This document shows positions 1 through 64,000 of a stretch of DNA of 64,000 bases, one piece after another (positions within the stretch are counted from its first letter, which is position 1; each line of letters opens with the position of its first letter). The DNA lies in NCBI GenBank assembly GCA_017475265.1, contig JAFVFY010000003.1, positions 1-64,000 on the forward strand, read 5' to 3'. Below the pieces are notes generated by a model, which made no database searches, had not been told where the DNA came from, and saw nothing but the letters and a program-made list of their open reading frames with translations. The position numbers and the translations under genes are program-made. Source of the stretch: Prevotella sp. Its GTDB lineage: Bacteria; Bacteroidota; Bacteroidia; Bacteroidales; Bacteroidaceae.

Positions 1-115
1 AATTACCATCGTAGAATCGGAATGACAACGAATCGCCGATGCTAATGCCTTTCATCTGAGCCTTGCTCCTTTCTTGAAGCGAAATGGGCTTTCCTGATAT
101 AATAACAGTCTTCAT
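1..115 (-). CDS. Partial CDS, N-terminal 38 residues of an unknown protein
   Basis: An open frame starts at an ATG at 115 and runs off the left edge of the window. The visible residues begin MKTVIISGKPISLQERSKAQ and show no motif I can name. A full Bacteroides-type promoter lies directly upstream at 157-188, which supports a real gene. It is transcribed away from the defence-like operon and is probably host chromosome. Confidence 0.6.
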   Translation of the reverse strand, partial: MKTVIISGKPISLQERSKAQMKGISIGDSLSFRFYDGN

Positions 116-513
116 ATTATAAATATTGCTTTATTTTAAGTGTCATTAAAACGATGCAAAAGTACTAAAATAATCTGATATGACCAAAGGTTTTCCCATT
201 TAATTTGCTTTGTGCATCAAAAATAGTATGTTTTATGTTTTGAATGACTTTATAATCGCAAATAACTGATAATCTTGGTTGAAATCTCATTGTTGGGTAT
301 TTATACAAGTTATTTATGCAGAATGTGAAAAGATATTGCCGTAGATTTCTTGGGATGTGATGCGACATTGTGTCTCAGGAGTATGCTTTTTGTTCCAAAA
401 GACGACTTGAATTGTTAAAAAAGCATTGAATAACCATATTTATTATTATAACATATCATAAAATATAGAAATTATTGTATTTTTGCACTCGTAAATATAA
501 GTTGAGTATTAAT
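116..513. other. Intergenic region between divergent genes
   Basis: This AT-rich stretch has no convincing gene. It holds the leftward promoter at 157-188 and a rightward -7 box TATTTTTG at 478-485, about 30 nt before the XRE start; a clear -33 TTTG for the latter is not visible. The 12-mer TTTTCCCATTTA (191-202) recurs at 6431-6442 beyond the operon. Confidence 0.6.
157..188 (-). promoter_or_regulatory. Bacteroides-type promoter for the gene at 1-115
   Basis: On the minus strand TTTG (188-185) is followed after exactly 20 nt by TACTTTTG (164-157). This matches the Bacteroides primary sigma consensus TTTG, 19-21 nt, TAnnTTTG. The expected start of transcription is near 150, about 35 nt before the ATG at 115. 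Confidence 0.75.
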
Positions 514-834
514 ATGAGCAAGACAACCATGGGCAATAAGTTGCCCCGAAAACTGGAACAGAAGATGCAGACAGTTGGCGAACAAATAAGGTTAGCAAGA
601 TTGCGTCGTGACCTTAGTGTAGCGCAGGTGGCTGAACGCGCAACCTGTTCACCCATGACTATAGCTAGAATTGAGAAAGGTGCTCCTACTGTTGCCATCG
701 GCATCTATCTCCGTGTTCTCTATGCATTGCAACTTGACGATGACATCTTGTTGCTGGCGCAGAAGGATGAGATGGGACGAGCCTTACAGGATCTTGCCCT
801 CAAACACCGTGAACGGGCATCAAAAAAGAAATAA
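514..834 (+). CDS. XRE-family HTH regulator (HipB/antitoxin-like)
   Basis: This 106-residue protein has a helix-turn-helix at about residues 20-75, with the signature QIRLARLRRDLSVAQVAERA followed by SPMTIARIEKG, typical of the HTH_XRE/HipB group. The C-terminus is lysine-rich. I chose the ATG at 514, not the upstream in-frame start at 475, because the -7 box TATTTTTG lies at 478-485 and transcription would begin after 475. It is 48 bp upstream of the nuclease-NTPase gene in the same direction. By inference it autoregulates this operon, as XRE proteins often do in defence and toxin modules. No HipA-like partner is present. Confidence 0.8.
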   Translation: MSKTTMGNKLPRKLEQKMQTVGEQIRLARLRRDLSVAQVAERATCSPMTIARIEKGAPTVAIGIYLRVLYALQLDDDILLLAQKDEMGRALQDLALKHRERASKKK

Positions 835-882
835 TGCTATATTTGTACGGATTTCAATTGGTTTGAACAAATAGCAAGACTA

Positions 883-3800
883 ATGAATAATCGTATCTTT
901 CCTGATTGGAAATCTTTTGAATATAAATACCGAGGGCGCGAACAGGATGCGTTCGAGGATCTCGCACGTTCTCTTTTCCGGAAAGAAATGGGCATAAGGT
1001 ATGGCTTGTTTCAAAGGATAAACCATAAGGGAAACGAGACAGATGTTGTAGAGAAGGAAGGCAAAGTCTGTGGCTTCCAGGCAAAGTTCTTTAACCATAG
1101 GATAGATGCTGATAACATTATCTGTTCGATGAGGGATGCCAAAGAAAGTCATCCGGAACAAACACATTATTACATTTATTGTAATCTCGCATTTGGGAAT
1201 CCTCATAGAAGAAAAGGAAGCAAGAAATCAGACCCGCTACCAGACCAAACCTTAGCTGAAGAAAAGATAACGAAGGTCGCTAATGAATTAGGCTTGACCA
1301 TAGTCTGGAAAATGGACAGGGCTATTTTGGACGAGACCAATGAAGAATCATGGATAAATGATGTGTTCTTCAGTGTAGAAGGTAGACTTGAGTCGTTGAT
1401 AAAAGAGGAACGACAACATGCGGGCATAGCTTTCAATAGTATAAACTATGCCTGTTCATTCAATAATCGTTCGATTCATATTGATCGAACTGATATCCTT
1501 TCTCAAATAGAGAATGCGAGTCCGTCAACACTCTACGTCATTCATGGAGATGGCGGTTGCGGAAAAACGGCAATTCTACATGAGTTATTTGATAAGAAAC
1601 AGGATACCTATCCCATCTGTTATAGAAAGGCAACCTCTCTGAATGTGAAGAATTTGGCGGCTGTGTTCCATTTGGGAGATTTATATACCTTTCCTGACTT
1701 CAAAGAAGCTTATAAGGACTGTGAACGGAAATATTTCATTATCGATTCTGCAGAGCATCTTGACGAAATTGAGGATGGAACCATACTCCCATCCTTAGTA
1801 AGAGGGCTGATGGAAGCACATTGGTGTATTGTTTTCACAGTGCGAAATGTTTTCCTCAGTGATCTGTTGAATCTTCTGAAGTACGAGTTCCGTCAAGTTC
1901 AGATTAACAAGATTGATGTTGGCATATTACCAGAGAACCAGCTAAGGACTATCGCCAGAATTAACGCAATTAAATTGCCTACGGATAGAATTCTGTTTGA
2001 CAGAATCAGAAACCTGTTCTATTTTGATCTGTACACGCAGTATTATGATGAGATTGAACATCAGTACAGTGATCGCGATTTCTTAAAACTAGTATGGGAC
2101 AAGAAAATCAGAGGAAAGAATAATCGAATAGGCTATTTGCGTGAAAGTTTGTTCGAGTCATTCATAGAAGACCGAATCAAAGCAAATGCCTTTTTCTTAC
2201 CAGCAACGAAATATATCAACGAAGAGTTTGATACGCTAATATCGGAAGAAATTATCGCAGATGACCCTGGCCTAGGCTTGTTTATTACTCATGATATCTT
2301 TGAAGAGTGGGGATTGTATCGTATCATTGACAAAAAATGGGAAAATAAAGATTCTATACAAGGCTTCCTGACAGACATAGGGGATACCCGAGCTGTGCGA
2401 CGTGCATTCAGATTATGGCTGAAAGATAAAGTAATTGTCTGTCCTGATTCTATTCAATCGCTTACCCAAGCATCTTTCACATCAGATATACCAGGAATAT
2501 GGAAAGATGAAGTGTTGTGCGCTATTTTATTATCTGACAAAGCACAGTCGTTCCTATCTCCATATGAACGTCAGATACTTGACAACACGGATGGCCTTGC
2601 AGAAAAAGTTATCTGGTCTCTTCGAGTAGGTTGTCTATACATAACGGATGTTATAAGTTATAAAGACTACTATTTGCCTCGTTATGCACCCATTGGATCT
2701 GGTTGGGTATATATTGTTAATTTACTATTCCAACATCAAGATGAGGCGAAGCTGTCTATCTGGTTACCCGCATTGAATGATTGGGTAAAAGGTAATCTGA
2801 GAGGGGAGACAACACGCAAGATAGGATTGATGGTAATAGCCTATTATAAAAGCGAGGCATACCAAAAAGAATACTATTGGGACAGAAATAGTAAGACGGT
2901 TCACGAAATCCTTAACAATACTGTATGGGAAATAAAAGAAGAGCTGTCAGAATTACTTTATAGTCGCAAAGGTCATGATGAACGTAGGAATGGCTTGATA
3001 GAGTTTGTCTTGAAAGAGACTTTTGGAGCCATGAACATTCATCTTGCTATACCCCAAACGGTAGCAGACTTATGCATATACTACTGGAGAGAAAGACCCG
3101 ATGAGGAAGACCGCTATCGGTATCGTTCCAGGTCAATGGAGACGGGATATGGGCTGGATATATATGTGGATATGTTAAAATATTTTCCTTCTGGTGCAAA
3201 TCAGACACCGACAACAACCTTATTGGCTGCCAACGAAACTATTGCTATAGATTTCATTATCCGCCTAATGAATGAGTGCGTGAAATCTTATTCGGAATCT
3301 GGCTACGATATACTTGAGAAGGTAGAGATAACAAATGGGGAAGATAGAAAAAACTGGCAATGGCACTCATTCGGGCTATGGTGTATGTATAGGGGAACTG
3401 GCTCTCCTGTAGCACCATATTGTTTGCAGTCTGTCCATATGGCTTTGGAGCAATATCTTCTGAAGATGTCTAAATCAAGCAAATATGTGCAGTGTGAAGC
3501 TATTATGCAAAAACTTTTGTTTGAATGTCATTCTTCATCGGTTTCTGCTGTGGTGGGAAGTGTTGTGCTTGCTTATCCTAATGAGTATTGGAGAATAGCT
3601 CTAATATTGTTTAGAACAATTGAATTTATACAGATAGATTCACACAGAGCCTTGCGTGAAAATGAAGCGAAAACACTTTATCAAATAAGCGGTGACCTTA
3701 ATCCGAATGTATTAAAAGAGCGACTGGAGACATGTAAGCAAGAATTCCGAAAGACCCATCTTGAGAATCTCTGTTTGAACTATCAGTTTATTGGTACAAA

Positions 3801-5358
3801 GGTCCTTTCAAAAGATGAAAATGAAAAGCTGATACAAACACTATATGGGATACTTGATACACATCGGAAGCTCCTGAAGAAAACAAAGGGTGAAGAAAAA
3901 GAGTTGCTGGAGATTCAAGTGTCTCGTATGGATCGCAGGCGTTTGAAGGTAAGAAGTACAGAACGGGTAGAAGGCGGACTTGCTATACAATTTGAGACGA
4001 AACTTACTAAAGAATCTCGGAAAAGAAGTGAGGAATCGGATCAGTTGAATCAGGAAATGTATAGGTATTTAGGGCTTCTGAACTGGGCGATGGCCAAATT
4101 AAGAGGCGAGGCACTTGTCGGAAACAAGTACATAGATAATCCCGCATTAGTATTGAAAGATGCCCAAGAGATGCAGAAAGAACAGGAATCTGGCCGAAGA
4201 GGATTTATAACCGACGCATATACATTAGAGTGGGTAAGTGCAGGACTTGTTAAGTTTCACTCTGATCAATTAAGCAAAGAAGAATTAATGTGGTGTAAAA
4301 CGATAATAGATAAGAAGCTGTCAAATTTGTCTATTCCCATCAACACATTGGACGGAACCACGGCTTGCATTCAGGTTTTACCCCAGCTGATTGCATTGTT
4401 TCCAGAAGATAAAGATAAATATGCTGAGCTTCTTTTCAAGTGTTTAATGATGCCTGCTTATGGTGGAGCGGATGCGTGTGATTATGCTGTTGCTGCAATC
4501 CAATCATCTGATTTGTGGGTAAAAGATGCTGCATTGATAAAGGATATTTTAAAGAGATATATCAAAGATGAGTCATTGAATACGCTACACTCTTATCATT
4601 TGAAAGTCATATTTGGACTTATACCTCATTTACCGGACAAGGAAACAATAGATATTGCAGTAAAGTATCTGAAAGCCCTGCCAGAGCTTATCAAATCCCA
4701 TGAAAATGAAGTGCATGGAATGTTTGATGTGGTAATTTATCTGGTAAGATTATTTATGCACACAGAAAGTACAGAAATCCTACATTGTCTACCCTGTACA
4801 TTCCCGATTATAAAAGAGAGCCATTTAGGGCACTCATATCTGATTCGTTTTATTCTAGAAGAAGATTATTGTAAGAAACCTGACCGGTTCTGGTTGATTT
4901 GGAATACCTTCAGAGAACCAATAATGGAATCGGGGACATATTGTGATAGTCAGGAATTGAGAGCGTACACTCTAAATACAGAATGGAATGAAGACGTAAA
5001 AGAATGGCATTCTCTTCGAAAAAATGATATTGGGTTTTATATGTATTTAGCTGAGCATTCTGCGGGGAATGCTGTGGTGTTTGAAGGCTTAGTTAAAGTT
5101 TTGACAACCATAGCAAGTGGGTATAAGACTGAGGGTATGTCATGGATTGCAAAGGCAATTAATCAATGTCCTACGATGAATCTGAATGAAACGCTAGGTC
5201 TGATGTATCTTGAACTTGTTATGATGCCATATGTTTATACAAACAAGATGCAAATCAGGAAGAATCCAGAGTTATTGGCGCAGGTTAGGACAATTCTGAA
5301 TTTTATGGTGACAAAGAGTTCTGTTGTTGGCTATATGTTACGGGATATAGTAAATTAA
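883..5358 (+). CDS. Large PD-(D/E)xK nuclease / STAND-like P-loop NTPase, candidate defence protein
   Basis: A protein of 1491 residues. The N-terminal 100 residues have the Mrr-like nuclease pattern: E25 in helix FEDLARSLF, then D54 in GNETDV, then Q66-A-K68. A P-loop GDGGCGKT is at residues 222-229, followed by a Walker-B-like stretch YFIIDSAEHL near 285. The remaining 1000 residues are alpha-helical and rich in Leu, Trp and Tyr, without a recognisable catalytic motif, as in the sensor half of STAND proteins. Nuclease, STAND NTPase and helical repeat in this order is the architecture of Avs-type antiviral proteins, where the C-terminus senses phage protein and triggers the nuclease. I cannot assign it to a named Avs type. 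It is 11 bp from the downstream peptidase gene. Confidence 0.7.
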   Translation: MNNRIFPDWKSFEYKYRGREQDAFEDLARSLFRKEMGIRYGLFQRINHKGNETDVVEKEGKVCGFQAKFFNHRIDADNIICSMRDAKESHPEQTHYYIYCNLAFGNPHRRKGSKKSDPLPDQTLAEEKITKVANELGLTIVWKMDRAILDETNEESWINDVFFSVEGRLESLIKEERQHAGIAFNSINYACSFNNRSIHIDRTDILSQIENASPSTLYVIHGDGGCGKTAILHELFDKKQDTYPICYRKATSLNVKNLAAVFHLGDLYTFPDFKEAYKDCERKYFIIDSAEHLDEIEDGTILPSLVRGLMEAHWCIVFTVRNVFLSDLLNLLKYEFRQVQINKIDVGILPENQLRTIARINAIKLPTDRILFDRIRNLFYFDLYTQYYDEIEHQYSDRDFLKLVWDKKIRGKNNRIGYLRESLFESFIEDRIKANAFFLPATKYINEEFDTLISEEIIADDPGLGLFITHDIFEEWGLYRIIDKKWENKDSIQGFLTDIGDTRAVRRAFRLWLKDKVIVCPDSIQSLTQASFTSDIPGIWKDEVLCAILLSDKAQSFLSPYERQILDNTDGLAEKVIWSLRVGCLYITDVISYKDYYLPRYAPIGSGWVYIVNLLFQHQDEAKLSIWLPALNDWVKGNLRGETTRKIGLMVIAYYKSEAYQKEYYWDRNSKTVHEILNNTVWEIKEELSELLYSRKGHDERRNGLIEFVLKETFGAMNIHLAIPQTVADLCIYYWRERPDEEDRYRYRSRSMETGYGLDIYVDMLKYFPSGANQTPTTTLLAANETIAIDFIIRLMNECVKSYSESGYDILEKVEITNGEDRKNWQWHSFGLWCMYRGTGSPVAPYCLQSVHMALEQYLLKMSKSSKYVQCEAIMQKLLFECHSSSVSAVVGSVVLAYPNEYWRIALILFRTIEFIQIDSHRALRENEAKTLYQISGDLNPNVLKERLETCKQEFRKTHLENLCLNYQFIGTKVLSKDENEKLIQTLYGILDTHRKLLKKTKGEEKELLEIQVSRMDRRRLKVRSTERVEGGLAIQFETKLTKESRKRSEESDQLNQEMYRYLGLLNWAMAKLRGEALVGNKYIDNPALVLKDAQEMQKEQESGRRGFITDAYTLEWVSAGLVKFHSDQLSKEELMWCKTIIDKKLSNLSIPINTLDGTTACIQVLPQLIALFPEDKDKYAELLFKCLMMPAYGGADACDYAVAAIQSSDLWVKDAALIKDILKRYIKDESLNTLHSYHLKVIFGLIPHLPDKETIDIAVKYLKALPELIKSHENEVHGMFDVVIYLVRLFMHTESTEILHCLPCTFPIIKESHLGHSYLIRFILEEDYCKKPDRFWLIWNTFREPIMESGTYCDSQELRAYTLNTEWNEDVKEWHSLRKNDIGFYMYLAEHSAGNAVVFEGLVKVLTTIASGYKTEGMSWIAKAINQCPTMNLNETLGLMYLELVMMPYVYTNKMQIRKNPELLAQVRTILNFMVTKSSVVGYMLRDIVN

Positions 5359-5369
5359 AGAAGTAAGCC

Positions 5370-6374
5370 ATGTCTATTTCAATTCAAACATCATTATTTA
5401 ATTATAAGGATATCTTCCTGCCTGTACAGGCACTTCGTGATGTCAGCATAGAACATGTGTTGGGAATAGATGGTATCCGTGAGGCTGCAACTATTGAATG
5501 CGACACCAACGGACTTTCAAGAGGAATTGTGTTTTTTGAGGAAAGAAATGGTATTATGACGCCTGCTGAAATTTCGTTCGTAAATGGTGAGTATCAGATC
5601 TCAATATCTTTGACCTTTTGCCAGTTCGTATGGGCGGTGGGACTGTATATGACTGCCTATTTTGACAATATTATACAGATTCCTAACATGAATGCTGCAG
5701 GCACTAACATTCATGGTTATAAGGTTGATAAGAACCATGTCGAATATGCTAATGAACAATTTAGGCTTGCTCGGTCTTTAATGTGGGGATACAATCACGA
5801 CGTATTTTTTGAGTTGCCAAATATTTGTGATCCGATGGAGTATAGTGAACCGATTGGAAAGGCAAATGGTGTTCTTCTTGGTGGGGTGGCTTTTATGTTT
5901 TGTCATGAACTGTCGCACAATATACTTGGCCATACGCAAAAGGATTCCACAGATGACGAGTCTATAGCAGAAGAAGCTGCAGCGGACGACTATGCTTTAG
6001 ACATGCTTTCTGACACGTTTGATAGTAATTGGGGATTTAATCATAAAGTTGGTGCAGCCACAGTGTTATGCTCGCTACTTATGATGGGTGAGGATAGTAT
6101 CAGTGGAGGTTCTAGACATCCACACATGGATTATCGTATTCAAATGATGATGAAGAAGTTTAATCTTCATAAGATGGATAGTCTATGGGGATTTGTTGGA
6201 AGTGTAATACGTCTGTGGCTCTTGGTATATGGTGGTTTAACTATACAAGAGGATATGAAAACAGGGGGCTTCGATTTCTACCAAAATTTCTATGAACATT
6301 ATTTGGGACTATTGACGCAAGTGAGAGAATTACGTTATCCAAAGTTGGTTAAACCTATATGGTATGTGGAATAA
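5370..6374 (+). CDS. Zinc metallopeptidase of HExxH type, resembling Lit/peptidase U49
   Basis: A protein of 334 residues with HELSH at residues 179-183, followed by GH at 187-188 and an acidic EEAAADDYALD segment that can supply the third zinc ligand. HExxH...GH then E/AADxxA is the layout of gluzincin-like peptidases such as the phage-exclusion protease Lit (U49), which cleaves EF-Tu during infection. There is no signal peptide, so it should act in the cytoplasm. The gene follows the nuclease-NTPase gene by 11 bp and is the last of the operon. Possible roles are an effector activated by the NTPase, or a processing protease for it. The family call rests on the motif only. Confidence 0.65.
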   Translation: MSISIQTSLFNYKDIFLPVQALRDVSIEHVLGIDGIREAATIECDTNGLSRGIVFFEERNGIMTPAEISFVNGEYQISISLTFCQFVWAVGLYMTAYFDNIIQIPNMNAAGTNIHGYKVDKNHVEYANEQFRLARSLMWGYNHDVFFELPNICDPMEYSEPIGKANGVLLGGVAFMFCHELSHNILGHTQKDSTDDESIAEEAAADDYALDMLSDTFDSNWGFNHKVGAATVLCSLLMMGEDSISGGSRHPHMDYRIQMMMKKFNLHKMDSLWGFVGSVIRLWLLVYGGLTIQEDMKTGGFDFYQNFYEHYLGLLTQVRELRYPKLVKPIWYVE

Positions 6375-6585
6375 TGAACAAGTCTTTAACATTTAATGTC
6401 ATCAAAATGAGATTGCTCTAATGAATAACCTTTTCCCATTTATAATGTTTTATAACTACCATTATTCTGTTCGGAACTGAAGATAATTTGTATAAGTTAA
6501 TTGAAATAGGAACGTTTGTATTCAATCTCTAAAGATAACTTCGGTATAGTTGGCGTTTTTTTATGTTACGTAGAAATTCTTAAAA

Positions 6586-6619
6586 GATAAGATTGAGGAT
6601 TTTGTTCCCCAATCTTATC
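6586..6619. terminator. Inverted repeat between convergent genes, probable bidirectional terminator
   Basis: GATAAGATTG (6586-6595) pairs perfectly with CAATCTTATC (6610-6619), with GG/CC pairs possible inside. It lies between the stop of the peptidase gene (+) and the stop of the integrase gene (-). Flanking T-runs are weak, so the terminator role is an inference from position. The gap 6375-6660 holds no gene and is the natural place for the attachment site of the adjacent integrase. Confidence 0.55.
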
Positions 6620-6660
6620 CATAAATATACACAGGTGTGCTTTTGCTTTTTTATTATGTT

Positions 6661-7755
6661 CTACAATTTCAGAACAGTTTTACGTAATTGTTCATCGGAT
6701 AGCCGGGCATAAACTTGAGTACTTGAAACGGATTTATGTCCCATTAGCTTCGCAATCGTATAAATGTCAGTTCCTTTATTCAATAACAACATAGCAAAGG
6801 AATGTCTAAAGCAGTGAAAGGTAATGTGCTTTTTGATATTTGCCTTATCTATCATCAAAGGAATCTCTTTGTTCAACATATATTCTGTAAGACCAGGAAA
6901 AACACGGGGACCCTCTTTCCTGATTGAACGCAATAGTTTTGTTGCAGACGTAGACAACGGTAGGCTGATTGCTTTTTTCGTCTTGTGTATAGTAAGACTA
7001 ATGCTTGATTTGTTCTTGTACCGTAAATTGATGTCTTTCCATTCAAGATAGATTATATCAGCTCTTCTTAGTCCTGTATAAATAGACAAGAGTGCAGCTT
7101 GCTTAATCATTATATTTTCTGAATAATCAAGATTCTCCAATTGTTGTATTTCGTTTTCTTCAAGATATTCTTTCTTGTTGTCATGATTCCAATGTATTCT
7201 CTTAACATCAGCTGCTATGTTGTTTTGTAAAATTCCGTCCTTGTAGGCAAGTCCGACAACTGAAAGGAATGCGTTGAAATATGCAGCTGCAGTATTGTGT
7301 TTAAGTTTGCTATTCCTTTTACAGCCAGTCTCTTTAATCAGGAATTTTGAGTATTTTTCGCAGAAACTTACGGATAAATCTTTGAAACTGCATTTTTTGT
7401 TGCAAAATCTTTTGAAGTGTTTATAACTGCAGATGTACTTGATGCCATAGTATTCGCAGCAATTTCGGAAATAATCAAGAAAACTTCCGTTTAGTTGTCC
7501 TTTCAATATAAAGGAATAATCCTTTTTAACCATCCGCATATACCTGTCGCATCTAATAGCCTCCGCTATTTCATCAATCATGGCATTATGCTCTCTTTGG
7601 ATTTCGTTAGCAGGATTTACATATTTTTCCAGATTCAAGAACTCATACCTGACTTCTTCTCCCTTTGGATTGATGAAAACAGGATTGTATTCCAAAAACA
7701 CAGATAACATAGTTCCTTTGCATTTTTTCTTGGTTCGAATTGTTACCCTATTCAT
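6661..7755 (-). CDS. Tyrosine recombinase (site-specific integrase)
   Basis: A protein of 364 residues. The C-terminal catalytic domain shows the tyrosine recombinase signature: Arg in TGLRRADIIYLEW, His-x-x-Arg in HCFRHSFAMLLL, the GH box in LMGHKS, and the nucleophilic Tyr in STQVYAR. The central part is a SAM-like core-binding domain and the N-terminus an arm-binding region, as in Bacteroidetes integrases that use an Arm-DNA-bind domain. Length fits the family. The gene overlaps the upstream HTH gene by 8 bp, so the two are co-translated. It likely integrates the element to its right or the AT-rich island to its left. Its AT-rich composition is unlike the phage structural genes. Confidence 0.9.
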   Translation of the reverse strand: MNRVTIRTKKKCKGTMLSVFLEYNPVFINPKGEEVRYEFLNLEKYVNPANEIQREHNAMIDEIAEAIRCDRYMRMVKKDYSFILKGQLNGSFLDYFRNCCEYYGIKYICSYKHFKRFCNKKCSFKDLSVSFCEKYSKFLIKETGCKRNSKLKHNTAAAYFNAFLSVVGLAYKDGILQNNIAADVKRIHWNHDNKKEYLEENEIQQLENLDYSENIMIKQAALLSIYTGLRRADIIYLEWKDINLRYKNKSSISLTIHKTKKAISLPLSTSATKLLRSIRKEGPRVFPGLTEYMLNKEIPLMIDKANIKKHITFHCFRHSFAMLLLNKGTDIYTIAKLMGHKSVSSTQVYARLSDEQLRKTVLKL

Positions 7756-8341
7756 AATGTCCCTCCTTCCATCTGATTATGCCTTGTCTGCTGAATAATA
7801 TAACTCCGTTGACATGCTTTATGTGTACAATGTTCTGCGCAACAGCATTAAACAGATCCTTCTTTTTCATTTTGTAGCCCATTTCTACCTCATTGATGTT
7901 AAGCCATAGTTTGATAAAACATAATTCTTCTGTCCAGGCTTTCAAAACGTCATCTTTTGAATAGCGTTTGAGCCAGCCAACATGGTATGACTTGATATTA
8001 TATCTCTCCACGAAACTTAATAACCAGCTCCTTCCCATGCCTGTGTAATTCATTAAGCCATAGATGGAAAAAGAAGACTCTCCGATAGGTGATGAGGGAG
8101 TTTCTAGTAGATGTGAATACCAGTGGACAAAGTCTGTCCATTTGACCTTTCTACCATCGTTTTCAATTAATGATGGAATCACGCCGTTTTTAACTAAACG
8201 GTAAATGTAGCTTTTAGTGTACCCGGAAAGACAAACAATCTCACCAATTGTGAGATAGCCCTTGGATACAACATGCTGCCACTCTACATCCAAACTATCG
8301 TATGGATTGTAGTAATGTTTGAAATGCTTGTAATTACTCAT
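7748..8341 (-). CDS. Excisionase-like protein with tandem MerR-type helix-turn-helix segments
   Basis: A protein of 197 residues. YLTIGEIVCLSGYTKSYIYR with following LVKNGVIPS is the pattern of the HTH_17/excisionase fold, and a second similar unit (SIYGLMNYTGMGRSWLLSFV) follows in the middle. I prefer the ATG at 8341 over the in-frame GTG at 8356. The gene overlaps the integrase gene by 8 bp; the pairing suggests a directionality factor or a DNA-binding regulator of integration. A perfect inverted repeat at 8351-8368 lies just before the start and may be its own operator. Confidence 0.65.
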   Translation of the reverse strand: MSNYKHFKHYYNPYDSLDVEWQHVVSKGYLTIGEIVCLSGYTKSYIYRLVKNGVIPSLIENDGRKVKWTDFVHWYSHLLETPSSPIGESSFSIYGLMNYTGMGRSWLLSFVERYNIKSYHVGWLKRYSKDDVLKAWTEELCFIKLWLNINEVEMGYKMKKKDLFNAVAQNIVHIKHVNGVILFSRQGIIRWKEGHYE

Positions 8342-8350
8342 AATTATTGA

Positions 8351-8368
8351 TGTCACTTTTGTGTGACA
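8351..8368. promoter_or_regulatory. Inverted repeat, possible operator of the integrase operon
   Basis: TGTCAC and GTGACA, spaced by 6 bp, form a perfect 18-bp dyad 10 bp upstream of the preferred start of the excisionase-like gene. Its position fits an operator. No TAnnTTTG box is visible nearby on the minus strand. Confidence 0.45.
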
Positions 8369-8535
8369 GTAAATAAATATGGTCTACAAGTGGCAGAATG
8401 AGTATGAACTGGGTCAATAAAGTTTTAAGCAAACTGGAATATTATACGTTTGTTAACAGAAATCTACCATCTATTAACAATAATTGCGCACTTTTGTCGG
8501 CTATTGTTGGGCTTCAGAGACATAAATCGTACTTT

Positions 8536-8557
8536 TACGGTAGAAATACGGTAGAAA
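8536..8557. repeat. Two tandem copies of TACGGTAGAAA
   Basis: The 11-mer is repeated head to tail (8536-8546 and 8547-8557), about 190 bp upstream of the integrase operon start. A shortened inverted relative, TCTACC, occurs at 8462-8467. Iterated short sites near an integrase are typical of recombinase arm sites or accessory factor sites; this role is inferred. Confidence 0.45.
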
Positions 8558-8831
8558 AAAGAAAATAAATAGACTCGAATAACTTGAAATAAAAAACGTA
8601 AAGTGTTGAAATTCAGTATTGTGAAAGATGATAAATTGCTTCTACTTTCTTTTTAAAAAGAGATGTAACATCTTGCATATCAGCGAGTTACGGTCATTCA
8701 TTTGCCCACGCAGAAATTATTTAAGTCGCTGTAAGTGTGCTGATTATAAGCCATTTGCGCAATGTTTGTTTTTCGTCGAGCAACAATCCAGCAACAAAAT
8801 TGCAGAAAAACCACTTTCGGAGGGTGTCAAA

Positions 8832-8863
8832 AGCCCCCATGTCTGACGAAGGACACGGGGGCT
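8832..8863 (-). terminator. Terminator of the late operon
   Basis: AGCCCCCATGTC and GACACGGGGGCT form a 12-bp stem with one mismatch and an 8-nt loop. Read on the minus strand, the stem is followed by TTTTG. It lies 50 bp after the stop of the last late gene, so transcription of the head-tail-lysis operon probably ends here. Confidence 0.75.
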
Positions 8864-8912
8864 CACGCAATACTGATATGTCCTAAAACATTATCAGACG
8901 GTGCAAAGGTAG

Positions 8913-9485
8913 TCATTTCTTTTTGAACGGCCAAATTTTGGAGAGGGAAAAATTATATTGGACTCCCAAACCGAGGTATGGCTGCATTCCTGCAGGTGTG
9001 ATTCCGTAGCCAGCCTGCACTCCGAAAGTGAACGCCGGGGGCGGTTCTTTCTTGGTGACGGTGACCATCTGGCTAAACACCTTAATGCTGTCGAGCTTGG
9101 CATCAAAGCCGCTGACGTAGGCGGTGTAGGTGGAATCGCTGTACACCTTCTGCGTTATCGGCAGCGTGACAATTAGGCTGTCGCTGTCCGCTGGAATAAT
9201 AACAGGCCCGATGTTGCATGTGTCAGGAATAGAATCAAGCTGATTGTTTCCGATTTTTGGCCGTTTCCGTGGCTTTCCTTGGGCTTTGACAGCCGAAGCA
9301 GGGATTTTATAGTCCCTACTCTCAACAAAGCTGCTGTCGGCAGCAGAATCGGGAACAAACGTGCTGACAACGGAAGTGGTGTCTGTGACCACCTCGCCCA
9401 GCTCTGGCTTGCATATCTGATTCAGCAGCACCAGATTCAGCAATATGGATGCCAGCAGCAGGAGCGGAACAATACTCTTTTTCAT
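8913..9485 (-). CDS. DUF6808-like phage protein, membrane-anchored, last gene of the lysis cassette
   Basis: A protein of 190 residues. It begins MKKSIVPLLLLASILLNLVL, an N-terminal membrane anchor or uncleaved signal. A Ser/Asp-rich linker follows, then a beta-rich C-terminal half ending in GLGVQYNFSLSKIWPFKKK, which resembles a small beta-barrel or outer-membrane-facing domain. I associate the layout with the DUF6808 group found beside amidases in Bacteroidales phages. Its start overlaps the amidase stop by 4 bp. Position and topology suggest a spanin-like role joining inner and outer membrane at lysis; this is inference. Confidence 0.6.
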   Translation of the reverse strand: MKKSIVPLLLLASILLNLVLLNQICKPELGEVVTDTTSVVSTFVPDSAADSSFVESRDYKIPASAVKAQGKPRKRPKIGNNQLDSIPDTCNIGPVIIPADSDSLIVTLPITQKVYSDSTYTAYVSGFDAKLDSIKVFSQMVTVTKKEPPPAFTFGVQAGYGITPAGMQPYLGLGVQYNFSLSKIWPFKKK

Positions 9486-10147
9486 GACATGAACTTTTGA
9501 ATGTAGTCAATGATTCCCTCGACGTGAAGCCTCTCGATGGCGTGACGGCCCTCGTCTGATGTGAGGTAGGCCACATCTTCCCTGTTGTCCTGGAACAGGT
9601 TCTCAGTAAGAACCGCTGGGCAAGCCGTCTTGGTAAGGACGTACAGAGCTGCCTCGAAGTCCGGGTCTTTATCGCTCCAGTCTGCGCGGATGGCGTTCTT
9701 GTGGACGTGGGGAAGATTCTTGTCTGCACGGTACCAGAGACAGGTCGCAAGGTCATCGGCCTTGGTTCTGCCTGGCGACGTGTAGACACACCATCCACGG
9801 GCGTCGTGCCACTTGCCGTCGTTGGGCGGAGAGGCATTCACATGGATGCTCACATAGATGCAGTTCTCCTTGCCGTACTGATTGCAGAACTCGTTGACGT
9901 TGGCGGCACGCAGGGCAAGTTCACGCTGCTGTTCCAGCTTGGCCATCGGTGTCTGCATGGTCTTGGGGAGCTTGTCGCCGTCATAGTCGAAGACAACGGT
10001 GTACCCTGCAGCCTCCAACTTGGCCTTGATTTCACGGCCCACCTCACGGCTGTAGATAGCCTCGCGGAATTTTCCGTCGGGCGACCGTTTGCCTGGTGTG
10101 GTAAGCAGATGGGCAAAGCCGATAATGATTAGCAATTTCTTCCTCAT
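9482..10147 (-). CDS. N-acetylmuramoyl-L-alanine amidase (endolysin, Amidase_3 type)
   Basis: A protein of 221 residues. Zinc-binding and catalytic residues of Amidase_3 are visible: His13 in IIIGFAH, Glu in FREAIYSREVG, His in YVSIHVNAS, and Glu in VLTENLFQ. It cuts the amide bond between MurNAc and the stem peptide. I start it at the ATG at 10147 rather than at an upstream in-frame codon at 10219: this ATG overlaps the holin stop as ATGA, which implies translational coupling. The short hydrophobic N-terminus (KKLLIIIGFAHLL) belongs to the first core strand rather than a clear signal peptide, so export would depend on the holin upstream. Confidence 0.88.
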   Translation of the reverse strand: MRKKLLIIIGFAHLLTTPGKRSPDGKFREAIYSREVGREIKAKLEAAGYTVVFDYDGDKLPKTMQTPMAKLEQQRELALRAANVNEFCNQYGKENCIYVSIHVNASPPNDGKWHDARGWCVYTSPGRTKADDLATCLWYRADKNLPHVHKNAIRADWSDKDPDFEAALYVLTKTACPAVLTENLFQDNREDVAYLTSDEGRHAIERLHVEGIIDYIQKFMS

Positions 10148-10614
10148 AGCTTCTTCGTCTTTTCGGAAATGTTCTGGATGGTCTCGATGATGGCCTCCGC
10201 GTCTTTCTCCCTGGCACAATGAACTATCTCCTTTGCCAGTTCGGGGATGAGGGCGGCGTGGCTTTTCTTGCGTTTCTTGTTCTCCAAGACGCTCCAGCCC
10301 TCAATGAGTATGCTTCCGGCTGCAATGAGTATCTGGAAGAAAGGCAGGAAATAGAACGAGAACAGACTGCCTATGATGTCGATGAACATGAACGGCAGCA
10401 GCACCCCCGCGTAGTCCTTTATCTTCTGGAAGGTCTCACGCAGACGGTGGGAATGCACTTTCTCGCCTAATGCACGGGCGGTGGTGACACCGCTCCACAT
10501 ATCGACGAAACAAGCGACGGCCATTCCGATCCAGGCAAGGATAATCACGATGGCCCAGATAATGAGACGAATCAGCAGACCGTCCCAATCGTTGTTGATG
10601 ATGATTTCAAACAT
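10144..10614 (-). CDS. Phage holin
   Basis: A protein of 156 residues. It has two or three hydrophobic segments (LIRLIIWAIVIILAWIGMAV, then VLLPFMFIDIIGSLFSFYFL and FFQILIAAGSILI) and a charged C-terminal tail with KKRKKS. The arrangement with DMWSG between the first segments matches the phage holin 4 / toxin-secretion holin family. It lies directly before the amidase with a 4-bp overlap, the usual lysis order. It should form inner-membrane lesions that let the amidase reach the cell wall. Confidence 0.85.
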   Translation of the reverse strand: MFEIIINNDWDGLLIRLIIWAIVIILAWIGMAVACFVDMWSGVTTARALGEKVHSHRLRETFQKIKDYAGVLLPFMFIDIIGSLFSFYFLPFFQILIAAGSILIEGWSVLENKKRKKSHAALIPELAKEIVHCAREKDAEAIIETIQNISEKTKKL

Positions 10615-10626
10615 GGCTGAACATTT

Positions 10627-11130
10627 TTAGGTTTCGTACTCGCTCCAATCAACGCTGTCCTTACGCGCCCAGCCATCAATGATGCACTGATGCACGTACT
10701 CCTCTGCCAAGTCCACAAACCCAGAAAGCTCTTCGACGCTTTCAAAGGTGTGATAGACAGGGTTGCCGTTGGCATCCTGACCCAGCTTGAACTTCACGGG
10801 CAGGTTTTCCCCGTCTTTCTTCACGGCCTTGTCACATACGGCCTTGAAGTTGAACTGGTTCTCCATTGACAGCCAAACGGGCTTGCCGTTCCACACGAAC
10901 CCTGAAGCGATGTTCATGTCCGTCTGTGAATCAATGCCAGCGATTACCGCTTCCTTGATTTGCTCTTGTGTCGGTCTGAATTTGAACACGGTGTACTGGT
11001 AGCTATACTGCACACCGTTATCCTCCGTTTCGACGGGCTTTTCATCCCACAACACTTGATAGATGTGTTTGCGGTGGTTGATGCACTGGACCAACTTTTC
11101 CTGTTTTTCGCTAAATATAGTCCTTTCCAT
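10627..11130 (-). CDS. Hypothetical phage protein between RT and holin, possible tail-fibre accessory protein
   Basis: A protein of 167 residues, soluble, without signal or membrane segment. The C-terminal part (TFESVEELSGFVDLAEEYVHQ) loosely recalls DUF4376-type tail-fibre assembly proteins. It lies 16 bp after the reverse transcriptase gene. It is not the four-helix Avd accessory protein: it is longer, beta-rich and not strongly basic. A role with the adhesin or the retroelement is suggested only by position. Confidence 0.6.
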   Translation of the reverse strand: MERTIFSEKQEKLVQCINHRKHIYQVLWDEKPVETEDNGVQYSYQYTVFKFRPTQEQIKEAVIAGIDSQTDMNIASGFVWNGKPVWLSMENQFNFKAVCDKAVKKDGENLPVKFKLGQDANGNPVYHTFESVEELSGFVDLAEEYVHQCIIDGWARKDSVDWSEYET

Positions 11131-11145
11131 TGTAGTAATCTCCTT

Positions 11146-12447
11146 TTAAGTGAATGAATACTTGAATTTGTTGCCTCCGATGCTCTTGCGTTTGAGGATG
11201 GTTCGGAATGGCACCGCACCCATTTCACTCGCCTTGTCGAGCATCTGCTTCAGTTCCTCGCTGTTAGTGAAGAACTTGAACTCCCTGCCATCCATTTCTA
11301 TGAGGACAACGTATCGGCCTTCGCCCTGCTTCGTTTTCACGTCGCGCTCGTAGTCCTTCACGATGAACTGGCGGTTTTGCAGGTCGCCCTGCTGGATTGT
11401 GTCACAATCGAATAGTTTTTTCCCACTCGCAGACACATAACTCAATCCTAATTCTGAAAAATCTTTCATATTGTAACCTGTTATTCGTTTGAAGAGGTTC
11501 TTGCAGGTGCCGTGCTTGGTCACGCCATAGAAGGAGCCTATCAGTTCCTGCTTCCGCTTCCAGCTGCGCACACGATTCCATCGCTTGGCGAACCTCTTTT
11601 TAATGTGTTTTCTAATCTCTGTTTTCCCGTTGCCGAATATCCTGTAACCGAGGAAGTCGAGCGGTCGCTTGTCTATCGAGAACACCTGTTCCGTTTGTTT
11701 GATGGTCAGACCGATGGCTTCAACAGCTTCATGGATTGCCTCAATGACTGGTGTAAGCTCGTATGCGCTTTCACCGCCTATCACAATATCATCGCAGTAA
11801 CGCCAAAAGTACGGCCATTCCATCCTGTCCTTTATGATGTGGTCTACGTGGACGCTCAGCAGAAGGTTCGCCAGCGACTGCGAGGAGCGCAGCCCTATCG
11901 AGATTCCTTTGTCAAGTGCCTTGACACACTGCTCTAATATGCTTATAAGCCTTTTATCCTTGAATGTGTTTCGGACGATCTTCATCATAACATCTTGGTC
12001 AATGCTCTGGTAGAACTTCTTGATGTCGCACTTGTAGAACCAGCGCAAGTCCGGGTTTTCCTTCATGGCCTTCGTCAGCCGTTTGTGGAGGTAAAGCCCT
12101 CCACGCCCTTTGATGCTGGCCGCTGTATCGGCTACGGTGCTTCGGTATATCTTCCGCTCCATCACCGTCATGACCGAGTTCAGGGCAATACGCTTCAGCA
12201 GAATGACACTCTGGATTTCCCGTTCTTTTTCCCTCTCCTTGATGTGGAAAGTACGGAGGTTGCCGATGCGGAATGTTCCGGCCAGCAGCTCTTCGCGCAA
12301 CTGCTTGACGACCTCTTCACGGTGTGCAAGCAGCTTCTTTCCAGTCGGGCATGTCTTACGCTTGGTTCCGCGAAGCACGTAGTCGAAGCTGTCCTCGAGG
12401 TTATGCAGCTCGGCTGCTTCTTCTATGATGTGTCCATGTCGTTTCAT
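11146..12447 (-). CDS. Reverse transcriptase of a diversity-generating retroelement
   Basis: A protein of 433 residues. RT motifs in order are: FYKCDIKKFYQSID (motif A, Asp), GISIGLRSSQSLANLLL (the GLxSSQ form that marks DGR-type RTs, in place of QGxxxSP), RYCDDIVI near residue 217 (YxDD), and DFLGYRIFG. A further 80 residues after the thumb (starting about 350, with GRYVVLIEMDGREFKFF) exceed the usual DGR RT length. The enzyme copies the template repeat RNA with errors at adenines, and the cDNA replaces the variable repeat. The template repeat lies between it and the target gene, and the variable repeat ends the target gene, so all three parts are present. No Avd gene is recognisable. Confidence 0.92.
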   Translation of the reverse strand: MKRHGHIIEEAAELHNLEDSFDYVLRGTKRKTCPTGKKLLAHREEVVKQLREELLAGTFRIGNLRTFHIKEREKEREIQSVILLKRIALNSVMTVMERKIYRSTVADTAASIKGRGGLYLHKRLTKAMKENPDLRWFYKCDIKKFYQSIDQDVMMKIVRNTFKDKRLISILEQCVKALDKGISIGLRSSQSLANLLLSVHVDHIIKDRMEWPYFWRYCDDIVIGGESAYELTPVIEAIHEAVEAIGLTIKQTEQVFSIDKRPLDFLGYRIFGNGKTEIRKHIKKRFAKRWNRVRSWKRKQELIGSFYGVTKHGTCKNLFKRITGYNMKDFSELGLSYVSASGKKLFDCDTIQQGDLQNRQFIVKDYERDVKTKQGEGRYVVLIEMDGREFKFFTNSEELKQMLDKASEMGAVPFRTILKRKSIGGNKFKYSFT

Positions 12448-12671
12448 TTTTAAATGGTGAGTATTTTGTTTCGTGAATGTTCCTTCAATTTTGCGGCTTG
12501 CGGGGTTCGACTGGCATTTCTGCCCCTACTACACGCGCCACCGCTGTCCTCTGTGTTCTACCTCCGCACGTCTGTTGGCGGTCTGGTAAGGCTTGGCTTA
12601 TTGGGTGCGTTTGCCCGTCACGACGGGTCGGTGCAGCCTGTTTGTATCTCTGGACTTACTTTCTATTGTTA

Positions 12672-12787
12672 GCGAGGCGGGAGCCGTTGTTCGTGTTCGT
12701 GTTCGAAGAATCGTTGTTCGCGTTCACGTAGGCGACACCGCCATTCGTGTTCGCATTGTTGTTGGAGCGTTGCGCAACACGGGAACT
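12672..12787 (-). repeat. DGR template repeat (TR)
   Basis: This 116-bp non-coding copy lies at a constant offset of 279 bp from the variable repeat at 12951-13066. Read on the minus strand it is full of AAC codons at the positions that vary. All 17 differences from VR fall on TR adenines (15 A to G, 2 A to T), the signature of adenine-specific mutagenic retrohoming. The last 13 nt of the 3' end on the sense strand are invariant, as expected of the homing initiation region. Confidence 0.95.
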
Positions 12788-12813
12788 GCTGATAAGCCGC
12801 TGCCTGTTTTTGG

Positions 12814-12870
12814 TTGCCGGGTTTTCTCCCGGCAAAGAGGGAGAGGGCTGGCCTATCGGCCGCGCCCTCT
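12814..12870. other. Two strong hairpins between adhesin stop and TR
   Basis: TTGCCGGG/CCCGGCAA (12814-12821 and 12828-12835, 6-nt loop) and AGAGGGC...GCCCTCT with an inner GGCC/GGCC stem (12842-12870). They follow the stop codon of the adhesin (12884) and precede TR on the sense strand. They may be part of the structured TR RNA, the target hairpin used in retrohoming, or a partial terminator. No T-run follows. Confidence 0.65.
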
Positions 12871-12883
12871 GACGAGTTTCGTT

Positions 12884-15800
12884 CTACGATTTCTGTGTTG
12901 CCGCGATGAACGCTTGAACGTCTGTCGTGACCTCGATTTGGCCGTGGAAGGCGAGGCGGGAGCCGCTGTTCGCGCCCGCGTCCGAAGAATCGTCGCCCGC
13001 GTACACGCAGGCGACACCGCCATTCGTGTACGCATTGCCGCCGGAGCGCTGCGCAACACGGGAACTATCCGTCGTTCCGTAGTAGCCGTCGCAGTAACCC
13101 TGTGAGTCGCTGCCTCCTGTCTCGCTGGCCAGTGGTACCACGTCTATGCCGTCGCCCCAGATGAACTTCTTTGCATAAACCCATGCGCTGTTGGTGGGTG
13201 CTGTAATGGTGCGGGTTGTTCCGTCATCCTCGGTGATTGTCCATACGCCGTTGTTGATGACTACGCCGTCCATCCACTCGTACTTGTTGCCCCACCAGTT
13301 CTCCAAGCCCCAGAAGTTGATGCTCATGCTGTTGCCGTTGGCCGTCGTGGTGTCGGTCATGCCCAGCGAGTTCGTCTGGCCTGTGGCTTTGTTATTGGCA
13401 TTGGTTCCGGCTCCGCAGATGGCTTGGCAGTTGGTGTGTCCGTACATGGCGTAGAACAGCACCGCCATGAGGTTCTGGTGCTGTGGCTTCACCAATGAGA
13501 ACCCTGCTCCACGGGCTGCTGCGTAGCTATGGAAGTTGGCCTGTGAGACGTTGCCTGTGCTCTGCACGCCGCTTATGCTGCGTAGCTTGCTGTTCGCGTA
13601 GTTCGCCTCATAAACACCGATGAGGTCGTTTTCCGGGAACAATCGGCCACCGTTGTCGCTGGTGCTGATGTCGAGGCTCACTTCGTCGCCCTCCTTTGTC
13701 GCCTTGATATAAACGTCCGGGTGCTTCATCCAGACGTCGCCCATCGAGCCGTCGAGGCTGGCCGCTGTGGTTCCATCATAGAACTTGGTACTGTCTGTGT
13801 CGCTCAACTGGCAAAGCAGCATCTTGCCACCGCCGTTGCCGTCATCCACGTACTTGCCGAGGTATCGGTGCGAACCGTCACGGATGGCCTGAATGGTGGT
13901 TCCATTCACATCACCCGACACCCTCGTTGCCGGATCTGCGACACTCTCATCTATGACGATAACATCACCACCTCCACCGCCGCCAACTTTCAGCTGCACG
14001 GTCTTGGTCTTGGTGACGTTGCCGCCGCCTGTCAAGGTGGCTGTCACGGTCACAGTAACGTCGGTGGTCTCTGCCGGCATTTCGGCGACACTCAGCGTGA
14101 AGCCGCCAGTAGTGACGTTGCTAACGCTCACCAGTGCTGAGTTGGCCGTCACCTGCACAGAGGCGATGCCCCTGTTGTAGCCCGACGGCTGAAGGTTGCC
14201 TATCGTGTATGCCTCACTTCCGGCCTCCCTGATAGTGTCCGCACCGCTTATGTCGAAGCCAGTCACGGGGATGCTCTGCACGGTCAGCGTCGCAGAGTCG
14301 GTATAGACATTGCCCTTGACGTCGGTCACACGCACCGTCAGCCCATACTCCCGTGTAGAGCTGGGGATGCCCAAAACGGCGGCTTTCAGCTCCATGCCCG
14401 CGAGGCTTGTCTGCGTCACGCGCAGGAACTCGTCGCTGCTTGCGTCAGACTCTCCCTGTGTCAGGGCTATCTCGATGGTGGAAGGGCCAACGGTATAGTC
14501 CGAATTGGTGGGTGTCAGCAGAAGGGTGTTGTCACCCGTTGCGGAGTACGATTTTGTCCCGCTGATGGTGATGCCGCCAATAACGACGGTCTTATCAACG
14601 TTCACCGTCACCTTCGTGCTCTCCACCTCGCTTGCACCGCTGCCCACAAATGCCGTCACGCCCACGGCAAAGCGGGTGGCCGTTACCGTGGTGGTCATGG
14701 CTCCAGTGGCGCAGTCAAGCGTCACGCCGTTATAGGTGGCCTTGCCCTGCCCATCCTCCGTTATCGGCGTATTGCCGTTGTAGAGACGGAACCGGGCAGT
14801 ACCAGCCGACGGGGGCGACACCTGGGCCTTGAACGTGGCACTCTCACCGCTGAATACGGTGCACTCACCCGCCGTTATCACCACATCGTCACTTCCCACC
14901 ACAACCTCGGGGTCAACGTCGCCCACGTAGGTGATGTTCATAGCCTCCAGAGCGGCATACGTGCTGCCGCTGATGCTGCCGCTGCTCTTCGTGATGTAGC
15001 CTGAGAACTGCTTCACGTCGATGTCGGCGGCACCGATGGCAATAAGGGTGGCTATGTCGGTATTGTTCACCACCGACGGCGAGGCAAGGGTGCCAAACGC
15101 CAGCTTGACGCTCGTAAGCCTTGACACGGGTATGCCCGCCAGTATCGACATCACACGGCTCACCGTGTAGGCGTTGCAGTTCTGCATTTCCACCTGCGTT
15201 ATCCTGTCGGTGCTGCCGATGGTCAGCGTCTCCAGCATCTGCTTGCCAAGCAGTTGCAGCGAAGTGATGCTGCCACCAAGCACAAGCGTCTGCAATGGGC
15301 CACCGTCAGAGAGTGTCACCATGGCCACGCTCGATCCGTTGGCATACAGTGTCCGCAGGTTCACACAGGAACTGAGGTCTGGGCTTCCGGCCAGAGTTGT
15401 GAGGTTACCAAGGTCAAGCACACGAAGCGATGTGGCATTGCCTATCTCCACGGCCGTTATAGTTGACTTCACCGCCTGGGCATCCTCATGGTTGCCAAGC
15501 AACAGCGTCTGAAGCATGGAGCCGTTCACGCTCACTGGCCCGTCGAGGGTGTTGGCGTAGAGGTTGCCGATGTCTCGCAGATAGCTCATGCCGTTGATGC
15601 GGAAAGCCTGGTCGCCAGCCGTCGTGATGGGGTCGGTAGTCCAGCTCGTCACATTGCTGCCCGGCCAGATGCGGGGGCCTTGGATGGCCTGCTCTCCGTT
15701 CTGCACAACAGGGTACATGTAGATGGCGGGAGTGATGGTGTACTGGTTCGTGCCAGCAGCCGGGCGGTTGGTGAACACGTCCGTCTGGTTGCCACCGCTG

Positions 15801-18800
15801 AACAGGTCGGCGCAGTACTTCGACATCATGTAGATGGTTCTCATGCGGAACCACTGCTTTTCTGCCGAATAGTGGTCGCCAAGTGCTTGCTCCAGCGCAA
15901 TACCCTTGTGGGCGTAGCTGCCCTCGTACAAATATGCCTGGTCGTAGGAGTAGATGCCGTCGGCATTGTACAGGGCGGCACCGAAATACTCCTGGGCACG
16001 GTCGTAGTAGAAGTGGCTGAAGAAAGCCTTTATCCTTGCCATCACGTCCGTACCGCTGCCGTAGTGCATGGCAGGGATGAACCGTGTCCGCATAAAGTCG
16101 GCATACTCTTCGGCAAAGGCCTCCTTCAGCAAATGCCAGAACTGGTTCGTCCGTCCGTTCCACACGTCGCGCACGGCCTGTCCGTAGTCCGAATAGTCAT
16201 CTTCAAACTCCACGCAATACGGCTTCTTGTCCTTGCCCTGGTTCTCAATCGGTCCAACGGTGTCCATGTCATCCTGACGCCAACGCCAGCGAAGCGAACC
16301 GTCCGTATAGTCAAGCAGGTAAGGATAGGTGTTCTTGGTCTTGTTGTCGGTAGCACCGTCAAACTCCACCTTCGCCAAGTGGTAAATCGAATTAATGATG
16401 TCCCAATGCGCACTTGCCTCTTTGCGGAACTTGTTCACACGGGCTTTCTTGAAGAGCACGTTACGGGCGTCATCGTCCGTGGCAGCTGTCAGCAGGGCGG
16501 TGGTCAGATAGACGGGAACGGTCACGCCGCCCTCTTCCTGTGTGCCTACCTGATACTCCTTGCCGCAAAGCTGGGTGGCAAGGTCGATGGCCGCTGTCGT
16601 ATAGCTCTGCATATAACCACTGGTGGCAGGGTTGAAGTAGTACAGCTCGTAGGTTCCGCTCAGCCAGTACTCAAACTTGATGGCTTCCTGATACTGCCTC
16701 ATGCCCTCTTCGGTGCTTGTGTCAATGTCGCCGATGGCGGCTCCATAGTTCTGCAAGCCCTCCAAGGTAGCGGGATAGGAGGTCTGCCCGATGGTGGCAC
16801 CCTTCCAAGGCTTAATCAACTGTGAGCACTCGTAAGTAATGTTGTAGGCAGGTTTCCATCGTGAAGAAACACCATTGGCATTCTTTCGGCTGTCTTCCCA
16901 AGCTTTCTCACCACATACATAATATTTCTCATTCTTCTGGTCCGGCGAAACGGTGCTGTCGTTCCAGGGTACACGGAAATTGGTGCTCAAAGGCTCGTTA
17001 TCCAGTCCTTCCATAGCAACGGTGTTTGACCCGAAGCCGAAGGTGTTCTTGTCGCCCTTGTCGGGGCCAATGGTATAGAGGCCAATGAAAGTGAGGTTGC
17101 CCTGTCCGTCCTCGGCAAAACCGACAAACGGGTACTGCCAAATGGCCTGACGCGCTGCGTCACGCTCCACGGCACCAGTCTCACGTGCCAGCCAGTCGTA
17201 AGTCTCACACTCACCCATCTTGTGGCTTTGCATCGAGCTGGCGAAGTTCTTCTTTCCGCAGATTTTGGTGATAGAGGCATGGGCGCCACCGTCGAAGGCC
17301 ACTGGCTCGTCGAACTCGCCTTTCCAGTTCCAGCGGAAATACTCCATTGAAGTGGTACCCTGGCCTTCCTCGTCAAGCTCCTTCTCAATGTTCCATGCCG
17401 GGGTGTCACGCCAGTAGGTTTTCAGCGTGCCGTGAATCTTGTCCCCCTTGCTCATGCCAAGCGCAGGGATGCGTCCAAGACCGTCGGAACTCTTGAATAT
17501 GAAAGTATTACAAATGGCACGTACTTTGTTGATGTCCACTTTTCCGTTCTCCCTGATGTTGAACAGGTTCTTCATGTAGGCTTTGTCATAGAGCGACTTC
17601 TGCCAGTTCACGCAGTTGGTCTCGATCTCGCCGTGTGTCAGAGCCTTGTCGTATGTTCTGATGTCGAAGGTGTCAACGTCAGCATCAGCACTACCGATGA
17701 AAAGGTGACTGCTCACGTTCAAGTCACGGTCGTAGGCGAAGATGCGCTGACGTTGTCCGTTGATGAACACCATACAGGCTGCAAACGCACTTCCGGCCTC
17801 GCTATAGACAGGATTCACTACAATGGCCAAATGGATAGGCTCGTCACAGTCGTACTTCACCGTCTGGGTGTCAACGTTCTGCCTGTTGGTGGTCAGCAGG
17901 GTAATCCTGTCACCAGTCACCTTCAAGCCCACAAAGCTGCCACCTCCGTTTTCGTCCGTTTCCCCACTGTTTTCGTCCGTTTCCCCCGCTGAGAGCGGGG
18001 CCATGGCATCAAGGCACTGGATGATGGGAGTGTCATAGTTCCGCACGTTCCTCGGCTGGAACATGATCTCCAGCGTCCTGCCCTCACTGGCGCGCATCGC
18101 CAGCGGCGTTATGGGAATCTCCATCGTCTCCCCGCTCAACAGCCGCAGAACGCTCTGGGCAACAATAGCACCGCTCCTGTCAGCAAGCCCTCTCAGCACA
18201 TAGCCGTCAACACTGCTCCACGTCATGTTGCCCCACGTCGGCGTTATCGTCTCGCCTGTCACGATGTTCACAAGCCCCTCACGCCCGGACTCGCTGTTGC
18301 TGCGGCCATTGGCCTTTACAAGCACCGTGGCACCAGGCGTGGCGGCATAGCCAAGGCTGTTGCTCGTCGTGAAGTCCTCGTCCAGAACGTCCGCGCCATC
18401 GTCAATATGCGCCGTGATGGCTGTCGTGAAGTCGGCGTTATCCAGACGCTCCAGCTCCAGGTTCAGGTAGTACGTGCCCACCTGTCCGTTCACCACAGCT
18501 ACGGTAGTGGGAGCGGTGACAGCCGTTCCCTCCACCTCGGCCTCAAACGTGATAGTATGGTTTCCGCTGCCGGCAAACACCGCATACTCCAGCACCTTAT
18601 TGTTGGCGTAGTTCTGCAGCACCTCGGCCACATGGTTCGTCAGGAAGAACACGTTAGCCTCAGCTGCTGCCACACAGAAGATGTTGAAGTCCAGTTCCGG
18701 TGTCTCGAGACCTACAAGGCTCTCGTCTGTAGGCACCAGCTCCAAGTGAAGCTCATACACACCGCTTACGCCTCCGAAGTCCAGAGGGTGACCCATCATC

Positions 18801-19585
18801 AGCGCGTAGTTCGTAGAGAACTCGCTGCTTGCAACGGTCTTAGTGACATACTCCACACCGCCCTTGCGTATCTTGGCGCGAAGTTCGCAAGGCACGTTCA
18901 CGTCAAGGGTCAGGGGCACGTTCCAAGTACCATCGCCTTTCCTGTAGGCCGTGGCCCACCAAGTATTGTTCTGCACACCCAGCCCGAGGTTAGCCCTCAC
19001 CACAGAGTAGCGCGACGATGTGCGGCGGTCGCCAGTCTCGTTGCTTGCCACGAACACAAAGCTTGCGCCGTCGGCCACATACGGGGTGACGTTCACCTCA
19101 AAGTCGTCGTTGGCAGGGAACATGCCCAGCTCCGTTGTCGTGGTGGTGCCGTTAAGGCTCACCTGAATGGCCAGGTTGATGTTCACGTCATGCGGCGTCT
19201 CGCTGCCGTCGGTGTTCACGTCCATGGAACGCACGAACAGCGGGAACATATACGCATTGTTGCCGTTGATATACACATTCCCCTCATACTGCTTCATGAA
19301 GCGGAACTCCACGTTAGTACCCGCGAGGCTGTCCTGGTGCAGCAGCTTCGACGTGTCGCCTTGGTCGTAGGCATCGGCATCCTCCACGCTGCGGAAATAC
19401 TGCAAGTAACCACTTGCCACGCGGGAGTAACCGTAGCTCTTCTGCAACTCACCCTTGACAAAGTTCTGGACGCTCTCGCCTGAGAACCGCTTGTGCTGGT
19501 TCGTTGGGTCGTCCATCCAGTCCGTGTTGAAGTCAGGGATGACGTTGTAGCTCAGATCAGGGTTAATCTTTCTCTTTTTTGCCAT
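12884..19585 (-). CDS. Giant phage adhesin / receptor-binding protein, DGR target
   Basis: A protein of 2233 residues. The N-terminal third is beta-rich. A LamG/concanavalin-like domain at about 500-640 contains the translated palindromic element (529-544). A middle region carries leucine-rich-like repeats (LRVLDLGNLTTLAG, LQTLVLGG), followed by Ig-like bacterial repeats with TVQSIPVTGFDISG. The last 250 residues resemble a C-type-lectin/FGE-sulfatase fold (WGLENWWGNKYEWMDGVV, SGSRLAFHG), the standard carrier of DGR variation. The protein should sit at the tail tip and bind host surface structures; the retroelement diversifies its binding face. It follows the tail tip genes and precedes the TR and RT. 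The LamG and Ig calls are from sequence appearance. Confidence 0.88.
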   Translation of the reverse strand: MAKKRKINPDLSYNVIPDFNTDWMDDPTNQHKRFSGESVQNFVKGELQKSYGYSRVASGYLQYFRSVEDADAYDQGDTSKLLHQDSLAGTNVEFRFMKQYEGNVYINGNNAYMFPLFVRSMDVNTDGSETPHDVNINLAIQVSLNGTTTTTELGMFPANDDFEVNVTPYVADGASFVFVASNETGDRRTSSRYSVVRANLGLGVQNNTWWATAYRKGDGTWNVPLTLDVNVPCELRAKIRKGGVEYVTKTVASSEFSTNYALMMGHPLDFGGVSGVYELHLELVPTDESLVGLETPELDFNIFCVAAAEANVFFLTNHVAEVLQNYANNKVLEYAVFAGSGNHTITFEAEVEGTAVTAPTTVAVVNGQVGTYYLNLELERLDNADFTTAITAHIDDGADVLDEDFTTSNSLGYAATPGATVLVKANGRSNSESGREGLVNIVTGETITPTWGNMTWSSVDGYVLRGLADRSGAIVAQSVLRLLSGETMEIPITPLAMRASEGRTLEIMFQPRNVRNYDTPIIQCLDAMAPLSAGETDENSGETDENGGGSFVGLKVTGDRITLLTTNRQNVDTQTVKYDCDEPIHLAIVVNPVYSEAGSAFAACMVFINGQRQRIFAYDRDLNVSSHLFIGSADADVDTFDIRTYDKALTHGEIETNCVNWQKSLYDKAYMKNLFNIRENGKVDINKVRAICNTFIFKSSDGLGRIPALGMSKGDKIHGTLKTYWRDTPAWNIEKELDEEGQGTTSMEYFRWNWKGEFDEPVAFDGGAHASITKICGKKNFASSMQSHKMGECETYDWLARETGAVERDAARQAIWQYPFVGFAEDGQGNLTFIGLYTIGPDKGDKNTFGFGSNTVAMEGLDNEPLSTNFRVPWNDSTVSPDQKNEKYYVCGEKAWEDSRKNANGVSSRWKPAYNITYECSQLIKPWKGATIGQTSYPATLEGLQNYGAAIGDIDTSTEEGMRQYQEAIKFEYWLSGTYELYYFNPATSGYMQSYTTAAIDLATQLCGKEYQVGTQEEGGVTVPVYLTTALLTAATDDDARNVLFKKARVNKFRKEASAHWDIINSIYHLAKVEFDGATDNKTKNTYPYLLDYTDGSLRWRWRQDDMDTVGPIENQGKDKKPYCVEFEDDYSDYGQAVRDVWNGRTNQFWHLLKEAFAEEYADFMRTRFIPAMHYGSGTDVMARIKAFFSHFYYDRAQEYFGAALYNADGIYSYDQAYLYEGSYAHKGIALEQALGDHYSAEKQWFRMRTIYMMSKYCADLFSGGNQTDVFTNRPAAGTNQYTITPAIYMYPVVQNGEQAIQGPRIWPGSNVTSWTTDPITTAGDQAFRINGMSYLRDIGNLYANTLDGPVSVNGSMLQTLLLGNHEDAQAVKSTITAVEIGNATSLRVLDLGNLTTLAGSPDLSSCVNLRTLYANGSSVAMVTLSDGGPLQTLVLGGSITSLQLLGKQMLETLTIGSTDRITQVEMQNCNAYTVSRVMSILAGIPVSRLTSVKLAFGTLASPSVVNNTDIATLIAIGAADIDVKQFSGYITKSSGSISGSTYAALEAMNITYVGDVDPEVVVGSDDVVITAGECTVFSGESATFKAQVSPPSAGTARFRLYNGNTPITEDGQGKATYNGVTLDCATGAMTTTVTATRFAVGVTAFVGSGASEVESTKVTVNVDKTVVIGGITISGTKSYSATGDNTLLLTPTNSDYTVGPSTIEIALTQGESDASSDEFLRVTQTSLAGMELKAAVLGIPSSTREYGLTVRVTDVKGNVYTDSATLTVQSIPVTGFDISGADTIREAGSEAYTIGNLQPSGYNRGIASVQVTANSALVSVSNVTTGGFTLSVAEMPAETTDVTVTVTATLTGGGNVTKTKTVQLKVGGGGGGDVIVIDESVADPATRVSGDVNGTTIQAIRDGSHRYLGKYVDDGNGGGKMLLCQLSDTDSTKFYDGTTAASLDGSMGDVWMKHPDVYIKATKEGDEVSLDISTSDNGGRLFPENDLIGVYEANYANSKLRSISGVQSTGNVSQANFHSYAAARGAGFSLVKPQHQNLMAVLFYAMYGHTNCQAICGAGTNANNKATGQTNSLGMTDTTTANGNSMSINFWGLENWWGNKYEWMDGVVINNGVWTITEDDGTTRTITAPTNSAWVYAKKFIWGDGIDVVPLASETGGSDSQGYCDGYYGTTDSSRVAQRSGGNAYTNGGVACVYAGDDSSDAGANSGSRLAFHGQIEVTTDVQAFIAATQKS
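12951..13066 (-). repeat. DGR variable repeat (VR) within the adhesin gene
   Basis: This is the mutated copy of TR. It encodes the segment starting SSRVAQRSGGNAY near the C-terminus of the 2233-residue protein. Relative to TR, 12 codons change the amino acid and 1 is silent. Most derive from template AAC codons, giving Gly, Tyr, Asp and Ser. The VR ends about 22 codons before the stop. Confidence 0.95.
17955..18000 (-). repeat. Palindromic element copy inside the adhesin reading frame
   Basis: The sense strand contains the stem CCCCGCT-CTC-AGCGGGG followed by GAAACGGACGAAAAC, and the latter is repeated once. The same hairpin-plus-ACGAAA unit otherwise lies between genes. Here it is read in frame as APLSAGETDENSGETDEN within a loop of the LamG-like domain. 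Confidence 0.75.
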
Positions 19586-19613
19586 AATTCAAAAAATAAT
19601 AGTTCATGTCTGT

Positions 19614-19644
19614 CTTTCGTTCATTATCCCGCCTGTAAGGCGGG
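19614..19644 (-). repeat. Intercistronic palindromic element, copy before the adhesin gene
   Basis: The stem CCCGCC/GGCGGG with loop TTACA (sense) lies at 19628-19644, with ACGAAAG at 19620-19614. It lies between the stop at 19651 and the start at 19585. Confidence 0.85.
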
Positions 19645-19650
19645 TCTGAT

Positions 19651-20127
19651 TCAGTCGTTACACCAGCCCTCGTCGTTGTCCCAGCCAGCATCGTTATTCC
19701 AACCTCCCATTGAAAAACATGCTACAAGGTAGTCGATAGGGCAGAAGATAGCAAAGTAACCATCGATGCCCTTACGCTTCAACGACGCATTCAGGAAGTT
19801 GGGGGCGTGGAGTATCGCCTTTGTGCCTAACCGTGCCGTCAGGTTAGCCGAAGGTCTGTTGCATGACAACTCGGCCTTGGCAAAACCCTTGTGCGACAAC
19901 TCGGCCTTGGCGCCAGCCTTCGATGATAACTTACAGTTGCCGAAGGGTATCTGTTCCGTAATCGACGCTTCGCTGTCGGACTTGCGGCTAAGAGACCCAG
20001 AGAGCCCGCTATGCTGCAGACTCCCGCTAAGCCCATCGTGGGAGAGCGAGGCTGACAACAACCCTACTGCTGTCAGCTTCGCACTTATCTTTGGCTTAGT
20101 CAGTGTTCCTTCCAAGCAGAGTGCCAT
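19651..20127 (-). CDS. Low-complexity repeat protein of the tail region, unknown
   Basis: A protein of 158 residues. The N-terminal half is built from short repeats of the type GLSASLSH, GLSGSLQH, GLSGSLSR, then KAELSHKGFAKAELSC, which suggest a regular beta-solenoid or stacked beta-strand rod. The C-terminus is unusual: GGWNNDAGWDNDEGWCND, with three GW(x)ND units. No family recognised. It lies between two tail genes, directly before the adhesin, and may connect it to the tail tip. Confidence 0.65.
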   Translation of the reverse strand: MALCLEGTLTKPKISAKLTAVGLLSASLSHDGLSGSLQHSGLSGSLSRKSDSEASITEQIPFGNCKLSSKAGAKAELSHKGFAKAELSCNRPSANLTARLGTKAILHAPNFLNASLKRKGIDGYFAIFCPIDYLVACFSMGGWNNDAGWDNDEGWCND

Positions 20128-20139
20128 AGTTCACCTTTT

Positions 20140-20763
20140 TTAATTCTCAATGACGTAAGGCACTACTCCGAGGTCTTCCCACTCATCATGGGCATCAGCC
20201 ACATAGACGTGATGGGTGAAGATGTTCACGACGGTAAGGCCATCCGACACAGCCGGGCCGTCATTCGTCCAGTTGGAACCGTTGAACTTGAAGAGGTTCT
20301 GCTCACCATTGACGACGCCGTAGACAGGGTAACTATCGTAATCAACGGATTCGTCAAGGTCCTGCTGGTCATTCACAACCTGCACAACCTCACGATCCAC
20401 GACGATGGGGGCCTGTGGGCTGTCAACGACAACCACCTGTGAGGTAAGAGGGATGATTTCCTTCATCCTTGCTTCGGTGTCCTCGTCGGTGTACTTAACC
20501 GTCAGAGTGGCACCGACATTACCGAGGTCAAGGTTTTTGGTGTCGCAGACGACATAGTAAGCATCATCGTCATCATCCTTGGGGAAGGCTTTGCCGGCCT
20601 CGCCCTTCTTCACCGAATAGTAGTTCTTAACTTGGCTGTCCTTTGTCTGGCGGGCAAAGAAGTCAACCTTGAAATCAACGTCGTTGTCTGCCAACGACAG
20701 CTCACCAAGGCCATTCACGTCGAGTTTGAACAAAAACTTCGATCCTTTTCCGATTGGTTGCAT
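20140..20763 (-). CDS. Hypothetical phage tail-region protein
   Basis: A protein of 207 residues, beta-rich and acidic, with no signal or membrane segment. The N-terminal part (SKFLFKLDVNGLGELSLADN) reads like a structural beta-sandwich. A C-terminal segment, YPVYGVVNGEQNLFKFNGSN, may be a small carbohydrate-binding or connector unit. It lies between the tail tip gene and the adhesin gene, in the position of baseplate or fibre adaptor proteins. No family recognised. Confidence 0.65.
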   Translation of the reverse strand: MQPIGKGSKFLFKLDVNGLGELSLADNDVDFKVDFFARQTKDSQVKNYYSVKKGEAGKAFPKDDDDDAYYVVCDTKNLDLGNVGATLTVKYTDEDTEARMKEIIPLTSQVVVVDSPQAPIVVDREVVQVVNDQQDLDESVDYDSYPVYGVVNGEQNLFKFNGSNWTNDGPAVSDGLTVVNIFTHHVYVADAHDEWEDLGVVPYVIEN

Positions 20764-20812
20764 AATTCTAATTTTTTAATTGTTTAACGAATAAGTTTAT
20801 TACGCTCTGGTT

Positions 20813-21073
20813 TTAGTCTTTCTTATCGAGCAGGGGCAGCAGCACACGCTTCACGATGGCCTTGAAGCCTTTCTCCACAAAGGGGCGAATCTGCTTTACC
20901 TGGACCTCGTTCAGCTCCACCTCCTTCTTATGGTAGATTTCGCGCCCAAGGTCTGCAACAGCGATGTCCTGCGCGTTCAGGTACATCATGTTACCCAAGT
21001 CCTTACTCACATCGACGGCAATCTCATTGCCCTCAATGTCCTCAATCATAATCTTTGAAAAATCAATCTTCAT
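20813..21073 (-). CDS. Small hypothetical phage protein
   Basis: A protein of 86 residues, MKIDFSKIMIEDIEGNEIAV at the start and a basic helical C-terminus (FKAIVKRVLLPLLDKKD). It has no Cys and no membrane segment. It follows the tail tip gene after a 244-bp gap and a palindromic element. The length and the sequence IEGNEIAVDVSKDLGNMMYLN suggest a phage structural or chaperone-like accessory; I cannot name a family. Confidence 0.65.
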   Translation of the reverse strand: MKIDFSKIMIEDIEGNEIAVDVSKDLGNMMYLNAQDIAVADLGREIYHKKEVELNEVQVKQIRPFVEKGFKAIVKRVLLPLLDKKD

Positions 21074-21100
21074 AGTTCTTATCTCTATTTATGAAACATT

Positions 21101-21127
21101 TTCGTCAATTTCGCGGCTGAGAGCCGG
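21101..21127 (-). repeat. Intercistronic palindromic element, short-stem copy
   Basis: The sense strand has CGGCT-CTC-AGCCG (21126-21114) followed by CGAAATTGACGAAAA. The stem is shorter than in other copies, but the downstream ACGAAA and its distance to the next start (21073) are kept. Confidence 0.65.
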
Positions 21128-21265
21128 ATGACCGTCACTATTTCTCCTTTATATATTTATTGTGTACTTCCTTTACTGAGTTCCTTTTTGCGGAAAGGAA
21201 CGAATTTTCTTTTCCTTTTTTCTCTACCTCTTATCAATCCCTATATTTCGTTTAAAAATCATGTT

Positions 21266-21319
21266 ACGTTTCTTTCACAGTAAAATACCGTTTCTTTGGG
21301 AGGGAAATACCGTTTCTTT
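21266..21319. repeat. Direct repeats of AAATACCGTTTCTTT
   Basis: Two exact 15-bp copies (21283-21297 and 21305-21319, period 22 bp) and a shorter relative TACGTTTCTTT (21266-21276) follow the end of the tail tip gene. The last copy overlaps its stop codon. Also in this 244-bp gap is a perfect stem GTTCCTTT/AAAGGAAC at 21180-21201. The spacing of about two helical turns suggests protein-binding sites. Confidence 0.6.
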
Positions 21320-24300
21320 AAGATGATGTAACGCCGCCAGTTATGATACCGCCTTTTACATATATTGTGTTTCCGCTTCCGTCAACAAAAGTGCCTGTTA
21401 CACCATAAACTTCGTTAGTACCAACCAGAATAGCAAATCGGCCTCGCACGCCAATATAGTTGATGCCCGTATTATCATTAGAACGAGACGCTATTATACG
21501 CACTGCATCCTTATCTGCTTTTGTGGTGCCAGTATCTTCATCGTCATAAACTCCCATTATTATCTTGCTTTCCCTATCATCATTGCCAGCGCCGTCACCA
21601 TAACCGCACTTCATCTTGATATAGCCAAGACTTGCTGTCCAGTCATAATTGAAGGAAAGCAGATTCAAGAAACTATTGGCGGCAAAATCATTACCCACGG
21701 CCAGCTCTTTCATCCCAAATTCAACAACATGGTTATTCGTAAGGCTGTCAGTACGTGCCGAGCGAACTGTCAGAAGGGTGTCATTTGTTTGGTCATTATA
21801 CATAACCCAAACACGTTTGCCGTCTGCGGTTATATTTCCAGTCACACCTACTGTGCCGTTAATGGTTGTGTCGGTCATAACCACACTGCCTATCCCGGTC
21901 ACTTGTAGAGCAATTTTTTCCTGACCACCATAGTTGTTCATGAATTTAATTCCGTCGCTGCTGGTCAGGTTAATCACCTTACCATTGAACTCTATCATGT
22001 CAGCACTCATCTTCGAGAAACTGTAGGGGTGTATGTCTGCTGTAGCTCCAATATAGTCGCTGCCCCCGTCGGTATATCTCCATTTGCTGCTCTGGCTGTC
22101 ATAGTACACATCTTTCCACACTCCGCCTTCCTTCACACAGTAGAGTATGCCCATAGCGAATATTGATGTGGCAAGCGTCTCGGCAAGAGAAGTATTGTTT
22201 TCAACTTTGGAAAAGAGCGTTATCAAGTTTTGGGTCGTCAGCATTCCCGATGTCTCTATCCACTGCTCCTGGGTAACATTTGCACCTCCGAAAACCACAA
22301 TCCGTATAGCGTCGCCAAGGTTCTCTATCAAGGACGTGGTACTGTTGAGAATTACAGTCCACGCCGAGCCGTCGTACATCCATGCACGGATGCCGCCTTC
22401 GATGGGTTTACCCTCGACGGTGGTCTCAAGCTTCTCTATACAGAGGTTATACTTTACAGACTGAGGATAAGAGTCTACACCAACGGCAATATTCACTTCC
22501 CTCACCTTTGCATAGACTACGGCAAAGGCAGACAGCAACTCCGTTTCTGACGAAATGTCGCTAACACCATAATACAAATTCGTACCGTCGTAATGATAAT
22601 AGTCACCCGTTGGAGAAGTGTCAGAGAACTGGAGCGTTACTCCCGTCCATTTGCTGGCAAGCGTGTCACGATGCTTCCATAGCAATGTGACCAGGGTGGA
22701 AAAGATGCCGCCGTCCCTCATGTCATCTATTTTCTCATTCACCGTCTTGATGTTGACATTCCCTCCGGCTTGCCGTATGGCCGTGGCCGATCCCTGACTT
22801 GTACCACTACTCTTGCCGCTGTTGGGTGTGCTGTTGTCGCCGCCCTCGTTGCCGTCGTGAATGTAGATGTAGGTCGTCTGGCCATCGGTTTTCGTGCTCA
22901 CCTCTTTTCCCGTGGTGCTTTCTCCACCGCTCAGGGTAAAGGCTTCTATCTTGTCAATGGCAGACTTCAACAGGCTCTTTGGCTTGAACGTGCCGTAGGT
23001 CACGGTCTTTACGCCCGTGATGACGTTCTCGCTGATACCCGTAACGATATAGCCCTTGTAAGGCTCTCCGAGACCGGGAACTGCACCGCTTCCCCCGCCA
23101 GTGATTACATCGGTAAACGTGCGCTCTTCCGTCACCGTCGGCTGCTTGCTCTCATATATCAGACGGGCACGCTCCATGCCCTTCTCCAACAATTCACGCT
23201 GGGCCACGACGCGCAGCCTGTCCTCGATGGCCACGTTCACAAGCGTTACCCAGTTGCCGGCTTGCGGACACAGACCGCCGTTGTCGAAGCCAGCAGGGAG
23301 GGTGGGAAGCTGCAGGGAACCGTCAGCCTCCAGTATGATGTAGCACTCACCAGCAACTACTTCGTGACTTCCTTCAAGGCTGTTGTTATCGCCAACCACC
23401 TTATAGGCGAAGTCGGGGCTGCGGTCTATAGTGCCAGCGGTCAGCATCGTCAACTCAAACTGCCGCCCTGTGAGTGGCCCGCTTTGGAACAGCAGCGAAA
23501 GCGGCTTGTCCTGGATGATATAGCTCTTGTCTATCTCGTAGCCTGCGCCGTCCAGTTCAAGGGTGACATACCATTTGGCGTACAACTTGTAAACGGCTTC
23601 CGCTCCATCGGTGTCCTCTGACACGGTTTCACCGTTTTTCTCCCAATGGTCAACAATCTTCTTGCCATCCTCGTCAAGGCAATAGCACAGGCAGTACTTC
23701 GCCGTGTCGATGTTCAGGTTCAGCTTCGGGTAGATGTCATCGAACACAAGGAACGTCTCAAACGGGGCCTCATTCGCCGAACTGCGCAAGTCTATCACGC
23801 TGCCGGGATAGTCCGTCTCGTCGAGGTGCAGACGCTGGGTGATGGCCGCATAGCCCTGACCTGTCGCGGTGCGCTTCGCCATGTTCTTATTGCCTCCGAG
23901 AACGACAAAGCGGTTGAAGAACTCGGTGTCGGCGTAGGCGCGTGTCTTTCCAATGACTATCTTCCGGCCTATATAGTAGGCGTGGGCTTCAGCGGCCTCG
24001 GCAATGTCATCGATCAGCTTCTTCAGGGTGCTGCCGTCAAAGGTCACATTGATGAAAGTATTGCGGAGGGCCGAAATCTCAGCCGCCGCCTCTACAGGGT
24101 CGGGGTTCTCGCTGCAAAGCACTATGCGGAATGTCTCAGGCTCATAACCATCGCGCTCATAACTTGGCAGATTCTGGGCAAGGAAAAGGTTCAACTCGTC
24201 AACGATGGTGCCAAGTGGCCCACAGAACGGAGAGGTGTAGAGGGTGCTTTCCAGCGTGCCGTCGCCAGCACCTATGTAAATCCACTCACCGCCTACATAG

Positions 24301-24896
24301 CGCCAGTATTTCCAGCCATTGGAGCTGATGCGGTAAACGTCATCCTCTCTGACAACAGTACTGCCGCCGTCGTACCACTGCTTTGTGCCACCCGTGCTAT
24401 AGACATAGCGGATATGGCTGTTATCGGCATGGTTGGAATCAGGATTCCTAACGATGGCCAAAGTACCTGTGGCATAGTTGGAGGCATCGGGCAGTTTCTC
24501 GTCGGTAGAGACCACGGCGACAACAGTTCTATTTTCAATCCCACTGTTTGGCTGCGGGTCATACAGGTATATCTTGCTGTTGACGTAGATGATGAGCTTC
24601 TTGCCGTAGTTGTTCTTTCCGAGCAGCACAGCGGGCTCAGAGAACTTCGGCGACCACATATAGAGGCCGTCGCTGCCCAGCGTGGGCACATAGTTCTCCT
24701 TCATCACGTAGCCAAGGAACATCGTGCCGCCACGAATAAGACCACCCTCCTCGCTCTTCCACGAAAGGGTAAGCCCACCGTCGGCGTTGATGTTTTCGTC
24801 GAGGGTGGCACCGCTGATGACGGTCTCGTGTGTCAGGGCATCGGTGGCACCGAGACCCTTGTCACTGAGTGCTGATAGTATATCGTTTATGCTCAT
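21318..24896 (-). CDS. Phage tail tip / tail-associated protein
   Basis: A protein of 1192 residues, third after the tape measure in the usual tail order. The N-terminal 400 residues contain FRIVLCSENPDPVEAAAEIS and RKIVIGKTRAYADTEFFNRF, resembling the hub-like first domains of tail-tip proteins (gp27/GpJ-like). A Ser/Gly-rich linker near residue 690 (NSTPNSGKSSGTSQGS) separates a C-terminal fibre-like half with beta-strand repeats such as VTGIGSVVMTDTTINGTVGV and a final glycine-rich part. It should form the central hub of the tail tip on which fibre proteins assemble. The precise family is not certain. Confidence 0.7.
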   Translation of the reverse strand: MSINDILSALSDKGLGATDALTHETVISGATLDENINADGGLTLSWKSEEGGLIRGGTMFLGYVMKENYVPTLGSDGLYMWSPKFSEPAVLLGKNNYGKKLIIYVNSKIYLYDPQPNSGIENRTVVAVVSTDEKLPDASNYATGTLAIVRNPDSNHADNSHIRYVYSTGGTKQWYDGGSTVVREDDVYRISSNGWKYWRYVGGEWIYIGAGDGTLESTLYTSPFCGPLGTIVDELNLFLAQNLPSYERDGYEPETFRIVLCSENPDPVEAAAEISALRNTFINVTFDGSTLKKLIDDIAEAAEAHAYYIGRKIVIGKTRAYADTEFFNRFVVLGGNKNMAKRTATGQGYAAITQRLHLDETDYPGSVIDLRSSANEAPFETFLVFDDIYPKLNLNIDTAKYCLCYCLDEDGKKIVDHWEKNGETVSEDTDGAEAVYKLYAKWYVTLELDGAGYEIDKSYIIQDKPLSLLFQSGPLTGRQFELTMLTAGTIDRSPDFAYKVVGDNNSLEGSHEVVAGECYIILEADGSLQLPTLPAGFDNGGLCPQAGNWVTLVNVAIEDRLRVVAQRELLEKGMERARLIYESKQPTVTEERTFTDVITGGGSGAVPGLGEPYKGYIVTGISENVITGVKTVTYGTFKPKSLLKSAIDKIEAFTLSGGESTTGKEVSTKTDGQTTYIYIHDGNEGGDNSTPNSGKSSGTSQGSATAIRQAGGNVNIKTVNEKIDDMRDGGIFSTLVTLLWKHRDTLASKWTGVTLQFSDTSPTGDYYHYDGTNLYYGVSDISSETELLSAFAVVYAKVREVNIAVGVDSYPQSVKYNLCIEKLETTVEGKPIEGGIRAWMYDGSAWTVILNSTTSLIENLGDAIRIVVFGGANVTQEQWIETSGMLTTQNLITLFSKVENNTSLAETLATSIFAMGILYCVKEGGVWKDVYYDSQSSKWRYTDGGSDYIGATADIHPYSFSKMSADMIEFNGKVINLTSSDGIKFMNNYGGQEKIALQVTGIGSVVMTDTTINGTVGVTGNITADGKRVWVMYNDQTNDTLLTVRSARTDSLTNNHVVEFGMKELAVGNDFAANSFLNLLSFNYDWTASLGYIKMKCGYGDGAGNDDRESKIIMGVYDDEDTGTTKADKDAVRIIASRSNDNTGINYIGVRGRFAILVGTNEVYGVTGTFVDGSGNTIYVKGGIITGGVTSS

Positions 24897-24908
24897 AGCT
24901 CTCTTTCG

Positions 24909-25388
24909 TTAATCACTTTGAAGCACCACGTCTCTCAGTTCCGGGTGTGGCTCTTTCAGTACCCACATGAACTTTGCCAGTTCCATGTTGAACGCCGTGA
25001 ACTGCTGGAAGTTCTGGAACAGCACGCGGTAAACCCTGTTTGGGTGGCGTTTTGTCTTTAGGCGTATGAACTCCCCCCTGTCAAGTCTCAGTACCTCATC
25101 ACAAAACAGCTCATAGCGCGTGAGGAACTGCGCTTCGTATGCTGCATAAAGATGAACCTCCAGCGACATGATGTGCTCGTCCTTCACGCCGATGGTGCTG
25201 CCGAGGTAGGACACGCCCGGCGTGATGGCGTTGCTGATGCTTACAGGCTCCTTGTTGCCCGGCTCCATGAGCAGCGGACTCATCTTTTCCAATGACAATC
25301 CGTAGCGGTCAAAAGCATCGACATAGCCATTAGCGTCCCTGCCCGTCACCGCCTTGTGCGTCTTTATAAATAATTCTCCGTGTGGCAT
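24909..25388 (-). CDS. Distal tail-like protein
   Basis: A protein of 159 residues directly downstream of the tape measure and 12 bp before the tail tip gene, the normal place of a distal tail protein. The sequence has alternating beta-strands (VSYLGSTIGV, SLEVHLYAAYEAQF, RVYRVLFQNFQQF) and no membrane segment. The start of the next gene lies within TAACGAAAGAG, that is, the ACGAAAG leader occurs here without the hairpin. Confidence 0.6.
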   Translation of the reverse strand: MPHGELFIKTHKAVTGRDANGYVDAFDRYGLSLEKMSPLLMEPGNKEPVSISNAITPGVSYLGSTIGVKDEHIMSLEVHLYAAYEAQFLTRYELFCDEVLRLDRGEFIRLKTKRHPNRVYRVLFQNFQQFTAFNMELAKFMWVLKEPHPELRDVVLQSD

Positions 25389-25403
25389 ATCTCAATCCGT
25401 TGT

Positions 25404-28400
25404 TTAGAAAATCCGTCCTATCTTGCTGTCTATAAACTCCAGCCGCTCACCGAACTGCCGCAGCATCTGCTCATTCGAGGTCTTGATGTCGTAGAGGTAG
25501 CTGTTGCCGATGATGATAAGGCCGCGAATCTCCCTTGTCGTCTCACTGTCCGAAGAGGTCAGGCCGCCCATGCTGTTTAGCGTGCTCTCTATCTGCCGCG
25601 CCGTTTCTGAATTGCTGGAAGATGCAAGCCCCAAGCCGACACCCGTCACGCCTATGCCGCCACGCAGCGTGTAGAGTATCTGCTCCAGCGTCATTTCCTG
25701 GGCCATGTTGATACCTAACAGTTGGTCGGCCTGCTCGTAGGTTATCTTGTCGGCAATGTTCGCCGTGGCAGACTGGCTACTGGAGGCGGCATTAAGTCCC
25801 ATCAGCTCCTGAATGGCCATCGCCTGCTCCACGTAGCCCTCCTTCGCAGAGACAATGGCATCGCGCAGCAGCTTCATCTGCTTCAGACGATCCTCCTCAC
25901 TGAGGCCGCTGTTCAGGATGCTCTCATAGTGTGCTTGCCAGTCCTTCATCTGCGCGTCGAAGGCATCGCCCAGCACAAAGTCCTTGATAAACGCCTCGGC
26001 CATTATCTTGCTGATTGACTCAGACCAGTCCTCGGCACTCTGCTCCATATCCATCAGACTCGACACGAAGTTGCTCTTCAAGTCCTGAAGGTGGTACTCC
26101 ACTTCTTCGGCCACCTCCTCGACAGTCTCTTTATAGACACCCAGGGAGTTCAAGATATAGTCGGCTATCGGTCGCAGTTCCTCGTAGGCTCCTACCAACT
26201 GGCCGACATACGGCATCATCGCGTCGAGCATCGTCTGGTAGGTCGCGCCCTCCTGTTCTGCCGCCGCGTTCCATGCCTTTTGCATGGTGTCAAGTATCGG
26301 CTGAATCATCGTGGGAATGACCATCGACTTGATGATTTTCTCAGCTATCATCTTGCCCACGCTCTGCGCCCAATCTTCGGCCGTGGCCTCCATATCCATG
26401 AGCGTGGAAGTCCAGCTGTCGGCCATGTCGCTAAACGTGGTGTCGAGCTGCTTGTCAAGTTCCTTGATGGCATCGGCGATATTCGACACCTCCACGTCGG
26501 TACTGATGGTAGAGTAGAGTTCCTGCACCTTCTGCTTGATGCGCTCGATGGCCTCGGTGTTCCCGCTCTCCAATGCCTCTGCCCACTCCTGGTTAATGGA
26601 TGCAATCTGGTCCTTATACGTGTTCTCTATGTAGGCATCAAGCATCTGCTCCAGCATCGTGCGGCCTATCTGCTTTGCAAAGGTCTCAGCGTCGCCGTTT
26701 ATATCGGTAAGTGTACTGATGAAAGCATCACGTAGATTGCTAAATCCCTCTTTGGCCTCTTCCTCATCTATCTCTGGCGTTATATCAAGAGCGGCAAGAA
26801 TGGCCGTCACGGTCTCTTTCAGTTCAGGATATGCGTTCTTTAGAGCCGTCAGTGCAGCTTGTACGCCACTGTCATTGACAACTGCACTCCAGTCTACGCT
26901 ACCTTCTTCCTGTGCGCCCAAAGCCGTGTTGAACACCTCTTGCAGACTGTCAAGGAGCGGCTGCATGAGCGTCGGAGCAACCATTTTTTCAATGATTTTC
27001 TGCGCCATTGTGCGGCCAATATCCTCTGCCCAATCCTCGGCAGTCGCGTTGAAGTCCATGAGTGAGGAAGTCCAGCTGCTTGTCATATCCTTAAAGGTGG
27101 AATCTTCCTCGGTTTCCAGCTTTTGAAGAGCCTTGCGCCATTCCTCTGTGCCCTCATCGGCTTCTCTGTAGAGTGCCCGAAGTGCCTCTTTTGCAGCATC
27201 TATCTTTGCAGGGTCGCCGCTTTTCACGGCTTCTTCCAACTGCTGCTTCACGTCCTCCAGTTTCTTCTGAAAGTCCTCGGTGGCAATAAACGATTCTGTA
27301 AGCTCGCGGATTATCGTCTCTGTTATGCCAGACATGAAATCCTCCACGCCACTTTCAGTATTCATCAGACTGTCAAGGATGGTGTCACCAAGATTGGCAA
27401 AAACACTCTCAACCTCATCTTCTGTGCTCTTTGCCACATATCCCATAGCTTCAAGCATGGCCTTCACCGTATCTTGCAACGGGGTCAGCACGCCCGTGAT
27501 GTCGCTCAAGCCAAGCTGGTGCTCACCATTTTCATTTGCATAGCCCTCGGAGATTATTTTAGCACGTTCTTCGGGTGTCTTACCTTCAAGCCCCATTGCG
27601 TAATTGAACGTTTCCTGCAATTTTTCGAGCAGCGGTTTGATTTCCTCCGACACCATGAACGCCTCGACCAGCTTCTGCACGATGGTTTTCTTCATGTCGT
27701 TGGCAAAGTCCTCGATGTCGCCGTCCATATCCATCAATGCGGAAACGAAGCTGTCCTTCATGTCAGTAAAGGTGGTGTCGAGCTTTGCGTCCTGTACACG
27801 CTGTGCCAAGTCTACGGCTGCTGCGGCCATGTCCTCCCCGGCCTTCATCAGCTCGTCGATAAGGGCTTGTAGCAACTGTTCCCGCTGCTCGGCAGAGTAT
27901 TCGGCGCTGTTGTAGATGTCAAGGTAGCGTTGCGTCCAGTCCTCCTGATACTCGTCGAAACCTTTTTCAAATTTTTTCTTAAAGGTCTTTCCGTCCTCGT
28001 TAATGGTAACGGTTAAAGGAACATCGAACACCGTTTTCTCTATCAAGTCCTTGACCAGCGTCTCGTTGAGCTTCTTTTTCAGGTTGGCAGCACCGTTCTC
28101 CATGTCGAGGATGGCATCCATGAACGAGTCGCGCAGGTCGCCGAATGAACTCTTCCCATCTTCGACAGCCTTTTCAAGTTCCTTTATTTGGTCGGCCACG
28201 GACTGTAAGGTCGTGTCCCCGGCTATCTCATCTTCAAGCTCGCCTATCATTTCAACAACCTTGTCGATAGTCCACACAGCTCCCTTTGCGCCAAACAGAC
28301 CTTCGGTGTCAGTCCACCACCAGCCGCTGTCACTCTTCAGGATATTCTGCCACAGCTGCTTGATGGCGGCCATCTGGTCGGCGTATTTGTCCTGGGCGAG

Positions 28401-31400
28401 CAATTCCTTCAACATTTCACGCAGCAGGGTGGCGGCAATCTCCTTGCCCATGTCCTCTGCGTTAGCGTCTGCGTCCGTGAGGAACTCAACGAGCTTGTCA
28501 CCAAGGTTGTCAAGGGCGTTGGAGAACGTTTCAACCACGTCCTTGCCAAGGCTCTCGGCTATTGCCTCTGACTTCTTGGCCTGCTCGTCCATCACGGCGG
28601 TCTGCTCCTCCATGAGGACTTTCAGCCTGTCGGCACGCTGCTCGTCACTCAGGGTGGCATCTTCAAGAACGGCCTTGTAACGGCGCGTCCAGTCATCGAG
28701 ATAGGCTTGTAGGTTGTCGAAGTGCTTCTTGGTGTTCCCTGTCATCACGTCCAGCGGAGCGTCAAGGATGGTGCTCTCCACAAGGTCGCTGAACACCTGG
28801 TCTGTCAGCTCGTTCTTCCAGTCCTCACTACTGCGGCTCATATCGGTAAGGGCTGACTTCCAGCTGTCACGCAGACCGTCGAAATATTCCTTTACCTCTG
28901 CGGTGGCCTCGCTGATGGGCTTGATAATCCCCATTTCGGTGAAATTCTCTATCTGCTGCTTACCACTTGCAATAAGAGCATTGTATGCCGATTGAAGTTC
29001 TTCGAGGCGACGCTTGTACTCATCATTGCCGATGGTTCCGTCGCTGCGCTCCTGTTGCAGTTGCACAAGCTGCTTGTACCATGCCTCCAGATCCTCGCGC
29101 ATTTTCCCGCCAATGAGGTTGTTCACCACCATGCGGTTCACCATCTTCTGCCAGTCCTCGGCGATATTCTCTGTCACATCTTCCACACCGTCGGCAAGGT
29201 CATAGAGCGAGGAGAGGAAATTATCAAACACATCATCGGCAGTGGTCGTGGTCAGCTGCTCCTTCAACTGCTCGCGGGCGGCATCCATAGCGTCGGCGGT
29301 GGAAATAAGGCTGTCAAGCCATTCCTTCACCGCCCCCTCGTTGTAGCCCTGGGTGGTGAGGATGCGCCACCACTCGGCTTCATTATCGCGGATGTCACGG
29401 ATGGCTTCAGCAACCTTCTCGGCATCGTTATTATTGAAAAGGGAGTTCCAGTCACCAGTAAAATTGAGGCCGTACTTCTGGGCTATCTGACGCGCAATGT
29501 CGCCAGTGTTCTTGTTCCAGTGCCAGTAGTCACTATGACCACCGCCGTAGTTGCTCCAAAGGGCTGCGTCAAGCCCGGCTATCTGGGAGACTGCTTGGTT
29601 CTTGTATTTCTCCTCTAACTGCTGCGCGGTCTTCATGGCTTCCGCACCGTAGCTTTTCTCCAGGGCTTCCGTCAGCTTGTCGATGGAGTGCGTCGCGCTC
29701 TCTATCACGGAACGTATCTCATCCTGCTTGGCCAACTGTTCTTCGCTATTGTCAGCACCACCGAAACCTAACAATCCACCTATCCCCTTGAACACGCTGC
29801 CAACGATATTGCCAACACCTTTGATAACAGACCCTATGATTTCCGGGATATGGGAAATGACGGCCTCTATTACTTTTGATATTCCGTCAAACAGACCATC
29901 GAAGAACTCAACGGGCTTGTCACCCAGCATGTCGATGATGGAAAGGATAGCGCCGATGATGCCACCTGCTTTTTGGCCTATAACTCCAATAAGCCCCTGC
30001 ATATCATCATCGGTTTTCTTCGTCAGCGCGTTAATGACATTTGATACACCATTCACAAAGCCCGTCAGCGTTCCACTTGTCAGCTGTCCAAGCACGGTGT
30101 TGAAGTTATTCAGCCCCTGCGCTGCTGCCTCAGTTTTTTGGTGGAGGTTCTGCTGGGTGTTGCTGACGTTGGTCTGCTGCTGCTGTACAGCCTCACCTGT
30201 TTCCTGCATCTGCTGGAACGTGTCAGCCACGCCCTGTGTCGCGTCGGCAAGGTTCTGACGGGCTTCCTCAACAGCCTTGTCATATTCCCCTTGGTCGGCT
30301 TTGCCCAAATGACTTGCCTGTGCCTTGATGGCGGCTTCAAGGTCTGCGCGTGCCTGTTTCTCCTTATCCACGGCTTTCTGGTAATCAGTGACGGCAGCGG
30401 TATGCTTTTCGCTCTCTTCGGCCAGAGCCTTGACATGGGACTTGTACTGTTCGGTAAGGTCGGCTATCTCATCCCATGTTTGGGAACTGAACGGATTGGA
30501 TGCCGTTTGCCCACCTGTATCAATGAGCGTCTGCTTCAAGTCGGTGTAGGCTTTTTTCGCGGCGGCATCTAACCCCTTGAACTCAGCCGTGCCCATGTAG
30601 TCATTGACCTTCTGTAGCGTCTCTTTGGCAATGTCTTGTAATACGTTGCCGATGCCTTGGAACGTCTGGTTCCAGTCAATGTTCATGGCTAACGACTGCG
30701 CGTTTGCCTGTGCTATCCGGCTGTCACGCTCGGCGGTGAGCCGTTTGACCTCCCATTTATTGCCGCCGGCCTCGGCCTTGGCTATCTTTTCGGCATATTC
30801 TTGCGCTATGGCGAGCCGCTGCTGCTGGAACGTACCGTATTCCTGTAGATAGTCACGCATTGACTGAGCCTGAATTTTGTGCTGCTCCTCAATGGAGTCT
30901 CTGAGTGCTTTATTGTTGGCCTCTAACTGCTTCCTGTAGTTCTCCGTCTCGACGGCAGTATATGACACATCTACGGTGCTGGCATCAAACACCTTACCCT
31001 TGTTCGCAGGGTTGGCCTCCCAGAGCTTCTTCGCAGCCTCAATCTTCTGCTGCTTCAAGTCCTCATAACCTCGCTCTATCTCTTCCCTGCGCTTCTCGAA
31101 GTCGAGCTGAAGCTGCTTGATGGTCTTCTCGCTGCTCTCATTCATCGCTTCTATCTCAGCCTGACGGGTGGAGAGCTGCATGTCCTTCACAGCACGCTCG
31201 CGCTCACGCTTATGCTCCTCGACCAGGGCGATGTACTCCGCTTGCTCCTTTTTCAGCTTAGCCCTCTCATTGGCGACGGTCTGGGCATCCTTGCTGCTCT
31301 TTACGGCATTCTCGGCGTATTCCTTCTTGTGGACGCTGAGAGTCGTGTTGAGCTGCTTTACCTGCTCGTTGTACTTGTTCCAGTCCTCAGAACCATACAC

Positions 31401-33932
31401 CGATTGGCCGCGCAGTTCCTTCGCGTTTTTCAAGCGCCTCTCCAAGTCTGCGTCACTGCCAACAGTGAGCTGCTTGGGAATGAGGGAGTTTATCTCGCGC
31501 AACATGTCCCTTAGGTCGCGTAGGCGGGAGTCCTTAACGTCGATGTCGATGTCCTTCTTGTTCACCTCGTCGATTTCCTTCTGAACCTTCTTCAGTTCAT
31601 CCTGTAGCTGCTCGTAGTTCATCCCCTCGATGGCCTCGTTGGTGATGTCCTTAGTGGTCTGCGCTGTCGATGCAATGCCTTTCAACTGTGCCTCGGAGCG
31701 GCCGAGTTCGTGATACGCTTCCTGGAAACCGTCGGCACTGGTGGCCACATACTCATATAGCTTGCCGTGGAAATGCTCTATTTCCTTGTCGGTGACTCCG
31801 AGGGAGCGAAGCATGCCCTCAATCTTGGCTACCTCGTCATCGACGGCTTTCTCGTAGGCTTCCTTGCCCTCGTCGGCGGCTCTGGCGAAGTCCTTGCTAT
31901 GAGACATGACCTCCTGCGATATGGCATTCCAAGTGGTGGAGGTGATATTTCTTATACCGTCAAGGGCAGTCGTTACGGCATGGGTGGTATAACCGAGGGT
32001 TTGGGTTTCTGTAACGGAAGCGTCCTTGGCTTCTTCAATCAGCGCATCCATGGCATCCTTCTCGGCTTTCATGGCGTCCTCGGTGGCCTTGCTGGCCGCT
32101 TCGCCCAACAGCTTCTGTGCGGCATTGGCATTGATGGCTTCCGTCAGTTCATTGTACTTCTCTGTCAGCTGCTCCACGGTGTCCTTCTCGCTGAACAGCG
32201 TCACGCCGTACTCCCCGGCCAGCTGGTTCAACTTGGAGAGGTTGTCATGGTAGGTCTTGGAGGTCTTGTCTGTATTCTCCAAAACGGCACGGTAAGTGTT
32301 CAGCTTGGCCGTGTCCTCCATAACGGCGTTGCGCAGCTTTTCCAGGGCATCGGTGGTTTCCTCCGTCTCGCTCCTGAACAGGGTTAGCAGACTGATGATG
32401 CTGGTGATGGCCACGAGTGCCAGCCCGAAGGGGTTGCTGGCCATGGCGGCTTTGAGGGCGTGCATGGCGGCGGTGACGCTGCGTGTGGCAGCTGCCCACA
32501 ATCCCGTGGCGGCGGTGTTGGCCTGTTTGTTCACGGTGTCCACCTTCGTCTGCACGGAGGCAAGCTGTGTGGCAGCGGCCTCCTTCGCCTTGGCGGCGGT
32601 CGCCACGTTGTCCTGTGCGGCCTGTGCGGCCTTGGCGGCGGCGTTCTCGTTGCTGGCGGCAGTGTTGAGGGCGTTTTCTGCGGCCTCTATCCTTTCGCCG
32701 TCACCAAGTTTGAGGGCGGCTTGGTACTGCTTCTCATAATAGGCGGTGGATGCCTGCGCCTCACGCAGGCGGTTCTGCGCCAAAAGCGACTCCTGTTCGG
32801 CAGAGGCCAGTGTGGCTTCTGCATCTGCCAGCTTTGCCTCTATCACTCTCAGGATGGCCGCTACCTCTGCATCCATCGCCGTCTTGTTTGCGGACTTGGC
32901 AGCGGTGTTGCCTTCCTCGGCGGCGGTCTCCGCATTCTCTGCGGCCACGGCGGCATTGTATTCTGCCACGACAGCGGCAAGCCCGCTCTGACGCTCTGCC
33001 TCAATGGCGGCTCGCTGCCCGGCAATGGCATTCTGGGTCGCTGCAAGGAGCATTTCGGCGGCTTTCCATTCACCGTAGCAAGCAACGACAGTCATAATGG
33101 CCTGGCCTACCTTATCGTAATTCTCAATAAGGGTGGAAACGCCGCTCAAAGCACCGCTGATAAGACCCTCGCTGTTCTGCCCTATCTCGTTGAACATCGT
33201 GTCGATGGCATCCTCAATGTTGCTGATCTGTCCGCTGATGGTCTTACTCTGTGCCTCCATCAGCCCGGAGAACTTGCCACCCTCAGATGACATGGCCATG
33301 ATGGCCTTCTTGAACTCCTCGGCTCCTACCTTGCCAGCCGTCACCAGCTCACCCACCTTGTCCTTTGTAACGCCGAACTGTTTGGCCAATTCTTCCGCAA
33401 GAGGAATACCGCGACCCATGAACTGACGCAAGTCCTGGGTGAACATGCGGCCCTGCGTCATCGTCGTGCCGTAGAGCATCACAAGGTCACCAAGGGGGAT
33501 GGAAAGCCCGGCGGCAATGTCGCCAAGATGGATAAGCGTGTCGTTCACCTCCTCCGCTGCCGTGCCGTAGGCCAGGAGCTGCTTCGCGCCGTCAGCCACG
33601 CCCTTCAAGTCGAATGGGGTGGTTGCAGCGGTCTTGGTAAGCTGCTGCATCAGGGCGTCGGCTTTCTCGCCACTGCCAAGCATAGTGGTGAAGGCCACTT
33701 CAAGCTTCTGGAACTCGCCGCGCACCGTGGCCACCTTCTGAACGAACTCCTTCACGGTGAAGCCCGCCAACGATGCCTTGGCGGCATTTTGGATGCGGTT
33801 GAACATCTGCTCGATGCTCATGCCGCTATCCTCAATAACTTTCTGCATCTTCGTGACTCCCTGCTGAACACCATTGAAAGCCCTCAGTACGTTACTGTTG
33901 TCACCTGTTATGTCAATTTTCAATGTTCCCAT
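25404..33932 (-). CDS. Tape measure protein
   Basis: A protein of about 2842 residues that sets tail length. The N-terminal tape-measure domain (FQKLEVAFTTMLGSGEKADA, FDLKGVADGAKQLL, SIPLGDLVMLYGTT) is clear. Long Ala/Glu coiled coils follow, then hydrophobic segments near the middle (IIGAILSIIDMLG). The C-terminal 1400 residues consist of about ten imperfect repeats with the core F-x-D-M-x-D-S-(W/F)-x-S-x-L-M-D-(M/F), each followed by AEDWA-type and KIIE-type helices. I start it at the ATG at 33932: the longer in-frame start (33977) would lie inside the palindromic element. Assuming the usual ratio of about 0.15 nm per residue, the tail would be very long (roughly 400 nm). Confidence 0.92.
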   Translation of the reverse strand: MGTLKIDITGDNSNVLRAFNGVQQGVTKMQKVIEDSGMSIEQMFNRIQNAAKASLAGFTVKEFVQKVATVRGEFQKLEVAFTTMLGSGEKADALMQQLTKTAATTPFDLKGVADGAKQLLAYGTAAEEVNDTLIHLGDIAAGLSIPLGDLVMLYGTTMTQGRMFTQDLRQFMGRGIPLAEELAKQFGVTKDKVGELVTAGKVGAEEFKKAIMAMSSEGGKFSGLMEAQSKTISGQISNIEDAIDTMFNEIGQNSEGLISGALSGVSTLIENYDKVGQAIMTVVACYGEWKAAEMLLAATQNAIAGQRAAIEAERQSGLAAVVAEYNAAVAAENAETAAEEGNTAAKSANKTAMDAEVAAILRVIEAKLADAEATLASAEQESLLAQNRLREAQASTAYYEKQYQAALKLGDGERIEAAENALNTAASNENAAAKAAQAAQDNVATAAKAKEAAATQLASVQTKVDTVNKQANTAATGLWAAATRSVTAAMHALKAAMASNPFGLALVAITSIISLLTLFRSETEETTDALEKLRNAVMEDTAKLNTYRAVLENTDKTSKTYHDNLSKLNQLAGEYGVTLFSEKDTVEQLTEKYNELTEAINANAAQKLLGEAASKATEDAMKAEKDAMDALIEEAKDASVTETQTLGYTTHAVTTALDGIRNITSTTWNAISQEVMSHSKDFARAADEGKEAYEKAVDDEVAKIEGMLRSLGVTDKEIEHFHGKLYEYVATSADGFQEAYHELGRSEAQLKGIASTAQTTKDITNEAIEGMNYEQLQDELKKVQKEIDEVNKKDIDIDVKDSRLRDLRDMLREINSLIPKQLTVGSDADLERRLKNAKELRGQSVYGSEDWNKYNEQVKQLNTTLSVHKKEYAENAVKSSKDAQTVANERAKLKKEQAEYIALVEEHKRERERAVKDMQLSTRQAEIEAMNESSEKTIKQLQLDFEKRREEIERGYEDLKQQKIEAAKKLWEANPANKGKVFDASTVDVSYTAVETENYRKQLEANNKALRDSIEEQHKIQAQSMRDYLQEYGTFQQQRLAIAQEYAEKIAKAEAGGNKWEVKRLTAERDSRIAQANAQSLAMNIDWNQTFQGIGNVLQDIAKETLQKVNDYMGTAEFKGLDAAAKKAYTDLKQTLIDTGGQTASNPFSSQTWDEIADLTEQYKSHVKALAEESEKHTAAVTDYQKAVDKEKQARADLEAAIKAQASHLGKADQGEYDKAVEEARQNLADATQGVADTFQQMQETGEAVQQQQTNVSNTQQNLHQKTEAAAQGLNNFNTVLGQLTSGTLTGFVNGVSNVINALTKKTDDDMQGLIGVIGQKAGGIIGAILSIIDMLGDKPVEFFDGLFDGISKVIEAVISHIPEIIGSVIKGVGNIVGSVFKGIGGLLGFGGADNSEEQLAKQDEIRSVIESATHSIDKLTEALEKSYGAEAMKTAQQLEEKYKNQAVSQIAGLDAALWSNYGGGHSDYWHWNKNTGDIARQIAQKYGLNFTGDWNSLFNNNDAEKVAEAIRDIRDNEAEWWRILTTQGYNEGAVKEWLDSLISTADAMDAAREQLKEQLTTTTADDVFDNFLSSLYDLADGVEDVTENIAEDWQKMVNRMVVNNLIGGKMREDLEAWYKQLVQLQQERSDGTIGNDEYKRRLEELQSAYNALIASGKQQIENFTEMGIIKPISEATAEVKEYFDGLRDSWKSALTDMSRSSEDWKNELTDQVFSDLVESTILDAPLDVMTGNTKKHFDNLQAYLDDWTRRYKAVLEDATLSDEQRADRLKVLMEEQTAVMDEQAKKSEAIAESLGKDVVETFSNALDNLGDKLVEFLTDADANAEDMGKEIAATLLREMLKELLAQDKYADQMAAIKQLWQNILKSDSGWWWTDTEGLFGAKGAVWTIDKVVEMIGELEDEIAGDTTLQSVADQIKELEKAVEDGKSSFGDLRDSFMDAILDMENGAANLKKKLNETLVKDLIEKTVFDVPLTVTINEDGKTFKKKFEKGFDEYQEDWTQRYLDIYNSAEYSAEQREQLLQALIDELMKAGEDMAAAAVDLAQRVQDAKLDTTFTDMKDSFVSALMDMDGDIEDFANDMKKTIVQKLVEAFMVSEEIKPLLEKLQETFNYAMGLEGKTPEERAKIISEGYANENGEHQLGLSDITGVLTPLQDTVKAMLEAMGYVAKSTEDEVESVFANLGDTILDSLMNTESGVEDFMSGITETIIRELTESFIATEDFQKKLEDVKQQLEEAVKSGDPAKIDAAKEALRALYREADEGTEEWRKALQKLETEEDSTFKDMTSSWTSSLMDFNATAEDWAEDIGRTMAQKIIEKMVAPTLMQPLLDSLQEVFNTALGAQEEGSVDWSAVVNDSGVQAALTALKNAYPELKETVTAILAALDITPEIDEEEAKEGFSNLRDAFISTLTDINGDAETFAKQIGRTMLEQMLDAYIENTYKDQIASINQEWAEALESGNTEAIERIKQKVQELYSTISTDVEVSNIADAIKELDKQLDTTFSDMADSWTSTLMDMEATAEDWAQSVGKMIAEKIIKSMVIPTMIQPILDTMQKAWNAAAEQEGATYQTMLDAMMPYVGQLVGAYEELRPIADYILNSLGVYKETVEEVAEEVEYHLQDLKSNFVSSLMDMEQSAEDWSESISKIMAEAFIKDFVLGDAFDAQMKDWQAHYESILNSGLSEEDRLKQMKLLRDAIVSAKEGYVEQAMAIQELMGLNAASSSQSATANIADKITYEQADQLLGINMAQEMTLEQILYTLRGGIGVTGVGLGLASSSNSETARQIESTLNSMGGLTSSDSETTREIRGLIIIGNSYLYDIKTSNEQMLRQFGERLEFIDSKIGRIF

Positions 33933-33941
33933 TACTATAGT

Positions 33942-33973
33942 CCTTTCGTTAATTGTCCCGCCTGTGAGGCGGG
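33942..33973 (-). repeat. Intercistronic palindromic element before the tape measure gene
   Basis: The stem CCCGCC/GGCGGG (33957-33973, sense loop TCACA) is followed on the sense strand by ACAATTAACGAAAGG, and the tape measure ATG comes 10 nt later. A second small stem, CCGC/GCGG, lies beside it at 33985-33996. Confidence 0.88.
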
Positions 33974-34002
33974 CCACTGTGCCCGCCGCGTCAGCGGAGG
34001 GA

Positions 34003-34722
34003 TTACCTCCAGTTCATCTTCTTTATCTTCTCCTGGTTCTTCGGGTCGTCGGCGTTGATGACGTCTGTCTGCCTTGTGAAAACGCTTGCCGGCAGCTTCT
34101 TCCGCTCTTCGTCGCTGACATAGATGGAGGTCAGCTTGTCGGCCATCAAAAGCTGCAGGTTGGTGTAGGATATTCCCCATACCACGTAGTCGAAGGTCCA
34201 CCCGTACCGCTGACATGCCGCGTCAATGTGCGTCCCGTATATCGAAAGACCGCCAAAGTTGATGTTGTTCTTGTCCTTTTTCACATTCGTCACGCGCTCC
34301 ATGCGTTCCCGCTCCTTGTCGAGCTTCAGGTGCTCCATGAACGTCTTGGTCTTGTCCGCCTGCAGCACCATCATCATGACCTTTGCCAGTGCGTCGGTGT
34401 AGGTGTTCTTAGCAAACCACTTCGCGCGTTTATCCACAAACTCGTTGTCGAGAACCCTGGCCTTGGTACGGATGGTATGGTAGGCGATAATGCGGCTACA
34501 CACCTCCCTGTGCTCCGTGGCGACACGCAAAGCCTCCAAATAGGGGCTGGCTTTCAGAATCTCATGGTTGATTCGCAATTCCTCAGTAAGACGCCCCAGC
34601 AGGAACATCTTGCCGATCGTCACGGGGTACAAATAAAAATGCCGACTGCCAACACTGAATCCGATAGGTCTGTCAATGATGGTGTCGGCCAAGTCCATTT
34701 CTGTGAATTGCCTTTCTTCCAT
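34003..34722 (-). CDS. Probable tail assembly chaperone
   Basis: A protein of 239 residues between tail tube and tape measure, where the tail assembly chaperone is encoded in most siphoviruses. The sequence is helical and charged (AKVMMMVLQADKTKTFMEHL, KLDKERERMERVTNVKKDKN). A hydrophobic beta-like N-terminal segment, GSRHFYLYPVTIGKMFLL, resembles chaperones of the GpG/GpT type. I see no clear slippery frameshift site at its end; it stops at 34003 just before the element at 33957-33973. The assignment rests on gene order and size. Confidence 0.6.
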   Translation of the reverse strand: MEERQFTEMDLADTIIDRPIGFSVGSRHFYLYPVTIGKMFLLGRLTEELRINHEILKASPYLEALRVATEHREVCSRIIAYHTIRTKARVLDNEFVDKRAKWFAKNTYTDALAKVMMMVLQADKTKTFMEHLKLDKERERMERVTNVKKDKNNINFGGLSIYGTHIDAACQRYGWTFDYVVWGISYTNLQLLMADKLTSIYVSDEERKKLPASVFTRQTDVINADDPKNQEKIKKMNWR

Positions 34723-34747
34723 GCCTTGAACAATAAAATGATGAGAG

Positions 34748-34825
34748 TTCCCGGAGCGGGACTCGAACCCGCGACTCTCGGTGTCGTATGATGCACCAGG
34801 TTCTGGCCAACTGAACTATCCGGGC
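34748..34825 (-). tRNA. tRNA-like gene with a 10-nt anticodon loop, identity undetermined
   Basis: A cloverleaf folds on the minus strand. Acceptor GCCCGGA/TCCGGGA pairs at 6 of 7 positions (G1-A72 mismatch); D stem GTTC/GAAC with loop AGTTGGCCA; anticodon stem TGGTG/CACCG; T arm GCGGG-TTCGAGT-CCCGC, all standard. The anticodon loop is CATCATACGA, 10 nt instead of 7, so the anticodon is ambiguous: after a U33-like T it could be CAT or ACG. No CCA is encoded (ACTC follows). It lies in the tail operon between tail tube and chaperone genes. It may be a functional odd tRNA, a tRNA mimic or a decayed copy. Confidence 0.75.
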
Positions 34826-34863
34826 CACCGCCCCTACAAACCCAGGGCGGACAGGGTGGAAGT

Positions 34864-34894
34864 CTTTCGTCCGTTGTCCCGCCTGTGAGGCGGG
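34864..34894 (-). repeat. Intercistronic palindromic element after the tail tube gene
   Basis: The stem CCCGCC/GGCGGG is at 34878-34894 and ACGAAAG at 34870-34864. It is followed in the transcript by another small stem (CCGCCC 34828-34833 with GGGCGG 34845-34850) and then the tRNA-like gene. Confidence 0.88.
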
Positions 34895-34898
34895 GGCA

Positions 34899-35438
34899 TT
34901 ACTCGTAGTCCTCAGCGGCGAGGATGCACTGCTCTGCATCTTCGGCCACCATGTTCTCGTCCTCTGTGAAAGACACCTTGCCTGACACGGTGGAAGTGTC
35001 GACGACACCCCACTTCACGGTGTTGCCGCTCTCAGGCGACAGGGCATCGTGCAGCACATTCCAGATGCCGCCGTCCTTCGTGTTGAACGGATCCTCATAA
35101 GAGACTGCCGACCGCTCGATGTAGAAGCCGTTTGTTGACGGATCCTCCGGCTGGAGCAGAACAGCGTACTCGTTCTTCACAACGCCGTCGGTGGCGGGCA
35201 CAGGAGGCTTGCGGCTCTTGGCCATGCGAATACCGTAGGCGAGCTCATACTTGCTGCGCTTGTACTTCACGGCCTCGTTCTCGCCGCCCTCGATGGGTGC
35301 CTCCATCTTGTCGCCCTTCCTCGGGGTGAGTAGGGTGGAGTCCTGTACGGGTGTGGGCAGCTTCTTCCACTTGGCACCTAACGTGCCGAGGTCTTTGATG
35401 AAAAGTTTGGGTTTACCCCACTGCAATGGTTCGTTCAT
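34899..35438 (-). CDS. Probable major tail (tube) protein
   Basis: A protein of 179 residues, beta-rich and acidic. Gene order (connectors, then this, then chaperone and tape measure) and size fit a siphovirus tail tube protein. Segments such as KYKRSKYELAYGIRMAK and VKWGVVDTSTVSGKVSFTED are consistent with the tube beta-sandwich. No further motif. The stop is followed by a palindromic element, and the start lies 45 nt after the ACGAAAG of the preceding one. Confidence 0.65.
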   Translation of the reverse strand: MNEPLQWGKPKLFIKDLGTLGAKWKKLPTPVQDSTLLTPRKGDKMEAPIEGGENEAVKYKRSKYELAYGIRMAKSRKPPVPATDGVVKNEYAVLLQPEDPSTNGFYIERSAVSYEDPFNTKDGGIWNVLHDALSPESGNTVKWGVVDTSTVSGKVSFTEDENMVAEDAEQCILAAEDYE

Positions 35439-35469
35439 AATTCATTACTCGGTTTAAATGTTCAATAAT

Positions 35470-35500
35470 CTTTCGTCAGTTTCCCCGCATCGAGGCGGGG
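35470..35500 (-). repeat. Intercistronic palindromic element, variant stem
   Basis: The stem CCCCGC/GCGGGG (35483-35500) with a 6-nt loop, then AACTGACGAAAGA on the sense strand. The stem differs from the majority but pairs fully, which argues for conserved structure. Confidence 0.85.
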
Positions 35501-35509
35501 CACATGGTC

Positions 35510-35935
35510 TCATTCAGCATACCGTCGGAACTTGATTCGTGCATGCACAAACGTCTCGCCAGTTGCAGGGTCGTCGCAGGTCTTGATGGTGGGCCTGTCC
35601 TTCTCGGAAAGATTGTACTCAGGAAAGCCGGGGTGAGTGTCGAGCCAGTCACGCAACAGCTGCTCCAGAGCGTCGCAGCGGGCCACGTCCTTGACAGGGT
35701 CGGTGTCCTTGCCGAAGGGTTTCTTAGGCACGAACACGTTAACGACTACCACACCGTCTTGAATCTGCCCGTCGAGCCCGGCCACGAAAGTTACAACGGC
35801 ATCCTCGGACTTGGAGTTACGAGGACGGGTGCCGTCGCGGTAAACTTTGCCACCGATGGAAGAGGCAATCGCACTTGACTTCACCAAACGATAGAAGTCC
35901 TTCTCTATCTGTGCTGATGTCTTGATGTCGCTCAT
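35510..35935 (-). CDS. Tail completion / neck protein-like
   Basis: A protein of 141 residues between connector genes and the tail tube gene, the place of tail terminator or completion proteins (DUF3168/gpU type). It has an alpha-beta pattern (FYRLVKSSAIASSIGGKVYR, VVVVNVFVPKKPFG, LEQLLRDWLDTHPGF). KVYRDGTRPRNSKSEDAVVTFV fits the beta strand pair at the start of that fold. The family is inferred from order and size. Confidence 0.6.
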   Translation of the reverse strand: MSDIKTSAQIEKDFYRLVKSSAIASSIGGKVYRDGTRPRNSKSEDAVVTFVAGLDGQIQDGVVVVNVFVPKKPFGKDTDPVKDVARCDALEQLLRDWLDTHPGFPEYNLSEKDRPTIKTCDDPATGETFVHARIKFRRYAE

Positions 35936-35940
35936 TGTCC

Positions 35941-36038
35941 TTCTGTAATCTTTCGTCTATTTCCCCGCCTGGGAGGCGGAATCACGACTTTCTGTAATCT
36001 TTCGTCTATTTCCCCGCCTGGGAGGCGGAATCACGACT
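35941..36038 (-). repeat. Exact 49-bp tandem duplication, two palindromic element copies
   Basis: The unit 35941-35989 is repeated exactly at 35990-36038. Each copy carries the stem CCGCC/GGCGG (35965-35979 and 36014-36028), ACGAAAG (35956-35950 and 36005-35999), and the last bases of the upstream gene. The second copy includes the stop codon at 36031. The duplication must be recent, as no base has changed. Confidence 0.9.
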
Positions 36039-36498
36039 TTCCCACTTTGAATCCCAACTCTCCGAGCGTCTGCCTCACCACACGCTCGGCAAGCAGCTCA
36101 GCCGATGTCAGCACGTTCTTTCCGCGTGCCTCAACATACACGGCATAGCTCATGCCAGCTACTATGATGACGCAATATGCCTCTTGCGCGTATTCACTGG
36201 CAAGGCGGCTCAGCGTCTGCCTGCTCACAGATATGCCCTCACGGTTCACGGGAAGGCCATCGCCCAGAGCGTCGGCAAGCATCTGCTTCACCACACGGCC
36301 ACGCTTCAGCACACAGAAGCCTATCGACGAGCGAAGGTTGCCGGTCTGGTCCATGTAGTCGCCGTTGGTGCGGGCCTCAATCATGCACTGCAGCCCTATG
36401 TCGGTCAGCAGCGAAATCATAGCACGGTCAGCGGCGGCGGCTTGCTTGGAAAACCAGCCTTCTATCTCGCTTTTCGGAGTGGTCAACTTTATTCCCAT
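36031..36498 (-). CDS. HK97 gp10-like / minor head-tail connector protein
   Basis: A protein of 155 residues starting MGIKLTTPKSEIEGWFSKQA. I use the ATG at 36498, 1 bp after the upstream stop, instead of a longer in-frame start inside the neighbour. AMISLLTDIGLQCMIEARTN with following DQTGNLRSSIGFCVL is the pattern of HK97 gp10-type tail components (helix, then TGxLRxSI), as is the C-terminal YAVYVEARGKNVLTSAELLA (YAxYVExG-like). It should act in the neck or tail connection. Confidence 0.72.
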   Translation of the reverse strand: MGIKLTTPKSEIEGWFSKQAAAADRAMISLLTDIGLQCMIEARTNGDYMDQTGNLRSSIGFCVLKRGRVVKQMLADALGDGLPVNREGISVSRQTLSRLASEYAQEAYCVIIVAGMSYAVYVEARGKNVLTSAELLAERVVRQTLGELGFKVGKS

Positions 36499-36499
36499 C

Positions 36500-36817
36500 T
36501 TACACGATAATCCTGATACGGTCGAGGCAAACACACTGGATGTCCTGCACCTTGAACTCGCCAAGCTCCCTGCCACCTCTAACGAGACGCACAACATCGG
36601 TGTCGAGACCTTCTGGAATCCTCTCAATCAGCACTTCGTATGCCTCATGACTGAAAGTCCCGCCTACGCTTACACCTTTGTTGTCGTGTGTGTTCGTCTT
36701 GATGAAGCAACGGACTGGCTCACTCCAGACAGATTCGGCAATGATGGGCTGGCCGTCATCGTCAAACTGCCCTTCAGCAGCTCCAATCCTGTATGTAATT
36801 GTTCCGTTGGTACGCAT
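36500..36817 (-). CDS. Head-tail joining (stopper-like) protein
   Basis: A protein of 105 residues, beta-rich (TITYRIGAAEGQFDDDGQPI, GREFKVQDIQCVCLDRIRII-type C-terminus). In size and order (after the adaptor, before the gp10-like protein) it matches the phage head closure or stopper proteins. It lies 4 bp after the adaptor gene and 1 bp before the next, so it is translated as part of a tight block. Confidence 0.65.
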   Translation of the reverse strand: MRTNGTITYRIGAAEGQFDDDGQPIIAESVWSEPVRCFIKTNTHDNKGVSVGGTFSHEAYEVLIERIPEGLDTDVVRLVRGGRELGEFKVQDIQCVCLDRIRIIV

Positions 36818-36820
36818 GAT

Positions 36821-37159
36821 TCAGTACAGGTTAGAACCGTCTTGTACGACGGTCATACTATCGGTGAGATACTCGGAAGCATCCAGGCCGAAACGCTGGC
36901 ACCAGAAGAGAATGTTCTTTTCCACCGCCTCGCGGTTTATGCTCACGTTGATGCCACCCTCGCTGCGGTTAGACTCAACCCATCCCTTGACGACAACGAT
37001 TGCAGCCTTGACGATTTCCACGTCATTTGGCACCGCATTACCAGTTGCTTCAATGCCGCTGTCATAGAGTACGTCAATGAGTACGTCGTCATCGACATAG
37101 CAGGTGTCGCATATCAGCTTGCACTTCGCCCTGAGTGCTTCCAAGTTCGTCCTTGCCAT
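36821..37159 (-). CDS. Head-tail adaptor / connector (gp6-like)
   Basis: A protein of 112 residues, largely helical (LEALRAKCKLICDTCYVDDD, DVEIVKAAIVVVKGWVESNR), as in HK97 gp6-type connectors that bind the portal. Its start overlaps the capsid stop by 1 bp (TGATG), which implies coupled translation. It is placed directly after the major capsid gene, the standard position. Confidence 0.72.
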   Translation of the reverse strand: MARTNLEALRAKCKLICDTCYVDDDVLIDVLYDSGIEATGNAVPNDVEIVKAAIVVVKGWVESNRSEGGINVSINREAVEKNILFWCQRFGLDASEYLTDSMTVVQDGSNLY

Positions 37160-38259
37160 CAGAGTATGGTTTTGAGGGTATAGATATCCTGTCCTTCCGT
37201 AATGATGGGCAAAGAGAGGGATTCTGCCTTGGTGAATTCACCGTGGTTGTCGCCCTTGGTCTCACCGACGTTCCACTGGCTGATGCGGATGCGACCGTAG
37301 TTGCTGTAGGCAACGTCGGACTCCTGCTTCAGCTCATTGTCGCTGTAGGCGTTCTTCACCGTACCGAGCTTGCCGTCCGGGATGGCCACGATGTTCTTCT
37401 CGTTCCAGGGCGTGTAGCTGAGGAACTGCCTGCCCTTCTGCACGCGGAGCTTGCGGCGCAGCTTCTCGAAGACGGGATAATCGTTGCTCAGCATGTACTC
37501 GTTGATGTCCTTCAAGGTGACAATCTTCGAGGACTTGTCTGTGCCCCAGATCATCTGCTTCATCTTCTTGGTGCGGCACATGTAGCTGATACGGCTGGGC
37601 GCACACAGAAGCCTTGAGATATTGGACTTGTCCTCAGCAGCGTCAATCAGCTCGAAGATGTCCTCCATCGGGTCAACCGTGTCAAGGTTGGCCTCCGTCC
37701 ACTCGGTCTTAGCCGTAGCGAGGTTTGCCTGGGGGAAGTTCATGCTGATGCCGCCACGAATCGGGCCTTCGGGGTTGTTGTTCTCGTCGAAGGTAAACAC
37801 ACCGTGGTTGGACAGCAGGCCGAGGAAAATCATGTCAAGCTTGCCCTCGACGGAGTTGACCACCGTCTGGACGTTGCCCCACATGATGTTTACCAGCTGC
37901 CTGGTCTTCTGCTTGTCACTGATGCTCTTGGAGTCGAGAATCTGGAGAATCTTACGATAGTCCTTCATGCTCAGAGGCAACGTGAGGGCGTGGTTCATCA
38001 CGCTCTTCTTGATTGTCTCGATACCTTCCGTCTGGAGGATAGGCTCCTTGGAGTCAATGCCAATGGTCGGTGCCACAACGGTGATGTTGTACTTTCCGAC
38101 GAGTTCCTCGAAGTCAAGGCCGATGGTCGGATCATCCCAGTCAAGGAAACGGGTGTAGAGCACCTTGTCGAAAAGCTGCTTCTGCAACTCCGAGCCCTTG
38201 TCGATGCGAATCTGCACATTCTTAGTGAGTTCGCCAAAAAGTGAACTGAGTTCTGCCAT
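37159..38259 (-). CDS. Major capsid protein
   Basis: A protein of 366 residues following scaffold and decoration genes. The sequence has the pattern of HK97-fold capsid proteins: an N-terminal helical arm, a long loop (FDFEELVGKYNITVV-like), an alpha-beta P domain (KDYRKILQILDSKSISDKQK) and a hydrophobic A-domain region. Length fits phage shells with a separate scaffold. Assignment rests on order, size and general pattern, and I am fairly sure because portal, scaffold and connectors are also identified. Confidence 0.82.
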   Translation of the reverse strand: MAELSSLFGELTKNVQIRIDKGSELQKQLFDKVLYTRFLDWDDPTIGLDFEELVGKYNITVVAPTIGIDSKEPILQTEGIETIKKSVMNHALTLPLSMKDYRKILQILDSKSISDKQKTRQLVNIMWGNVQTVVNSVEGKLDMIFLGLLSNHGVFTFDENNNPEGPIRGGISMNFPQANLATAKTEWTEANLDTVDPMEDIFELIDAAEDKSNISRLLCAPSRISYMCRTKKMKQMIWGTDKSSKIVTLKDINEYMLSNDYPVFEKLRRKLRVQKGRQFLSYTPWNEKNIVAIPDGKLGTVKNAYSDNELKQESDVAYSNYGRIRISQWNVGETKGDNHGEFTKAESLSLPIITEGQDIYTLKTIL

Positions 38260-38261
38260 AG

Positions 38262-38996
38262 TTACTGCTCAATGACTTTGATGTTAGGGTTAGATTTCAG
38301 CACATAGCCATTCTCAACCAGCCAGTCAGCGGGGAAGGCAGGGAGAATGTCCTTCAAGAGCACTGCGTCATACGCAGGAGAGAGAGCGGGGTAACGCTCC
38401 TTTACGAACTCTTCATCCTCGGCGAGGGTCGAATTAGGCACATACTTCGGAGCGGCCTTCTGCAGCACAACGTAGTCGCCGGCAGCGAGGGTCTTTTCTC
38501 CGAGATAAGGAGTGACAGAAGCGAGAGCAATCTGCCCCTCACTTGGCTCAGATGCGACAATCTGCAGGGCACCCTCTGTGGTGCTCTCAGCGTCGATGTA
38601 GCCGTAGTCGATGGCCTCCTGGATGAAGTGACCCTCGGCCAGCGTAGAGATAGCGGCATTGAGAGTCAGAACGTCATAGTCAGGGTTGCTGGTGTCGATG
38701 GACTTGATGGTTGTCGTCTTGGCATCGTTGGAGAGATCCATCACCGTGTCGCCAACCTGGAAGTAACCATCCTTCGCAACTCTCGGCTTGGTTGTGGTAC
38801 CGCCAGTGAGAACCTTGGCCACCTTTACGACAGCACAGGTCAGTCCGGCGAGAACCGCAATCCAGGCACCCTTGTAGATTTTGGTACCTACTGGGAATTC
38901 CTGCACGGGCTTGAAGCCTGCTGGCAGGATGCGTCGCTCCTGGCGCCAGAAGGGATTCGGATGCTTCGTGTAGGAAGTTGAAGCGAATTCAATCAT
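38262..38996 (-). CDS. Head decoration / head fibre-like protein
   Basis: A protein of 244 residues between scaffold and capsid genes. Beta-rich with repeated short strands (FPVGTKIYKGAWIAVLAGLT, DGYFQVGDTVMDLSND, TLAAGDYVVLQKAAP) typical of capsid decoration proteins of the gpD or head-fibre type. It stops 3 bp before the capsid gene start, so both are translated together. No other known role at this position fits as well, but the sequence alone does not prove it. Confidence 0.65.
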   Translation of the reverse strand: MIEFASTSYTKHPNPFWRQERRILPAGFKPVQEFPVGTKIYKGAWIAVLAGLTCAVVKVAKVLTGGTTTKPRVAKDGYFQVGDTVMDLSNDAKTTTIKSIDTSNPDYDVLTLNAAISTLAEGHFIQEAIDYGYIDAESTTEGALQIVASEPSEGQIALASVTPYLGEKTLAAGDYVVLQKAAPKYVPNSTLAEDEEFVKERYPALSPAYDAVLLKDILPAFPADWLVENGYVLKSNPNIKVIEQ

Positions 38997-39001
38997 CGTT
39001 C

Positions 39002-39640
39002 TTAATCGGTTTTGTTGTCAGGCAATGATTTGGCCCACTCGTCGGCATCATCCTCCATTGCCTTTTGAGAGGATGATAAGATGTCGGCCTTGTCGGCTGG
39101 CATCAGTTTGTTGGTGACCAGGTCCTGCTTGTACTCCTTCAGCTCCTTCTCGATGTCAGCGTCATCGGCAATGCTGAAACGCTTCATCAGGAAGTCGGGG
39201 ATTTCAAGCTCTTTCGCTTTCAGAGTGATGGCGTTCCGACGCTCGACCCTGGCCTTCTCGGCTTTCAGTGCAGCATTTTCATCCTGCAGTGCCTTGACAG
39301 CCGCGTCGTTCTGCTTCTTGTATTTGCGGAACCACGCAGGGGGATTCTTGCCGTCATCGTCGCCCTCATCGTCGTCACCTGCTCCCTCGTCGTCATCATC
39401 CCCAGCCTTCTTGGGCGTGGTCTTAGTCTTGGGAGCCGTTTTGCGCGTCTTCCTCGTAATCTCCCCCTGGATAATCTTCGCAGTGGGAATGAGAGAATCC
39501 GCTACCTTCGTGATGTCCTCGTCGGAGGCATCGTCATTCAAGCCCTCGGAAGCGGTCTCGGCCAGCTCCTCGATTGCCTTGTCTGTCAATCCAAAGTCTT
39601 TGCACTTGTCTTGCAGAACTTTCAGTAATTTGGTGTTCAT
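39002..39640 (-). CDS. Capsid scaffold protein
   Basis: A protein of 212 residues, first gene of the late head-tail operon. It is highly charged: an acidic Asp/Glu/Gly stretch (GDDDDEGAGDDDEGDDDGKN) in the middle, then a coiled coil (QNDAAVKALQDENAALKAEK) and a basic/acidic C-terminus ending SLPDNKTD. Such composition and place directly before the capsid genes are typical of scaffolds (GPO/phage scaffold DUF4355-like). I use the ATG at 39640, since the promoter lies just upstream. It should guide procapsid assembly and leave before packaging. Confidence 0.8.
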   Translation of the reverse strand: MNTKLLKVLQDKCKDFGLTDKAIEELAETASEGLNDDASDEDITKVADSLIPTAKIIQGEITRKTRKTAPKTKTTPKKAGDDDDEGAGDDDEGDDDGKNPPAWFRKYKKQNDAAVKALQDENAALKAEKARVERRNAITLKAKELEIPDFLMKRFSIADDADIEKELKEYKQDLVTNKLMPADKADILSSSQKAMEDDADEWAKSLPDNKTD

Positions 39641-39667
39641 ATAGCTATAAAAAGGGATTAATCGCCG

Positions 39668-39708
39668 CAAAGATACTAATTCTTTTTCATATAGTGCGTA
39701 ATAGGCAA
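39668..39708 (-). promoter_or_regulatory. Late promoter with half-conserved palindromic operator
   Basis: The minus-strand -7 box TATCTTTG is at 39675-39668, about 28 nt before the scaffold ATG. No TTTG -33 box is at the right distance. Upstream, GTGCGTA-A-TAGGCAA (39694-39708) matches the perfect palindrome GTGCGTA-T-TACGCAC found at the promoter of the other late operon (53940-53954). An activator-dependent promoter is likely. Confidence 0.65.
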
Positions 39709-39782
39709 CAATAAAATTAACACACTCAAAAGTTAAACTTTATTAAATTATCAGGTATTTTTAGAGAAAAAGCCTTGAAAAC

Positions 39783-39813
39783 TTGCATATATTAAACATA
39801 TTGTCTAAATTTG
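39783..39813 (+). promoter_or_regulatory. Promoter of the plus-strand small-gene operon
   Basis: TTG (39783-39785), 20 nt, then TAAATTTG (39806-39813). The region is strikingly similar to the promoter at 43290-43321 (TTGCA at the start, TTTGCAAC at the end). Transcription should start near 39820, leaving a 40-nt leader with a small CTAACAA-loop hairpin (39825-39839). Confidence 0.78.
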
Positions 39814-39860
39814 CAACATCAAACGTGCCTAACAAGCATTTAATTAAACGCAATACAGAT

Positions 39861-40016
39861 ATGGAATTTAAGGTATTATTTATCACAGGAAAGACCAAGA
39901 GCTTCAAAACGGAGCGTGGCATGAGAAACTTTATTGCCAGGAAGTCAAACGACATGAACAGCGGCATCGTTATGTACGGACAGGCAAAGTACATCAATTT
40001 ATTCATCACTAAATGA
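39861..40016 (+). CDS. Small phage protein, 51 residues, first gene of the early-type operon
   Basis: A 51-residue basic protein (MEFKVLFITGKTKSFKTERG...) with a C-terminal GQAKYINLFITK. The ATG at 39861 is chosen because the longer frame (39783) would overlap the promoter. The leader before it, AAACGCAATACAGATATGG, is shared with two other phage genes. No family recognised; the composition suggests a small nucleic-acid-binding or regulatory protein. Confidence 0.65.
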   Translation: MEFKVLFITGKTKSFKTERGMRNFIARKSNDMNSGIVMYGQAKYINLFITK

Positions 40017-40026
40017 TTATCAGACA

Positions 40027-40275
40027 ATGGAAAAAGCAAAACTTGGAACGGTTATCTACCTTGACGGCATCAGCTGTCACCTTGGAATGGTAGGAGGTTA
40101 CACGAAAGATGATTGGGGCGACGATGCCTATTTACTTTCATCGACAGTCATCGACGGCGAACTTACACTCAACAATGAGGGAGTGGACGAGTTCTTCATC
40201 TGCCCGATGGACTGCTGTAGCGAAGCGACCCAGGAGGACGCACAGAAGTATTTGAACAAGTTAATGAACAAGTAA
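40027..40275 (+). CDS. Small acidic hypothetical protein
   Basis: An 82-residue acidic protein with DGISCHLGMVGGYTKDDWGD and a C-terminal FICPMDCCSEATQEDAQKYL, i.e. four Cys in total. It starts 10 bp after the previous stop in the same operon. Acidic, small, early-type phage proteins are often DNA mimics or enzyme inhibitors; there is no direct evidence for that here. Confidence 0.6.
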   Translation: MEKAKLGTVIYLDGISCHLGMVGGYTKDDWGDDAYLLSSTVIDGELTLNNEGVDEFFICPMDCCSEATQEDAQKYLNKLMNK

Positions 40276-40287
40276 TATCAGACAGCC

Positions 40288-40752
40288 ATGTTAATCAAGG
40301 AATTTATCGACAGGACGGGTTTCACACCCACCGATGACTACTATCACACAGAGATAGAACTGGAGTACAACCGCAGCAAGCTCGAAAAGGACGATTGGTG
40401 CCGGGAGTGGAAGAAGAACGGAGGCATCCAGAAAGCCTACGATGCCATGTGTAAGGATGCAGCCAGCAACCATCTGAGAGTGAAGGAGCTTGAAAGTGTA
40501 ATTGACGAGAACACTCAGAAGCTCGCTGAATACTACAAGAGGATCCAGGAACTGGAGCCGAAAGCCACCATCTATGACGGCATGGCCGACTTCCTGATTG
40601 AGCAAGCCGAAAAGTGGTCTGCAACTGACCTCAGAGCCAAAGCCATTGAAATGCTTGGTTCCAGAGAGTATCTGCGTAGGAAGATTGAGAAAGGCTTCAA
40701 CCTCTGGGAGTCTGACAAGGAATTACTCATTAGCGTTTTATCGAATTACTAA
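40288..40752 (+). CDS. Hypothetical coiled-coil protein
   Basis: A 154-residue charged protein with a central heptad-rich helix (ASNHLRVKELESVIDENTQK followed by LAEYYKRIQELEPKATIYDG). The N-terminus begins MLIKEFIDRTGFTPTDDYYH; the segment FTPTDDYYHTEIE resembles starts of small phage proteins of unknown role. It is 12 bp after the preceding gene, and a CTAACCA-loop hairpin follows its stop within 10 nt. Confidence 0.65.
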   Translation: MLIKEFIDRTGFTPTDDYYHTEIELEYNRSKLEKDDWCREWKKNGGIQKAYDAMCKDAASNHLRVKELESVIDENTQKLAEYYKRIQELEPKATIYDGMADFLIEQAEKWSATDLRAKAIEMLGSREYLRRKIEKGFNLWESDKELLISVLSNY

Positions 40753-40760
40753 TAGGCAAC

Positions 40761-40781
40761 GGCGGGGCTAACCATCCCGCC
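40761..40781 (+). repeat. Intercistronic hairpin with CTAACCA loop, copy 1
   Basis: GGCGGGG (40761-40767) and TCCCGCC (40775-40781) form a 7-bp stem with a G-U closing pair around the loop CTAACCA. It directly follows the stop at 40752, preceded by GGCAAC. Copy 2 at 41247-41267 has a different stem but the same loop. Confidence 0.7.
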
Positions 40782-40788
40782 ATTATTC

Positions 40789-41112
40789 ATCAAGTTAGGA
40801 GAGCTTACAGCCTACAATACTGATGGAAGCTCTTACAAAGTGCAGATAAGGCAGGGGAATTGCCTCGCCGTGTTCATTACGGTCTCTAAACAGGATGATG
40901 GGAAATGGCTTCATACACTCTGGAGCTTCTATGCTGACGAAAGCCATTTGAAGAATATCGAGAAAGCGCATGACGGCAATCCGTTCTGCTATGGTGATGT
41001 CAGAAACATCAAGCTCAATGTGGCCTACAAAGAGAGTATAACCCTGTTGAAGCACTTCACTAAAGCTGGCTACAAAGTGACGGCCTACTACAAAGAAGAG
41101 AAATCCAAATAA
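40789..41112 (+). CDS. Hypothetical protein with a non-standard start (ATC?) or a GTG at 40840
   Basis: The open frame continues upstream of the GTG at 40840 and reads KLGELTAYNTDGSSYKVQIR, a natural-looking N-terminus, but no ATG, GTG or TTG occurs there. The frame is open back to a TAG at 40753. The best candidate is ATC at 40789 (107 residues), 7 nt after the hairpin. The C-terminus is VKALFTK-like and basic (HFTKAGYKVTAYYKEEKSK). Either translation starts at a rare codon, an ATG was lost by mutation, or the gene starts at GTG 40840 (90 residues). No family recognised. Confidence 0.55.
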   Translation: MKLGELTAYNTDGSSYKVQIRQGNCLAVFITVSKQDDGKWLHTLWSFYADESHLKNIEKAHDGNPFCYGDVRNIKLNVAYKESITLLKHFTKAGYKVTAYYKEEKSK

Positions 41113-41122
41113 CCGAACGAAC

Positions 41123-41239
41123 ATGCTACAGACATCAAAACCCTACTACAACGAGAAAGGAGAGGAAGTAATGCTCCTAACTTACACCAACGGTCACACA
41201 GAGGAATGTAAGTATCTGAGAAAAGGAAGAGATTATTAA
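41123..41239 (+). CDS. Very small hypothetical protein (38 residues)
   Basis: The frame starts MLQTSKPYYNEKGEEVMLLT and ends ECKYLRKGRDY. It fills the space between two operon genes exactly: 10 bp after the previous stop, and directly followed by the second CTAACCA hairpin. Composition is protein-like rather than random. Function unknown. Confidence 0.55.
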   Translation: MLQTSKPYYNEKGEEVMLLTYTNGHTEECKYLRKGRDY

Positions 41240-41246
41240 AGGTAAC

Positions 41247-41267
41247 GGGGAGCCTAACCAACTCCCC
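41247..41267 (+). repeat. Intercistronic hairpin with CTAACCA loop, copy 2
   Basis: GGGGAG (41247-41252) pairs with CTCCCC (41262-41267) around C-CTAACCA-A. GGTAAC precedes it and ACAAAAAAACGCAATATTGATATGG follows up to the next start (41289), so it combines the hairpin and the AACGCAATA leader. Confidence 0.7.
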
Positions 41268-41288
41268 ACAAAAAAACGCAATATTGAT

Positions 41289-41687
41289 ATGGGACAATTT
41301 AGTTGGTTCACACAAGACACTCACCATCGTATCATTAACGATGAAGAGTACACGGTCATCATGTCGGATGACAAGGGAAACAAGTACGAGGAACACTGCT
41401 ACGAGGGCTACGGTGTTTTCGGTGGTAAAGACTACTACGAGCTGCTGGCAGAAATGAACGGCTACAGCCTCGATGACTTCAACGGTGACAAGGAGGCACT
41501 AAGACAGAAGGGTATCGACCTCGCCTTTGACGGTCATCCGCATGGGGATAACCCGAATGTCAAGCACCCGTCACTCACAGAGGCTGGTGTGTACTGGAAC
41601 GGCAAAGCTCCAGAGTCCGATCCAGACCAGGGATGGCTGGAAGAGGACGAATGGGACGATTACGAATTTACTGATGACAACTATTAA
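41289..41687 (+). CDS. Hypothetical phage protein, acidic
   Basis: A 132-residue acidic protein starting MGQFSWFTQDTHHRIINDEE. The N-terminal GQFSWFTQDT motif and GYGVFGGKDYYELLAEMNGY in the middle recur in small phage and mobile-element proteins of unknown role as far as I recall. The tail is strongly acidic (GWLEEDEWDDYEFTDDNY). The leader AACGCAATATTGATATGG precedes the ATG. It is 4 bp before the DUF3846-like gene. Confidence 0.65.
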   Translation: MGQFSWFTQDTHHRIINDEEYTVIMSDDKGNKYEEHCYEGYGVFGGKDYYELLAEMNGYSLDDFNGDKEALRQKGIDLAFDGHPHGDNPNVKHPSLTEAGVYWNGKAPESDPDQGWLEEDEWDDYEFTDDNY

Positions 41688-41691
41688 GACT

Positions 41692-41970
41692 ATGGCACAG
41701 ATTATCAAGACAGACGGGCAGATTGTTCCCGTAGAGCCCAAGAACGGCACAGATTTTCAACTCGACGAGCTTCAGCAGATTGTCGGTGGCTACGTCCAGC
41801 TATTCCCACTCGCTAATGAAGCTGGTGAGGTGATGGTGATGAATGAGGACGGGAAGATTGAAGGACTCCCGATGAACCACAAGGCTACGGAACTGGCCGC
41901 AAAGAGGCTTTTCCAAGGCGACTACATTGTAGGTAACGTGTTGGTATGCGAGACAGGTCAAATCAATTAG
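41692..41970 (+). CDS. DUF3846-like protein
   Basis: A 92-residue protein starting MAQIIKTDGQIVPVEPKNGT. The pattern of LDELQQIVGGYVQLFPL, then EDGKIEGLPMN, then a C-terminal DYIVGNVLVCE is that of DUF3846, a small beta-alpha fold common on phages and plasmids, with unknown role. The ATG at 41692 is the natural start, 4 bp after the previous stop. Confidence 0.75.
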   Translation: MAQIIKTDGQIVPVEPKNGTDFQLDELQQIVGGYVQLFPLANEAGEVMVMNEDGKIEGLPMNHKATELAAKRLFQGDYIVGNVLVCETGQIN

Positions 41971-41974
41971 GAAT

Positions 41975-42157
41975 ATGGCTAAAGCATTCGCACTAAACAA
42001 GGAACAATATGAGCTGCTTTGTGAGTGTATCAGATACAGGGCAGCAGATAACTCAGCGGAGCGAGAAACGGCCGTCAAGCTCAAACTCTCGACTTCCTAC
42101 TATGACAATATGGCCGCAAGGCTAAACGACCTTAAAACAGCAGTGTATAACTTATAA
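41975..42157 (+). CDS. Small helical hypothetical protein
   Basis: A 60-residue helical protein (MAKAFALNKEQYELLCECIR...). Charged and without membrane segment. It starts 4 bp after the DUF3846-like gene and ends 8 bp before the next, so it belongs to the operon. Role unknown. Confidence 0.6.
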   Translation: MAKAFALNKEQYELLCECIRYRAADNSAERETAVKLKLSTSYYDNMAARLNDLKTAVYNL

Positions 42158-42165
42158 TCAGAATT

Positions 42166-43041
42166 ATGGAACAGATTACAAGAAGGGCCTCAGTAGAGGC
42201 ATTGAAGAAACAGGCTTACGAGGCTAACCGCTGGAGCAGTTTCAACCCGGAGAGAGCAGGCGAGGTTCTGCTGAATTGTTGTGAACAGGAGCTGTCCGAG
42301 TTCCTGAGTAAGATACCCGAGGAATTTCACGAGGAATACGAGAAGCGTTTCCTTGAATTGTTCCGCCATTGGCTGGCCGCTCAGTCCAGATGTGCCAGCC
42401 CTGCGGTGACAGGCCCGGCCAAGTTCCCCACGGCGAAGAACCGCAAGTATCTGGAGTGGGAACGCTCAGCCCGTGAAAAGCTCAATACATGGGTGGAGCG
42501 TGTCGTGAAGCGACTCAACCGCCAGCACCGTTTGACAGACTGGGAAGAAATCGAGAGGCTGCAAGAGAAGATTGACCGTCTGACTGAGCTGCAGGAGCTG
42601 ATGAAGAAAGCCAATGCGGTGATCCGCAAGAAATCACTTGCCGACGTCGAGAAGGTGGAAGAGCTGGAGAACCTGGGCCTTACTGAAAAGCAGGCATTGG
42701 AGCTGATGGACGGCACAGGTTGTTGGTGGGGTAAGGGATTTGCGCCCTTCCAGCTCACTAACAACAATGCCAAGATTAAGGACACTCAGGCACGCATCGA
42801 CCGCCTCACGAACATGGTCAACACAGAGGATAGGACAGAGGAATATGAGTGGGGTAGCCTCGAATACTGCTACAGCGAAGAACGGCTCCGCATCTACTTC
42901 AACGAAATCCCCGACGAAAAACTCCGTTCGGAGCTGAAAGGTTCTGCTTTCAAGTGGTCACGGTTTAACCAGGCATGGCAGCGTCAACTAACGGACAATG
43001 CCATCTATGCTGCCAAACGTATTCTCAACATAGAGGACTGA
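42166..43041 (+). CDS. Polyvalent-protein-associated-domain-like protein
   Basis: A 291-residue protein, largely helical with a coiled-coil middle (IERLQEKIDRLTELQELMKK). The C-terminal part, FKWSRFNQAWQRQLTDNAIY, matches the recurring PLxRFxxxxAWQRxLT motif of polyvalent-protein-associated domains on phages and conjugative elements, thought to act when DNA enters a new cell. The N-terminus (WSSFNPERAGEVLLNCCEQE) also follows that pattern. It is the longest gene of the plus-strand operon and is followed after 3 bp by a small basic protein. Confidence 0.65.
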   Translation: MEQITRRASVEALKKQAYEANRWSSFNPERAGEVLLNCCEQELSEFLSKIPEEFHEEYEKRFLELFRHWLAAQSRCASPAVTGPAKFPTAKNRKYLEWERSAREKLNTWVERVVKRLNRQHRLTDWEEIERLQEKIDRLTELQELMKKANAVIRKKSLADVEKVEELENLGLTEKQALELMDGTGCWWGKGFAPFQLTNNNAKIKDTQARIDRLTNMVNTEDRTEEYEWGSLEYCYSEERLRIYFNEIPDEKLRSELKGSAFKWSRFNQAWQRQLTDNAIYAAKRILNIED

Positions 43042-43044
43042 GCC

Positions 43045-43281
43045 ATGAAGAAGCGAAAGGTATTCCACGTTGAACTCAAGCAGCCCGTCGATGGAAGGAA
43101 GCATTTCTATTTCGGCTCAAAAAGGGCGATATTTGACGTTTTGCCACACGATGCAGTGGGAATCACGTACCGCACCCTTACGAACTGCGTAAAGCTCTCT
43201 AATGGACCGTATGAGAATAAGAAATGCATCATCAGGCAGGGTGATTTGATAACAACATGTCAGGTTAGAGTAAAAAAGTAA
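43045..43281 (+). CDS. Small basic hypothetical protein
   Basis: A 78-residue basic protein starting MKKRKVFHVELKQPVDGRKH, last of the plus-strand operon. Beta-strand pattern with RAIFDVLPHDAVGI and CQVRVKK at the end. Size, charge and place recall small DNA- or RNA-binding phage proteins. No family recognised. The next transcription unit on the same strand begins only 9 bp after its stop with the promoter of a small RNA. Confidence 0.6.
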   Translation: MKKRKVFHVELKQPVDGRKHFYFGSKRAIFDVLPHDAVGITYRTLTNCVKLSNGPYENKKCIIRQGDLITTCQVRVKK

Positions 43282-43289
43282 CCGAAATA

Positions 43290-43321
43290 TTTGCAAGTAT
43301 CAAATATTGTTCGTAACTTTG
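43290..43321 (+). promoter_or_regulatory. Bacteroides-type promoter of a small RNA
   Basis: TTTG (43290-43293), exactly 20 nt, then TAACTTTG (43314-43321). It is a full match to TTTG-N19-21-TAnnTTTG. The expected start is around 43328. It resembles the promoter at 39783-39813 beyond the consensus boxes. Confidence 0.85.
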
Positions 43322-43327
43322 CAACCG

Positions 43328-43394
43328 AAAACGATGGAGGTTTCACGCGCCCAATGGGCTTCGACCCGGGTTAACGCATTCCACCGTTTTTTTT
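43328..43394 (+). ncRNA. Putative small non-coding RNA (about 67 nt)
   Basis: It begins downstream of the strong promoter and ends in a run of eight T (43387-43394). The ends pair: AACGATGGA (43330-43338) with TCCACCGTT (43380-43388), 8 of 9 positions. Inside there is a stem GCCC/GGGC with an AAT loop (43349-43359) and a self-complementary CCCGGG. No open frame longer than a few codons is present. It lies between convergent genes, overlapping the last 2 bp of the minor head gene. Possible roles: antisense control of late transcripts or a host-directed RNA. Confidence 0.7.
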
Positions 43395-44709
43395 ATGGTT
43401 TTCCATTGATTATATCCTCTGGCTTCTTTGGCTCAATGGTATAAAGAACCTCACCGTTGTAATCCTTATGCATTTTTACATTGGCCCAATACTTTTTCCC
43501 ATTTATGTTTTTTGAGTAATAAAGGAAATAATCTGTTTCTGGGTGCTTTGGCCTGTTTGGATTCTTTGGGTCGTATTTAGGATGACCGGGCTCGTATGGT
43601 CTGTTATGTGCCCATCCCTCATAGTTCCATCCTTTGAAATCTTCAAGTGTCAATTCTGAAAGCCACTGCATCAGTGTCTCGTCCTCCCTGTCATGCTCAA
43701 TGATGTCAGTCAAGGAACGACGCAACACACGCATTTGACCTGTCAAGAAACAATCATCCTCTATCGTAGCACCTTGATATTGGTCTAACTGCCGTTTCAT
43801 TTCCTTGATGTGTTTAACGGCTTTTCTATTGACATTTGCGACACTACTATCAGTAGTTTCCGTATGTTTGTCGGTTTCCTGCTTGATGCCCTTGTTCCCC
43901 TGTTCCGTATGCTGCGCTACCTGCGCAGCCTCCACATACTTTTCATTGTCTTTCACCCAGTACGGCAGCGTCCCTCGCTCACGAGCCTTCTCCACGCGCT
44001 CTGAGTTGTCATTCATCCACTTCTGAAACCCTGCGTGAGGCTCCGCAATCTCACCCTCAAACTTCCACCCCTCCACGTCTTCACCATTGAGAATGGCACG
44101 GTGGTACGCCATCCGCTCCTTCTCGTCAGCAAGAATGGGAACAATGTAGCATCTGCATTGCGGGTGCCACCCCACAAACTTGAAGTCCTTCGGGTATTTG
44201 CCAGCCAACGCCTCACACACCGGACAGGCGAAAGGGTGGTTGCTGCGCCTCACCTCCATGCCTACCACGAAGGGGATGTCATTCCACCGCTCACAGTCGG
44301 CAGCACGGTAGGCCATGTTGGTCTCGGTTCTGGCAAGGCGCATCGCGTTCTTGTAGCTGCTGCGGTACTCACCACGTCCGGGATGGTACGCTGCGGCCCG
44401 CTTCGACAGCTTCAGGTTCCCTTCCTCGTCACGCACCCTGCGAAACAGCTTGTCGGGTTCCTGTAGATATTGGCGCACATGGCGCGAGACGGTGGCCGCT
44501 GAGTCGCCACGTCCGAGGCTGGCACTGAGGGCCAGTTCCATTTCCTCCTTGAACTGCCCGGTGTACTTCCACACCTTCTGGGACAGATTTAGACCGCCGT
44601 ACTCGCTCTTGCGCTTGAAGAAGGCATCCATGGCATCGCGGTTTCTGCTGAACCATCGCGCATAGTGGTTGTCCTCTTGCAGCCCTGGGCCGAATATGGA
44701 TTCAATCAT
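43393..44709 (-). CDS. Phage minor head (head morphogenesis) protein, SPP1 gp7 / Mu F-like
   Basis: A protein of 438 residues from the ATG at 44709. The signature of head morphogenesis proteins is present: ARTETNMAYRAADCERWNDI, then a zinc-type cluster HPFACPVCEALAGKYPKDFK and HPQCRCYIVPIL. The C-terminal 150 residues extend beyond this domain and end FLYYSKNINGKKYWANVKMH, reminiscent of a polymorphic-toxin-like barnase/EndoU tail region found on some such proteins, but without proof. It follows the portal block as usual. The start overlaps the upstream stop by 8 bp; the frame is open further to a TTG at 44748. Confidence 0.82.
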   Translation of the reverse strand: MIESIFGPGLQEDNHYARWFSRNRDAMDAFFKRKSEYGGLNLSQKVWKYTGQFKEEMELALSASLGRGDSAATVSRHVRQYLQEPDKLFRRVRDEEGNLKLSKRAAAYHPGRGEYRSSYKNAMRLARTETNMAYRAADCERWNDIPFVVGMEVRRSNHPFACPVCEALAGKYPKDFKFVGWHPQCRCYIVPILADEKERMAYHRAILNGEDVEGWKFEGEIAEPHAGFQKWMNDNSERVEKARERGTLPYWVKDNEKYVEAAQVAQHTEQGNKGIKQETDKHTETTDSSVANVNRKAVKHIKEMKRQLDQYQGATIEDDCFLTGQMRVLRRSLTDIIEHDREDETLMQWLSELTLEDFKGWNYEGWAHNRPYEPGHPKYDPKNPNRPKHPETDYFLYYSKNINGKKYWANVKMHKDYNGEVLYTIEPKKPEDIINGKP

Positions 44710-45004
44710 TGCATCGTTGGAAAGGTTCGCAAACAAAAAATTCGGCAATGACTCCCCTGCGTATCTCCTGATAAACGGCGCTGTAGAGGCCGCGAAGCAC
44801 GTTTGTAGCCTTCACGGATAGTTTCTTATGGTCGGCGAAATAAAACACCTCGTCGGGCTTTAAATCGACATCAGCGGCCAAGTCAAGCAGGGCATTGACG
44901 GCAGCAGTGTAGTATTTGCTGACGTTGGAAGCATAGCCCTCAGTACGGGCAAACAGGCCCGGCAGATACTTCTCAATCTCTATCTTCTTCTGTTTCTTGC
45001 TCAT
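44702..45004 (-). CDS. Small head-region protein upstream of the minor head gene
   Basis: A 100-residue helical protein (KIEIEKYLPGLFARTEGYAS, LRGLYSAVYQEIRRGVIAEF). In many phages this part is the N-terminus of the minor head protein itself; here it is a separate frame that ends 8 bp inside it. The stretch GAATTTTTTG lies in the overlap, so a +1 shift could join the two frames, but the ATG at 44709 makes separate translation simpler. Its start overlaps the preceding zinc protein stop (ATGA). Confidence 0.65.
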   Translation of the reverse strand: MSKKQKKIEIEKYLPGLFARTEGYASNVSKYYTAAVNALLDLAADVDLKPDEVFYFADHKKLSVKATNVLRGLYSAVYQEIRRGVIAEFFVCEPFQRCND

Positions 45005-45180
45005 TGTCCCGGCTTTTTAGGCTTGAAATTGTCGCTACAGCCCTCGTGGTTCATCAGCATGGAATGGGTATGGTAAGGGCAGCGGCACATGAAGAACTCC
45101 CCCTTCACATTCTTGCAATGGAAGTCGTAGGCTCTGGCACAGTCACGGCACAGATGCTTGGGCTTCTCTATCTTACCCAT
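45001..45180 (-). CDS. Small zinc-ribbon-like protein (59 residues)
   Basis: The frame begins MGKIEKPKHLCRDCARAYDF and contains two cysteine pairs, CRDC and later CRC, with several His (HTHS, NHEG), consistent with a zinc-binding module. Its ATG overlaps the portal stop as TAATG and its TGA overlaps the next ATG, so it is embedded in a chain of coupled genes and is very probably real. Function unknown; it may be a capsid or packaging accessory. Confidence 0.7.
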   Translation of the reverse strand: MGKIEKPKHLCRDCARAYDFHCKNVKGEFFMCRCPYHTHSMLMNHEGCSDNFKPKKPGQ

Positions 45181-46637
45181 TACTTAGCCCCTCCGAATAT
45201 ATCATCCTTACCCTGTGTGGCGGAAAACAAGTCCTGCTGCTCCTTGGCGGCATCTTCCTTCTGTTTCTTGATGCGCTGTTTCTCCAGCTCCTTATCCTTG
45301 ACGAGCGGGTTCTGCTCGATGCCGCTTTCCTCAGACATGGTACCACCGTCGATGGCCTCATTGATATTCTTGATGGTCTCTGCAATGTCCTCACCGAAAG
45401 GCTCCTGGTAGTCGTGGTCACACTCCAGCTGGTCAAGCTTGTATTCACTCTTGGTGATGTAGAGCACGTTGGCCATGATGGAGATAACGAGTGATGCGGT
45501 TCTATCCAGCAGTTCGTCGTAGTTCTCCTTGTGCTTCGTGGCCTTGATGTCAGCAAGAAGCATCATCTGTTTGAGGGCCTTGCCCGACATCTGCGACATT
45601 CCCTTGAACTGGCTCCAGTCGATGTCCGGCGTGAACGTCTTGGTCAGGATATGGTGGCGCAACCACTCCAACTCGTCTTTCTTGCTCTCGTTCTGGCCGT
45701 CCCATGTGAGGAAGGAGGCCATCTTGCTGACATCTTCCACGTTGTCGCTGGCAACAAGTGTCTTATTCTCCACCTCCTTGTCAGGCATGGACTTCAAGAG
45801 GGCTGCTTTCAGTACCAGATACGGGTCGCTGAAATAGTCGTTGGTGTCGGCACGTCGAGAGGCCACGTATTCCTCGCGGTTGATCAGTTCCTCGACACCT
45901 TCCCATTCCTTCTTCTGCTTGAAGTAGATGACGGGGATTTTCCCGATGGGGTTGTCCTCTTCCTCCACCTCCCATCCGAACGTTCCGCGCTGGCAATGGT
46001 AGATGGCGGTGTCCGTGAAGATGTCGAGGTGATAGGTGGTCTTTCCGGCCACGTCCTTTGAGTAGTGGCCCCATGCGAAGGTGATAAGGTTCTCGTATAC
46101 GTCCCAGCGGGTGTAAATCTCGTCACCCTTGGAGCGTGCGAGAACGCGGATCTGGCAGTCTGGCTCATTCTTCTTGTTGCGGAATACACGGAAGAGCATA
46201 GCTGATTCCGTCTCGCTTCCTGCCAGTCGCTTGCACTGTCTTATCTTGCTGTTGAAGTGCATCCTTTTCAGCAAGTCGGTGTAAGCCTGAAAGCCATCGT
46301 CGGCACCCTCGCTCTTCTGTTTCCACTTCACGGGCTGTCCGAAGAGGAACACAAGGGAAATCTCATTGATGTACACTGGATAGCCCACAGGCAGCTTCCA
46401 GCGCGTCAGCGTACCCTTGCGGTTGCCTTTGAGGTCTTTCAGTACCTTATCCTTGCGCTCCATAATGAGGTGCGTCTTCGGATCGTACTCCTTCATGGCT
46501 TCCTCGGCCTCTAACTGGTGGGAGTCAAGCAGACTCATAACTCTGGTGATGTCCTTGGCGGCGATAAGCTGCTCAAAGTCCTGGTTCCTGCCTACGGTGG
46601 CATTGAACAGGTTGGTAATCGAATTGATAATTGACAT
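45180..46637 (-). CDS. Phage portal protein (SPP1 gp6-like)
   Basis: A protein of 485 residues after the terminase gene. Features of SPP1-type portals: GYPVYINEISLVFLFGQPVK near residue 80, VFRNKKNEPDCQIRVLARSK, GKIPVIYFKQKKEWEGVEEL, and NDYFSDPYLVLKAALLKSMP. The C-terminal part is a helical, charged tail (EKQRIKKQKEDAAKEQQDLF). It forms the dodecameric DNA gate of the capsid and docks the terminase. A palindromic element separates it from the terminase gene. Confidence 0.88.
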   Translation of the reverse strand: MSIINSITNLFNATVGRNQDFEQLIAAKDITRVMSLLDSHQLEAEEAMKEYDPKTHLIMERKDKVLKDLKGNRKGTLTRWKLPVGYPVYINEISLVFLFGQPVKWKQKSEGADDGFQAYTDLLKRMHFNSKIRQCKRLAGSETESAMLFRVFRNKKNEPDCQIRVLARSKGDEIYTRWDVYENLITFAWGHYSKDVAGKTTYHLDIFTDTAIYHCQRGTFGWEVEEEDNPIGKIPVIYFKQKKEWEGVEELINREEYVASRRADTNDYFSDPYLVLKAALLKSMPDKEVENKTLVASDNVEDVSKMASFLTWDGQNESKKDELEWLRHHILTKTFTPDIDWSQFKGMSQMSGKALKQMMLLADIKATKHKENYDELLDRTASLVISIMANVLYITKSEYKLDQLECDHDYQEPFGEDIAETIKNINEAIDGGTMSEESGIEQNPLVKDKELEKQRIKKQKEDAAKEQQDLFSATQGKDDIFGGAK

Positions 46638-46660
46638 GGTTTATTATATTTGGGGTTATT

Positions 46661-46690
46661 CTTTCGTCAATTTCCCGGCTGTGAGCCGGG
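46661..46690 (-). repeat. Intercistronic palindromic element between terminase and portal
   Basis: The stem CCCGGC/GCCGGG (46674-46690, sense loop TCACA) followed by AAATTGACGAAAGA. The stem differs from the majority CCCGCC/GGCGGG by compensated changes. Confidence 0.88.
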
Positions 46691-46696
46691 CTGTCA

Positions 46697-48157
46697 CTAT
46701 ATTGCTAACATGGAGCCGACATACTCAGGCACCTCGAAGCTATCCTCTACGAAATAGTTGATGGCATAGCCAAGTATATCGACATATTCATCATGGGTCT
46801 TGGCAGGGAATCCGCAGACCTCGTCTATAAATTCCTCGTTCCAGTCGCCTTCAACCAGATACACGCGGCCACACTCAACCTTCGGGGCCACAGCATAGAG
46901 GCGCGTGTCCTTCGGATCAGTAGGCGACGGTGTGTAGGTGACATTGAGCGAACTCGACTCCTGCAGCTGCTGGCACACGCTCACACCGTTGGCTTTCGGC
47001 TCGATGCGCAGCGTGCTTTCTCCGTTGGCATCGTTAGCGGCCATGAAGTCCGGAAGATAGCGTATGAGGTCGGGAAACTCCTTGTAAACCTTCTGTGCGC
47101 AGGTGATGTAGATATTGTTCCGTATCTTGCAGGCCCCGATGATGCCGCTGGGGTCGTTGTCGTTCTTCTGCTTCTTGTTGTAGGCGGTATCGAGGAAGAA
47201 GTGAACAGGCTCACGGTAGTGCAGGGCGTGATAGTCTGCCAGGCTGATGTGCCTGAACCATTTCTCCTTGATGATGTTACCGCCCTCGGCTGTCGGGTTC
47301 TGTTCGTACTGCCCGGCATAGCCACGACTGCCGAGGTCTGTCTTGGCTTCATTCAGTACATGCCTCGGTAGTCTTACAGGATCGAGAAGGCCATCCACGT
47401 AGTTCTGCCTCAGTTCCACAGGGCTTACGTTGTCGGACAGCTCGGCAGGGAGGCAGATGTGACGGATATTCTCGCCCTTCTTCTTCAACAGGTAGCCAGT
47501 AACATCTTCCTCATGGAGTCGCTGCATGATGGTAACCACAGGCGTATTGGCCTTGTCAACCTTACGTGAGGAAAGCGTCTTGGTGTGCTCGTTGGCGGCA
47601 GTACGCATCTGCTCAGATTCGGCCTGTTTGGGGTTTACAGGGTCGTCATTGATGATAACGTGAGCATGGAAGCCAGTAATGGTGGCTCCCGTCGAAGTGG
47701 CGTAGCGGTAGCCAGTATCGGTGTTCTCATAGTTCTGCTTGCCGCTCTTGTCACGCCTTATCTTTATCTCGGGGAACAGCTTGCGGAACTTGTCGCTTTC
47801 TATGATGTCTTTCGACTTGGTGGCGTGGTCTATGGACAGGGCGCCGGAGTAGGAGTTGGTGATGATGCGGATGCTGGGGTCTTGCGTCCACAGCCAGACG
47901 GGCCACATCACCGTGACGATGGTACTCTTGGTGGTGCCAGGTGGAATGTTGATAATCAGGTCATACGGCTTTGGCTTTCGCTCCACGATAGACACGGAAA
48001 GCTTCTGGAGCTCACCACAAAGATACGGAATGTGCCAGTTGTACGCAGGTTCCTCTTTGATGATGACGTCCCAGAAGGTCTTGACGAAGAAGAAGAAGCT
48101 CTTCCTGCACTCGTCAGCTACCACGGCGATTGCCAACTCCGAATAGTCGATGTTCAT
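46697..48157 (-). CDS. terL: Terminase large subunit
   Basis: A protein of 486 residues. The ATPase centre has a Walker-A-like IINIPPGTTKSTIVTVMWPV at about 70-90 and a HVIINDDPVNPKQAES Walker B region near 170. The nuclease half contains HFFLDTAYNKKQKNDNDPSG (first Asp) and YVDILGYAINYFV near the end (last Asp), the usual RNase-H-like arrangement. It drives DNA into the capsid and cuts it. The gene follows the small subunit with a palindromic element between them. Confidence 0.9.
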   Translation of the reverse strand: MNIDYSELAIAVVADECRKSFFFFVKTFWDVIIKEEPAYNWHIPYLCGELQKLSVSIVERKPKPYDLIINIPPGTTKSTIVTVMWPVWLWTQDPSIRIITNSYSGALSIDHATKSKDIIESDKFRKLFPEIKIRRDKSGKQNYENTDTGYRYATSTGATITGFHAHVIINDDPVNPKQAESEQMRTAANEHTKTLSSRKVDKANTPVVTIMQRLHEEDVTGYLLKKKGENIRHICLPAELSDNVSPVELRQNYVDGLLDPVRLPRHVLNEAKTDLGSRGYAGQYEQNPTAEGGNIIKEKWFRHISLADYHALHYREPVHFFLDTAYNKKQKNDNDPSGIIGACKIRNNIYITCAQKVYKEFPDLIRYLPDFMAANDANGESTLRIEPKANGVSVCQQLQESSSLNVTYTPSPTDPKDTRLYAVAPKVECGRVYLVEGDWNEEFIDEVCGFPAKTHDEYVDILGYAINYFVEDSFEVPEYVGSMLAI

Positions 48158-48167
48158 TCCCCTAATG

Positions 48168-48198
48168 TTTTCGTTCGTTCCCCCGCCTGTGAGGCGGG
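48168..48198 (-). repeat. Intercistronic palindromic element between terS and terL
   Basis: The stem CCCGCC/GGCGGG (48182-48198, sense loop TCACA) followed by GGGAACGAACGAAAA. It lies 3 bp after the small terminase stop. Confidence 0.86.
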
Positions 48199-48200
48199 CG

Positions 48201-48635
48201 TCACTCCTTCTTGTTAATGAGGTCGAGCCCGATGGAAAGCAGCACCTCGCGCTGCTCTTCCGTAAGCTGGTCTAAGTCGATTTTCTGTTTGGGTACCAGA
48301 GATTCGCCATCCTTTCCGACAAGTTCCCTGCGCTCTGTGTAGCCCCTATCCTTCATCTGGGTCTTAGCGTAGAAGATTAGCATGGTGGTGTCACCGTCCT
48401 TCATCTTCTTTAGGATAAGGGCCTCGCAGAAGTCCTTCTGCAGCTCCTTCACATCGTCCACTTTCTCCTTGAAGTCCGGGTCTTCGTTATACCAGCGGTA
48501 GAACGTCATGCGGGATATGCCAGCAGCCTTACAGGCAGAGGAAACGATGCCCGATGTCTTATTTAGCTCTTCGAGAATACGTTCCTTGTCTGTCAGCACC
48601 CTTTCCTGAATGGTCTTGTCATTGTTGTTTGCCAT
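48201..48635 (-). CDS. Terminase small subunit-like HTH protein
   Basis: A protein of 144 residues from the ATG at 48635. A DNA-binding helix-turn-helix is visible (GIVSSACKAAGISRMTFYRW with following YNEDPDFKEKV), as in phage small terminases of the phBC6A51/HTH type. The C-terminal half (YAKTQMKDRGYTERRELVGK) carries the usual connection to the large subunit. I chose 48635 since the next upstream gene ends at 48640. It recognises the packaging site. Confidence 0.85.
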   Translation of the reverse strand: MANNNDKTIQERVLTDKERILEELNKTSGIVSSACKAAGISRMTFYRWYNEDPDFKEKVDDVKELQKDFCEALILKKMKDGDTTMLIFYAKTQMKDRGYTERRELVGKDGESLVPKQKIDLDQLTEEQREVLLSIGLDLINKKE

Positions 48636-48639
48636 AGTC

Positions 48640-49704
48640 CTATTGTTGTAAGTCACGAATGAGGTCGCCAACGACTACTCGATAGGTGCGCTTCTTTGGA
48701 TCGCCAGCAATGAGAATCTGGTAAACCTTCTTGTAAGTGGCCTGTGAGTGTCGGTCGGTCAGCCGTGCGTAAAGCTTCTTGGCCACCTCATGCCCCGGAT
48801 AGTCCTTGGGATGCTCGGCGGCTTTCAGCATTTCCTCACGCAGCAGCTTCTTATAGTCCTTCTCATTACCAAATTGCCTGTTCTGCTGAGAGGAACGGAA
48901 CATTTCGGTGTCCCAGTATAGCATAACGAGGTCTGCATTCGGCTCACGCTTCAAGATACGCTCGTATAGGTTAGGGTAGAACTCCAACACTTTCGGCAGC
49001 GACTTGATGGTGTCGATGGAAAAGAACTGGCTGATGCGTAGTCTGTTCAAAGGTACACCTACCTTGTAGAGGTAGATGTAAGTCTCTGGTATCTGTAGGC
49101 CATATAGCTTGATGTATAGCCAGACGTCGTTATCCTTCCAGTCATAGAGAGGATAAACGAACTTGCTTTTCTTCATCGAGGCTATTGCCGTGCGCCGCTG
49201 GACGGACTCAGCCATACGGAGGCCAACCATCTGAGGGATGGACTGGAAAATCTTCTCTCCGAAGGTCTGGTAGTTCATCCCCATGCGGAAGTCCTTGTGG
49301 TTCCTGATGGCGAACTTCGGCATCTGGCGCACCCACACGCTTTCTTTGCCAGGCTCCCAGCAGATGAATGTTTCGTCGTTAGCGAGCTTGTTGCAGCAGT
49401 TGAAGTGCTTGATAGGCATACAGAACCAGTAGAACTTTGCACCAAGCGACATGAAGCGTGAACGCCAGTTCAACACAATCTGCTCGACATCGGGATAGAT
49501 GGCTTCCTCGTCAAAGAAGATGACCATGAGCCGTGAGAACTGGATGCCGTACTTCTGCATCGTCTTGATGACCATATCGGCCATGCAGATAGAATCCTTA
49601 CCGCCAGAGAAGGACATCGAGACGAACTGGTTCCTGTTGAAGGTTTCCAGTATGCGCCTCTCAGCCGCTTCCACTACATTGATTTCAAGCTCCTTTTCAA
49701 ACAT
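48640..49704 (-). CDS. IbrA-like PAPS reductase-family protein (DUF3440 type)
   Basis: A protein of 354 residues. The PP-loop SFSGGKDSICMADMVIK near residue 35 is the ATP-binding motif of the PAPS-reductase/adenine nucleotide alpha hydrolase superfamily; YPLYDWKDNDVWLYIKLYGL is characteristic of the IbrA group. No C-terminal ECGLH redox motif of true PAPS reductases is seen. In E. coli IbrA is paired with the ParB-like IbrB; here a ParB-like gene lies 3 bp upstream. Known IbrAB acts as a regulator of eib genes, while relatives are suspected in nucleic acid modification. The substrate here is unknown. Confidence 0.78.
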   Translation of the reverse strand: MFEKELEINVVEAAERRILETFNRNQFVSMSFSGGKDSICMADMVIKTMQKYGIQFSRLMVIFFDEEAIYPDVEQIVLNWRSRFMSLGAKFYWFCMPIKHFNCCNKLANDETFICWEPGKESVWVRQMPKFAIRNHKDFRMGMNYQTFGEKIFQSIPQMVGLRMAESVQRRTAIASMKKSKFVYPLYDWKDNDVWLYIKLYGLQIPETYIYLYKVGVPLNRLRISQFFSIDTIKSLPKVLEFYPNLYERILKREPNADLVMLYWDTEMFRSSQQNRQFGNEKDYKKLLREEMLKAAEHPKDYPGHEVAKKLYARLTDRHSQATYKKVYQILIAGDPKKRTYRVVVGDLIRDLQQ

Positions 49705-49707
49705 AGC

Positions 49708-50235
49708 CTAACCCTTTCTGATTATCACTGCCTTGCTGAAGGTCTGCTTGCGGTCTGTAATCATCTGTAGGAACGTCTGGCGGTCGAGCTTCGACAGACG
49801 GAAGATTTCTTCGTCGCTCATGCCAAGTTTCTTGCTGATGTCGGCGACTGATACGCCCTCCTTAATGAGCGACTTGACAATATTCTCCATCGGCTCCAGC
49901 AGATGGGTACCACGCGCACGGTTGAACGTGATGGTTCCTGCCATATCATCCTCACGGTTGGCATGAGCGACGATGACAACGGGAATCTTATTGCCAAGCA
50001 TGGTTTTCAACGGCTCCCTGCCTGACACAAGCCAGCGGTGGAAACCGTCAATGATGGTATAGTCGGGCCTGATCACGATGGGGAAGCAGAAGCCGTTGTT
50101 TAGAATACTCTCCATCAGCAGCTTCAAGTTCTTCTCCAGAACCTTGTTAGGGTTGTAGTCATTGGGCTTTACCAGGTCACGGTCTATAAACTGGAGATTT
50201 CGCAGGGGCGCGAACAGGTCTTTCGTCTGGCTCAT
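49708..50235 (-). CDS. IbrB-like ParB/Srx-domain protein
   Basis: A protein of 175 residues from the ATG at 50235. NGFCFPIVIRPDYTIIDGFHRWLVS is the ParB/sulfiredoxin-type core (x-G-x-H-R). A C-terminal HTH-like part (GVSVADISKKLGMSDEEIFR) follows. The start overlaps the preceding ParB-like stop (ATGA). With the DUF3440-type neighbour it forms the IbrA/IbrB pair. ParB/Srx domains can act as nucleotide-dependent nucleases or kinases; which activity applies here is open. Confidence 0.78.
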   Translation of the reverse strand: MSQTKDLFAPLRNLQFIDRDLVKPNDYNPNKVLEKNLKLLMESILNNGFCFPIVIRPDYTIIDGFHRWLVSGREPLKTMLGNKIPVVIVAHANREDDMAGTITFNRARGTHLLEPMENIVKSLIKEGVSVADISKKLGMSDEEIFRLSKLDRQTFLQMITDRKQTFSKAVIIRKG

Positions 50236-50804
50236 AGCGTAATCTCCTTTCCGCAGTGTGGGCATACGATGGTGTGAGCGGCCTGCATTCCTTCCTCGAT
50301 GTCATTACGCTCCTGTACGTCCTCTTGCTGCTTTTCCTCGTCGAATTTCTGCTTGGGTGCTGCTGGCTCCTGGAAGTCCACGCCCATATTGTCGGGCACA
50401 TTCTCCTTGATGATGGCTTCAAGGTATTCTGTGGTGAATCCTATTACCCTCGTGTCGCCAATCTCGCGGATGATTTCCTCAACCTTTGTAAAGTCGATAT
50501 AGGACATAGACTGAATCTTGTTGTCCTCGACTACGATTCTGAGCTTCTGTTTCTCGGACAGGCCACGCATGATGGTAACCTCGCCCTTCGTTTCACCCAG
50601 CAGCTCCAGGGCCAGCTTCTTGCCGTGACCGCAGAGGATCCTAAAATCTTCGTCAACGATGATGGGGTAGTACTGGCCGTATTCGTCCATACTCTCCGCA
50701 AGTGCCTTGACCTGTTCCTCGGGGTGAATATTAGGGTTTTTGTCGTATGGTACGAGCTTTGACAGCTCAACCACTTTCTTCTCTTGCTTGATGTTCGTTT
50801 TCAT
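50232..50804 (-). CDS. ParB/Srx-domain protein with C-terminal zinc finger
   Basis: A protein of 190 residues. The ParB-like N-terminal domain is clear: LVPYDKNPNIHPEEQVKALA, YYPIIVDEDFRILCGHGKKL (G-x-G-H core). The C-terminus ends AHTIVCPHCGKEITL, a half zinc-ribbon (CPHC). It overlaps the preceding PAPS-reductase-like gene and the following ParB-like gene by 4 bp each, so all are co-translated. Phage ParB proteins of this type are usually linked to DNA methylases or modification enzymes, not to partitioning. Confidence 0.8.
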   Translation of the reverse strand: MKTNIKQEKKVVELSKLVPYDKNPNIHPEEQVKALAESMDEYGQYYPIIVDEDFRILCGHGKKLALELLGETKGEVTIMRGLSEKQKLRIVVEDNKIQSMSYIDFTKVEEIIREIGDTRVIGFTTEYLEAIIKENVPDNMGVDFQEPAAPKQKFDEEKQQEDVQERNDIEEGMQAAHTIVCPHCGKEITL

Positions 50805-51583
50805 TGCTTTATTGATGTTAGGAATTGACGTGCTGAATTGATATATACCGACGCGGCCATCACAACGTGAGGGTCTATGTCGTAAACCTCCTGCCAGGAA
50901 TATTCACGCTCTGGCCAAAGCCCGGTGCCTTTCGTCCAGCCGTCCTTTGAGCCATAGAGCACCCAAGGCAGATTGTCGTGCATGAAGTAGTGGATGACTG
51001 CCATCACCTGCTCATGCGTCCAGTGTGCAATCGGGTTGTATCTGGTATGGCCGTCGCCAGTCGTGTAGATGTTGGTGCCCCTTCCTACAAAGTTGCCGTC
51101 CTGTGAACGTCTGCCGAGAATGAGGAACTTGATACCCGTTCTCTCGCAGTAGTCACGCTGCCCGGCATATTGCAGTTTATCCATCCAGCGGGAGTTCATC
51201 TTTGCCTCAGAGGGGAACAGCATTTCGGGATGATCCGCAAGCCAACGGAGTGACAGATCACCAAGATTGACGGTGGTCATGCCGACGGGATGGTACTGAT
51301 ACACCCATTGCAGGAAAGCGGGATATTCCAGGGCCTTCGATGTGCAGAACACACAACGATGGATGCCAGCCTGTTCACACACATATTGGAGTGCCAGCGA
51401 ATCTTTGCCACCACTCCAAGCATAGGCGACATAGCGGCCAGCCGTTTTCTGCTTGATGTCATTAACGGTTGAAGCAACCAGTGCCAGCGCTTCGTCACGC
51501 GACACCAGTTGCTCGATGTTCTGCCAGGCTTTGGCAAAGTCCTCGTTCCTTGCAACCTGTTTCCTCGGGATGGTTGACCTCAT
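50801..51583 (-). CDS. Second PAPS reductase-family protein
   Basis: A protein of 260 residues. The PP-loop AYAWSGGKDSLALQYVCEQA at about 55 is complete. Downstream segments FLILGRRSQDGNFVGRGTNI and YNPIAHWTHEQVMAVIHYFM (with the conserved P-I-x-x-W) follow the family pattern. It lacks the C-terminal ECGLH of assimilatory PAPS reductases. It may activate a nucleotide or move sulfur, as in DndC-like enzymes. It overlaps the next ParB-like gene by 4 bp and starts 1 bp after the transporter stop, so the pair ParB/PAPS occurs twice in one operon. Confidence 0.8.
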   Translation of the reverse strand: MRSTIPRKQVARNEDFAKAWQNIEQLVSRDEALALVASTVNDIKQKTAGRYVAYAWSGGKDSLALQYVCEQAGIHRCVFCTSKALEYPAFLQWVYQYHPVGMTTVNLGDLSLRWLADHPEMLFPSEAKMNSRWMDKLQYAGQRDYCERTGIKFLILGRRSQDGNFVGRGTNIYTTGDGHTRYNPIAHWTHEQVMAVIHYFMHDNLPWVLYGSKDGWTKGTGLWPEREYSWQEVYDIDPHVVMAASVYINSARQFLTSIKQ

Positions 51584-51584
51584 A

Positions 51585-53891
51585 TCATTCGAATTGCAAG
51601 GCTGTACTGAATGTGAATGCTTTGGTACCAGCGTCGTATTTGAACTGGAGCCAGTCGTAATCGGTAATCTTCAAGCGTAGGTTGGCAATCACTCCCGGCT
51701 TGTTGCGCATGGAGTAGCCAGCATTGACCACGAAACGCCCATGAGCGACACCACCGAGAACCTGCAGCCTGTCCGTATCTATGAACTTGTGGCCGTTGTA
51801 GGCATCATCCCACGTCGCATCAATCATGAAGCCCTTTGGCAGCTTGACGGTTGCAGACAGCGTATGACGGTAGATATTGGCCTTGGTGTCATAAATGGAG
51901 CGGGATAGGAACCACAGCCATTTGTTGTAGTTGACATTGAGCCACAACTGAGGCACAAAAATCTCTCCACCGATATTGTACTGAGCAACGGCTGTAGCGG
52001 ACAGCCAGTCGGTGAGATTTTCCTTATATCCGATAAAAGGCGATACAGAGGTGCTTCCATGGCCGTGCAGGTTGGCAGACACTGGAATCCATATTCTATA
52101 CCTCAAAGGCTGTGTAATGCCATCGTAAACCTGCGCAGAGAGGCCACAGGGTAGCATAAGGAGTATGACCACAGCCAATTTCTTCAGCAGCTTACGGGCA
52201 ATCGAATCTATCTTCTCACGGTTGCAGACGTGTTCCTCATGGATGGCCTCTGTAAGCTTTATCATGCCGCTTGTATTCTTACGCATGTGGTCTGAGATTG
52301 CTTCAAGGCTCTGTTTCAATCCCTGCATGGCCTCACTCTGAGCGTTTGCCAGTTCGCATGCGGCTTGCCTGAGTTCCTTGTGTAGCTCTATGATGGTCTC
52401 CATTTCCTTTGACGGTGCAACTGTCACCGTTATTGGTTTCCCCTCCTTCTCTCTCTCTTTGGAGAAGAGTGAGAGAACGCCAGACAAGCCGATTGTGAGC
52501 AGTGAACCAGTAACGATCATCGGCACGTTTCCATTGAGGTTGCCGTAAGCGAAGATGGGAAGCCCTACACAGATAGACAGCAAGATTCCCCAAAACAGCC
52601 CAGCTTCGGACATCTTAACACCCTTGATGGCCCATATAGAAGGGAGCATGACACTACTGCGCAAAGTACCATACAGAAGGAACAGATACACGATGGTCAT
52701 GCCTGGTATGTTGGCAATGATGATGGCAAAGATTGCTACTGCAATCATAGCCATCTTAGCCAGACGCCTTCCATCACCGAGGAAAAAGTGTAGTAATCGG
52801 TTGTCTAAAATACGGCCGCACCACTCCTTGCTTGCGAATATTCTGGAGCTGATGTCGTGGCCCGATACTGAGGACACCGCACACAGGATGCTATCGACGG
52901 TGCTCATGAGGCCGGAGAGAATCAGCAGCAGGAACGGGAACACGAACCACTTGGGCGCAAACGCGATTACAGACGCTACATTGGTGAGTTGAGTGTCAGA
53001 TATAGCTAAATGTGCCCCGGCAGCTATAAACCCAAGGAAAGACAAGGAAACGGGCACACAAGCGAAAATAAGTGCCGCGAACATCATGGACTTCTTCACT
53101 TCACCCTCTCTGATGGAGAAAACACGCTGCCAAAACATCTGGTCGCCAAAAGTGCCAGACAATAGGCCGATGGCTGTTGGTATTCCGAATGACAGCATGA
53201 CATTGATTCCGCTCTCGTCGGTGAGTGATCCGAAAGTTCCTGTCGCACCTGCGAGGCCATCAGCGAACGTGCCAGGCTCTGTGTTACTGAATATGATAGG
53301 CAAGCCGACGGCCAGCACTACCACAATCCACAACATCTGCCAGAAGTCCGTCATGATGGATGCCTTGATACCCTTGGCCACCGTATAGGCCAAAGGTATG
53401 AGGGCGAGGGCAAGCGTCGTACCGAAGAACGGGAGGCCACACAGCTTATGCAGGATGGTAGCACCTGCCAGCAGCTGGACGGCAAAGCTCAACGTCTGGA
53501 GTCCGAACGATTCCACAAGGTAGAGGTTGTGTGTACGGTTGGAATACTTCTCACGGATGAACGCTGAGAACGTCCACCCGTCAGGCTTAATCTTACGCAT
53601 CCAGCTTGCAAAGAAGCCGAACAGTACAAGTGTCAGCACGTTCGGTACAACGAACCAGAACACGCCCGGCAGTCCCTGAGTGTAGGCTTTCTCTGCTGCT
53701 ACGAACATCGAAGGCGCCCATACCCATGTAGCAGCTATGGAGAATGCGGCTATCCACCAAGGCATTTTCCTGTCTGCCACCAAATAGCTCTCTTTAGTTC
53801 CCTTTTCGCTGATGAACCTAACCAGGAGCATCAGCACGACGAAGTAGCCCGCAAGGAGCAAAACGCCGTCCATTTTAGTCAAAATTTCCAT
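51585..53891 (-). CDS. Sodium:solute symporter fused to an outer-membrane beta-barrel-like domain
   Basis: A protein of 768 residues. Residues 1 to about 480 form a sodium:solute symporter (SSS) with 12-13 membrane segments and the SSS-like SGLMSTVDSILCAVSSVSGHD. A soluble helical part follows (480-569). At 570-587 KKLAVVILLMLPCGLSAQ is a perfect signal peptide with an A-x-A-like cleavage site. The last 181 residues are alternating beta-strands ending in Phe-x-x-aromatic style (FTFSTALQFE), typical of an outer-membrane barrel. One reading is a polyprotein that is cut by signal peptidase. It is the first gene of the packaging operon, with its own late promoter. Transporter genes in phages are rare; the substrate is unknown. 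Confidence 0.8.
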   Translation of the reverse strand: MEILTKMDGVLLLAGYFVVLMLLVRFISEKGTKESYLVADRKMPWWIAAFSIAATWVWAPSMFVAAEKAYTQGLPGVFWFVVPNVLTLVLFGFFASWMRKIKPDGWTFSAFIREKYSNRTHNLYLVESFGLQTLSFAVQLLAGATILHKLCGLPFFGTTLALALIPLAYTVAKGIKASIMTDFWQMLWIVVVLAVGLPIIFSNTEPGTFADGLAGATGTFGSLTDESGINVMLSFGIPTAIGLLSGTFGDQMFWQRVFSIREGEVKKSMMFAALIFACVPVSLSFLGFIAAGAHLAISDTQLTNVASVIAFAPKWFVFPFLLLILSGLMSTVDSILCAVSSVSGHDISSRIFASKEWCGRILDNRLLHFFLGDGRRLAKMAMIAVAIFAIIIANIPGMTIVYLFLLYGTLRSSVMLPSIWAIKGVKMSEAGLFWGILLSICVGLPIFAYGNLNGNVPMIVTGSLLTIGLSGVLSLFSKEREKEGKPITVTVAPSKEMETIIELHKELRQAACELANAQSEAMQGLKQSLEAISDHMRKNTSGMIKLTEAIHEEHVCNREKIDSIARKLLKKLAVVILLMLPCGLSAQVYDGITQPLRYRIWIPVSANLHGHGSTSVSPFIGYKENLTDWLSATAVAQYNIGGEIFVPQLWLNVNYNKWLWFLSRSIYDTKANIYRHTLSATVKLPKGFMIDATWDDAYNGHKFIDTDRLQVLGGVAHGRFVVNAGYSMRNKPGVIANLRLKITDYDWLQFKYDAGTKAFTFSTALQFE

Positions 53892-53922
53892 AGTTCTTTT
53901 TTATGTAACATTTGTAACGTTG

Positions 53923-53954
53923 CAAAATTAGTAATTTCCGTGCGTATTACGCAC
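53923..53954 (-). promoter_or_regulatory. Late promoter with perfect palindromic operator
   Basis: The minus-strand -7 box TAATTTTG is at 53930-53923, about 30 nt before the symporter ATG. Upstream of it lies GTGCGTA-T-TACGCAC (53940-53954), a perfect 15-bp palindrome, at the place of the missing -33 element. A degenerate copy is at the other late promoter (39694-39708). Confidence 0.7.
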
Positions 53955-53972
53955 TATAGAAGGGCAAAAAAT

Positions 53973-54117
53973 TCATTCTGCCAAATAGTTTTTAATTTCA
54001 TTAACAAACTGCTCCACACTCCTCACCACAACGTAACTGTTGCCGTGAGCCTCCGCGTCTGCCTGACACTGGCGGTGGATGCCACCGTTCCCTGCGGTTT
54101 TCCGCAGGGCTTCTTAT
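53973..54117 (-). other. Possible small frame without a standard start
   Basis: A minus-strand frame reading EALRKTAGNGGIHRQCQADA... and ending EQFVNEIKNYLAE looks protein-like over 46 codons, but it is closed upstream by TAA at 54117 and has no ATG, GTG or TTG near its beginning. It may be the remains of a gene after SSB, or use CTG. A perfect hairpin CCCTGCGG-AAAA-CCGCAGGG (54091-54110) lies in it. Confidence 0.3.
54091..54110. terminator. Hairpin after the SSB gene
   Basis: A perfect 8-bp stem CCCTGCGG/CCGCAGGG with a 4-nt loop, 30 bp after the ssb stop. On the minus strand no T-run follows, so it may be a partial terminator or RNA stabiliser between the DNA-metabolism genes and the packaging operon. 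Confidence 0.45.
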
Positions 54118-54139
54118 GCCTATTCTCAGTGCCATGGTG

Positions 54140-54517
54140 TCAGAAGGTGAGTTGGTCGCCGTTGCTTGGCTGGTTGTTATTGGAAGGCTTGGGGTCGAGC
54201 AGCTCCAGCACATCGACGTGAATCTCCGTAACGTAGCACTTGCGCCCCTGGTTGTCATCATACGAGCGGGTCTTTATCTTCCCCTCGATGTAGAGCTTGG
54301 AGCCCTTATGCACATACTTGGCCACCACGTCGGCGGTCTTTCCCCATGCGATGATGTTGTGCCACTCCGTGCGCTCTGGCACCTGCGTACCGTTCTGCAG
54401 GGTGTAGCCCCTCTCTGTCGTGGCGAGTGGGAACTGTGCCACGCTGCCGTTTGAATAGGTCTGCACTTTCGGGTCATTGCCGACGTTACCGACCAATATC
54501 GCTTTGTTTATTGCCAT
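54140..54517 (-). CDS. ssb: Single-stranded DNA-binding protein
   Basis: A protein of 125 residues. The OB fold is clear: MAINKAILVGNVGNDPKVQT, PLATTERGYTLQNGTQVPER with TEWHNIIAWGKTADVVAKYV, then KGSKLYIEGKIKTRSY and a final beta-strand YVTEIHVDVLELL. The C-terminus NNNQPSNGDQLTF replaces the bacterial DDDIPF tip, but ends in an aromatic residue, which may still bind partners weakly. It coats phage single-stranded DNA in replication. Confidence 0.93.
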   Translation of the reverse strand: MAINKAILVGNVGNDPKVQTYSNGSVAQFPLATTERGYTLQNGTQVPERTEWHNIIAWGKTADVVAKYVHKGSKLYIEGKIKTRSYDDNQGRKCYVTEIHVDVLELLDPKPSNNNQPSNGDQLTF

Positions 54518-54572
54518 AAAGATTGTACTATTAAGATATTATTACTATACACTCCCATACAAGAGGATAGTA

Positions 54573-55058
54573 CTATTGTTCACCATTGTAGCGGAAGTCC
54601 GTAAAGTGGATGATGATACCACTGTACACGCCACGGTTCATGCCCTGGCCGAAGAACCAGTCCTTGAACTCTTCGAGCGTCATGCCGTCATTCCGGGCCA
54701 GTGTCGCAATGTCCGTGAACCTCTTGCCGTCGATGACACATTTCAGCTCGTCGGTGGCACGGTCGTACTTCATCGTGAAACGCTGGTACCCGGCCTTGCA
54801 ATACTCCTTGATGACCTTCTGTTTCACGCCTCTGCCGTAGGGCCTGCCGTCCCACTCGCGGACTGACAGCACATAGCCTTTGTCGTTCACCTTGTCGATG
54901 TTGAGCACCCATCCGTCGTAGCGGCCTCTGCAAGTGTGAATCTTTCTGCCGTCCAGCAGCTTCTCTTTGAAATGGGTTGGCTTTCCCGCATGGATGGCGG
55001 TTTTCGGGTAGTGGTGCGACAGCATCAGTACCACGGTCTTGTTTCTTGTCGTTTCCAT
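54573..55058 (-). CDS. Hypothetical protein, possible ASCH/PUA-like domain
   Basis: A protein of 161 residues. THFKEKLLDGRKIHTCRGRY DGW (positions about 27-49) follows the pattern of ASCH-like proteins: F-x-x-K-h-x-x-G-x-K-x-H-T-x-R. The C-terminal strand SGIIIHFTDFRYNG is consistent. ASCH/PUA folds bind RNA or modified bases. It shares the operon with SSB and with a modification-enzyme-like gene set. Its start follows the beta-helix gene by 13 bp. Confidence 0.55.
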   Translation of the reverse strand: METTRNKTVVLMLSHHYPKTAIHAGKPTHFKEKLLDGRKIHTCRGRYDGWVLNIDKVNDKGYVLSVREWDGRPYGRGVKQKVIKEYCKAGYQRFTMKYDRATDELKCVIDGKRFTDIATLARNDGMTLEEFKDWFFGQGMNRGVYSGIIIHFTDFRYNGEQ

Positions 55059-55071
55059 ATTGTGCTTGCTG

Positions 55072-56391
55072 TTAGTCTAACATTACTCCTTTCACCGGGA
55101 ACTTTCTATTCATATCAGATGCAAGCCAGAACGAGCGGAACGGCCCGTATGCAGTGACGACGGCATCACGTGTGATTTCAATGGCGTACTGGTTGCTGTA
55201 CTTCGTCTCAACGGTGGAACCGTCGGGCGTCGGCACGTCACCTGCTGTCTGTAGGTCATAGATGGGACAGGCCACCGTGGCGCGGAACGGACCAGTATAG
55301 CGGATAAGTGGCTGCTCGTTCTTGCGGGAATCATAGTAATAGCCCGCCTGAAGGGTGGCGCGTAGGTCGGCATCCTCAACGTTGGTCTCGATGGCACAGG
55401 GGCAGTTGCTGATGGAGCCGTCGATGCGGAGGTCTGTACACCAGTTATGGTACTCCGTCTGCCTGTAGTTCATGGCGCGTATGCCTATGCCGAAATTGCT
55501 GATCCTGGAGTTGATGCGTACACAGGTGATGTAGGCAAGGTCTGTTGTGAGCTGTCTGTTTTCAACAGGATTGATGCAGATGCCGCAGCCCGTGGCGCTT
55601 CCGTATGCCCCCTTGACGCTGGTGTTGATGGTGAGCCCCCAAATGCGCTGCCCTGCCTCGTCGGCATGTACCTCGATGCAATTCTGCGTGTAGTTCTTAC
55701 AGAGCGACACGTCAAAGCTGCCGCCCTCGATGGTGACGGCGTTCTGGTAGCTTTCGCTGACAGCAACACTGAGGAGTGTGATGTCCTTATCGGAGAAGAT
55801 GATGGTATTGTTCATCATCCCCACGCCTGTCTGTTCCATTGACAGCTTCATGTCGGAGCCGTGCAGGATCAAGCGCTTCTCCCTGCTCAGTAGGAGCGGG
55901 GCGGTGATGTAGAACGGTTTCGTCGGGAAGTGCAGTTCCCTGAAAGACGAGTCAAGGGCATATTGCAGCGCGTCGGTCTCGTCGATGCGCTGTCCGACAT
56001 AGATACCGTACTGGTTGCTGACTACCTCGCAGCCGCTGGCGAACCATCCGACATTACCGGGACAGTCGAAGGTGCCTTGGACGCTGAGTTTGCTGAACAC
56101 CTTGCGGTCTGCATGGATGATGGTGTTACGTCCTATCAGCGTGCCGTTGCTGATGCTGCCACCGTCCTTGAACTGGAGGGTGACGTTTGGCGGCAGCGTG
56201 ACCGTCTCACCGTTGAGGTCGTAGGCGGTGCTGATGGTGTAGGTCTTATCGGCCTTGGTGACGGTCTCGGCGAGCGTTTTCTTCTTGTTCCGCTCTGCGA
56301 TGGGTACTGGCTTCAGGTCGGTCAGCACCAGTTCTTTCTTTACTGCCTTTTGTGAGAGGGCAGCGATTCGTTTAGATGTTTTCTCGTCCAT
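55072..56391 (-). CDS. Right-handed beta-helix protein (pectate-lyase-like)
   Basis: A protein of 439 residues. A basic helical N-terminus (about 50 residues) is followed by beta-helix repeats: LPPNVTLQFKDGGSISNGTL, IIFSDKDITLLSVAVSESYQ, NAVTIEGGSFDVSL, CVRINSRISNFGIGIRAMNY. The YDLNGETVTLPPNVTLQF segment recurs in phage tailspike-like and polysaccharide-binding proteins. No catalytic residues can be assigned. A virion-type spike protein within DNA-metabolism genes is out of place, so it could be a lysogenic-conversion (moron) gene or a spike expressed early. Confidence 0.65.
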   Translation of the reverse strand: MDEKTSKRIAALSQKAVKKELVLTDLKPVPIAERNKKKTLAETVTKADKTYTISTAYDLNGETVTLPPNVTLQFKDGGSISNGTLIGRNTIIHADRKVFSKLSVQGTFDCPGNVGWFASGCEVVSNQYGIYVGQRIDETDALQYALDSSFRELHFPTKPFYITAPLLLSREKRLILHGSDMKLSMEQTGVGMMNNTIIFSDKDITLLSVAVSESYQNAVTIEGGSFDVSLCKNYTQNCIEVHADEAGQRIWGLTINTSVKGAYGSATGCGICINPVENRQLTTDLAYITCVRINSRISNFGIGIRAMNYRQTEYHNWCTDLRIDGSISNCPCAIETNVEDADLRATLQAGYYYDSRKNEQPLIRYTGPFRATVACPIYDLQTAGDVPTPDGSTVETKYSNQYAIEITRDAVVTAYGPFRSFWLASDMNRKFPVKGVMLD

Positions 56392-56403
56392 GGTTTTAGG
56401 GGT

Positions 56404-56880
56404 TTAATCGAATAATGATAATTGAATTGTCTCAGTCTGCTTCTTGGCTGTTGCCTTGGTGCAGGGTTTTGTTCCGCTTACTGGAGCAGGCTTTGGTGTA
56501 GGGGTTTCAGTATATCCGAGAGGGGCGTGCTCTTTCTTCCACAAGGAATAGAACTCGTCGAGTGAATCCGTTCTGAGGCAGTTGCGCCCGGTGTCCCAAT
56601 GGGCTTTCTTGAACGCCTCGCACTGGCTCGTTTCGGAAACTTTCGGAACGCTTTCTTCAATTTCTGGTACGCTTTTGGCAATTTTCGGAACACTTTTGGA
56701 ATTTTCCGCTTCCTCTGGCGTGTCGTACACATGACCAGGAGTGAAGAGGGCTGTCGGGTTCTGGCCCTGTAGCGGAATCCTCACAGCCGTCATCCCAAAC
56801 ATATCATTCTCCTTGACAACGTTGCCTTGCAGCACCTTGCCATACCAAAGAACATATACCGTCTGTCCTTCTGTTCTCAT
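56404..56880 (-). CDS. Hypothetical protein ending in a clamp-binding motif
   Basis: A protein of 158 residues. The N-terminus is a small beta-domain (TVYVLWYGKVLQGNVVKEND). The middle consists of repeated KSVPKIAKSVPEIEESVPKV. A small helical domain (AFKKAHWDTGRNCLRTDSLD) follows, and the final residues are IQLSLFD. QLSLF is the consensus sliding-clamp (DnaN) binding pentapeptide. The protein probably tethers itself to the replication clamp; its activity is unknown. Confidence 0.65.
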   Translation of the reverse strand: MRTEGQTVYVLWYGKVLQGNVVKENDMFGMTAVRIPLQGQNPTALFTPGHVYDTPEEAENSKSVPKIAKSVPEIEESVPKVSETSQCEAFKKAHWDTGRNCLRTDSLDEFYSLWKKEHAPLGYTETPTPKPAPVSGTKPCTKATAKKQTETIQLSLFD

Positions 56881-56935
56881 ACATTCATGCGATTATTTGC
56901 GATTTATCGGCTTTTCTCACTGACAGACTGGTTTC

Positions 56936-57328
56936 TCACCGTTGGCGCGGATTGCTGCGGATGCGGTGCCAGTAATTGGTCTTTCCGTGGCCTCCGTGCT
57001 TCCTGTATGGGTGCAGCCTCTCGATGTACTGAGGACATTCTGGCTTTGCCGGGAGCAACAGGGGCTCAACATAGCACATCTTATCCACCACATATTGAAG
57101 CTTCAGAGTCATTGACTCCAAATGCTCTAACATATCTGGAACCTGGGCAAGATAGCCGACTACTAACTGGCCGTCCTTCAGGTCACCTCTTTTTTCTGCT
57201 TCACAGATCAGCTCTTTCACCTTCTCTGCTACCAGATTGGCATCAAGGCCAGTTTCTTCTGCAATCGTAAGGACGCATAACTCAAAGTTGCCGTACGATA
57301 TGGTCATATACTTACGTTCGTACATCAT
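56936..57328 (-). CDS. Hypothetical protein
   Basis: A protein of 130 residues with an N-terminal alpha-helical part (LCVLTIAEETGLDANLVAEK, VKELICEAEKRGDLKDGQLV) and a basic C-terminus (PYRKHGGHGKTNYWHRIRSN). The ATG at 57328 and one 7 codons on are both possible. It lies after the DUF5131 gene and before the clamp-motif protein. No family recognised. Confidence 0.6.
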   Translation of the reverse strand: MMYERKYMTISYGNFELCVLTIAEETGLDANLVAEKVKELICEAEKRGDLKDGQLVVGYLAQVPDMLEHLESMTLKLQYVVDKMCYVEPLLLPAKPECPQYIERLHPYRKHGGHGKTNYWHRIRSNPRQR

Positions 57329-57360
57329 ACGTCAGCCTCCTTATCCTTGAACCGTTGTGC

Positions 57361-58113
57361 TCATACCTCATACTTTCTTGGTGTCGGATATTGTTTCCAC
57401 TCTCTGCCGTCGAGCATACAGCCATTGTCTTTCTTGTTGCTCTTGTGGCCGTTCTCTCCGTAGGCTCCCCACTGCTTGAAGAAGAAAGGTACATTGGCCT
57501 TGACGCAACGGTCTCTGAGGTCACGGAAGCAGTCTGCGGGTGTGTGCCTTGCGCATGATCCGCTCTCGCCTCCAGTGATAACCCAATCAATGCCGTCAAG
57601 GTTGATGTTATCCAAATAGCCCATAAGAGGCTCACAGCTGAGGAAGCGGACGGGTGCTTTCTCTATCCATCTGAGCCAGTCGATGCGGTCATAGTAATTG
57701 AAGCTCTCACAGGTGACACCCAGCCATGCGTTCTGAGGAACACCTTCACTTGCACCACCCATGAAGTATTTCGCCATTCTCTCAGCCCTCTTTGTGAGTA
57801 TCTGGAAGGTGTGCTGTGGATTCTCGCGTATCACCTGCATCACCTGGTCGATGTAGTCACAGGGTACGTCACGGTGGAACAGGTCGCCCATGGAGCAGAC
57901 GAACACCATGCTTGGCTTCTTCCACTTGTAGGGGTCTTTCAGCACGTCGGGGTTCAATGTAGGCTTGAAGCCGTTCTCATAGCTCTTGATGTGGTTGCCC
58001 TGCAATCTGCGGGCCATCACTTCGGCATAGCAATGTTCACATGCCGAGCTTACCTTGGTGCAACCGTGCATTGGTTGCCAGACTTTATCAGTCCATTCAA
58101 TCTTTGTTGCCAT
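57361..58113 (-). CDS. DUF5131 family protein (phage Gp37/Gp68-like)
   Basis: A protein of 250 residues. The N-terminus TKIEWTDKVWQPMHGCTKVS with SACEHCYAEVMARRLQG is the signature of this family: a C-x3-C-x2-C-like cysteine set as in radical SAM enzymes. Further conserved parts are FVCSMGDLFHRDVPCDYIDQ and FQILTKRAERM, then VTCESFNYYDRIDWLR and WVITGGESGSCARHTPADCF. It is a probable radical-SAM-type enzyme on phages; its substrate is not known. All cysteines appear intact. Confidence 0.85.
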   Translation of the reverse strand: MATKIEWTDKVWQPMHGCTKVSSACEHCYAEVMARRLQGNHIKSYENGFKPTLNPDVLKDPYKWKKPSMVFVCSMGDLFHRDVPCDYIDQVMQVIRENPQHTFQILTKRAERMAKYFMGGASEGVPQNAWLGVTCESFNYYDRIDWLRWIEKAPVRFLSCEPLMGYLDNINLDGIDWVITGGESGSCARHTPADCFRDLRDRCVKANVPFFFKQWGAYGENGHKSNKKDNGCMLDGREWKQYPTPRKYEV

Positions 58114-58124
58114 GATTTAATATT

Positions 58125-58595
58125 TTATTGAAAAATAAATGACGGTTGTTTCACTGTGATATGCGTCCGAGGTGTCGATGGTAGTACGTTCATCATCTCC
58201 AGCAGTTGCTCCACACCGTCCCAATCTACAAACGGGCGTTTGCTCTTTTCGGGGTCGAACTTGGTTGGGATGCCCAGACAATGGTCGTCGATGTAGATGT
58301 CTGCCGTCAGTTTCTTGCTGCGGTACTTTTCCAATGGGTTGCGGTTGATACCGACGAATGTAAGTCCGTTGTCCTCCACCCATTTCAGCATATCATCCCA
58401 TCGTTCCTTAACGATAGGCAGTTCAAACTCACCATCTCGCTCGATGCCAGTCATAAGCACCAGCGAATGACCTTCAGCCAACAGGCGTTTCAACACGGGC
58501 ACAGCTCCGATGTCCTCGCCTGTACCTTCAGGATAACAATACGTGACGCATGTGCCGTTAAAATCAACGGCTACAACAAGTTTCTTTTTGCACAT
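58125..58595 (-). CDS. HAD-like phosphatase domain protein
   Basis: A protein of 156 residues. VVAVDFNGTCVTYCYP is HAD motif I, with the nucleophile Asp kept but the second Asp replaced by Asn (DFNGT instead of DxDGT). Motif II is VLMTGIERDGEFELPI. KLTADIYIDDHCLGIPTKFD carries the C-terminal acidic pair. The arrangement recalls Bacteroides BT0820-type HAD proteins. The change at the general acid may weaken phosphatase activity. The start is 11 nt after the intercistronic 12-mer ATTACTATACAC repeat region. Confidence 0.72.
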   Translation of the reverse strand: MCKKKLVVAVDFNGTCVTYCYPEGTGEDIGAVPVLKRLLAEGHSLVLMTGIERDGEFELPIVKERWDDMLKWVEDNGLTFVGINRNPLEKYRSKKLTADIYIDDHCLGIPTKFDPEKSKRPFVDWDGVEQLLEMMNVLPSTPRTHITVKQPSFIFQ

Positions 58596-58613
58596 ACTAC
58601 AATGATATTAAAT

Positions 58614-58625
58614 ATTACTATACAC
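58614..58625. repeat. ATTACTATACAC, shared with 54541-54552
   Basis: The same 12-mer lies upstream of the HAD gene and at 54541-54552 upstream of ssb, each within AT-rich intercistronic sequence that also contains TAGTACTA. Possible common leader or internal promoter element; no TAnnTTTG box is seen. Confidence 0.4.
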
Positions 58626-58667
58626 AATACTCTGTTACTTAGTACTACTCAGAGATTACTTGCGAGG

Positions 58668-58891
58668 CTATTGCTCAATAAGTGGAATGATATTGGCTTT
58701 CTTCAACTCGTCATAGAGGAACAGACGGCCTTTCTGCGTCCACTCTGAGTTGTACTTGATTTCCTTCCGGCCATCCCTTCGGGTGATCTCGACGGGCTTA
58801 GAGTGCCTGTAGCCCTGCGAAATTCAAGGTCGCCACATTCCCATTTGTTATTATCGAGGCGTCTGCCTCTGACTTTGATAATTCTATTCAT
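58668..58891 (-). pseudogene. YopX-like protein, frameshifted
   Basis: The first frame reads MNRIIKVRGRRLDNNKWECG DLEF, the typical YopX start. After DLEF it runs out of homologous sequence. In another frame the protein continues with GYRHSKPVEITRRDGRKEIK, then WTQKGRLFLYDELKKANIIP and a stop at 58668. One base missing or added near 58809-58818 explains the break. The gene is probably inactive, unless it is a sequencing error or a programmed shift. Confidence 0.7.
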
Positions 58892-58893
58892 GA

Positions 58894-59109
58894 TTACTCT
58901 TTGATTACGATTACTAAATCACCTCCAATCTGGAAGCCTTTCTCGAATAGCTCCTTGCACCGCTTGGGGACATTGGCCCACCTGCTCTTGTGCTTGGAGA
59001 AGCATGTGCAGAATCCCATCGTGTCCTCACGCCCGGCAAGGAAGAAGGGGCAGGTTCCGCACATCGTCGGCATTTCATAGAAGGTATGTCCGTTAATAGT
59101 CATCTCCAA
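58894..59109 (-). CDS. Small cysteine-rich protein
   Basis: A protein of 71 residues with CGTCPFF, FCTCF and a later RCKEL, i.e. five Cys, consistent with a metal site. Start MEMTINGHTFYEMPTMCGTC. It overlaps the upstream methylase-like gene by 17 bp and ends 2 bp before the YopX-like gene. Short Cys-rich proteins of this form are common in Bacteroidales phages; role unknown. Confidence 0.68.
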   Translation of the reverse strand: MEMTINGHTFYEMPTMCGTCPFFLAGREDTMGFCTCFSKHKSRWANVPKRCKELFEKGFQIGGDLVIVIKE

Positions 59110-59929
59110 ACAGGCTTAGTTGAATGGGAGCAGACTTTGGCTTTGCCGCTGGCTCTGCCTTGACTGGCTCCACGATTACTGCTTCTTTGATTCTGGGGCT
59201 TTCCTTGGCCTGTTCCCTCGCTTTCCATAGACGACACCCGATGAACACGTTCGGGTCTGTAAATCGACGTATGGTAGGCAAAGCGGGGAAAGGATAAAGC
59301 CCCTCATTCACGATATAGCCGAACCGGGCCTCTCCTGGTTCGCAAAGAGAGTCGTGACAGATCACCTCGCCGAAGCATCCGTGAATCATCATATTGATTG
59401 CGGTCTGCTTGCAGCACATAGCGTCGATGTCCTCACCAATGAGATAGGGCTTTTCGGCACCCATGCGCTCCAGCTTGCTTGCAGCGGCCAGAAGGAGGCG
59501 ACCACTTCCACATGCGCAGTCGCTGACGGTGATACGTCTGCCAAAGCCGTTGCAGTTCACTTGCGGGACGTCTGGCTTGGTGTCGCCAAAGGTGCAGTCG
59601 GCCATCATGTCACAGATGCAGGCTGGAGTAAAGCATTGGCCGAGGGCGTTCTTGCTCCCGGCCCATTCCATAAATAGGTCGCCAAATGCATCATGCCAGC
59701 CGTCATGAACGAGGGCATCCTGCATGATGTTGAAGTACACAGACATCATCGTGTAGAAACACTGGTTCTGCTCCTTGTTGTACCGCCATCCCTCGACGGG
59801 CTTTCCCTCTGGATCCATGCAGCCGATGATGTAGTCAAGCAGGGCGGACAGAGTCTCAGCCATACCAATGCCGTAGCGGTAGCCGAATTTCTCCATTTCC
59901 TGGGAGAGAGGTTTTATTGAGTACTTCAT
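59093..59929 (-). CDS. N6-methylase-like protein with clamp-binding C-terminus, motif IV missing
   Basis: A protein of 278 residues. The N-terminal helical part precedes NALGQCFTPACICDMMADCT, the GQFFTP-like motif of type I methylases, and SDCACGSGRLLLAAASKLER, motif I for S-adenosylmethionine. Where NPP(F/Y) is expected, the sequence reads FGYIVNEGLYPF, so the catalytic motif IV is lost. The C-terminus PIQLSLFGDDY contains the sliding-clamp consensus QLSLF. It may bind DNA or SAM without methylating, or act as a decoy. It overlaps the PcfJ-like gene by 4 bp. Confidence 0.75.
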   Translation of the reverse strand: MKYSIKPLSQEMEKFGYRYGIGMAETLSALLDYIIGCMDPEGKPVEGWRYNKEQNQCFYTMMSVYFNIMQDALVHDGWHDAFGDLFMEWAGSKNALGQCFTPACICDMMADCTFGDTKPDVPQVNCNGFGRRITVSDCACGSGRLLLAAASKLERMGAEKPYLIGEDIDAMCCKQTAINMMIHGCFGEVICHDSLCEPGEARFGYIVNEGLYPFPALPTIRRFTDPNVFIGCRLWKAREQAKESPRIKEAVIVEPVKAEPAAKPKSAPIQLSLFGDDY

Positions 59930-61356
59930 GCTGCTTTCTTGAATAGTCCGATGTTCTGCTCTACCAGCTTCACAATCTCGTCGTGGAACTTGGTTTTACC
60001 GTTCTGCAATGCCCTCGACTGCATGACCTTCCACGTCTTGATGTTGAGTTCAATCGTCTCGAGGCGGTGGCCTTCCTTGTCTTTTGCAGATAGAATGAGG
60101 CTGTTAGGATGCTTCGTGTGGTCATAGTAGCCGTTGGCATATACGCAGTGGTGCATCATTGTACCCTCTTCGGCCATTTCCTTGACGCTGCAGATGACAG
60201 TGATTGCGATATGCTCATTACCAAAGCAGATGCCGAAGAACATACCTCTGTGCTTCTTATACTGCTTCTCGTATTTCTCAGCCTGCGCAATCTGCCTTTT
60301 CAGTTCCTTGGCTTTCTCAATCCGCGTCTTCTTATCCATCAGCCTGTCGTGCTCATGCTTCAAGTTCTCCGGGCAGACGTAGTGAGGATTGCGGGTGTCT
60401 TTATGGAAGTAGTTCAGCAGGTCGATGTAGTCAAACCACATTGAAGCGTCTTTAATGACGTAGTGATGACGGTTGCAAATCCTTACTATCGGCATCCATA
60501 CCGATTTGTCCTTGAAGTGGCCACCAGTTCCAAACCAATAGTCAATGACGTTGTACTGGCCCGTCTTGGCAAGTGCCTCGATGGCTGGGTCTTTCAGCAG
60601 TCCACGCCAGAGGTCAACGGGGCTTGTGCGCATCCTGAACATCTTATTGCTCCATCCGTTACGTTTGAGAATTGGAAGAATCTTGGCCCTTGGATAGATG
60701 TACTTGTTTTCGAGAGAGTAAACGTCCTCGTATGAGTAGTAACCAGTTGAAGAGGCGTTATGCTGCTTCACTTTCCACTCGCTGTACATGTGCCATCTGA
60801 AATGATACAAGCTTCTTGTGTAATCCTTCGACAAGATGACCTCCTTACCCTTATTGGGCTCAAACCAGACCTGGAAGGCTTCGAATATATGGTCAACCGT
60901 ATCGCGGCCGAGCGCTTCTGATTGGTGCCAGTTGAAAACCCTCACAACCTGCATCCCGTCGCATGTGGTGACGATGCAGAAATTGAAATTATGCTCAACG
61001 TCCTTTTTACGATCCCAACCCCAATTCCAGCTCTTTACTTCAAGCTTTCTGCCGCATCTGGAGCAAACGTGGCTGTTGGTCCCTTTTATCTTGACTGCGA
61101 CGGCCAAAGGTGGAAGTCCTACTTCGTCAATTTGACCGCACTCCTGGCACCATATACAGCTGTGCTTCCCGTGATAGCCTCTTACTACATAATAGCCAAG
61201 TCCGGCCATCTTACTACGTGCCCACAATCGCTGTTCCTCTGTGAGAGGCGGCAATGTGTCTGCCAAGTCGAGGCACCTCTGCTGAAGCTTCGTATGAGGC
61301 CTGCGGCCTTTTACGGTCTCTACCGGGGTAGATAATAATAAACTTGCACTACACAT
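59926..61356 (-). CDS. pcfJ: PcfJ-like protein
   Basis: A protein of 476 residues. An N-terminal zinc-ribbon-like part has CIWCQECG and CSRCGRK. The C-terminal PcfJ region is clear: MAEEGTMMHHCVYANGYYDH, then SLILSAKDKEGHRLETIELN and WKVMQSRALQNGKTKFHDEI. PcfJ and PcfK were named on the conjugative plasmid pCF10, but occur widely on Bacteroidales phages and elements; their activity is unknown. It lies 4 bp after the PcfK-like gene, the usual pairing. Confidence 0.85.
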   Translation of the reverse strand: MCSASLLLSTPVETVKGRRPHTKLQQRCLDLADTLPPLTEEQRLWARSKMAGLGYYVVRGYHGKHSCIWCQECGQIDEVGLPPLAVAVKIKGTNSHVCSRCGRKLEVKSWNWGWDRKKDVEHNFNFCIVTTCDGMQVVRVFNWHQSEALGRDTVDHIFEAFQVWFEPNKGKEVILSKDYTRSLYHFRWHMYSEWKVKQHNASSTGYYSYEDVYSLENKYIYPRAKILPILKRNGWSNKMFRMRTSPVDLWRGLLKDPAIEALAKTGQYNVIDYWFGTGGHFKDKSVWMPIVRICNRHHYVIKDASMWFDYIDLLNYFHKDTRNPHYVCPENLKHEHDRLMDKKTRIEKAKELKRQIAQAEKYEKQYKKHRGMFFGICFGNEHIAITVICSVKEMAEEGTMMHHCVYANGYYDHTKHPNSLILSAKDKEGHRLETIELNIKTWKVMQSRALQNGKTKFHDEIVKLVEQNIGLFKKAA

Positions 61357-61360
61357 AAGC

Positions 61361-61894
61361 CTACATCATGTCAAATAGTGATAACTGCAAGGACTTCTGG
61401 CGCTCTTCCGCTTCTCTCTGCTTCCTGATGCGTTCCTCCTTGGCCTTGCGCTCCTTTTCCTCACGCTTGCGCTCTTCCTCCTTTAGCTTGGCAAGCTGCT
61501 CTTTCTCATAGTCAGCCTTGGCTTTCTCCTTCGCCTCGGCCTTCTCTTCCTCAGAGAGCTCGACGGTGTGGTTTACGACTATCTTGGCGGCTGCTACTGG
61601 CTTCACGTCCTTAATATCGTCCTCGTCATAGTAGTGGATGGCCATGTTGTAGATTTCGTCGTCATCGAATCCGCAACAGCCGGACTTCTTCACCTGCTGG
61701 AGAATGTAGTTACAGCACTCGTCAAGGTTCTTGTTCTCCTTGGCGTAAGTCTTGGCGAAAAGCGCATCCTCGGCAGCTCTCTTGTCAAGATACGCCTTGA
61801 TGACTTTCTTGAAAGTGTTGGAAACTTTCTCGCCTCTTGCCGGAGCTGATTTCTTCTGCTCCTGGTCTTTCTTGGTTTCATTTTTCTTTGCCAT
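61361..61894 (-). CDS. pcfK: PcfK-like protein with clamp-binding C-terminus
   Basis: A protein of 177 residues. FKKVIKAYLDKRAAEDALFA and CCNYILQQVKKSGCCGFDDD with EIYNMAVHYYDEDDI-like sequence match PcfK. KIVVNHTVELSEEEKAEAKE follows, then a charged helix, and the end is LQLSLFDMM, with the sliding-clamp motif QLSLF. The leader AACGCAATATTGATATGG directly before the start is identical to that before the gene at 41289. It is probably a replication-associated partner of PcfJ. Confidence 0.85.
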   Translation of the reverse strand: MAKKNETKKDQEQKKSAPARGEKVSNTFKKVIKAYLDKRAAEDALFAKTYAKENKNLDECCNYILQQVKKSGCCGFDDDEIYNMAIHYYDEDDIKDVKPVAAAKIVVNHTVELSEEEKAEAKEKAKADYEKEQLAKLKEEERKREEKERKAKEERIRKQREAEERQKSLQLSLFDMM

Positions 61895-61906
61895 ATCAAT
61901 ATTGCG

Positions 61907-62578
61907 TTATGTGGTTAATACTTGGCGGATCTGTGTTTCCGCCGTTTGTTCCGTATGTTGCGCTATTTGCGCGGCCTCCCTCTCTTTCATACGCAGCCAC
62001 TCCTCCCTGCTTACGGGTGGGTGGGCCTTTCGCTCCTCTTCCTCTATGCGTTCACGCTCTTCCTGCTCATGCCTGGCGTATGCGGTGTTCCTGTCTCCCA
62101 CAAACTCCCTCAGGGCGGTTGTTATCACCAGCGGGTCAACGGAACCATAGAACCTGCCGTAGCATCCTGTCTTGAACTTGTAGAAGAACAGAAGCATCTC
62201 CGTTATCTTCAGCCAGTGGTATTCCTGGGCCACGATGCGCGACAGCTCTTCCAGCTGATGGGCGGTCACGTCTCTTGCACCGCTGAACTCAGACAGGTTC
62301 GTCAACTGCGCTACAAGCCACTGTGAGGCCATCGTGCGTCCGTAGGCATTGTTCAGCTCAGACAGTGTCGGGTAGTCGCCGAAATAGCAGCTTTCAGGAT
62401 GACGGGCAAAAGCTGTCTGTACGTCAGGGTTCACTTTCTCCAGAAAGCCGTTCCTGTCACCGTACTTTCTCAATAGCAGCATCGTCTTCTGCCTGCATTC
62501 TGGCAATGATTCCGCTGGCTTGCTCACGCAGAGCGCCCGCTGCATCACGCCGTCTATCCTCTCTTCCTTGTTGCTCAT
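61907..62578 (-). CDS. DUF6633-like hypothetical protein
   Basis: A protein of 223 residues, helical. SCYFGDYPTLSELNNAYGRT with MASQWLVAQLTNLSEFSGAR and MLLFFYKFKTGCYGRFYGSV is a pattern I associate with DUF6633 proteins of Bacteroidales elements. The C-terminus is basic and charged. From the first ATG it overlaps the upstream gene by 122 bp in another frame; a later ATG at 62482 gives a 26-bp overlap and may be the true start. Confidence 0.65.
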   Translation of the reverse strand: MSNKEERIDGVMQRALCVSKPAESLPECRQKTMLLLRKYGDRNGFLEKVNPDVQTAFARHPESCYFGDYPTLSELNNAYGRTMASQWLVAQLTNLSEFSGARDVTAHQLEELSRIVAQEYHWLKITEMLLFFYKFKTGCYGRFYGSVDPLVITTALREFVGDRNTAYARHEQEERERIEEEERKAHPPVSREEWLRMKEREAAQIAQHTEQTAETQIRQVLTT

Positions 62579-63299
62579 ATTCTTTCCTTATTCTAAGCCA
62601 GTTGTTGAAATGACGCTGGGCGTCCGAAAGGTCTGAGTGCTGCGTCATGCCGTTGCAGCGGCAGTCGGCGGCAAACTCTTCAAGAAGGCCATCTGTTTCT
62701 TCGGGCCGGACTTTGTGCCTCATCTGGATATGCTCCAGCCATATAGGCGATTTCTTCATCTGGCCGATTTCCGAATCCAGCAAATCGCCCTCGCGCGTGC
62801 GGGAGGTGGTGGCATTTTTTTCTTTTTCTTTTTCTTCCATTTCCTTTACTTTATATAAGGGTTCCGAAGTTTTGCCTCTTTCTTCCGAACTTTTAGGCGT
62901 TTCTTCCGAAGTTTTGCCTCTTTCTTCCGAACTTATTACGTTAAACTCTTCCATGCGGACGACACGCTTCATCGAGCGGCGTATCATCGCATATCGCTCC
63001 TGAATGCCCTTCGAGGTAAGAACACGGTGACTCTGGTAAAGCGCAGTGTCAAACAACCCCAGCGCCATGCAGCAGTTGATGGCCTCACGTATATACGCCT
63101 CGTCAAACCCGGTCTGCTCCGAGATAATGAAGGGCAGTTCTTCGTCCCACCTCATGTAGTACCCGTCCTTGTAGATAATACATAGCAGGAGAACATATAC
63201 TGATACGGCCTTGCCACCCTGACGCTTGATCAGTTTGCGGATGCGTATGTCCTGGAACATGTCGACGTCCAATGGGAAATACTCAAGTCCTTTTTTCAT
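62457..63299 (-). CDS. Replication-initiation-type protein (Lin1244/Lin1753 N-terminal domain, DUF4373-like)
   Basis: A protein of 280 residues from the ATG at 63299. The N-terminus GLEYFPLDVDMFQDIRIRKL, KRQGGKAVSVYVLLLCIIYK and GYYMRWDEELPFIISEQTGF is the winged-helix domain common to phage replication initiators (DnaD-like). A low-complexity part repeats SSEERGKTSE twice, then a C-terminal part (DAQRHFNNWLRIRKEYEQQG) completes the DnaD-like layout. It should help open the phage origin and recruit the helicase. Confidence 0.78.
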   Translation of the reverse strand: MKKGLEYFPLDVDMFQDIRIRKLIKRQGGKAVSVYVLLLCIIYKDGYYMRWDEELPFIISEQTGFDEAYIREAINCCMALGLFDTALYQSHRVLTSKGIQERYAMIRRSMKRVVRMEEFNVISSEERGKTSEETPKSSEERGKTSEPLYKVKEMEEKEKEKNATTSRTREGDLLDSEIGQMKKSPIWLEHIQMRHKVRPEETDGLLEEFAADCRCNGMTQHSDLSDAQRHFNNWLRIRKEYEQQGREDRRRDAAGALREQASGIIARMQAEDDAAIEKVR

Positions 63300-63324
63300 A
63301 GTCTCAGTTCTATACGATAAGGTG

Positions 63325-63361
63325 CGGAAAGAATGGCGTTTTGTGCTCGCCACTCTTTCCG
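63325..63361 (-). terminator. Intercistronic hairpin
   Basis: CGGAAAGA and TCTTTCCG plus an inner TGGCG/CGCCA pair make a 13-bp stem with one mismatch and a 9-nt loop, directly after the stop of the gene at 63370. No T-run follows on the minus strand; it may stabilise transcript ends or act as an attenuator. Confidence 0.5.
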
Positions 63362-63369
63362 TGTCAGTC

Positions 63370-64000
63370 TCACTCAGGTTCGTTGTATGCCAGGGAGTAT
63401 TCCTTCGGCACGAAGCTTCTCACAGGCATGGGCGCTGCCTTTTCAATACAGAGGATATTCTTACGCTTCTCGTAGGTGCCGCCATTCTCCTTGACCTTAT
63501 CCGCATGTTTCTGTTCTGCATCCTGCAGATACTTGTTGATGACGAGTAAGGCACGGTTGGTGTCGAATGTGTTAACGACAAACGACTGATGCAGCTCTAT
63601 GCCGTCATCATACGTTATCTTCATATCCATCTGGAAGAACTTCTTCTCTTCCTTGGCATTGCCGTCCTCGCTCTCGTCGGGGCCTTGACGGGCATTCAGA
63701 TAGGTTTCCATGTCGATTCCGTCACGCAGATAGGCAATATCCAGGTTCTCCTTTGTAAGCTCGTCGGTGAGGATGATGCAGGAGTCCATTTCCTGTACGT
63801 TGGTGATGGAGAAGCCGCCCGAATAGTTCAACTCCAGATAGTCGCGCATGATTTCGAGCACGTTCTGAATACTGGAAGCGTAGAGGATGAAGCGATACTT
63901 CTTGTCGCCAATCGTCACTTTGGAGCTGTAAGGGAACAGACGGGTGCTCTCCAACTCGTATGCCTCTCGGTTCTGATTGCTGACCTCGATTTCCTTACAT
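63370..64000 (-). CDS. Hypothetical protein, 5' end outside the window
   Basis: The frame is open to the right edge (reads CKEIEVSNQNREAYELESTR before the TTG at 63954), so the gene starts beyond 64000; at least 209 residues are visible. It has two similar halves of beta-alpha type, KVTIGDKKYRFILYASSIQN and MDMKITYDDGIELHQSFVVN, each followed by a helix (VLEIMRDYLELN, ALLVINKYLQDAEQ). The duplicated unit suggests an internal repeat. Function unknown. Confidence 0.65.
   Translation of the reverse strand, partial: CKEIEVSNQNREAYELESTRLFPYSSKVTIGDKKYRFILYASSIQNVLEIMRDYLELNYSGGFSITNVQEMDSCIILTDELTKENLDIAYLRDGIDMETYLNARQGPDESEDGNAKEEKKFFQMDMKITYDDGIELHQSFVVNTFDTNRALLVINKYLQDAEQKHADKVKENGGTYEKRKNILCIEKAAPMPVRSFVPKEYSLAYNEPE

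Follow-up and report, generated by a model that had tools for sequence, protein, structure and literature searches.

What would a prophage gain from a transporter, two PAPS reductase-like PP-loop proteins and two ParB-like proteins encoded immediately ahead of its packaging genes? The question is raised by a 64,000-nucleotide stretch of a Prevotella sp. contig (GenBank assembly GCA_017475265.1, contig JAFVFY010000003.1; hereafter the window), in which such a cassette lies within an integrated prophage, directly before the terminase genes (Table 1). All five genes are real, and the membership and order given in a first-pass annotation were borne out when open reading frames and junctions were read. 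The genes are tightly packed: a 1-bp gap separates the symporter-barrel frame from PAPS1, PAPS1 and ParB1 overlap by 4 bp, and a 3-bp gap lies between ParB2 and PAPS2. ParB1 and ParB2 overlap by 34 bp counted from the first ATG, or by 4 bp from the second Met near 50235, which may be the true ParB2 start; PAPS2 and TerS overlap by 32 bp counted from a TTG, or are separated by about 4 bp if an internal Met starts TerS. A literature search, judged by titles and abstract openings, found no paper on this gene set.

Table 1. Features of the cassette and its flanks, in window coordinates.
Feature	Position	Strand	Details
Terminase large subunit (TerL)	46697-48157	minus	PF17289 E=9e-8; phrog_38 E=3e-92
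Terminase small subunit (TerS), directly downstream of cassette	48201-48671	minus	phrog_4044 E=4.5e-11
PAPS2 (IbrA-like), PP-loop enzyme with GxRxx[EQ]SxxR	48640-49704	minus	354 aa
ParB2 (IbrB-like), ParB fold, DGxHR, HTH-like C-terminal part	49708-50265	minus	185 aa
ParB1, ParB/sulfiredoxin fold, C-terminal CxxC	50232-50804	minus	190 aa
PAPS1, PP-loop enzyme with GRRxxDGNxxG	50801-51583	minus	260 aa
Fused symporter and barrel ORF	51585-53891	minus	768 aa
Signal-peptide-like segment and beta-rich domain of about 180 residues, possible outer-membrane barrel	51588..52190	minus	fused to symporter
DUR3-like sodium:solute symporter domain	52422..53891	minus	residues 1-490 of fused ORF 51585-53891
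Promoter-like element, upstream of symporter start	53923..53954	minus	inverted repeat GTGCGTAATACGCAC, 9 bases, TAATTTTG

The first-pass annotation had made its functional reading depend on whether these genes travel together in other phages, and a co-occurrence search found that they do: the five genes form a widespread phage module. Among 139 distinct DNA groups, 61 carry exactly SSF-PAPS1-ParB1-PAPS2-ParB2, beyond what chance would give. As this table was partly symporter-seeded, and is therefore biased, the linkage claim is carried by the counts seeded with PAPS2 and PAPS1. The PAPS2-seeded scan found an importer beside the PAPS/ParB genes in 51 of the 52 close-clade groups with upstream sequence; the 56 distinct close-clade groups divide into 32 with a symporter, 14 with a mini-symporter, five with an ABC pair, one with no importer (L321) and four at an edge. 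PAPS1-seeded scans, which are independent of the importer, placed one beside the enzymes in 60 of 62 viral and 52 of 57 GTDB groups. The groups in these scans have 150-mers in common and do not count as independent lineages. Importer counts refer to the plus strand only and to importers within 1500 bp of the enzymes, 'edge' meaning less than 1200 bp of upstream sequence; locus L167 is scored 'none' although a symporter stands about 850 bp before its barrel. We set the boundary between close and distant PAPS2 clades ourselves, between L325 and L326, where E-values jump from 7e-69 to 1e-35, and the query alignment (A4) consisted mostly of cassette members.

Three kinds of importer occupy this one slot: the DUR3-like symporter, a short divergent symporter, and an ABC permease with an NMT1/SsuA-type binding protein. 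PAPS1 is the variable member, missing in 28/121 symporter, 9/28 mini-symporter and 8/11 ABC groups, and all seven loci found to have the ABC binding protein also have ParB1-PAPS2-ParB2, three of them with PAPS1 as well. The proposal that a transporter serves the ParB/PAPS enzymes gains support beyond what the first-pass annotation had to go on, because importers of three kinds share the same position. The module is nevertheless not indispensable, given an importer-less near relative and four natural deletions. The relative, phage vB_RanS_PJN03 (L006), has a PAPS2 66% identical to that of the window in the order ParB1-ParB2-PAPS2-TerS-TerL, with neither importer nor PAPS1 within the 12.5 kb fetched; the deletions, in the group of L099, in L103, in L109 and in L166/L013, took out some or all of the enzymes.

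Three deletion groups retain the symporter without enzymes, and exclusion is a common role of membrane proteins encoded by prophages. Both points would suit a cargo for lysogen benefit or superinfection exclusion, in which the membrane protein is active and its neighbours are incidental. We give this explanation only a slim chance, since three importer kinds share the slot, the terminase is directly next and the enzymes adjoin the symporter in 50 of 54 symporter-seeded groups, the other four being the three deletion forms and a locus with PAPS1 about 4 kb away (L112). The 11 groups scored as having no enzymes comprise three deletion forms, three host symporter homologues and five minus-strand matches, namely four IbrA-class loci and the window itself.

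The late placement claimed for the set is also supported. Of the 153 groups with enough sequence, 139 have a terminase gene no more than 3 kb downstream; in the other 14 the models used recognised none. An arrangement similar to the promoter-like element, which combines the inverted repeat with TAnnTTTG, recurs in 8 of 21 barrel-type groups, where the pattern was chosen after looking and 13 groups are without it; mononucleotide shuffles lead one to expect 0.005 occurrences per set, and none of 104 other symporter groups has it.

The importers themselves were compared with known transporters. The symporter domain matches PF00474 above the curated cut-off (E=3e-19), and among PDB profiles the DUR3 urea symporter comes first (1.7e-34), followed by a choline-transporter homologue (4.4e-27) and SGLT1 (1.5e-17). 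Residues T55, W56, W58, D182, S330 and T331 are 99-100% conserved across 140 aligned symporters, the window included, and the conserved TM8 Ser/Thr and TM5 Asp of SSF sodium:solute symporters are present. DUR3 is the nearest solved relative and shares a W-x-W-A stretch, but it is distant, and the similarity gives no basis for transferring its substrate. The 330-residue mini-symporter was considered as an unrelated transporter, an idea rejected when profile comparison showed kinship with the symporter (95.6%, E=1.3e-8); direct scores between the two are weak, 5 of 12 passing the inclusion threshold. For the ABC type, the nearest NCBIfam models are SaoP and then TauC for the permease, all below cut-offs, and SsuA for the binding protein (122 bits, below the cut-off of 163.5); against the PDB, the binding protein matches a putative exported protein first, SsuA second, then TauA and THI5. 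Reading a substrate from the nearest solved structures was rejected because they disagree: the solved relatives handle unlike compounds, urea for DUR3 and sulfonates for SsuA/TauA, so that no common substrate is established and none is claimed. A urea- or amine-like, or else a sulfonate- or taurine-like, compound is our guess.

The barrel half of the fused protein begins, by eye, with a signal-peptide-like stretch, and its relatives are separate ORFs with signal-like N-termini; the fusion was found only in the window and in one relative contig, 93% identical. Pfam gave sub-threshold matches to barrel families, each in one of 17 members, and comparison of the domain with the PDB gave no match. 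A barrel occurs in 5/5 symporter loci labelled Bacteroidota against 0/44 labelled otherwise, chiefly as Clostridia going by title, where labels come from hand-made lists of record titles and every unlisted locus, including the uninformative L172 and L202, counts as 'other Bacillota'. These features suggest a secreted protein which accompanies the symporter in Bacteroidota-type loci and is possibly located in the outer membrane. A broader rule, that the barrel goes with every two-membrane host, was dropped, as the mini-symporter stands without one in three Negativicutes-labelled loci and in a Bacteroidota-labelled MAG locus (L221).

The two PP-loop proteins bear on the chemistry. PAPS2 matches PF01507 above the curated cut-off (E=5e-9) and phrog_2302 (E=2e-75); PAPS1 falls below the cut-off for PF01507 (E=7e-4) and matches phrog_424, a PHROG PAPS family (E=1.6e-18). 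Counted over distinct sequences, the SGGKDS-type PP-loop motif is found in 143/149 PAPS1 and 189/192 PAPS2, and GRRxxDGNxxG in 128/149 PAPS1. The motif GxRxx[EQ]SxxR, which resembles a CysH substrate motif, occurs in 190/192 PAPS2 against 0/149 PAPS1. The ECG[LIVM]H motif, the C-terminal catalytic cysteine motif of CysH, is absent from both sets (0/149 and 0/192). A single cysteine in each protein is at least 90% conserved in the alignments, C69 in PAPS1 and C95 in PAPS2.

These motifs weigh on a rival explanation, namely a sulfur-assimilation set in which a sulfur compound is imported and its reduction by PAPS reductases supports cysteine or methionine during infection. PHROG labels its families 424 and 2302 PAPS reductase and classes them with the auxiliary metabolic genes, excerpts of two phage papers interpret such genes in this way (PMC10434257, PMC11318856), and the PAPS2 motif and the SsuA-like binding protein would fit. 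We consider it quite improbable: the cysteine motif is missing from both enzymes and the substrate-type motif from PAPS1, and the ParB genes and the terminase linkage are left without a role. Because the PAPS-reductase cysteine motif is absent in all tested sequences, 'sulfur auxiliary metabolic gene' is probably the wrong label for PAPS1 and PAPS2. Of the sulfur or nucleoside substrate suggested in the first-pass annotation, the sulfur part is weakened by the same absence, while one importer type lying nearest to sulfonate transporters still speaks for it. A PF01507 search of the prophage's own genome returned no match, although the window PAPS2 matches that family; the search misses a known positive and is therefore no evidence of a host without CysH. 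Of 295 genomes in the class only one has PAPS1, a count that calls for the same caution.

Both ParB-fold proteins carry the ParB_N domain of the ParB/sulfiredoxin fold. ParB2 is assigned by Pfam (PF02195, E=7e-7, above the curated cut-off) and also matches the ParB model TIGR00180 over residues 23-156, through the HTH region (E=6e-7, below the model cut-off); ParB1 is assigned by PHROG (phrog_620, a ParB family, E=4e-38), its PF02195 match lying below the curated cut-off (E=7e-3). DGxHR is kept in 221/222 ParB2 sequences and the C-terminal CxxC in 179/183 of ParB1.

Our preferred reading, held with slightly less than even confidence, is a phage-borne, late import-and-activate module of two PP-loop enzymes and two ParB-fold proteins, the scavenged metabolite most likely being attached to phage DNA. 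The module would be transcribed with the late genes; the importer, here a DUR3-like sodium symporter, would take up a small polar metabolite, which in Bacteroidota the secreted barrel-like protein may let through the outer membrane; PAPS1 and PAPS2 would adenylate, and thus activate, the metabolite or its acceptor; and the ParB-fold pair, ParB2 with its HTH-like part and ParB1 with its zinc-type tail, would act as NTP- and nucleic-acid-binding partners directing or gating the reaction. Linkage and motifs are what suggest the import and the chemistry. The likeliest acceptor would be replicated phage DNA, just ahead of packaging by the terminase; no base-synthesis gene was seen by eye in the early region. 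The first-pass interpretation, DNA or nucleotide modification served by a transporter, is as a whole partly supported.

The same module might instead act on RNA, protein or a free nucleotide, for instance in tRNA hypermodification or the making of a nucleotide signal. Many PP-loop enzymes (TilS, TtcA, QueC) modify tRNA or nucleotides, and weak PDB matches of the PAPS2 profile (E between 8e-4 and 0.04) include FAD synthase, a tRNA thiolase, CysD, a TilS entry and Cap9. SerK is listed among ParB-fold proteins in the part of the source consulted (PMC12704722), and ParB2 matches it weakly (E=4e-5, below the cut-off). DNA is the better candidate in view of the adjoining terminase, the late position and the HTH-like part of ParB2, and we regard such other targets as unlikely.

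A bolder form of the DNA-attachment reading, which we rate as somewhat unlikely, is that phages, many of them of gut bacteria, encode importers of their own to scavenge a small metabolite containing nitrogen or sulfur and attach it covalently to their DNA just before packaging, via an undescribed two-step PP-loop/ParB set. Compounds drawn from the environment would then feed a DNA hypermodification. The importers would be a symporter, a mini-symporter or an ABC pair borrowing the host ATPase, and in Bacteroidota a pore in the outer membrane would be added. If true, the DNA chemistry of many phages would depend on an imported metabolite, a group of cysH-like genes classed among the sulfur auxiliary metabolic genes would be misnamed, and the ABC versions, having no ATPase of their own, would exploit a host transporter in a novel manner. 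Because the importers are interchangeable, comparing them is a natural way to find the substrate, and prophages in culturable bacteria are clear test objects; the Anaerotruncus colihominis and Acetatifactor muris loci (L196, L173), for example, both have SSF-PAPS1-ParB1-PAPS2-ParB2.

Among known systems, the IbrA/IbrB pairs of prophages and chromosomes likewise join a PP-loop PAPS-like gene to a ParB-like gene. They are named after gene activation (reportedly Sandt et al., 2002), for which DNA modification is not needed. A regulatory cassette of this type, in which the ParB/PAPS proteins would switch on prophage genes, whether late ones or others, and the importer would supply or sense a co-activating ligand, would agree with its place before the late genes and with the annotation of PAPS2/ParB2 relatives as IbrA/IbrB, 'co-activator of prophage gene expression'. 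It strikes us as highly improbable, for two distinct PP-loop enzymes with conserved active-site motifs exceed a regulator's needs, and importers are missing from the distant IbrA-like phage clade (0/8 in the PAPS2-seeded scan, with eight groups scored none and six at an edge) and from within about 1.5 kb of 13 scored IbrA-class host loci. That phage clade also has a PAPS1-profile match in only 1 of 15 loci (L331). DUF3440 (PF11922), which E. coli IbrA carries, is lacking in the window PAPS2 up to E=0.1 but present in the one host IbrA-class protein tested (L239, 3.6e-87). CysH auxiliary metabolic genes share the family PF01507 with PAPS1 and PAPS2, but not the catalytic cysteine motif.

Dnd/Ssp phosphorothioation has the same pairing of PP-loop and ParB-superfamily proteins, and ParB2 carries DGxHR, which resembles the DGQHR in the name of DndB. 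The single conserved cysteines of PAPS1 and PAPS2 differ from the three iron-sulfur cysteines of DndC, and no DndA, DndD or DndE came to notice in the 32 most frequent neighbour families, which were annotated in part. According to the part of the source consulted, the PP-loop protein DndC works there with the ParB-superfamily protein DndB (PMC10853773), a precedent for our preferred reading, as is the phage-borne transporter described next. Cellular Dpd systems include a ParB-like DpdB, by an excerpt of PMC12839542, and some phages carry the preQ0 transporter YhhQ, which in the excerpt of PMC6884629 correlates with no phage group, whereas almost every group in the close clade of the cassette has an importer. 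The importer and enzyme families of these 7-deazaguanine systems (DpdA; YhhQ) differ from those described here, but as far as these excerpts go the logic is common to both: a precursor is taken up and installed in phage DNA.

The five ORFs described in the first-pass annotation were found where it had placed them, all on the minus strand and a few bases apart, followed by the small (TerS) and then the large (TerL) terminase gene. In domain searches one product matched the sodium:solute symporter family (PF00474, E=3e-19), two were PAPS-reductase-like (PAPS1 and PAPS2) and two ParB-like (ParB1 and ParB2); PAPS1 and ParB1 fell under the Pfam cut-offs, yet strongly matched PHROG PAPS and ParB families. 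Contig C32, from which the window comes, measures 108,660 bases and is part of a 4.75-Mb genome. As phage-like ORFs begin near 9 kb, and as the ORFs beyond a tyrosine integrase appear chromosomal by eye, the cassette belongs to an integrated prophage, some 63 kb long, whose left end is approximate. The adjoining AT-rich stretch is perhaps another element. A single tRNA-like ARAGORN match, with no identity assigned and an anticodon of four bases, is possibly a false call. Look-alikes of a DUF5131 protein were seen by eye in 10 neighbourhoods.

Coordinates of features in the window and on the remainder of its contig
Feature	Position	Remarks
AT-rich stretch	1-8400	35-39% GC
ORF in AT-rich stretch	883-5358	1491 residues
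Second tyrosine-integrase match	6691-7167	inside AT-rich stretch
tRNA-like match	34747-34825	ARAGORN
Five-ORF cassette	48640-53891	minus strand
Inverted repeat and TAnnTTTG	53,923-53,954	
DUF5131 protein	57361-58113	E=1.5e-93; cysteine-rich N-terminus
Tyrosine-integrase ORF	71,271-72,473	PF00589 match at 71,331-71,798

The co-occurrence search proposed alongside that annotation revealed a conserved module. IMG/VR was scanned with PAPS1 and symporter alignments, keeping the best 80 loci out of 128 and 181 relatives, respectively, and GTDB contigs with PAPS1 (65 loci); together with earlier loci these made a set of 229, which fell into 139 distinct groups by shared 150-mers. The commonest order, symporter (SSF)-PAPS1-ParB1-PAPS2-ParB2, occurred in 61/139 groups, those with a host title being mostly from Clostridia; the Bacteroidota order is SSF-barrel-PAPS1-ParB1-ParB2-PAPS2-TerS-TerL. 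Terminases were the commonest downstream neighbours, lying within 3 kb in 139 of the 153 groups with enough sequence; the models used found none in the other 14. The family met most often upstream (52 groups) strongly matches an unknown PHROG family and weakly matches late-regulator families. Ahead of the symporter, an inverted repeat shortly 5' of TAnnTTTG, which we take to be a Bacteroidota promoter element, occurred in 8/21 barrel-type groups and 0/104 other symporter groups, a pattern picked after inspection for which shuffles give 0.005 per set.

The barrel, a probably secreted beta-rich protein, is its own ORF in 16 aligned relatives; its fusion to the symporter is confined to the window and the L001 contig. 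Among GTDB symporter cassettes it accompanied 5/5 labelled Bacteroidota and 0/44 with other labels. It matched no PDB sequence, and barrel-family matches were sub-threshold and came from single members only; a putative outer-membrane channel is the natural reading.

Motifs were counted over distinct sequences above a score limit, a few of the PAPS2 rows belonging to the IbrA-like clade. Both PAPS1 (143/149) and PAPS2 (189/192) retain the PP-loop, but the ECG[LIVM]H motif of the CysH PAPS reductase is absent from both (0/149 and 0/192). PAPS2 carries GxRxx[EQ]SxxR (190/192), in place of which PAPS1 has GRRxxDGNxxG (128/149). The two look like distinct enzymes rather than ordinary PAPS reductases. 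ParB2 retains DGxHR (221/222), its match to a ParB model extending through an HTH-like region, and ParB1 ends in CxxC (179/183).

Three importer types occupy the same slot. Loci without a full symporter, including Faecalibacterium phage FP_Taranis (L007), may instead encode a membrane protein of ~330 residues, the mini-symporter, which is a distant symporter relative (profile comparison 95.6%, E=1.3e-8). In L254, from one genome of the host's family, the slot holds an ABC permease and a lipoprotein-like NMT1/SsuA-type binding protein; a viral scan with this binding protein returned 7 loci, with ParB1-PAPS2-ParB2 following it in all seven and PAPS1 also present in three. No ORF in the fetched DNA of the 8 ABC loci had both Walker A and LSGG patterns, so the ATPase would have to come from elsewhere. 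Mini-symporter and ABC cassettes whose order is Clostridia-like, in genomes that by label or grouping belong with the Bacteroidota host (L221, L254, L255), are either mis-binned phage contigs or real transfers.

The importer goes with this enzyme clade, not with PAPS/ParB pairs generally. In the PAPS2-seeded scan (best 79 of 373 relatives), the 56 groups of the close clade comprised 32 with a symporter, 14 mini-symporter, 5 ABC, 1 without importer and 4 truncated upstream of the enzymes (<1200 bp), whereas the distant IbrA-like clade (14 groups) had 0 importers, 8 lacking one and 6 being truncated. PAPS1-seeded scans gave 56 symporter, 3 mini, 1 ABC and 2 none among 62 viral groups (best 80 loci), and 40, 12 and 5 (symporter, mini, none) among 57 GTDB groups. 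Over all 340 loci (210 groups) there were 121 symporter, 28 mini, 11 ABC, 29 none, 10 truncated and 11 with no enzymes scored; the 29 include 13 host IbrA-class and 8 IbrA-like phage groups.

Host-family genomes matched at IbrA-class level in 27/201 cases. In all 17 fetched loci (L237-L253) a ParB2-like gene adjoins the IbrA-class gene, and in 13/17 an unknown ORF of 130-148 residues lies directly upstream (by eye); L239, the one locus tested for DUF3440, has this domain. In the IbrA-like phage clade (L326, L328, L331, L334, L335), an ORF of ~220-270 residues without predicted membrane helix often separates ParB1 and PAPS2, directly ahead of terminase-like genes; neither of two tested matched a PHROG. 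Absences given by the genome-search tool need care, since its own-genome search with PF01507 missed the window's PAPS2, itself a PF01507 match.

Among the exceptions, phage vB_RanS_PJN03 (L006) carries ParB1-ParB2-PAPS2-TerS-TerL, its PAPS2 66% identical to the window's, with neither importer nor PAPS1 found within 12.5 kb; L321 has the enzymes but no importer, and in L112 the symporter lies ~4 kb from PAPS1. Riemerella anatipestifer (L201) has PAPS1 split over two ORFs, the other cassette enzymes not being seen. Deletion forms include L103 (a short barrel without enzymes), L099's group (where the barrel reads on into the C-terminal end of PAPS2), L109 (second half of PAPS2 joined to the barrel ORF) and a Riemerella columbina prophage (L166/L013), in which ParB2 residues 1-75 lead into the C-terminal end of PAPS2 and PAPS1 lies elsewhere. 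The latter three are separate natural deletions that end inside PAPS2 and spare its C-terminal end beside TerS, as if the PAPS2 3' end were needed for terminase translation.

The enzymes are almost constantly accompanied by one of three importers, which argues for small-molecule uptake as part of the cassette's function. Likeness to DUR3 suggests a urea-like substrate for the symporter, and likeness to SsuA/TauA a sulfonate-like one for the ABC importer. PP-loop enzymes usually adenylate their substrate to activate it, and those of the cassette would so activate the imported molecule or its acceptor; phage DNA would be the likeliest acceptor, as the cassette adjoins the terminase.

We found no published description of this cassette in the literature searched. 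A 2025 survey of ParB-fold proteins takes in phages, its main text lacking the terms PAPS, phosphoadenosine, IbrA and symporter (PMC12704722). Two papers (PMC11318856, PMC10434257) class phage PAPS genes of this kind as metabolic, while a third allows that their role may extend past sulfur (PMC11437467). The Dnd DNA-modification system, as described in PMC10853773, includes a PP-loop/ParB pair, a pairing it has in common with the cassette.
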